From positions 1-19,128 of the forward strand of contig SVCR01000005.1 of NCBI GenBank assembly GCA_015058265.1: a stretch of 19,128 nt of DNA. The letters run 5' to 3'. This DNA comes from Clostridiales bacterium (GTDB lineage: Bacteria > Bacillota_A > Clostridia > Peptostreptococcales > Anaerovoracaceae). A program made the position numbers and the translations under genes. Below the pieces are notes generated by a model, which was not told the DNA's origin, searched no databases, and was given only the letters and a program-made list of their open reading frames with translations. Each line of letters begins with the position of its first letter. Position 1 is the stretch's first letter. Of this stretch, positions 1 to 19,128 are shown one piece after another.

Positions 1-1
1 A

Positions 2-832
2 CAGCAGAGCAAATATGGTGTCGCAGCCATTCCGACCAATGAGCTGATGCACGGTAAGCACTATCTTGCTGACCGCATCAGGGAGGCGGCAGCTGCCGGA
101 AACCGCACGATAGTAATTGACTGTGTAACGCAGGAAGACCTTGACCTGATAGCAGATGCATGCATCACCAGCAAGCTCAAAGTGCTGGCTGTAGACCCGG
201 GAGTATTCACCGCAACTCTTGCCAGAAAGCTGATTACTCCATCAAAGAGCAGGGAGAAGAGCAAGATACTGGCAGTGATGGGAAGCGTACATCCTAATGC
301 AAGGACTCAGATGGAACAGCTCTGGCTTTCGCAGAGGACGTACAATGTCATGATAGCTACTAAAGAGCTGCTCGAAAGCGACGAACGCCGCGAGGCGGAA
401 ATCGCCAGAGTAGCGGCGGAAATACTGGAAAACTGCGACCGCAACCAGATATCTACTGTCACCGGAGACGGCATCTATCCTGAGAACAGGATAGATTTCG
501 GACCATACATGGAGAGATACAGCTGCTCTATGAATGACGTGACCGATATCATTAATAAGTCTCTTGCGGAAATCGCTCACCGCATATTCGTGGCAGAGCC
601 GACATTCAGGGCGCTGTATACAACGGGTGGAGACATCACAGTCTCTGTCTGTGAGCGCTTTGGAGCTGCCGGCCTCGACCTCAAAGATGAGGTGCTGCCT
701 CTTGCCGCTTATGGTACTATCCTGGGTGGTCCTTACGATGGTGTACATCTTATCACCAAGGGCGGCAGCCAGGGAGATAACGACGCTATCAATAAATGCA
801 TTACTTACCTCAAGGAGAAGATATTCATCTGA
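2..832 (+). CDS. Four-carbon acid sugar kinase family protein (DUF1537, DtnK/OtnK-like), 5' partial
   Basis: The reading frame is open to the left edge, so the gene begins outside the window; 276 residues are visible of a family that usually runs about 420-450. The visible part includes a GSVHPNARTQM segment and the C-terminal nucleotide-binding half, with VTGDGIYPE, TTGGDITVSV and GGPYDGVHLITKGGSQGDNDAI-type glycine-rich motifs characteristic of DUF1537 kinases. These enzymes phosphorylate C4 acid sugars such as D-threonate or L-threonate/D-erythronate at the terminal hydroxyl in the cytosol. The gene lies 55 nt upstream of a PdxA2-type dehydrogenase, the pairing known for the D-threonate pathway (DtnK plus PdxA2). 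Family assignment is strong; the exact substrate is inferred from the neighbours. The ATG at 47 is internal, because conserved-looking coding sequence precedes it. Confidence 0.85.
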   Translation, partial: QQSKYGVAAIPTNELMHGKHYLADRIREAAAAGNRTIVIDCVTQEDLDLIADACITSKLKVLAVDPGVFTATLARKLITPSKSREKSKILAVMGSVHPNARTQMEQLWLSQRTYNVMIATKELLESDERREAEIARVAAEILENCDRNQISTVTGDGIYPENRIDFGPYMERYSCSMNDVTDIINKSLAEIAHRIFVAEPTFRALYTTGGDITVSVCERFGAAGLDLKDEVLPLAAYGTILGGPYDGVHLITKGGSQGDNDAINKCITYLKEKIFI

Positions 833-887
833 TCGTTGGGAAACTATTACATCAAGTTATTACTAAACAGAATTAAGGAGGTGTTAG

Positions 888-1886
888 ATGAAAAAACCAC
901 TTATTGCTGTTACCCTGGGAGACCCTGCGGGAATAGGTCCTGAAATCGTAGTAAAGAGTATTGCAGATAAGGATCTCTTTGAAGAGGCAAACTGCATAGT
1001 TCTGGGAGATGCAAAGATCGTAAAGCAGGCGATCGAAGTAACAGGCGTCGATCTGAAGGTCAACTGCGTTGAGGATCCTGCAGACGGAGATTACAGCGAA
1101 GGCGTCCTCAACATGATCGACCTCGACAATATCGATATGGACAAATTCGAATACGGCAAGGTCAGCGCTATGTGCGGAAAGGCTGCGTTCGAATACATCG
1201 AGAAGAGCATTCAGATCACTATGGACGGCAAAGCTGACGCAGTAGCAACAGCGCCAATAAACAAGGAAGCTCTCCGCGCTGCAGAGATCAACTTTATAGG
1301 CCACACAGAGATCTTCGCTGAGCTCACAGGCACAAACGACCCGCTCACAATGTTCGAGACCAACGGAATGAGAGTGTTCTTCCTTACAAGACACGTATCG
1401 CTCCGCGACATGCTCGATATGATCACTAAAGAGAGAGTCATCGACTATGTGGAGAGATGCACAGAAGCGCTCGCAAGACTTGGGGTCACAGAGGGAACCA
1501 TGGCTGTTGCAGGTCTTAACCCTCATTCAGGAGAGCATGGACTGTTCGGCTGGGAGGAGGTCAACGAGATCGCTCCTGCAGTAGAAGAGCTCCAGGCAAG
1601 AGGTTTTGATGTAAAGGGTCCGGTTCCGGCTGACTCGGTATTCCACCAGGCGGCACTCGGCAGATACAACTCGGTACTGTCGCTGTATCACGATCAGGGA
1701 CACATTGCTACAAAGACTCTCGACTTTGACCGCACTATCGCGATCACAAACAGCATGCCTATCCTGCGTACTTCCGTAGACCACGGAACAGCATTCGATA
1801 TCGCAGGCAAGGGCATCGCAGGTGCTGTAAGCATGATCGAGTCTGTAAGACTCGCAGCCAAGTACGCTCCTTACTTCACTAAGTAG
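888..1886 (+). CDS. pdxA2: PdxA-family NAD-dependent dehydrogenase, probably D-threonate 4-phosphate dehydrogenase (PdxA2)
   Basis: A 332-residue protein with the whole PdxA signature: GDPAGIGPE (11-19), TAPINK (121-126), GHTE (138-141), NPHSGEHG (211-218), PADSVF (248-253 region), YHDQGH (267-272) and [11 protein letters not shown] near 297-307. H169, H213 and H268 are the likely divalent-metal ligands, by spacing against E. coli PdxA. An AGGAGGTG ribosome site sits just upstream of the ATG at 888. PdxA proper makes the vitamin B6 precursor, but PdxA2 paralogues next to DUF1537 kinases oxidise D-threonate 4-phosphate (or an epimer), which decarboxylates to dihydroxyacetone phosphate. With the kinase immediately upstream and a GntP permease downstream, the catabolic role is favoured over pyridoxal phosphate synthesis; this is inference from context. 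Confidence 0.88.
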
Positions 1887-1895
1887 GAAGCGAAC

Positions 1896-2041
1896 TGCAG
1901 GTGCCCAGCCGCAAGGCACGGGAGCACTGCATTAACTCAGATAATTGATAAGCCCCGGCAGGTTTCACAGAGACGCTAATCACCGGGAACCACCAGGGCT
2001 TAGAGATTATATCTGTCCGGGCGTCTTTTACGATGCCCGGA
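1896..2041 (+). promoter_or_regulatory. Structured untranslated region upstream of the GntP permease; candidate cis-acting RNA
   Basis: The roughly 200 nt between the dehydrogenase and permease genes can fold into three elements. A first hairpin has TGCAG/CTGCA and GTGCC/GGCAC arms (1896-1929). A long helix joins 1938-1955 to 1996-2015: CAGATAAT pairs with ATTAT-AT-CTG, followed by a T-G wobble, tandem G-A/A-G mismatches and a perfect TAAGCCC/GGGCTTA stem. It encloses a GGTTTC/GGAACC hairpin with a 19-nt loop. The third is a perfect TCCGGGC/GCCCGGA hairpin (2016-2022 with 2035-2041). None is followed by a U tract, so these are not plain terminators. I could not match it to a riboswitch class I know. 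The pairing is read by eye. Confidence 0.4.
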
Positions 2042-2085
2042 TGCGAATACAAACTACAGCTATTATAACGTATTGGAGGTTAAAT

Positions 2086-3492
2086 ATGGTAAACGGATTA
2101 GACGGAACCAGAATGCTGATCGCACTTTTCATCGGTATAGCGATCCTTATCGTTCTTGTTCTCAAGACCAAGGTTCAGGCCTTCCTGGCGCTGATCCTCA
2201 CAACCATCCTCGTCGGTGCTATCGGAGGCATGCCGCTTCTGAATATCACACTCGATGATGGTAAAACATTCGGTATTATCAACTCAGTCACGTCAGGCTT
2301 CGGCGGGACGTTAGGAAGCATAGGCATCATCATCGGTTTCGGTGTAATGATGGGACAGATCTTTGAGATCTCGGGTGCAGCCAAACGGATGGCGCACACC
2401 TTCCTCAAGCTCTTCGGTAAGGGTCGTGAGGAAGAAGCTCTCGCTATCACCGGATTCCTGGTATCGATCCCTATCTTCTGCGACTCGGGATTCATCGTAC
2501 TCTCGCCTATCGCTAAGGCTTTGTCAGAGACAACCAAAAAGTCTGTTATCGGACTCGGTGTTGCACTGGCATCCGGACTTGTAATCACTCACTCACTTGT
2601 ACCTCCTACACCGGGTCCTCTCGGAGTATGCGGTATCTTCGGTATAGACGTAGGTAAGTTCATCCTGCTTGCTATCGTGCTTGCTCTTCCTATGACTATT
2701 GCCTGCATCTTCTACTCAAGGAAGTTCCTGTCGAAGAAGTTCTACAGACTCCCTGATGAAGAGGGAAATATCGTAGACGCTGAGTATCAGGAGCCTAATT
2801 ACGAGGCAGCATTCAACATGGATATGACAGGTGTTCCGGGAACTCTCGAATCCTTCATGCCACTGATCCTGCCTATCATCCTGATCCTGATCAACACTAT
2901 CGCAACAGCACTCGGCGCAACAGAAGGCTTCATGGGAGTCATCGTATTTCTTGGACAGCCGATCGTAGCTGTAGGCCTCGGTCTTCTGGTCGCTATCTTT
3001 ACACTCGGCAGACCATTTGACCGTCAGACGATCCTTCAGGAGATGGAGAAGGGAATGGCTTCCGCAGGTATCATCATGCTCGTAACAGGCGGCGGCGGAG
3101 CTCTCGGACAGATCATCAAGGACTCCGGACTTGGTCAGTTCATGGCAGACGGACTGTCACAGACAGCTATCCCTATCATCATTCTCCCGCTGATCATCTC
3201 GACAGCAATGAGATTCATCCAGGGTTCCGGTACTGTAGCTATGACAACAGCTGCAAGTATCTCAGCTCCTATCCTCATCGCTGCTAACTCCAGCCCGATG
3301 CTCGGTGCTGTAGCATGCTGCGTAGGATCACTCTTCTTCGGATACTTCAACGATTCATACTTCTGGGTCGTTAACAGAACACTCGGCGTATCCGAGGCTA
3401 AGGAACAGCTGACTATATGGTCGGTCAACTCGACGATCGCATGGGCAGTAGGTGTTATCGAGATCATCATTCTCAGTATCTTCATGCACTAG
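2086..3492 (+). CDS. GntP-family gluconate/acid-sugar permease
   Basis: A 468-residue, highly hydrophobic inner-membrane transporter of the GntP family, which imports gluconate and related sugar acids with protons. Recognisable signatures are SIPIFCDSGFIVLSPIAKAL and THSLVPPTPGPLGV, equivalent to the SIPVFFD and H-x-x-PPxPGP regions of GntP proteins, plus many predicted membrane spans from the N-terminus (about residues 9-25) to the last residues. The start is placed at 2086 because GGAGG at 2075-2079 lies 6 nt upstream and the hydrophobic protein begins there; the longer open frame from 1945 would run through the structured leader with unconvincing residues. It lies between PdxA2 and an aldolase in one operon, so it probably imports the C4 acid sugar the kinase acts on. 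The substrate is inferred, not read from the sequence. Confidence 0.9.
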   Translation: MVNGLDGTRMLIALFIGIAILIVLVLKTKVQAFLALILTTILVGAIGGMPLLNITLDDGKTFGIINSVTSGFGGTLGSIGIIIGFGVMMGQIFEISGAAKRMAHTFLKLFGKGREEEALAITGFLVSIPIFCDSGFIVLSPIAKALSETTKKSVIGLGVALASGLVITHSLVPPTPGPLGVCGIFGIDVGKFILLAIVLALPMTIACIFYSRKFLSKKFYRLPDEEGNIVDAEYQEPNYEAAFNMDMTGVPGTLESFMPLILPIILILINTIATALGATEGFMGVIVFLGQPIVAVGLGLLVAIFTLGRPFDRQTILQEMEKGMASAGIIMLVTGGGGALGQIIKDSGLGQFMADGLSQTAIPIIILPLIISTAMRFIQGSGTVAMTTAASISAPILIAANSSPMLGAVACCVGSLFFGYFNDSYFWVVNRTLGVSEAKEQLTIWSVNSTIAWAVGVIEIIILSIFMH

Positions 3493-3512
3493 TCACTGAT
3501 AATAAGATGTAA

Positions 3513-3543
3513 GCAGGCGGCCATTGCACAGATGGCCGCTTGC
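3513..3543 (+). other. Intercistronic hairpin without U tract
   Basis: GCAGGCGGCCAT and ATGGCCGCTTGC form a 12-bp stem with a single G-U pair and a 7-nt loop (TGCACAG). No T run follows, so it is unlikely to end transcription; it may protect or delimit the upstream mRNA, or modulate expression of the aldolase relative to the permease. The folding is direct from the sequence; the role is inference. Confidence 0.5.
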
Positions 3544-3573
3544 GCAACTGATAAATAACAAAGGAGGGTCTTT

Positions 3574-4410
3574 ATGGCTCTTGTAACAATGAAACAGCTC
3601 GTGGACGATGCATGGGAAAAGGGCACATGCATCCCCGCGTTCAATGTCGGCAGCCTCGAGATGGTGCGCGGAGCTCTCCGCGCTGCAGAGGAGCTCGACG
3701 TGCCTGTCATCATCCAGATCGCAGAGAGACTGCTAAAATATTCACCGCTTGAACTGATCGGACCGGGAATGGTGCAGGCAGCAAAGGAATCGAAGCTTCC
3801 GGTAGCTGTCAACTTTGACCACAGCAGCACCTATGAAGTGATAGAGAAGGCTCTCGACCTCGGCTTCACGTCCGTTATGTATGACGGATCTACACTGCCG
3901 TTTGAGGAAAACATAGCCGGAACTCGCAGGATCGTTGAACTGGCTGATAAATACGGGGCTTCTGTTGAAGGAGAGCTCGGACTTGTCGGAGGAAGTGAAG
4001 ACGGATTATCCGATCACGGTATTCTCTGCACTAATCCTGACAAAGCGCATGAGTTCTGCGAGAGAACAGGCATCGCGTGTCTCGCCGTAGCAATAGGAAA
4101 CGCTCATGGAGACTATCCGACGGCTCCGGTCCTGGCATTCGATATTCTTGAACAGATCAACAGCAAGGCAGGGGTACCGCTGGTACTCCATGGCGGCAGC
4201 GGGATCTCCGACGAAGACTTCCGCAAGGCTATCTCTCTCGGAATCGCAAAGATCAATATTGGGACGGCTAGCTTCAACAATGTGACTAAGTTCGCATCTG
4301 AATATCTTGCAACAGAGGGTAAGCATACATACTTCGAATTGAATACAGCAATGACACAAGGCATGTATGAGAATGCCCTGAGACATATCAAGGTGTTCAG
4401 AGGCCTTTAA
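3574..4410 (+). CDS. Class II fructose-bisphosphate aldolase family protein
   Basis: A 278-residue class II (zinc-dependent) aldolase of the FbaA/KbaY/GatY/IolJ family, a cytosolic TIM barrel. Visible active-site elements: FDHSS with D82 and metal-ligand H83, YDGS (103-106), VEGELG (131-136) with E132 and E134, GNAHGDY with metal-ligand H178, LHGGSG with metal-ligand H206, and KINIGT (226-231) for phosphate binding. AGGAGGG precedes the ATG at 3574. It is the last gene of the acid-sugar operon, ending 27 nt before a strong terminator. The family cleaves or forms dihydroxyacetone-phosphate aldols. The upstream kinase and PdxA2 would release dihydroxyacetone phosphate, so the enzyme could condense it with glyceraldehyde 3-phosphate or split a related sugar phosphate. 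Whether the substrate is fructose-1,6-bisphosphate, tagatose bisphosphate or something else cannot be read from the motifs. Confidence 0.9.
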   Translation: MALVTMKQLVDDAWEKGTCIPAFNVGSLEMVRGALRAAEELDVPVIIQIAERLLKYSPLELIGPGMVQAAKESKLPVAVNFDHSSTYEVIEKALDLGFTSVMYDGSTLPFEENIAGTRRIVELADKYGASVEGELGLVGGSEDGLSDHGILCTNPDKAHEFCERTGIACLAVAIGNAHGDYPTAPVLAFDILEQINSKAGVPLVLHGGSGISDEDFRKAISLGIAKINIGTASFNNVTKFASEYLATEGKHTYFELNTAMTQGMYENALRHIKVFRGL

Positions 4411-4437
4411 GTCCTATCTGATCAGAGATAGAACAGA

Positions 4438-4477
4438 AGAGTGCTTATCACTCGAAATGAGTGTAAGCACTCTTTTA
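4438..4477 (+). terminator. Intrinsic terminator of the acid-sugar operon
   Basis: AGAGTGCTTA-T-CACTC pairs with GAGTGTAAGCACTCT across a GAAAT loop: 15 bp with one bulged T, followed by TTTTAT. It begins 27 nt after the aldolase stop codon. Confidence 0.9.
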
Positions 4478-4517
4478 TATAACAGACGCCGGTTGGGGGA
4501 TACAGCACGGTTTGTGC

Positions 4518-4546
4518 TTGACTTTGGCACATATGTGAATTAACTT
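4518..4546 (+). promoter_or_regulatory. Putative sigma-70-type promoter for the AEC transporter gene
   Basis: TTGACT (4518-4523) and TAACTT (4541-4546) are separated by 17 nt. The -35 box is good and the -10 box is weak. The position, between a terminator and the start codon at 4580, supports a promoter. The spacer contains the 10-bp palindrome CACATATGTG (4528-4537), a possible operator. Confidence 0.4.
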
Positions 4547-4579
4547 TGGTCTGAGTCATTATATGAAGGGTGGAACGGA

Positions 4580-5533
4580 ATGTTAGTTATTTTCAGCAAA
4601 GTGCTGGTGGTATTTATATATGTAGGGATCGGTTTCGCGGCGAACAGGCTTAAGGCGCTCCCGGATGAATGCGTGAAGTACTTCACTGCGCTCATAATGG
4701 ATATAACTGTGCCGTGCCTGATGATAAGCGCGATCACAGGACAGGATCTCGATGAAAAGCTGTATCGCAACACGATCATAACTTTGGTACTTACTACTAT
4801 TATATATGTGATAGTTGCTGTACTGTCGAGTCTGTTTGCTGACCATGTCTTCACGGATCTGGATCAGCAGGACCGCAACATATTAGCTTCGGCCATGACC
4901 GGATGCAATTCCGGATTCATGGGATTTCCGGTGACCAGAGCAGTATTCGGAAATACAGTGTTCTACTATGTGGTGATCCAGAATATCGCCAACAATGTGT
5001 ATCTGTTCATAATGAGCATACCGCACCTGCATCATAGGGAACAAACAGGCAGGAAGAAAAGATCTGTCAGAGAAATGCTGAAGCCTTTTGCCAATATAAC
5101 GACGATGGCAACGGTTTGCTCGATCATTCTTCTGTTTGCCGGGATACGCCTTCCTGAATACGCGATGAACATATTCACTGAGGTGGGGGACATCACGATC
5201 CCGTTGTCCATGATCCTGGTCGGAGTGCAGCTGGGCAGCTCGGATTTCGGCAGGATTTTCAGGGACAGAGATCTGCTCATCACTTCACTGGTCAAGCTGA
5301 TCATTGCTCCTCTGCTGGTTATGGCGATGGTGGCACCTCTTCCGGTGGATCCTGTCGTCAAGCTGGTCACAGTGCTGTGCACTTGCTTCCCAAGCGCCGC
5401 GATGGGAGTAGCAACAGCGGTCAAGGAACATAAGAATTCCACTCTCATGGCAGAGGCGGTCGCAGTCACTACCTTGCTGTCCATGATAACTCTTCCGGTA
5501 TGGATCATGATCTGCGGGAAGCTGTATATGTAA
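4580..5533 (+). CDS. AEC (auxin efflux carrier) family transporter
   Basis: A 317-residue polytopic membrane protein with about ten hydrophobic segments, the first at residues 3-22. The AEC family pattern is visible in the TVPCLMIS segment (43-50) and the NSGFMGFP motif (110-117), followed by QNIANNVYLF, and in a mirrored second half with IPLSMILVGVQLG, which suggests the inverted repeat of the bile-acid/AEC fold. An AGGGTGG ribosome site precedes the ATG at 4580. Bacterial AEC proteins move small carboxylates such as malate or malonate, or other organic anions; the substrate here cannot be told. A terminator lies upstream and a separate promoter-leader system downstream, so it is probably transcribed alone. 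Its nearness to the acid-sugar operon is compatible with, but does not prove, a role in carboxylate transport. Confidence 0.87.
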   Translation: MLVIFSKVLVVFIYVGIGFAANRLKALPDECVKYFTALIMDITVPCLMISAITGQDLDEKLYRNTIITLVLTTIIYVIVAVLSSLFADHVFTDLDQQDRNILASAMTGCNSGFMGFPVTRAVFGNTVFYYVVIQNIANNVYLFIMSIPHLHHREQTGRKKRSVREMLKPFANITTMATVCSIILLFAGIRLPEYAMNIFTEVGDITIPLSMILVGVQLGSSDFGRIFRDRDLLITSLVKLIIAPLLVMAMVAPLPVDPVVKLVTVLCTCFPSAAMGVATAVKEHKNSTLMAEAVAVTTLLSMITLPVWIMICGKLYM

Positions 5534-5627
5534 CACCGCTTTGGAACCATTTGGCGAAAGCAGCTAAAATGGCCGGCCTGAGTAATATACGAAAGAATAA
5601 ACCACATCGATGACTGATTTTAGTGGT

Positions 5628-5656
5628 TTGACATATAAGGGGCTGAGTGGTATATT
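5628..5656 (+). promoter_or_regulatory. Strong sigma-70-type promoter for the tyrS leader transcript
   Basis: A perfect TTGACA (5628-5633) and TATATT (5651-5656) are separated by exactly 17 nt, predicting a start near 5663. The -35 box overlaps the right arm of an inverted repeat, AAACCAC (5599-5605) and GTGGTTT (5623-5629), which could be a repressor site. Confidence 0.85.
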
Positions 5657-5690
5657 TTCTGTAATCGGTTCAAAAAAGGAGATTCTTTTA

Positions 5691-5756
5691 ATGAATACAC
5701 GCAGACTTGTAGCAGCGATCTATTATTACGACTATACTTCGGTGATCGAAGGATAA
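5691..5756 (+). CDS. Tyrosine-rich leader peptide of the tyrS attenuator
   Basis: A 21-codon ORF with ATG at 5691, TAA at 5754-5756, and GGAG at 5678-5681 nine nt upstream of the ATG. Codons 11-15 are TAT TAT TAC GAC TAT, giving the peptide core IYYYDY: four Tyr residues in five codons. It begins about 28 nt downstream of the predicted transcription start and is followed by a mutually exclusive antiterminator and terminator before tyrS. This is the layout of ribosome-mediated attenuation: when charged tRNA-Tyr is scarce, the ribosome should stall on the Tyr cluster and expression of tyrosyl-tRNA synthetase should rise. The ORF, Shine-Dalgarno site and codon cluster are seen directly; the mechanism is inferred by analogy with amino-acid operon leaders. 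Confidence 0.8.
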   Translation: MNTRRLVAAIYYYDYTSVIEG

Positions 5757-5759
5757 TTG

Positions 5760-5810
5760 TGCTGCGACAGTTTATGGACCGACAGGATGGTTGATTCCGG
5801 CTCCGCAGCA
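5760..5810 (+). promoter_or_regulatory. Candidate antiterminator of the tyrS attenuator
   Basis: TGCTGC (5760-5765) can pair with GCAGCA (5805-5810), and GGACCG (5776-5781) with CGG-C-TCC (5798-5804, one bulged C). Together they occupy the whole 5' arm of the terminator, so the two folds are mutually exclusive. TGCTGC can instead pair with GCAGCG (5712-5717) inside the leader ORF, just before the Tyr codons, which would release the terminator when no ribosome is present. A ribosome at the leader stop codon (5754-5756) would cover TGCTGC and favour termination, whereas one stalled on the Tyr codons would leave it free. Confidence 0.65.
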
Positions 5811-5828
5811 ACGCGGAGCCGATTTTTT
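5798..5828 (+). terminator. Intrinsic terminator in the tyrS leader (attenuator)
   Basis: CGGCTCCGC and GCGGAGCCG form a perfect 9-bp GC-rich stem around the 6-nt loop AGCAAC, followed by ATTTTTT. It lies 28 nt before the tyrS start codon and 41 nt after the leader-peptide stop, so it controls read-through into tyrS rather than ending an upstream gene. Confidence 0.9.
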
Positions 5829-5856
5829 AAGACACAACAAAGAAGGAGAAGTATCG

Positions 5857-7191
5857 ATGAAAAATTTAATTCCTGACAGTGTCAGTGAACACACCAATGT
5901 TTATGACGTCCTGATGGAGAGAGGACTGATCGAGCAGACTACTAATGGTGAAGCACTGAGAGAACTTCTGGGCAAAGAGAAGATCAAGTTCTACATAGGA
6001 TTTGACCCGACGGCAGACTGCCTGCATGTTGGTCACTTCATTCCGATGATCACCATGATGTATATGCAGAAGTACGGTCATACTCCGGTATTCCTGCTCG
6101 GCGGCGGAACCGGTGAGATCGGCGACCCATCAGGCAGAAGCGACATGCGTCAGGTAATGACAATCAATACGATCGACGAGAACTGCAGAGCGTTCAAGAA
6201 GCTTTTCGACAAATTCATCGACTTTGATGATGAGTGGAAGTATGAAGGCAATGAGGGTGTATACCATCCGGGTCATCAGAACAGAGAGCCTAAGCCGGGC
6301 TATGCTGTAAGCGTCAACAACGCTGAGTGGATCAGACCTTGCAAGTTCACCGAGTTCGCAAGAGAGATCGGTACACATTTCAATGTAAATACAATGCTGA
6401 GAGCTGACTGCTTCAAGTCTAGAATGGACAGAGACACAGGACTTTCCTTCTTCGAGTTCTCATACATGCTGCTCCAGGCTTACGACTTCTATGTGATGGC
6501 TCGTGACTTCGATCTAAAGGCACAGTTCGGCGGAAACGACCAGTGGTCCAACATCATTGCCGGTGTCGACCTGACAAGAAAGGCATGCGGTAAGGAGGTT
6601 TACGGACTTACAGTATCCCTCCTGACTACAAGCGAAGGCAAGAAGATGGGCAAGACAGCTAAGGGCGCTCTCTGGCTCGATGAGAAGAAGTGTCCTGTAT
6701 ATGACTTCTTCCAGTACTGGAGAAACGTCGCTGATGCTGACGTAAACAAGTGCCTGAGAATGCTGACATTCCTGCCTATGAGCGAGGTCAACAGACTGTC
6801 CGCACTCGAAGGATCAGCTATCAACGAGGCTAAGGAGATCCTTGCTTACGAGGTCACTAAGCTTGTCCACGGCGAAGAGAAGGCTAAGCAGGCTCTCGAG
6901 ACAAGCCGTCAGATCTTCGCAGGCGGTGGAGTTTCCGATGACATGCCTTCAGTTGAGATGGATAAGGCTAAGTTCGAGGGAGAAGGAATGGGACTCGCAG
7001 CACTTCTTAAGGAAGCAGGACTCGAGCCATCGACATCCGAGGCTTACAGAACTATCCAGGGCGGCGGTGCAAGGATCAACGGCGAGCAGATCACAGATAA
7101 GAAGTTCGCGGTAACACTTGACTGCTTCAAGGACGGAGAACTCGTACTCCAGAAGGGCAAGAAGAAGTTCAAGAAGATCGTACTCAACTAA
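5857..7191 (+). CDS. tyrS: Tyrosyl-tRNA synthetase
   Basis: A 444-residue class I synthetase that charges tRNA-Tyr with tyrosine. Visible features: YIGFDPTADCLHVGHF with the HIGH-type HVGH near residues 49-52, the substrate-pocket run QAYDFYVMARDF and FGGNDQWSNI, the KMSKS-equivalent KMGKT in EGKKMGKTAKGALWL, and a C-terminal S4-like RNA-binding domain (about the last 65 residues). The start is set at 5857 because AAGGAG lies 8-10 nt upstream and the longer frame from 5791 would be encoded inside the terminator stem. Compared with E. coli TyrS there is a short insertion before the NNAEWI segment (PGHQNREPKPGY region). Expression is probably controlled by the leader-peptide attenuator just upstream. 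Preference for codons such as GTA, GCT and AAG suggests good expression. Confidence 0.97.
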   Translation: MKNLIPDSVSEHTNVYDVLMERGLIEQTTNGEALRELLGKEKIKFYIGFDPTADCLHVGHFIPMITMMYMQKYGHTPVFLLGGGTGEIGDPSGRSDMRQVMTINTIDENCRAFKKLFDKFIDFDDEWKYEGNEGVYHPGHQNREPKPGYAVSVNNAEWIRPCKFTEFAREIGTHFNVNTMLRADCFKSRMDRDTGLSFFEFSYMLLQAYDFYVMARDFDLKAQFGGNDQWSNIIAGVDLTRKACGKEVYGLTVSLLTTSEGKKMGKTAKGALWLDEKKCPVYDFFQYWRNVADADVNKCLRMLTFLPMSEVNRLSALEGSAINEAKEILAYEVTKLVHGEEKAKQALETSRQIFAGGGVSDDMPSVEMDKAKFEGEGMGLAALLKEAGLEPSTSEAYRTIQGGGARINGEQITDKKFAVTLDCFKDGELVLQKGKKKFKKIVLN

Positions 7192-7226
7192 GAGGCCACG
7201 GTACGGATCTATCACATAATGTGGAT

Positions 7227-7267
7227 AACGGGCAGTTTTCCGGCAGTATCCGGGAGGCTGCCCGTTT
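7227..7267 (+). terminator. Probable terminator of tyrS
   Basis: AACGGGCAG (7227-7235) pairs perfectly with CTGCCCGTT (7258-7266), with an inner CCGG/CCGG pairing in the loop, 36 nt after the tyrS stop. The T tract is short (TTT then C), so efficiency is uncertain. Confidence 0.6.
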
Positions 7268-7270
7268 CAG

Positions 7271-7298
7271 TTGCAAATAACAATGAACACAATATAAT
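7271..7298 (+). promoter_or_regulatory. Promoter for the topoisomerase operon
   Basis: TTGCAA (7271-7276) and a perfect TATAAT (7293-7298) are separated by 16 nt, predicting a start near 7305 and a leader of about 185 nt before the gene at 7491. A second, weaker -10-like TATTAT lies at 7365-7370 without a convincing -35. Confidence 0.65.
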
Positions 7299-7384
7299 GG
7301 GGAAGAGTATGAGAAAAACAACAAAATAAAGGATTATTCATTATGGACTTATTACTTGTTGTGGTATTATAGTTAGGGATGCTG

Positions 7385-7442
7385 TGCGGATCTTAGATCC
7401 GCAACTGACATAAGAATGATGCCCCTTGAAGAGTAAGGGCAT
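7385..7442 (+). promoter_or_regulatory. Two hairpins in the 5' leader of the topoisomerase operon
   Basis: TGCGGATC-TTA-GATCCGCA (7385-7403) is a perfect 8-bp stem. ATGCCC-C-TT pairs with AAGGGCAT across GAAGAGT (7419-7442), 8 bp with one bulged C, followed by GTTTACT, which is a poor U tract. The second hairpin could be a weak attenuator; otherwise the roughly 300-nt gap between tyrS and the next gene holds only the terminator, the promoter and these hairpins. Confidence 0.45.
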
Positions 7443-7490
7443 GTTTACTCATGTCTGCAATATTTCAGGCATTCGAATATGGGGTAATTA

Positions 7491-9464
7491 ATGGCAAGAA
7501 AACAATACGACAATAACAGTATTTCTATGCTCAAGGGCGCGGAAAGAGTTAGAAAGCGTCCGGGAGTAATATTCGGTTCAGATGATATCGAAGGCTGCAT
7601 CCACGGTTTCTTCGAGATAGTTTCCAATTCTACTGACGAAGCCAAGACGGGACACGGAGACAGGATCGAAGTCATCAGATTCACAGACGGATCGATCCAG
7701 GTCAAGGACCACGGCAGAGGGGTCCCGATGGACTGGAATGAAGCTGAGGGCAGATACAACTGGGAGCTGTGCTTCTGCGAACTGTACGCGGGGGGCAAAT
7801 ATTCTGATGCGAATTATGACTACTCGCTTGGTCTCAACGGACTCGGCGCAGCAGCGACTCAGTATGCTTCAGAATGGTTCGATGTAACGTCTGTAAGAGA
7901 CGGCTTCGAGTATACGATGCATTTTGAGAACGGTGACCCGGTCGGCGAGCTCGGCAAGAAGAAGGTCAGAGGAAGACCGACGGGTACTGTTCAGAGGTGG
8001 AAGCCGGATGCTGAAGTATTCACTGAAACAGATATCCCGCTTGAGAGATTTCAGGAGATACTGCGTCAGCAGGCTATCGTCAATGCGGGCATAACATATA
8101 TGCTCCATGATGAGGAGTCGGGTGAAGATTTTTCATATCTCTATCCGGAAGGAATACTCGGTTATGTGTCCGAGCTTGCCGGTGAGGATGCGATGACGAC
8201 GCCGTTCCTCTTCTCAGGAGAGGGCAAAGGCCGTGACCGGGCAGATAAGGAAGAATATTCAGTAAAGGCTGATATCGCATTCTGCTTCAATAACAAAACT
8301 CAGATCCTGAGATATTTCCATAACTCATCGTTCCTCGAGCACGGCGGATCACCTGATAAGGCGGTGAAGAACGCTTTGGTCTCGGCTTTCGACAAAGAGA
8401 TCAAGACGCGGGGGAGATACACTGCGAAGGAAGCAAAGCTGACCTTCGGAGATATCCAGGACAGCCTTATCCTCGTCACCAATTCATTCTCGACTCGTAC
8501 GTCTTATGAGAACCAGACGAAGAAGGCGATCAACAATAAATACATACAGGAATTTCTGACAGATCTGATCAAGACGAATATGCAGATATGGTTTATTGAG
8601 CATAAGCCGGAAGCTGACAAGATCATAGATCAGGTGCTGATCAACAAGAGGAGCAGAGAGCAGTCTGAGAGCCAGCGGATCACTGTGAAGAAGAAGCTGA
8701 TGGAGAAGACGGATGTGACTAACAAGGTCAAGAAGTTCGTCGACTGCCGCAGCAAGGATCCGGAACAGAGAGAGCTCTTCATCTGCGAGGGTGATTCTGC
8801 TCTCGGAAGTCTGCTGACTGCAAGGGATCCGAACACACAGGCTCTGATGCCTATACGAGGCAAGATCCTGAACATACAGAAGGCTTCGCTTCAGAGCGTT
8901 TTCGGGTCGGATATTATCATGGACCTGATCAGGGTCATGGGATGCGGCATAGAGGTGAGAGGTAAAAAGCTGCCTAAGGATATCCCGCAGTTCGATGAGA
9001 GCCGTCTCAAATTCAACAAGGTCATCATCACAGCGGATATGGATGTCGACGGATCGCACATCGTATGCCTTGTGACCACGATGATATACAAGCTCTGCCC
9101 GCAGCTGATAGAAAAGGGCTATCTCTATTACGCGATGACACCGCTCTTCGAGATCACTGACAGGACGGGGAAGAAACCTGAGACGCTGTATGCCTTCAGC
9201 GATGCTGAGAGGGATCAGCTTATCAAAGGAAAAGATCCTAAGAAGCTGACTATACAGAGATCGAAAGGACTCGGAGAGAACGACGCGGATATGATGGCGA
9301 GATTCATCACCCCGGGTACCCGCAGGTTTATAAGGATCACAGCGGCTGAGGCCGAAGAGATGGAAAAATGGTTCGACCTCTTCATGGGCAATGATGTTGC
9401 ACCGCGCAAAGAATATATAGAAGAGCATGGTCATGAGTATATGAATGACCTTGATCTCAGCTAG
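7491..9464 (+). CDS. parE: Type IIA DNA topoisomerase ATPase/TOPRIM subunit (ParE/GyrB-like, divergent)
   Basis: A 657-residue GHKL ATPase plus TOPRIM protein. In order: RPGVIFGS (23-30), ATP-site FFEIVSNSTDE (40-50) with catalytic E42 and Mg-ligand N46, DHGRGVP (73-79), GLNGLG lid (114-119), QTK switch lysine (342-344), TOPRIM EGDSA (433-437) and DMDVDG (516-521) with metal acids D516, D518 and D520, then a KGLGE segment. The key catalytic residues are present, but the surrounding motifs depart from the GyrB/ParE consensus (EVVDNS is EIVSNS; GLHGVG is GLNGLG). It lies 11 nt before the matching A-subunit gene, with which it should form an A2B2 decatenase/relaxase. The length fits topoisomerase IV better than a full gyrase B. 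The ribosome site (GGGG) is weak. Confidence 0.88.
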   Translation: MARKQYDNNSISMLKGAERVRKRPGVIFGSDDIEGCIHGFFEIVSNSTDEAKTGHGDRIEVIRFTDGSIQVKDHGRGVPMDWNEAEGRYNWELCFCELYAGGKYSDANYDYSLGLNGLGAAATQYASEWFDVTSVRDGFEYTMHFENGDPVGELGKKKVRGRPTGTVQRWKPDAEVFTETDIPLERFQEILRQQAIVNAGITYMLHDEESGEDFSYLYPEGILGYVSELAGEDAMTTPFLFSGEGKGRDRADKEEYSVKADIAFCFNNKTQILRYFHNSSFLEHGGSPDKAVKNALVSAFDKEIKTRGRYTAKEAKLTFGDIQDSLILVTNSFSTRTSYENQTKKAINNKYIQEFLTDLIKTNMQIWFIEHKPEADKIIDQVLINKRSREQSESQRITVKKKLMEKTDVTNKVKKFVDCRSKDPEQRELFICEGDSALGSLLTARDPNTQALMPIRGKILNIQKASLQSVFGSDIIMDLIRVMGCGIEVRGKKLPKDIPQFDESRLKFNKVIITADMDVDGSHIVCLVTTMIYKLCPQLIEKGYLYYAMTPLFEITDRTGKKPETLYAFSDAERDQLIKGKDPKKLTIQRSKGLGENDADMMARFITPGTRRFIRITAAEAEEMEKWFDLFMGNDVAPRKEYIEEHGHEYMNDLDLS

Positions 9465-9475
9465 GAGTTCACTGA

Positions 9476-11674
9476 ATGGCACGAAAGAAAAAAGCTGAAA
9501 CAGAAATAAAACCGATCATTGAGAATATAACAGATGCTCCGGCTCCTGAGGTGCTGAAGAACAACTTCATGCCGTATGCGATGAGTGTCATCGTATCCAG
9601 AGCGATCCCTGAGATAGACGGTCTCAAGCCTTCTCACAGGAAGATCCTCTATACGATGTATGAGATGGGGCTGCTCAACGGAGGCAGGACAAAATCCGCC
9701 AATGTCGCGGCCAGGACGATGCTGCTCAATCCGCACGGAGATGCTTCGGCATATGAAGCGGCGGTCAGACTCACTCAGCACAACGAGACTTTGCTGACAC
9801 CGCTTATCGACGGCAAGGGAAACTTCGGCAAACACTACAGCAGGGATATGGCATATGCGGCAAGCAGGTACACCGAGATGAAGCTCATGCCTGTTGCGGC
9901 GGAATTCTTCAGATCGATCAAGAAGAATACCGTGGACTTTGTCGACAACTACGATTCGACCAGAAAAGAGCCAACGCTTCTGCCGGTCACATTCCCGAAT
10001 ATCCTCGCCAATCCTACGGAAGGTATCGCGGTCGGAATGGCATCCTCTATCCCGAGCTTCAACCTTAATGAGCTTTGTGATGCAACGATCATGAGGATAC
10101 AGCATCCGAGAAAGGATATCGCTGAAGTGATGCCGGGACCGGATTTCACGACAGGCGGGCTCCTTCTGCTGAACACTGAGACGATGTCCGAAATATACCG
10201 GACCGGAAGAGGTTCTGTCGTACTCAGGGCTAAATACTCAGTAGATACCAAGGCCCGTATCATCGAGGTAAGCGAGATACCTTATTCCACAACGGCCGAA
10301 GCTATAATCGACGGAATCATTTCGCTTATCAAGGCGGGCAAAGTCACAGAGATATCCGATGTCAGAAATGAGATCGGTCTCCATGGGTTCAGACTGGCGA
10401 TCGATTACAAGAGAGGCGTTGACCCTGATGCTCTGATGATGAAGCTGTACAGGATGAGCAAGCTGCAGGATACTTACTCCTGCAACATGACGGTCCTGAT
10501 CGACGGGCATCCGAGACAGATGGGGGTCTGCGAGATCCTCGACGAGTGGATCAAGTGGAGAAGGATCTGTGTTGTCAGAGAACTGTTCTATGACCATGAG
10601 AAGAAAGCCAGGGAGCTGCATCTGCTCGAAGGTCTTGCCAAGGTGCTGCTGGATATAGATAAAGCGATAAGGATCATACGCAAGACTGAAAGAGATGACG
10701 AGGTAGTTCCTAACCTCATGAAGGGGTTCAAGATCACCGAGGAGCAGGCGGAGTTCATCGCGGAGATCAGACTGCGCAATCTGAACAAGGACTATATCCT
10801 CAACAAGACCAAAGCAATCGAACAGCTGAAGGCTGATCTCGATCTCATAGACAAACAGCTGAGATCCGAGAAAGAAATAGACAAGCTGATAATCAACACA
10901 CTGAGGGAGATCCAGAAGAAATACGGCATACCTCGCAGGACGGAGATTCTGACAGAGTACGAGACCGTTGAAGTGAAGGAAGAACCGGTCGCTGATTATC
11001 CGGTCAAGTTATATGTGACCAGAGACAGCTATGTTAAGAAGATCGCTTTGACATCGCTCAAAAACGATCCTGAGATCAAGTTCAAAGAGGGAGATGAACT
11101 CGTATCTGTTTATGACAGCATGAACTCATCAGAACTGATCGTATTTACCGACAGACAGGCGGTATATAAGGTCAAGCTGTCTGAACTCAAAGACTCCAAG
11201 CCTTCGGATATCGCGGATTATATCAATAATATATGTGAGATCGAGCAGGGCGAGAATATAATCAAGGTCTGCACATCTGATGCCGGATCGACAGTCCTGA
11301 TCGGATTTGAGAACGGCAAGGTGGCGAAATTCCCGTTCTCGGCTTATGAGACCAAGCAGAACAGGAAGAAGCTGCTCAATGCATACGGAAGCGTATCGAA
11401 GCCTCTCAGGATATTCATCATTAAAGAAGATGAGGACTTTGCAATGCAGAGTTCTACCGGAAAGCTGCTGGTGTTCGACAGTTCCAAGGTGCCGACCAAG
11501 ACGACCAAGAGCACTCAGGGAGTACAGGTGCTGAGACTCACCAAGGGCGCTACAGCGGTCAGCTTCGGCAGAGTCAAGGAGTACAGGCTGAAGAAGAAAG
11601 AGGACTACAGATCAGCTAATATCCCTGCAGCGGGAAAGATGCACGCTAATGTGCAGCTGAGTCTGTTCGATTGA
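9476..11674 (+). CDS. parC: Type IIA DNA topoisomerase subunit A (ParC-like, divergent)
   Basis: A 732-residue breakage-reunion subunit. The winged-helix region carries HGD (87-89) and GKGNFG (113-118), and the catalytic tyrosine is Y132 in AASRYTEMKL, next to R131. A tower/coiled-coil region runs to about 470, followed by a degenerate beta-pinwheel C-terminal domain (about 510-732) that ends in QLSLFD. No intact GyrA box (QRRGGKG) is seen, which argues for a topoisomerase IV-like decatenase rather than gyrase. At the quinolone-pocket positions equivalent to E. coli GyrA Ser83 and Asp87 it has A90 and E94. Its AGGAG ribosome site overlaps the stop codon of the upstream subunit (gap 11 nt), so the two are translationally linked. 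Confidence 0.88.
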   Translation: MARKKKAETEIKPIIENITDAPAPEVLKNNFMPYAMSVIVSRAIPEIDGLKPSHRKILYTMYEMGLLNGGRTKSANVAARTMLLNPHGDASAYEAAVRLTQHNETLLTPLIDGKGNFGKHYSRDMAYAASRYTEMKLMPVAAEFFRSIKKNTVDFVDNYDSTRKEPTLLPVTFPNILANPTEGIAVGMASSIPSFNLNELCDATIMRIQHPRKDIAEVMPGPDFTTGGLLLLNTETMSEIYRTGRGSVVLRAKYSVDTKARIIEVSEIPYSTTAEAIIDGIISLIKAGKVTEISDVRNEIGLHGFRLAIDYKRGVDPDALMMKLYRMSKLQDTYSCNMTVLIDGHPRQMGVCEILDEWIKWRRICVVRELFYDHEKKARELHLLEGLAKVLLDIDKAIRIIRKTERDDEVVPNLMKGFKITEEQAEFIAEIRLRNLNKDYILNKTKAIEQLKADLDLIDKQLRSEKEIDKLIINTLREIQKKYGIPRRTEILTEYETVEVKEEPVADYPVKLYVTRDSYVKKIALTSLKNDPEIKFKEGDELVSVYDSMNSSELIVFTDRQAVYKVKLSELKDSKPSDIADYINNICEIEQGENIIKVCTSDAGSTVLIGFENGKVAKFPFSAYETKQNRKKLLNAYGSVSKPLRIFIIKEDEDFAMQSSTGKLLVFDSSKVPTKTTKSTQGVQVLRLTKGATAVSFGRVKEYRLKKKEDYRSANIPAAGKMHANVQLSLFD

Positions 11675-11731
11675 CAGGGGATCGGCCGCGGATCAGCTTT
11701 ATAACAGACGCGGATCACAGGTTAGAGTGAA

Positions 11732-12673
11732 ATGAAGTATACGGAATTAAGAATAGTTGTTAATAAAGAAGCTCTCGAGGATATACAGACTCTGCTGATC
11801 AGCAACGGATTCGTCAGCACGATGATAGAGGATCCGGATGATGTCAGAGATATCCTTGAACATCCGGATGTATACAGATATGATTATGTCAACGAGAAGA
11901 TCGCTGAAGCGGCTCCTGACAGACCTGTCATAACTCTGTATTTCACTGATGATGAAGAGGGCCTGGCACAGATGCGGGAAGCGGTGCGTTTACTCAAGGG
12001 AAGCAGTGCAGACTGCGAGATCCGCAGCACCGGTGATGACAGCGAGTGGCTGTACAGATGGCAGGAGCACTTCAAACCTGCCAGGATCGGCAGGCGCATC
12101 GTAGTGAAACCGAGCTGGGAAGAATATGAGCCGGAAGAACGGGATCTGGTAATAGAGATGGATCCCGGAATGGCATTCGGGAGCGGTCTTCATGAAACGA
12201 CTTCCATGTGCATACTGGCTCTTGAGAAGGTCCTGGACGGAGAGAATGGCTGCGGATCCGGAGCGAAGGTCATGGATGTCGGATGCGGGACAGGAATACT
12301 TGCGATCGCTGCGGCTTTGCTCGGAGCTGATGAGTGCCTCGGCATAGACATTGACCCGGATGCAGTCAGAGTAGCGAATGAGAATATCTCACGCAACGGG
12401 CTTGCAGACAAGATCGCGGCTCAATACGGCGATCTCACCGAAGGGATAGATTACAAGGCAGATATAATAGTAGCTAATCTAATGGCGGATCTGGTTATCA
12501 AACTGGCTCCGGCAGCTGCGGAGCATACGGCAGACGGGGGATGGTTCATCTCGTCCGGTATTCTGGACATCAAGGAGACTGTGGTATGTGAGGCGATCCG
12601 CGATGCGGGATTCAATATAGAAGAGGTTTTGCATGACGGAGAGTGGTGCGCGGTCATCGCTCGCAGAAGTTGA
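11732..12673 (+). CDS. prmA: Ribosomal protein L11 methyltransferase
   Basis: A 313-residue two-domain protein that methylates ribosomal protein L11 using S-adenosylmethionine. The N-terminal substrate-recognition domain (1 to about 100) is followed by WLYRWQEHFKPARIG, the signature AFGSGLHETT (148-157), SAM-binding motif I DVGCGTGIL (182-190), acidic motif II IDID (205-208), and the catalytic-loop VANLMAD (247-253). The length is typical. The start at 11732 has only a weak ribosome site (AGGTTAGAG). The 57-nt gap after the topoisomerase A gene has no obvious terminator, so it is probably co-transcribed. The family identification is secure; the link to topoisomerases is positional only. Confidence 0.95.
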   Translation: MKYTELRIVVNKEALEDIQTLLISNGFVSTMIEDPDDVRDILEHPDVYRYDYVNEKIAEAAPDRPVITLYFTDDEEGLAQMREAVRLLKGSSADCEIRSTGDDSEWLYRWQEHFKPARIGRRIVVKPSWEEYEPEERDLVIEMDPGMAFGSGLHETTSMCILALEKVLDGENGCGSGAKVMDVGCGTGILAIAAALLGADECLGIDIDPDAVRVANENISRNGLADKIAAQYGDLTEGIDYKADIIVANLMADLVIKLAPAAAEHTADGGWFISSGILDIKETVVCEAIRDAGFNIEEVLHDGEWCAVIARRS

Positions 12674-12707
12674 CAGCTTGAGCTGATTGTAAGGAGGACG
12701 GAAAATC

Positions 12708-13163
12708 ATGGTCAAGGAAGTGTATCTGGAGAAAATGCTCGCTGATGCGACAGAGAATTTCACAACAGGTTTCATGTGTTCGGAGTCAGTGCTTGAGGTA
12801 CTGAACAGACACTACGAGCTCGGTATCGGCGAGGAGGCCATCGCTATGTCCACAGGCTTCCCTTATGGCTTCGGCAACGGAGGTAATGTCTGCGGAGCGG
12901 TAGCGGGAGCAACTATGGCTATCGGCAAAGTGTTCGGCAGAACAGTCAAAGGCGATCCTGCTTTTCAGAAGTGTATCGATCTTGTCAGAGAACTGAATGA
13001 TGATGTCGCTGCAGAATACAAGAGCAGCATATGCCCGGAACTGATCAGGGAGTATGATTTCTATGATCCTGAACGCAAGACATTCTGCACAGGACTGGTA
13101 CATGAGGTGATCAGATCGTTCGCCAAAATAATGGAGCGTGAGTGCGGAGTAGAGGTCAGGTGA
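12708..13163 (+). CDS. C_GCAxxG_C_C family protein (putative redox protein)
   Basis: A 151-residue protein of the C_GCAxxG_C_C family, small cysteine-rich proteins of unknown biochemical role common in anaerobes, thought to bind a cofactor or act in redox chemistry. The pattern is visible: FMCSESVLEVL (C24), an FPYGFGNGGNVCGAVAGATMAIG core with C62 (here CGA replaces the usual GCA), SICPEL (C109) and FCTGLV (C127). Extra cysteines are C89 and C146. An AAGGAGG ribosome site lies upstream of the ATG at 12708, 34 nt after prmA. No signal peptide or membrane span is seen, so it is probably cytosolic. It is likely the last gene of the parE-parC-prmA unit. Confidence 0.8.
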   Translation: MVKEVYLEKMLADATENFTTGFMCSESVLEVLNRHYELGIGEEAIAMSTGFPYGFGNGGNVCGAVAGATMAIGKVFGRTVKGDPAFQKCIDLVRELNDDVAAEYKSSICPELIREYDFYDPERKTFCTGLVHEVIRSFAKIMERECGVEVR

Positions 13164-13178
13164 TCATTGCGAAACTCG

Positions 13179-13207
13179 TTGACGAGCATTCTGAACCTCA
13201 GTAAAAT
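13179..13207 (+). promoter_or_regulatory. Promoter for the DUF937 gene
   Basis: TTGACG (13179-13184) and TAAAAT (13202-13207) are separated by exactly 17 nt, predicting a start near 13214, about 57 nt before the start codon at 13271. The preceding gene ends 15 nt upstream of the -35 box. Confidence 0.7.
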
Positions 13208-13270
13208 AAAAGGGTAATAGTAATCGGTATTCATTGCCGTAAGTTAAGAGGACAAGGAGGAATATGACCT

Positions 13271-13795
13271 ATGGATATGGAAACCATGATGAAGCTCTTG
13301 ATGAGCAGTGACGCTCTCGGACAGGTAGGCAAGCAGGCCGGAGTAACAGAGAAGGAAGCATCCGATGCAATGAAGATCATCGTTCCGATGCTTCTCAAGG
13401 GAATGCAGGGACAGGCACAGAATGTCGATACACAGGCAGGGTTCCTCGAAGCTCTTGCATCTCACGGAAAGGATGACACCAAGGATGTAAGCAAGTTCCT
13501 CAGCAATGTAGATACTGAAGACGGCGGCAAGATCGTAAAGCATCTTCTCGGCGCTCAGGAGGAAGAGCTTGCAGCTAAGGCTAAGAAGAAAAGCGGCATC
13601 GATACCAAGAAGATCATCAAGATCATGGCTATCGTAGCTCCTCTTCTCATGGCTCAGATGGGCAAGCAGGCTAAGGCTAAGAGCGGATCTGCATCACAGG
13701 GATCGGCAAGTGATGTTATCGGCATCATCGGCGGCCTTATGGATGGAATTGACGCAAGCGACGTTTTCAAGATCGTCGGTGCGCTGATGAAATAA
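13271..13795 (+). CDS. DUF937 domain-containing protein
   Basis: A 174-residue protein resembling DUF937: an N-terminal helical part with VGKQAGVTEKEASDAM and IIVPMLLKGMQ, a middle DGGKIVKHLLG segment, and a C-terminal IAPLLMAQMG-type helix followed by a Ser/Gly/Ala linker and VIGIIGGLMDGI. The family's function is unknown; members are abundant small helical proteins. No signal peptide is evident, and the hydrophobic C-terminal helices look amphipathic rather than membrane spanning. The start at 13271 is chosen over ATG 13264 (another frame, only 3 nt from the AAGGAGG at 13254-13260). It has its own promoter, and its codon choice (GTA, GCT, AAG) matches the probably well-expressed tyrS and lpdA more than the topoisomerases. 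It is likely monocistronic. Confidence 0.75.
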   Translation: MDMETMMKLLMSSDALGQVGKQAGVTEKEASDAMKIIVPMLLKGMQGQAQNVDTQAGFLEALASHGKDDTKDVSKFLSNVDTEDGGKIVKHLLGAQEEELAAKAKKKSGIDTKKIIKIMAIVAPLLMAQMGKQAKAKSGSASQGSASDVIGIIGGLMDGIDASDVFKIVGALMK

Positions 13796-13842
13796 GCAGC
13801 ATAAGCTGTAGAATACAGAGATCAACAGAACGAAGACTCATG

Positions 13843-13867
13843 TCCGCCGGGATAAATACCCGGCGGA
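13843..13867 (+). terminator. Weak terminator-like hairpin after the DUF937 gene
   Basis: TCCGCCGGG and CCCGGCGGA form a perfect 9-bp stem around ATAAATA, followed only by TTCAATC. A strong stem with a poor U tract; it lies 35 nt before the next start codon, so it could also act on the alcohol dehydrogenase mRNA. Confidence 0.5.
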
Positions 13868-13901
13868 TTCAATCTATGGAGAAAAATAGGGGGATCACGT
13901 T

Positions 13902-15107
13902 ATGGAAAGCTTCAACTGGGAATGCAGGACCAGAGTCAGGTTCGGAAAGAACTGCGTGAAAGAATACCTGGGCAGCCTGATCAGTGAATACGCCGGACCG
14001 GATACTAATATTATGATCGGCTACGGCGGCGGCTCAGTTAAGAAAAACGGGTCATATGATGACGTGATGGCTGTACTGGCAGAGATGGGCTACGGAACAG
14101 AAAAGGGCGGGAGCATCACAGAATTCCCGGGGATAATGTCCAATCCTACTCTTGCTAAGATGCTGGAAGGCGCGGAGCTTGCCAGAAAGAATAATGTAGG
14201 TCTGATACTGGCTATAGGCGGCGGCTCAGTAATGGACTGCTGCAAAGCTGTATCAGTACAGGCAAAGTATGACGGTGATGCCTGGACTGACTTCTGGATG
14301 GAAGGAAAGCCTATGACCCATGAGGTCGTACCTTGCGGGGTGATCGTGACAATGCCGGCTACCGGAAGCGAAGTCAATGGCTGCGCAGTCCTTACTAATG
14401 AGGAGACCCGCATCAAGTGCGACAGAGATTACCCTGAAGTGAATCCGGTGTTCGCACTTATGGATCCTGAATATACTCTGACTATGCCGATAAGGCAGAT
14501 GCGCGCGGGATCGTTCGACATACTGTCGCATATCATGGAGACATACTTCAGCTTCCCGATCGAGGACAATCCTGCCGATGATGTTTCGGAGGGTCTTATG
14601 AGGGGCCTGATCCGCGATATGAGAGCTGCGCTTAAAGATCCGCAGGATATTACTGCGAGGAGTAATATAATGTGGACTGCCTCGCTTGCCGAGAACCGGA
14701 TCATCAAGACAGGGAAGACTAAGGATTTCCAGGCGCATAATATGGAGCATCAGCTTTCGGCTTATACCGGCTGTAATCACGGAGAAGGACTTGCCGTTCT
14801 CCATCCGGCATACTACAGGCATATATATAAGGACGGACTGGAGAAATTCGTGAGATTTGCCGAGAACGTCTGGGGACTAAGAAGAGAAGACTATGACAAT
14901 GAACAGACTCTTGCTCTGGCGGGAATCGACGCGCTGGCGGACTTCATCAGGGAAGCCGGACTTCCTGAAACGCTGAGGGAACTCGGCTTTGGCGACAGGG
15001 AAAGAGAACTGCTGCCTGAGATAGCCGGATCATGCTTCATTTCCGGCGGTTCGTTCAGGCAGATGACTCATCAGGAGATTCTTGAGATATATGAGGAATG
15101 TTGGTAG
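13902..15107 (+). CDS. Iron-containing alcohol dehydrogenase (BdhA/YqhD-like)
   Basis: A 401-residue group III, metal-dependent alcohol dehydrogenase that interconverts aldehydes or ketones and alcohols with NAD(P)H. Visible: the nucleotide-binding GYGGGSV and GGGSV (106-110) regions, PATGSEVNG (152-160), and metal ligands D206, H210, H279 and H293 in SFDILSHIMETY and AHNMEHQLSAYTGCNHGEG, with the conserved H283 between them. The spacing D-x3-H and H-x13-H matches YqhD/FucO. It resembles the butanol dehydrogenase/YqhD branch (NWE-x-RTRVRFGK start and IGYGGGSVKKNGSYDDV), which often uses NADPH; this is a family inference. AGGGGG-like spacing before the ATG at 13902 gives a plausible ribosome site. 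It probably serves redox balance in fermentation, but the substrate is unknown. Confidence 0.92.
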   Translation: MESFNWECRTRVRFGKNCVKEYLGSLISEYAGPDTNIMIGYGGGSVKKNGSYDDVMAVLAEMGYGTEKGGSITEFPGIMSNPTLAKMLEGAELARKNNVGLILAIGGGSVMDCCKAVSVQAKYDGDAWTDFWMEGKPMTHEVVPCGVIVTMPATGSEVNGCAVLTNEETRIKCDRDYPEVNPVFALMDPEYTLTMPIRQMRAGSFDILSHIMETYFSFPIEDNPADDVSEGLMRGLIRDMRAALKDPQDITARSNIMWTASLAENRIIKTGKTKDFQAHNMEHQLSAYTGCNHGEGLAVLHPAYYRHIYKDGLEKFVRFAENVWGLRREDYDNEQTLALAGIDALADFIREAGLPETLRELGFGDRERELLPEIAGSCFISGGSFRQMTHQEILEIYEECW

Positions 15108-15159
15108 AATGTAATAGCCGGCTAACTATCAGCAAACAGAAATAGCGGGAGCGACCGAC

Positions 15160-15828
15160 ATGGCAGGAAGAAAGAATGAAATCAGTCAGAACAGGCGTGA
15201 GGCCATAGCATGGGCCGAAGACTGGGCTATCAGAAGAAGAAACCGCAAGATCATAACGGTTTTTGTGACCATAGCGGCTGTCATCGCTATTGCCATGATC
15301 ATAAATTTCATTGTCATTGCTTCGACAAGAATGACCTTTTCGTCTGAAGAGGAGATGCGCGCAGCACTTCAGGGAAGATACATCTTCGGCAAGTATGAAG
15401 ATATCGTAATAGAAGGAGATGATATCACGCTCACATACTTTGAGATCACTCATTACGATCTGGATTATGCCGAGGAATACGGATACAGTGAATATGATGA
15501 TTCCGTTTATGAGGATGTTGTCGAGGAGTGGGACTACAGACATGGTGTGATCAAATGCAAGTGGATGGAAGATATCACCGTAGACAAGGAAGGCCGCCTC
15601 AGGTATTACAACGAGGACTTTGAAAAAACGGATAAGCCAAAGCCTGTGCCGATCGACAAGTCTCTGCTGGACAAGAGCGACAATAAGACCGATGCAGATA
15701 CTGAGGGCGATGAGGGCATGAATGAAGAGGCTCTCGAGGAGCAGGAGGAAGTACAGGACAATCTCGATGCGACTCAGGAGAGCGCTCTGGAAGCAGGGAT
15801 ACTCGATGCTGTAGATGGAGAAGAATAG
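15160..15828 (+). CDS. Hypothetical single-pass membrane protein, coupled to lplA
   Basis: I do not recognise this 222-residue protein. A basic cytoplasmic N-terminus (residues 1-30, rich in Arg/Lys, including RRRNRK) precedes one hydrophobic span (about 31-55), so the rest should lie outside the membrane. The outer part has a compact segment starting SSEEEMRAALQGRYIFGKYEDIVIEGDDITLTY-like residues, then a Tyr/Asp/Glu-rich stretch, and ends in a strongly acidic, probably disordered tail (about 180-222). Its TAG stop (15826-15828) directly abuts the lplA ATG at 15829, implying translational coupling. The ribosome site is weak (GGGAG). No function is proposed; the positional link to lipoate ligase is the only clue. 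Confidence 0.7.
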   Translation: MAGRKNEISQNRREAIAWAEDWAIRRRNRKIITVFVTIAAVIAIAMIINFIVIASTRMTFSSEEEMRAALQGRYIFGKYEDIVIEGDDITLTYFEITHYDLDYAEEYGYSEYDDSVYEDVVEEWDYRHGVIKCKWMEDITVDKEGRLRYYNEDFEKTDKPKPVPIDKSLLDKSDNKTDADTEGDEGMNEEALEEQEEVQDNLDATQESALEAGILDAVDGEE

Positions 15829-16818
15829 ATGAAGCTCACTGTCATCAGAACTGATAATACAGATCCGTATGAAAATCTGGCCGCAGAAGAGCATCTGACA
15901 TTCAATGTCGAAGAGGATGAGGTCATTCTCTTCCTGTGGCAGAATGCGCATACAGTAGTTATCGGAAAGAATCAGAACCCGTGGAAGGAATGCAACGTTG
16001 AGCAGATCAAGGAAGACGGGGCATATCTCGCCCGCAGGATGTCAGGCGGGGGAGCTGTTTATCATGACATGGGCAATCTGAATTTCACTTTTGCCGCAAG
16101 AGACGGACTGTATGATATCTCACGGCAAACGGAGATCATCCTTCTGGCATGCAGGATGATGGGTATCCATGCGATGAAGACAGGCAGGAATGACCTGACT
16201 CTGGACGGAAAGAAATTCTCCGGGCATGCGTACTATTCTTCAGGCGGATATAATTATCATCACGGAACGATCATGATCGACGTTTCGTCTGAGGATCTGC
16301 CTAAGTATCTGGCGGTCTCGGCAGCCAAGCTGAGATCCAAGGGAGTGGATTCCGTAAGATCCCGAGTGGTCAATCTGCGTGAGCATCTGGAGAAAAAGAT
16401 GCCGGGTGCTTCAGTTGCGGAGATGGTGAGCGCGATGCAGGATGCTCTGGTAAGAGCAGCTGCAAGAGAATATGGCTGCAGCGCCGAAGAGCGTGAGCTG
16501 CCGGCAATACCGGAAGAGCTCTTCGAGAAATACAGATCAGAGGAATGGCGGCTCGGCACAAGGATCCCGTTCAGCAGGGAGCTGATACACAGGTTCGAAT
16601 GGGGAGAAGTCCAGATACTTCTGGAGATGAAGGGCGAATACATCAAGTCCTGCAAGGTGTATTCTGATTCTCTGGAGACCGAGATATTCCCGGTGCTCGA
16701 AGAGCTTCTCACAGGATGCAGATATGATGCGGCGGAGATCATGGCTCTGAAGGTGCCGCAGGGAGTATCGGCAACCTCCTATGAATTGTTGAAGTACATA
16801 GCTGCTTCTATAGACTAG
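15829..16818 (+). CDS. lplA: Lipoate-protein ligase A
   Basis: A 329-residue cytosolic enzyme that activates lipoate with ATP and attaches it to lipoyl-domain lysines such as that of GcvH. Signatures: NLAAEEHL (16-23), RRMSGGGAVYHDMGNLNF (69-86), GRNDLTLDGKKFSG (119-132) with the likely catalytic lysine K129, and HHGT (144-147). A C-terminal accessory domain (about 245-329) is present, so this is a complete single-protein ligase. It starts right at the stop of the upstream membrane-protein gene; GGAG at 15817-15820 lies 8 nt upstream. It precedes lpdA, with gcvPB beyond, which points to lipoylation of the glycine cleavage H protein or another 2-oxoacid complex. Confidence 0.95.
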   Translation: MKLTVIRTDNTDPYENLAAEEHLTFNVEEDEVILFLWQNAHTVVIGKNQNPWKECNVEQIKEDGAYLARRMSGGGAVYHDMGNLNFTFAARDGLYDISRQTEIILLACRMMGIHAMKTGRNDLTLDGKKFSGHAYYSSGGYNYHHGTIMIDVSSEDLPKYLAVSAAKLRSKGVDSVRSRVVNLREHLEKKMPGASVAEMVSAMQDALVRAAAREYGCSAEERELPAIPEELFEKYRSEEWRLGTRIPFSRELIHRFEWGEVQILLEMKGEYIKSCKVYSDSLETEIFPVLEELLTGCRYDAAEIMALKVPQGVSATSYELLKYIAASID

Positions 16819-16909
16819 ATATTTGATTCCGGCCGGAAGGCAGGGATCTTATATAAATATAGTAAAGTAAAACCCTATTGCTAATACTAAACAGGAAGGT
16901 AAAGTAATT

Positions 16910-18286
16910 ATGAGTGATTATCAGTATGATCTTCTCATCATCGGCGCAGGTCCCGGTGGTTATGAAGCAGCATTCTATGCACAGGAACTCGGAATGAAGA
17001 CAGCGGTAGCTGAATGTGACCGTGTCGGCGGAACATGTCTCAACCGCGGATGCATCCCGACCAAAGCTCTTATGCATTCATCCGATGTCTATCGCGATGC
17101 TGCACATGGCGCGGCGATTGGAGTTGAGGTAGAAGGACTCAAGGCCAATCGCGTAAGGATCGGCGAGAGAAAAGACGAAGTGCTTGATACTCTGAGGGGC
17201 GGAATATCAGGACTTCTCAAGAAAAAGAAAATAGATGTCCTCGAAGGACAGGCTGTTATCGTATCCGAGCACGAAGTAAAGATCGGTGACGAGGTCTTCA
17301 CAGCTGAGAATATCATGGTCGCTACAGGATCCATGCCATCCATGCCGCCTATTCCGGGTTCGGATCTGCCGGGCGTTATCGACAGCACAGAGCTGATCAA
17401 CATGGGCGGAGAAGAGATCCCTGAATTCGTCATCATCGGCGGCGGCGTCATAGGAATCGAATTCGCTACGATCTATGCTGACCTCGGCGATCATGTAACC
17501 ATTATCGAGGGAATGGACAGACTCCTGCCGCTTCTCGACAAGGAGATCGGCCGCAGCATCAAGATGACTCTCGAGAAGAAGGGCGCAGACGTACATGTAA
17601 GCTCCCCTGTTAAGAAGATCGAGAAGGACGGAGACAAGCTCGTCGTTACTCTTACGAACAAGAAGGGCGAAGAGATATCCGTCAAGGCTGACAAGGTCCT
17701 GATGTGCGTAGGCAGAAGACCTAATACAGCCGGCGTATTCAGTGAAGAGTTCCTTCAGAAGTATGAAGGAATCAAGGACGGCAAAGGCTTCATCATTGTT
17801 GACGATGAATACAAGACTGCATGCCCGAGCGTTTATGCTATCGGAGACTGCATCGGCGGCATCCAGCTCGCTCATACTGCAAGTGCAGAAGGCAGGAACG
17901 CTGTAGCGATGATGAACGGCAAATCTGCATCGATCAATATGGGAACCGTTCCGAGCTGCATCTACACAGATCCTGAGATCGCAGTTGTAGGCATGACCGC
18001 AGACGAAGCCAAAGCAGCAGGTATCGATGCTGTATCCAAGAAGTATCCTATGTCAGCTAACGGCAAGACCATCATAGCAGGACTTGACAGAGGCTTCGTA
18101 AAGCTGATCGCAAGAGCAGATGACCATAAGCTTATCGGTGCGCATCTTATGTGCGGAAGAGCATCCGACCTTATCGGTGAGCTGGCTGTAGCTATCGGAA
18201 GAGGAATGACTCTCGAAGAAGTAGCTAACATCATCCATCCGCATCCATCCTTCGCAGAAGCGATCATGGAGGCAGCAAGGCTGTAA
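16910..18286 (+). CDS. lpdA: Dihydrolipoamide dehydrogenase (E3 / L-protein)
   Basis: A 458-residue FAD- and NAD-dependent flavoprotein that reoxidises dihydrolipoyl groups in the glycine cleavage system or 2-oxoacid dehydrogenases. Visible: FAD-binding GAGPGG (12-17), the redox disulfide C43/C48 in GGTCLNRGCIPTKA, NAD-binding GGGVIGIEFA, the second FAD motif YAIGDC, and the C-terminal HPHPSFAEAIMEAA with the catalytic His-Glu pair. No lipoyl domain is fused at the N-terminus. The AGGAAGG ribosome site is upstream of the ATG at 16910. The 91-nt gap from lplA contains an AT-rich stretch (16851-16865) and a TTCCGGCCGGAA palindrome, but no clear promoter with both boxes. A strong terminator follows. 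Confidence 0.97.
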   Translation: MSDYQYDLLIIGAGPGGYEAAFYAQELGMKTAVAECDRVGGTCLNRGCIPTKALMHSSDVYRDAAHGAAIGVEVEGLKANRVRIGERKDEVLDTLRGGISGLLKKKKIDVLEGQAVIVSEHEVKIGDEVFTAENIMVATGSMPSMPPIPGSDLPGVIDSTELINMGGEEIPEFVIIGGGVIGIEFATIYADLGDHVTIIEGMDRLLPLLDKEIGRSIKMTLEKKGADVHVSSPVKKIEKDGDKLVVTLTNKKGEEISVKADKVLMCVGRRPNTAGVFSEEFLQKYEGIKDGKGFIIVDDEYKTACPSVYAIGDCIGGIQLAHTASAEGRNAVAMMNGKSASINMGTVPSCIYTDPEIAVVGMTADEAKAAGIDAVSKKYPMSANGKTIIAGLDRGFVKLIARADDHKLIGAHLMCGRASDLIGELAVAIGRGMTLEEVANIIHPHPSFAEAIMEAARL

Positions 18287-18304
18287 TTAACTGAAATGAA
18301 TGAA

Positions 18305-18344
18305 AACAGCGTGTACGCATATACTGCGTGCACGCTGTTTTTTT
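18305..18344. terminator. Bidirectional intrinsic terminator between lpdA and gcvPB
   Basis: AACAGCGTGTACGCA and TGCGTGCACGCTGTT form a 15-bp stem with one G-U pair around TATAC, followed by a run of T on the + strand. The - strand reads the same stem followed by TTTTC, so it can serve both convergent genes. It lies 18 nt after lpdA and 28 nt from the gcvPB stop. Confidence 0.93.
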
Positions 18345-18372
18345 AATCGTATTCAGAACAGAGTCTCTGATA

Positions 18373-19128
18373 TCAGAACTCGTATCTGAGATGAGGCTCT
18401 CTGGCAGCCTTGGTATCATCAAGTCTGAGTACCGGTGTTGTCTGCGGAGCCTGCTGTACGCTCTCCGGTGAATTGAAGATCATGTCATAGATCTCGCGGA
18501 ATGCCTGGATAGCAGCATCCAGAGTCTCCTTGGTCTCTGTCTCAGTAGGCTCGATCATCAGAGCTTCGTGAACGATCAGAGGGAAGTAGATTGTAGGTGG
18601 ATGGATGCCGTAGTCAAGGAGTGCCTTCGCAACGTCCAGAGCTGATACGTGAGTCTTACGATAGATCGGATCGAGACCGATTACGAACTCATGCATGCAA
18701 GTGGTATCGAATGCGATCGGATAGATATCCTTGAGTTTCTCCTGCATGTAGTTAGCGTTGAGTACAGCGTTCTCAGCAATAGTATGTACGTCCTTGCCCA
18801 TTGTCAGGAGGTATGCATATGCCTTGACCATTACGAGGAAGTTGCCGAAGAAGCCGGTCATGTTACCGATGGACTTCTCAGCTCTTACATACTTGCCGTC
18901 TTTGCATACAAGGCCAGGTGCGAATGGCGCCAGGAAATCTTTGTATGCGCATGGGCCGCTGCCAGGACCGCCGCCGCCGTGAGGAGTCGAGAATGTCTTG
19001 TGCAGGTTCATGTGGATTACGTCGAATCCGATATCTGCAGGACGGACGATTCCGATTACAGCGTTCAGGTTAGCTCCGTCATAGTAGCAGAGTCCGCCTG
19101 CTTCATGGACGAGTCTGGTGATCTCCAT
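18373..19128 (-). CDS. gcvPB: Glycine dehydrogenase (decarboxylating) subunit 2, 5' partial
   Basis: The C-terminal 251 residues of the P-protein beta subunit, cut by the right edge of the window; the full family length is about 480. The pyridoxal-phosphate lysine is in NLHKTFSTPHGGGGPGSGP, visible residue 44, the hallmark of GcvP. The C-terminus carries the normal FPLIVHEALMIEPTETE segment and the TTPVLRLDDTKAAREP tail. GcvPB works with GcvPA to decarboxylate glycine and pass the aminomethyl group to lipoyl-GcvH. The two-subunit form is typical of Bacillota and many other bacteria. The gene is convergent with lpdA, which supplies the E3 function, and next to lplA, which lipoylates H protein. 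Confidence 0.95.
   Translation of the reverse strand: MEITRLVHEAGGLCYYDGANLNAVIGIVRPADIGFDVIHMNLHKTFSTPHGGGGPGSGPCAYKDFLAPFAPGLVCKDGKYVRAEKSIGNMTGFFGNFLVMVKAYAYLLTMGKDVHTIAENAVLNANYMQEKLKDIYPIAFDTTCMHEFVIGLDPIYRKTHVSALDVAKALLDYGIHPPTIYFPLIVHEALMIEPTETETKETLDAAIQAFREIYDMIFNSPESVQQAPQTTPVLRLDDTKAAREPHLRYEF

Follow-up and report, generated by a model that had tools for sequence, protein, structure and literature searches.

The window analyzed here, a stretch of 19,128 nucleotides (contig SVCR01000005.1, assembly GCA_015058265.1), belongs to a gut or rumen relative of the Clostridia in the family Anaerovoracaceae and contains tyrS, the gene of tyrosyl-tRNA synthetase (TyrRS), preceded by a leader region and, upstream of that, by a gene for an auxin-efflux-carrier-like transporter. 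Elsewhere in the window, a D-threonate-kinase-like gene, a PdxA family gene, a GntP family transporter, and a class II aldolase (47-4410) form a cluster that looks like a sugar-acid utilization operon, and a gyrB/parE-like and gyrA/parC-like pair (7491-11674), scoring below the cut-offs of the listed NCBIfam models, is a divergent type II topoisomerase pair, perhaps topoisomerase IV. Lipoate-protein-ligase-like and dihydrolipoamide-dehydrogenase-like ORFs were recognized by eye in 15829-19128, as was, on the minus strand at the end of the window, a glycine-cleavage P-protein-like ORF. The features of the leader region and of tyrS are as follows.

5628..5656, + strand, sigma-70-type promoter TTGACA-17-TATATT of the leader transcript (scan, 11/12 consensus)
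5676..5681, + strand, Shine-Dalgarno sequence AAGGAG for the leader ORF (read from the letters)
5691..5756, + strand, leader peptide ORF of 21 codons, MNTRRLVAAIYYYDYTSVIEG and stop (read directly; relatives have counterparts)
5706..5837, + strand, match to the R2 covariance model (81.5 bits, E = 6.8e-14), of whose 41 members the window sequence is one
5712..5717, + strand, region 1, GCAGCG, Ala codons directly 5' of the Tyr run; partner, region 2
5721..5735, + strand, control codons TAT TAT TAC GAC TAT (Tyr-Tyr-Tyr-Asp-Tyr)
5737..5751, + strand, stem H (CTTCG..CGAAG), inside the 1:2 hairpin, 3' of the Tyr codons and 5' of the stop codon (covarying pairs)
5760..5766, + strand, region 2, TGCTGCG, 3 nt past the stop codon; partner, region 1 or region 3
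5798..5828, + strand, intrinsic terminator 3:4 with T tract (pair counts, scan)
5803-5810, + strand, region 3, CCGCAGCA, terminator 5' arm and loop
5843..5848, + strand, Shine-Dalgarno sequence AAGGAG of tyrS, outside the terminator (read from the letters)
5857..7191, + strand, tyrS, tyrosyl-tRNA synthetase, the putatively regulated gene (TIGR00234, 406.9 bits; cut-off 113.8)

Both direct reading and the scan place the promoter hexamers at 5628-5633 and 5651-5656, separated by a 17-nt spacer, with a TG preceding the second hexamer. Four codons in five of the control segment are Tyr codons (5721-5729 and 5733-5735), and the stem of the terminator (5798-5821) consists of nine pairs, eight of them G-C, closing a loop of six, followed by one A and then by T6 (5823-5828). 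The TGCTGC at 5760-5765 is complementary both to GCAGCG at 5712-5717 and to GCAGCA at 5805-5810. A first-pass annotation, made from the letters of the window, had proposed the promoter, the leader ORF with its ribosome site and four Tyr codons in five, the terminator with its T6, and the two pairing options; all were found at the positions it gave. Of 2000 dinucleotide shuffles of 5537-5856, one contained an ORF of 8-50 codons in which a five-codon stretch has four or more Tyr; on either strand of the window, the leader ORF is the sole one of this description. The R2 match is likewise the only one in the window up to E = 1.

For comparison with relatives, contigs were scanned with the TyrRS protein and the best 80 of 148 relatives were taken as tyrS loci, many of which are from ruminant-gut metagenome-assembled genomes labeled Mogibacterium sp. 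or Clostridiales. A Tyr-run leader lies upstream of tyrS at 17 of these best 80 loci, some being copies of each other (L001-L004, L007, L009, L010, L011, L016, L018, L021, L023, L045, L065, L068, L071, and L072). The relatives provide sixteen further non-identical tyrS leaders, one of them split from tyrS by an insertion, and the final tally is 17 tyrS leaders, the window and L280 included; the copies or near copies L023, L045, and L071 are in no alignment, and L002 is absent after alignment A2. None of the 17 leaders has fewer than three Tyr codons in its run. The Tyr codons come after region 1. Region 2 is mostly TTTTGCTGCG, and its distance from the first letter of the stop codon, measured in 16 tyrS leaders, is 4-5 nt in 12 of them and never more than 20 nt; in the window, which is outside the 16 measured, the distance to the start of TGCTGC is 6 nt by eye. 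The leader peptide reads VAAIYYY in most tyrS leaders, with VPAIYYY, VYIYYY, and NNNNYYYY as variants. In the last of these (L072), regions 1 and 2 appear by eye to be altered together, AACAACAAC with TTTTGTTGT, and in both L018 and L072 region 1 is out of register with the other leaders. Outside the genus sample, L098 and L099, with 77% and 76% TyrRS identity, have HKQAYYYLF and a region 2 of TTTTGTTGCGA. The comparison of tyrS upstream regions that the first-pass annotation had suggested thus bears out its expectation of conserved Tyr codons with drifting peptide flanks.

Many close relatives have no such leader, and control by the tyrS leader is therefore dispensable. By eye, a similar promoter stands directly before tyrS in the leaderless L012-L015, L017, L019, and L076, and a promoter with a hairpin remnant and a poor T tract is found, the ORF having gone, in L005, L008, and L022. 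At L280/L006 (G188:C129), the leader is intact and about 1.9 kb of other DNA precedes tyrS. In a 46-row TyrRS tree, which has many weak branches and includes the broken, long-branch L072, the state of the leader changes at least five times. A script applied to 109 upstream regions (80 from a separate retrieval and 29 of 30 others, some repeating earlier loci; L120 was not oriented by the script) recovered the L098 and L099 leaders and, in four more regions, a second and different type of Tyr leader before tyrS, with its own promoter (L190 in G135, L192 in G077, L194 in G122, and L193 in G048; MRRHFVLQVIYYAY..., MKFKGFSQIYHAYAY...). The ATG is only 9 nt past the -10 box in all four of these, so the mRNA may be leaderless. 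By eye, a seemingly covarying hairpin follows their Tyr codons, its 5' arm being complementary to the 5' arm of the terminator; the pairings of this second type that can be drawn by eye would not yield the usual sense of control.

When RNAalifold was applied unprompted to 15 tyrS leaders, it predicted the 1:2 pairing, the inner stem H, and the 3:4 terminator. Judged against shuffles that ignore kinship, 1:2 together with H is 92.7% paired with a covariation score matched by none of 500 shuffles and four doubly changed pairs (as high in 2 of 500), and 3:4 is 97.8% paired with a score reached in 2 of 500, whereas 2:3 is 84.8% paired, compared with 39-59% when slid, and its score was reached in 59 of 500. 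An alignment of 41 leaders of several genes, in which regions 1 and 2 recur at several gene types, gave similar values: 1:2 is 87.3% paired, with neither its covariation score nor its 20 doubly changed cells reached in 500 shuffles, although doubly changed pairs and pair types are not unusually many (as many in 60 and 124 of 500, respectively), and 2:3 is 87.7% paired as against 38-66% when slid, its score being reached in 90 of 500. The 1:2 and 3:4 pairings are thus backed by covariation, and 2:3 by complementarity that is maintained mostly through changes to G-U, with covariation in neither alignment above that of the shuffles. Covariation of all three pairings had been anticipated by the first-pass annotation, and it exceeds that of the shuffles for the two hairpins but not for 2:3. 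In the predicted untranslated fold of the window, 5664-5672, just 5' of the leader Shine-Dalgarno sequence, pairs with 5773-5782, past region 2, enclosing 1:2; by eye, similar pairings seem possible in relatives, some of them involving Shine-Dalgarno letters.

The predicted effect of ribosome position was calculated by equilibrium folding of transcripts ending before the terminator 3' arm, with a 29-nt mask placed at either the first Tyr codon or the stop codon. In part, the drop in 2:3 pairing when region 2 is masked follows from the design of the calculation. Of 97 leaders tried, 8 had no terminator that could be found; L346, L362, L320, L361, and L269 were left out. Moving the mask from the stop codon to the first Tyr codon raises the expected number of 2:3 pairs by more than 0.5 in 80 of 89 leaders, and the remaining 9 have no such difference. 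By gene, the rise is seen in 15/17 leaders of tyrS, 19/19 of the tyrosine phenol-lyase-like (TPL-like) enzyme described below, 41/47 of DAHP synthase, 3/4 of prephenate dehydrogenase, 1/1 of a TrpX-like gene, and in L281 (1/1). The means for tyrS leaders are 10.5 expected pairs when stalled, 3.0 at the stop codon, and 6.1 when untranslated; the leader of the window itself has 10.7, 6.2, and 9.5, a weak separation.

The tyrS leader is one of a wider set in the family. Covariance models built from the 15 tyrS leaders (R1) and from the 41 leaders (R2) were used in genome searches, R1 matching 29 of 47 genus genomes (E ≤ 0.01) and 39 of 349 family genomes (E ≤ 0.001), and R2 matching 118 places in 101 of the 349 family genomes. 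Of 393 genomes sampled from the order, 60 have a match at E ≤ 1e-4, and all of these were already in the family or genus searches; this sample gave no match outside the family, which is Anaerovoracaceae to judge from one named member. Since both models include the letters of the Tyr run, a Tyr run in a match is not independent evidence, but the downstream gene is. Besides tyrS, the genes following the leaders are DAHP synthase-tyrA operons, the TPL-like enzyme, prephenate dehydrogenase, and once a gene for a TrpX-like transporter; the leaders found with R1 include MKQRNNFAAEYYYYYYLDGVAVLL and its kin before a 482-residue beta-eliminating lyase and the FAAEYYYYYFFF type before DAHP synthase. 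At 60 of the 118 R2 places, the first recognized gene (tblastn) is DAHP synthase in 49, TPL-like in 6, including the decayed L361, and prephenate dehydrogenase in 3, with no gene recognized at the remaining 2; DAHP synthase is followed by prephenate dehydrogenase at 44 of these 60 fetched places. The first gene at 28 R1 loci is TPL-like in 15, DAHP synthase in 6, prephenate dehydrogenase in 1, TyrRS in 1, and none in 5; the last five include L274, where the TrpX-like gene scores 284.5 bits with NF041285, under the cut-off of 390, and L268, which, like L346, has no gene in view. Nine of the 118 R2 places, those in G191, G267, G136, G089, G147, G095, G123, G343, and G248, are outside these gene counts, and L269 was left out of alignment A5. 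Two model matches, L278 and L282, lacking a Tyr/Phe leader, were taken as false; at L277 the filter recognizes no leader ORF, and the downstream letters resemble the start of DAHP synthase. The aromatic leaders of Anaerovoracaceae form an alike set and are probably homologous.

Several loci of this set have other features. At L361 (G092:C14) a Tyr/Phe leader is kept before a decayed lyase-like gene of which only open pieces are left, and at L320 (G159:C75) and L281 (G159:C69) Tyr-run leaders with a terminator are followed by no recognized aromatic gene, the long ORFs that come next being endonuclease IV-like by eye and a NosR-family match below cut-off. A Cobalamin riboswitch is present on the minus strand at 1-175 of L270, next to a DAHP synthase locus.

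Within the set, the codon run fits the gene that follows. The richest eight-codon stretch was counted in 98 leaders, four more leaders without a recognized gene not being counted. At least two Phe codons in eight are present in 47 of 55 DAHP synthase leaders as compared with 1 of 43 others (17 of TyrRS, 21 TPL-like, 4 of prephenate dehydrogenase, and 1 TrpX-like), a contrast with a Fisher p of 2e-18 when kinship is ignored; the lone exception among the 43 belongs to a decayed lyase copy. With the bar lowered to one Phe codon, the counts are 51/55 and 6/43. The eight-codon means in the DAHP synthase leaders are 4.27 Tyr and 2.75 Phe. The candidate sensor codons are thus Tyr and Phe for DAHP synthase and almost only Tyr for tyrS, the TPL-like enzyme, and prephenate dehydrogenase. 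DAHP synthase serves all aromatic amino acids and the other genes, the TrpX-like one aside, serve tyrosine, so that the sensor codons appear to follow need. Leaders with gene-matched codons provide a test case for the spread of an attenuator and for change in its specificity.

Three of five features of the attenuator class are found in the sequence of the tyrS leader: a leader ORF with a codon run, the protector 1:2, and the terminator 3:4. From these parts and their conservation, we infer that the tyrS leader is a ribosome-mediated (leader-peptide) transcription attenuator, a reading to which we assign a probability of about 0.9. Transcription would start downstream of 5656, and a ribosome would translate the 21-codon leader. 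When charged tRNA-Tyr is scarce, the ribosome would stall at 5721-5735 and cover region 1, leaving 2:3 to pair, so that the terminator is blocked and tyrS is transcribed. With charged tRNA-Tyr available, the ribosome would reach the stop codon and cover region 2, allowing 3:4 to form and transcription to terminate before tyrS, and without translation, 1:2 would form and the terminator would win again. The proposal of a Tyr-codon attenuator at tyrS in the first-pass annotation is therefore supported, but its scope was too narrow, the tyrS leader being a member of the wider aromatic set.

Control of tyrS in Bacillota is classically by a T-box, and in Bacillus subtilis the tyrS T-box gives more tyrS when tRNA-Tyr is uncharged, the tRNA being sensed directly and without translation. 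A rival reading is that a T-box or degenerate T-box governs tyrS, with the Tyr-rich ORF incidental, and T-boxes are common in the family: matches at E ≤ 0.001 were found in 9 of 10 genomes in a first search (one over the cut-off), before genes read by eye as thrS, trpB, asnB, and leuA-like, and the family sample has such matches in 141 of its 148 genomes, with 90 above the curated cut-off. Three tyrS of the family, L158, L221, and L223, are preceded by a T-box at gathering score. However, the window has no Rfam match at gathering score, nor a match to the T-box family RF00230 in the search that the first-pass annotation had recommended, and there is no T-box among the four sub-threshold matches obtained with 5530-5870 up to E = 10. 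No T-box was found at gathering score in the scanned tyrS-leader loci, no Rfam family in the leaders of 28 leader loci (8 and 20), and no Rfam element at 20 outgroup tyrS loci, with Emergencia, Baileyella, and Mobilibacterium among them; at many of these outgroup loci, the end of an ORF, by eye upp, is just upstream. The absence of a T-box, as the first-pass annotation had it, stands, with the correction that AGGATGGT, the one sequence it thought faintly reminiscent of the motif, is at 5784-5791 and not 5785-5792. The alternative anatomy of an attenuator is also conserved and complete. T-box control of the window tyrS is already refuted, as far as Rfam RF00230 is sensitive, and its likelihood is close to nil. 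The T-boxes at three tyrS and the leader peptides at others indicate that both controls of this gene coexist in one family, and tyrS with a T-box, with a leader-peptide attenuator, or, in many cases, with neither, with a remnant stage between, makes up a natural series of regulator exchange.

Two other explanations accept the short ORF or the hairpin and give it a different role. TnaC is a nascent-peptide arrest sensor in which the peptide, and not hungry codons, stalls the ribosome for a ligand, and the conservation of VAAI before YYY in most tyrS leaders of the genus is what such a sensor would lead one to expect. Nevertheless, the residues before the Tyr run vary, with VYI, NNNN, and HKQA at tyrS and FAAE and FTAE at other genes, and the nucleotide pairing is mostly kept while the peptide varies; RNA pairing accounts for the conservation of GCAGC. 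An arrest peptide that itself stalls the ribosome upon ligand binding is thus improbable here. A hairpin acting as a constitutive or growth-rate terminator, beside an unrelated small protein gene and with no sensing of amino acids, is rated a shade lower still. Some close relatives retain the promoter alone or with a terminator remnant, which indicates that tyrS works without a sensor and is in keeping with such an arrangement, but it does not account for the fit of codon identity to the downstream gene over 98 leaders or for the recurrence of regions 1 and 2 at several types of gene. Moreover, loss of the ORF goes with loss of the terminator or a poor T tract in the 10 ORF-less relatives compared by eye, and the leaders without ORF that keep the remaining structure, a case the first-pass annotation had raised against its own proposal, are not seen among them.

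The TPL-like enzyme falls within the tryptophanase/tyrosine phenol-lyase subfamily (NF009709, 568.8 bits). Its score with the tyrosine phenol-lyase model, 442.3, exceeds those with the two tryptophanase models, 338.3 and 399.0, all three being below the equivalog cut-offs, and among its relatives of solved structure tyrosine phenol-lyases match best (398 bits as compared with 329 for a tryptophanase); its alignment also contains a MERG stretch, which we take to be typical of tyrosine phenol-lyase. Of the 47 genus genomes, 25 have the lyase, one further match of 37% identity having been left out, and by coordinates an R1 or R2 match is directly upstream in 22 of the 25. In G002 the leader and the lyase gene are at contig ends, and G178 and G192 have no R1 or R2 match upstream of the lyase. 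If the attenuator has the usual sense, tyrosine shortage would switch the lyase on, as suits a synthetic role more than a degradative one. Replacement of prephenate dehydrogenase by the lyase was considered and rejected, as the two show no association in the 47 genomes, whose completeness is unstated, at either PF02153 threshold: strong matches (E < 1e-15; 13 genomes) occur in 5/25 genomes with the lyase and 8/22 without (Fisher p = 0.33), and matches over the Pfam cut-off (21 genomes, the other 8 being short or borderline) in 8/25 and 13/22 (p = 0.08). A strong match is missing from 20/25 lyase genomes and 14/22 others, and at the looser Pfam cut-off from 17/25 and 9/22; since a missing prephenate dehydrogenase is also common without the lyase, its absence gives no independent support for a synthetic role.

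A more comprehensive proposal is that one homologous attenuator spread among aromatic genes, with its codons retuned for each gene to give a Tyr/Phe regulon, and that in the genus of the window it was recruited to the lyase, which would then be made in tyrosine shortage. The part concerning a translation-coupled Tyr/Phe regulon is well supported, and the lyase is hypothesized to work in the synthetic direction, from phenol, pyruvate, and ammonia to tyrosine; taken as a whole, the proposal is tentative and somewhat doubtful. Should the lyase truly be induced by tyrosine shortage, it would offer a concrete test of a reversible enzyme as a tyrosine synthase in ammonia-rich guts.

Leader-peptide attenuators as such are already known. 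The closest in type are the trp, pheA, and pheST attenuators (PMC11802643) and the his attenuator (PMC9413887) of Escherichia coli, with which the present leaders share an ORF of cognate codons, alternative hairpins, and a terminator, pheST being a case at an aminoacyl-tRNA synthetase; they differ in having Tyr or Tyr/Phe codons, in belonging to a Bacillota family, and in matching no Rfam family at gathering score. The nearest counterpart of the DAHP synthase members is the Corynebacterium glutamicum AroR leader, with Phe-Tyr-Phe, before aroF (Neshat et al. 2014, via PMC11802643), the likeness being in the type of control. AroR is reported to respond to limitation for Phe and not Tyr (PMC11802643) and, unlike the present set, is from Actinobacteria and is not at tyrS; C. 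glutamicum leader peptides under starvation have also been described (PMC6892785). Among predicted attenuators at Gram-positive aminoacyl-tRNA synthetase genes are those of Streptomyces trpS and leuS (PMC1262725), which are likewise of the classical kind but concern Trp and Leu in Actinobacteria, with no tyrS case among those described in the available portion.

Within Bacillota, His leader peptides have been described in bacilli (Naville and Gautheret 2010, PMC2965389) and His attenuators in several groups (BMC Genomics 2022, PMC9413887). As in the present case, leader peptides predicted by comparison replace T-boxes there, including at the hisS paralogues hisS* and hisZ, but those leaders have His codons and precede his genes, in bacilli, Lutispora and Peptostreptococcaceae, and Erysipelotrichales, whereas the runs described here are of Tyr or Tyr/Phe. 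The Tyr T-box of B. subtilis tyrS (Henkin et al. 1992, Grundy et al., via PMC2494555) controls the same gene in the same predicted sense, but the leader of the window has no match to the T-box model. In the literature within reach of the search, most of it outside subscription journals, we encountered no Tyr leader at tyrS, no Tyr/Phe leader in Bacillota, and no leader peptide at tyrosine phenol-lyase. Thus, leader-peptide attenuation, the predicted His attenuators of Bacillota included, is a known form of control, and the new elements are specificity for Tyr at a Bacillota tyrS and a family-wide regulon in which the codons are tuned to the gene.
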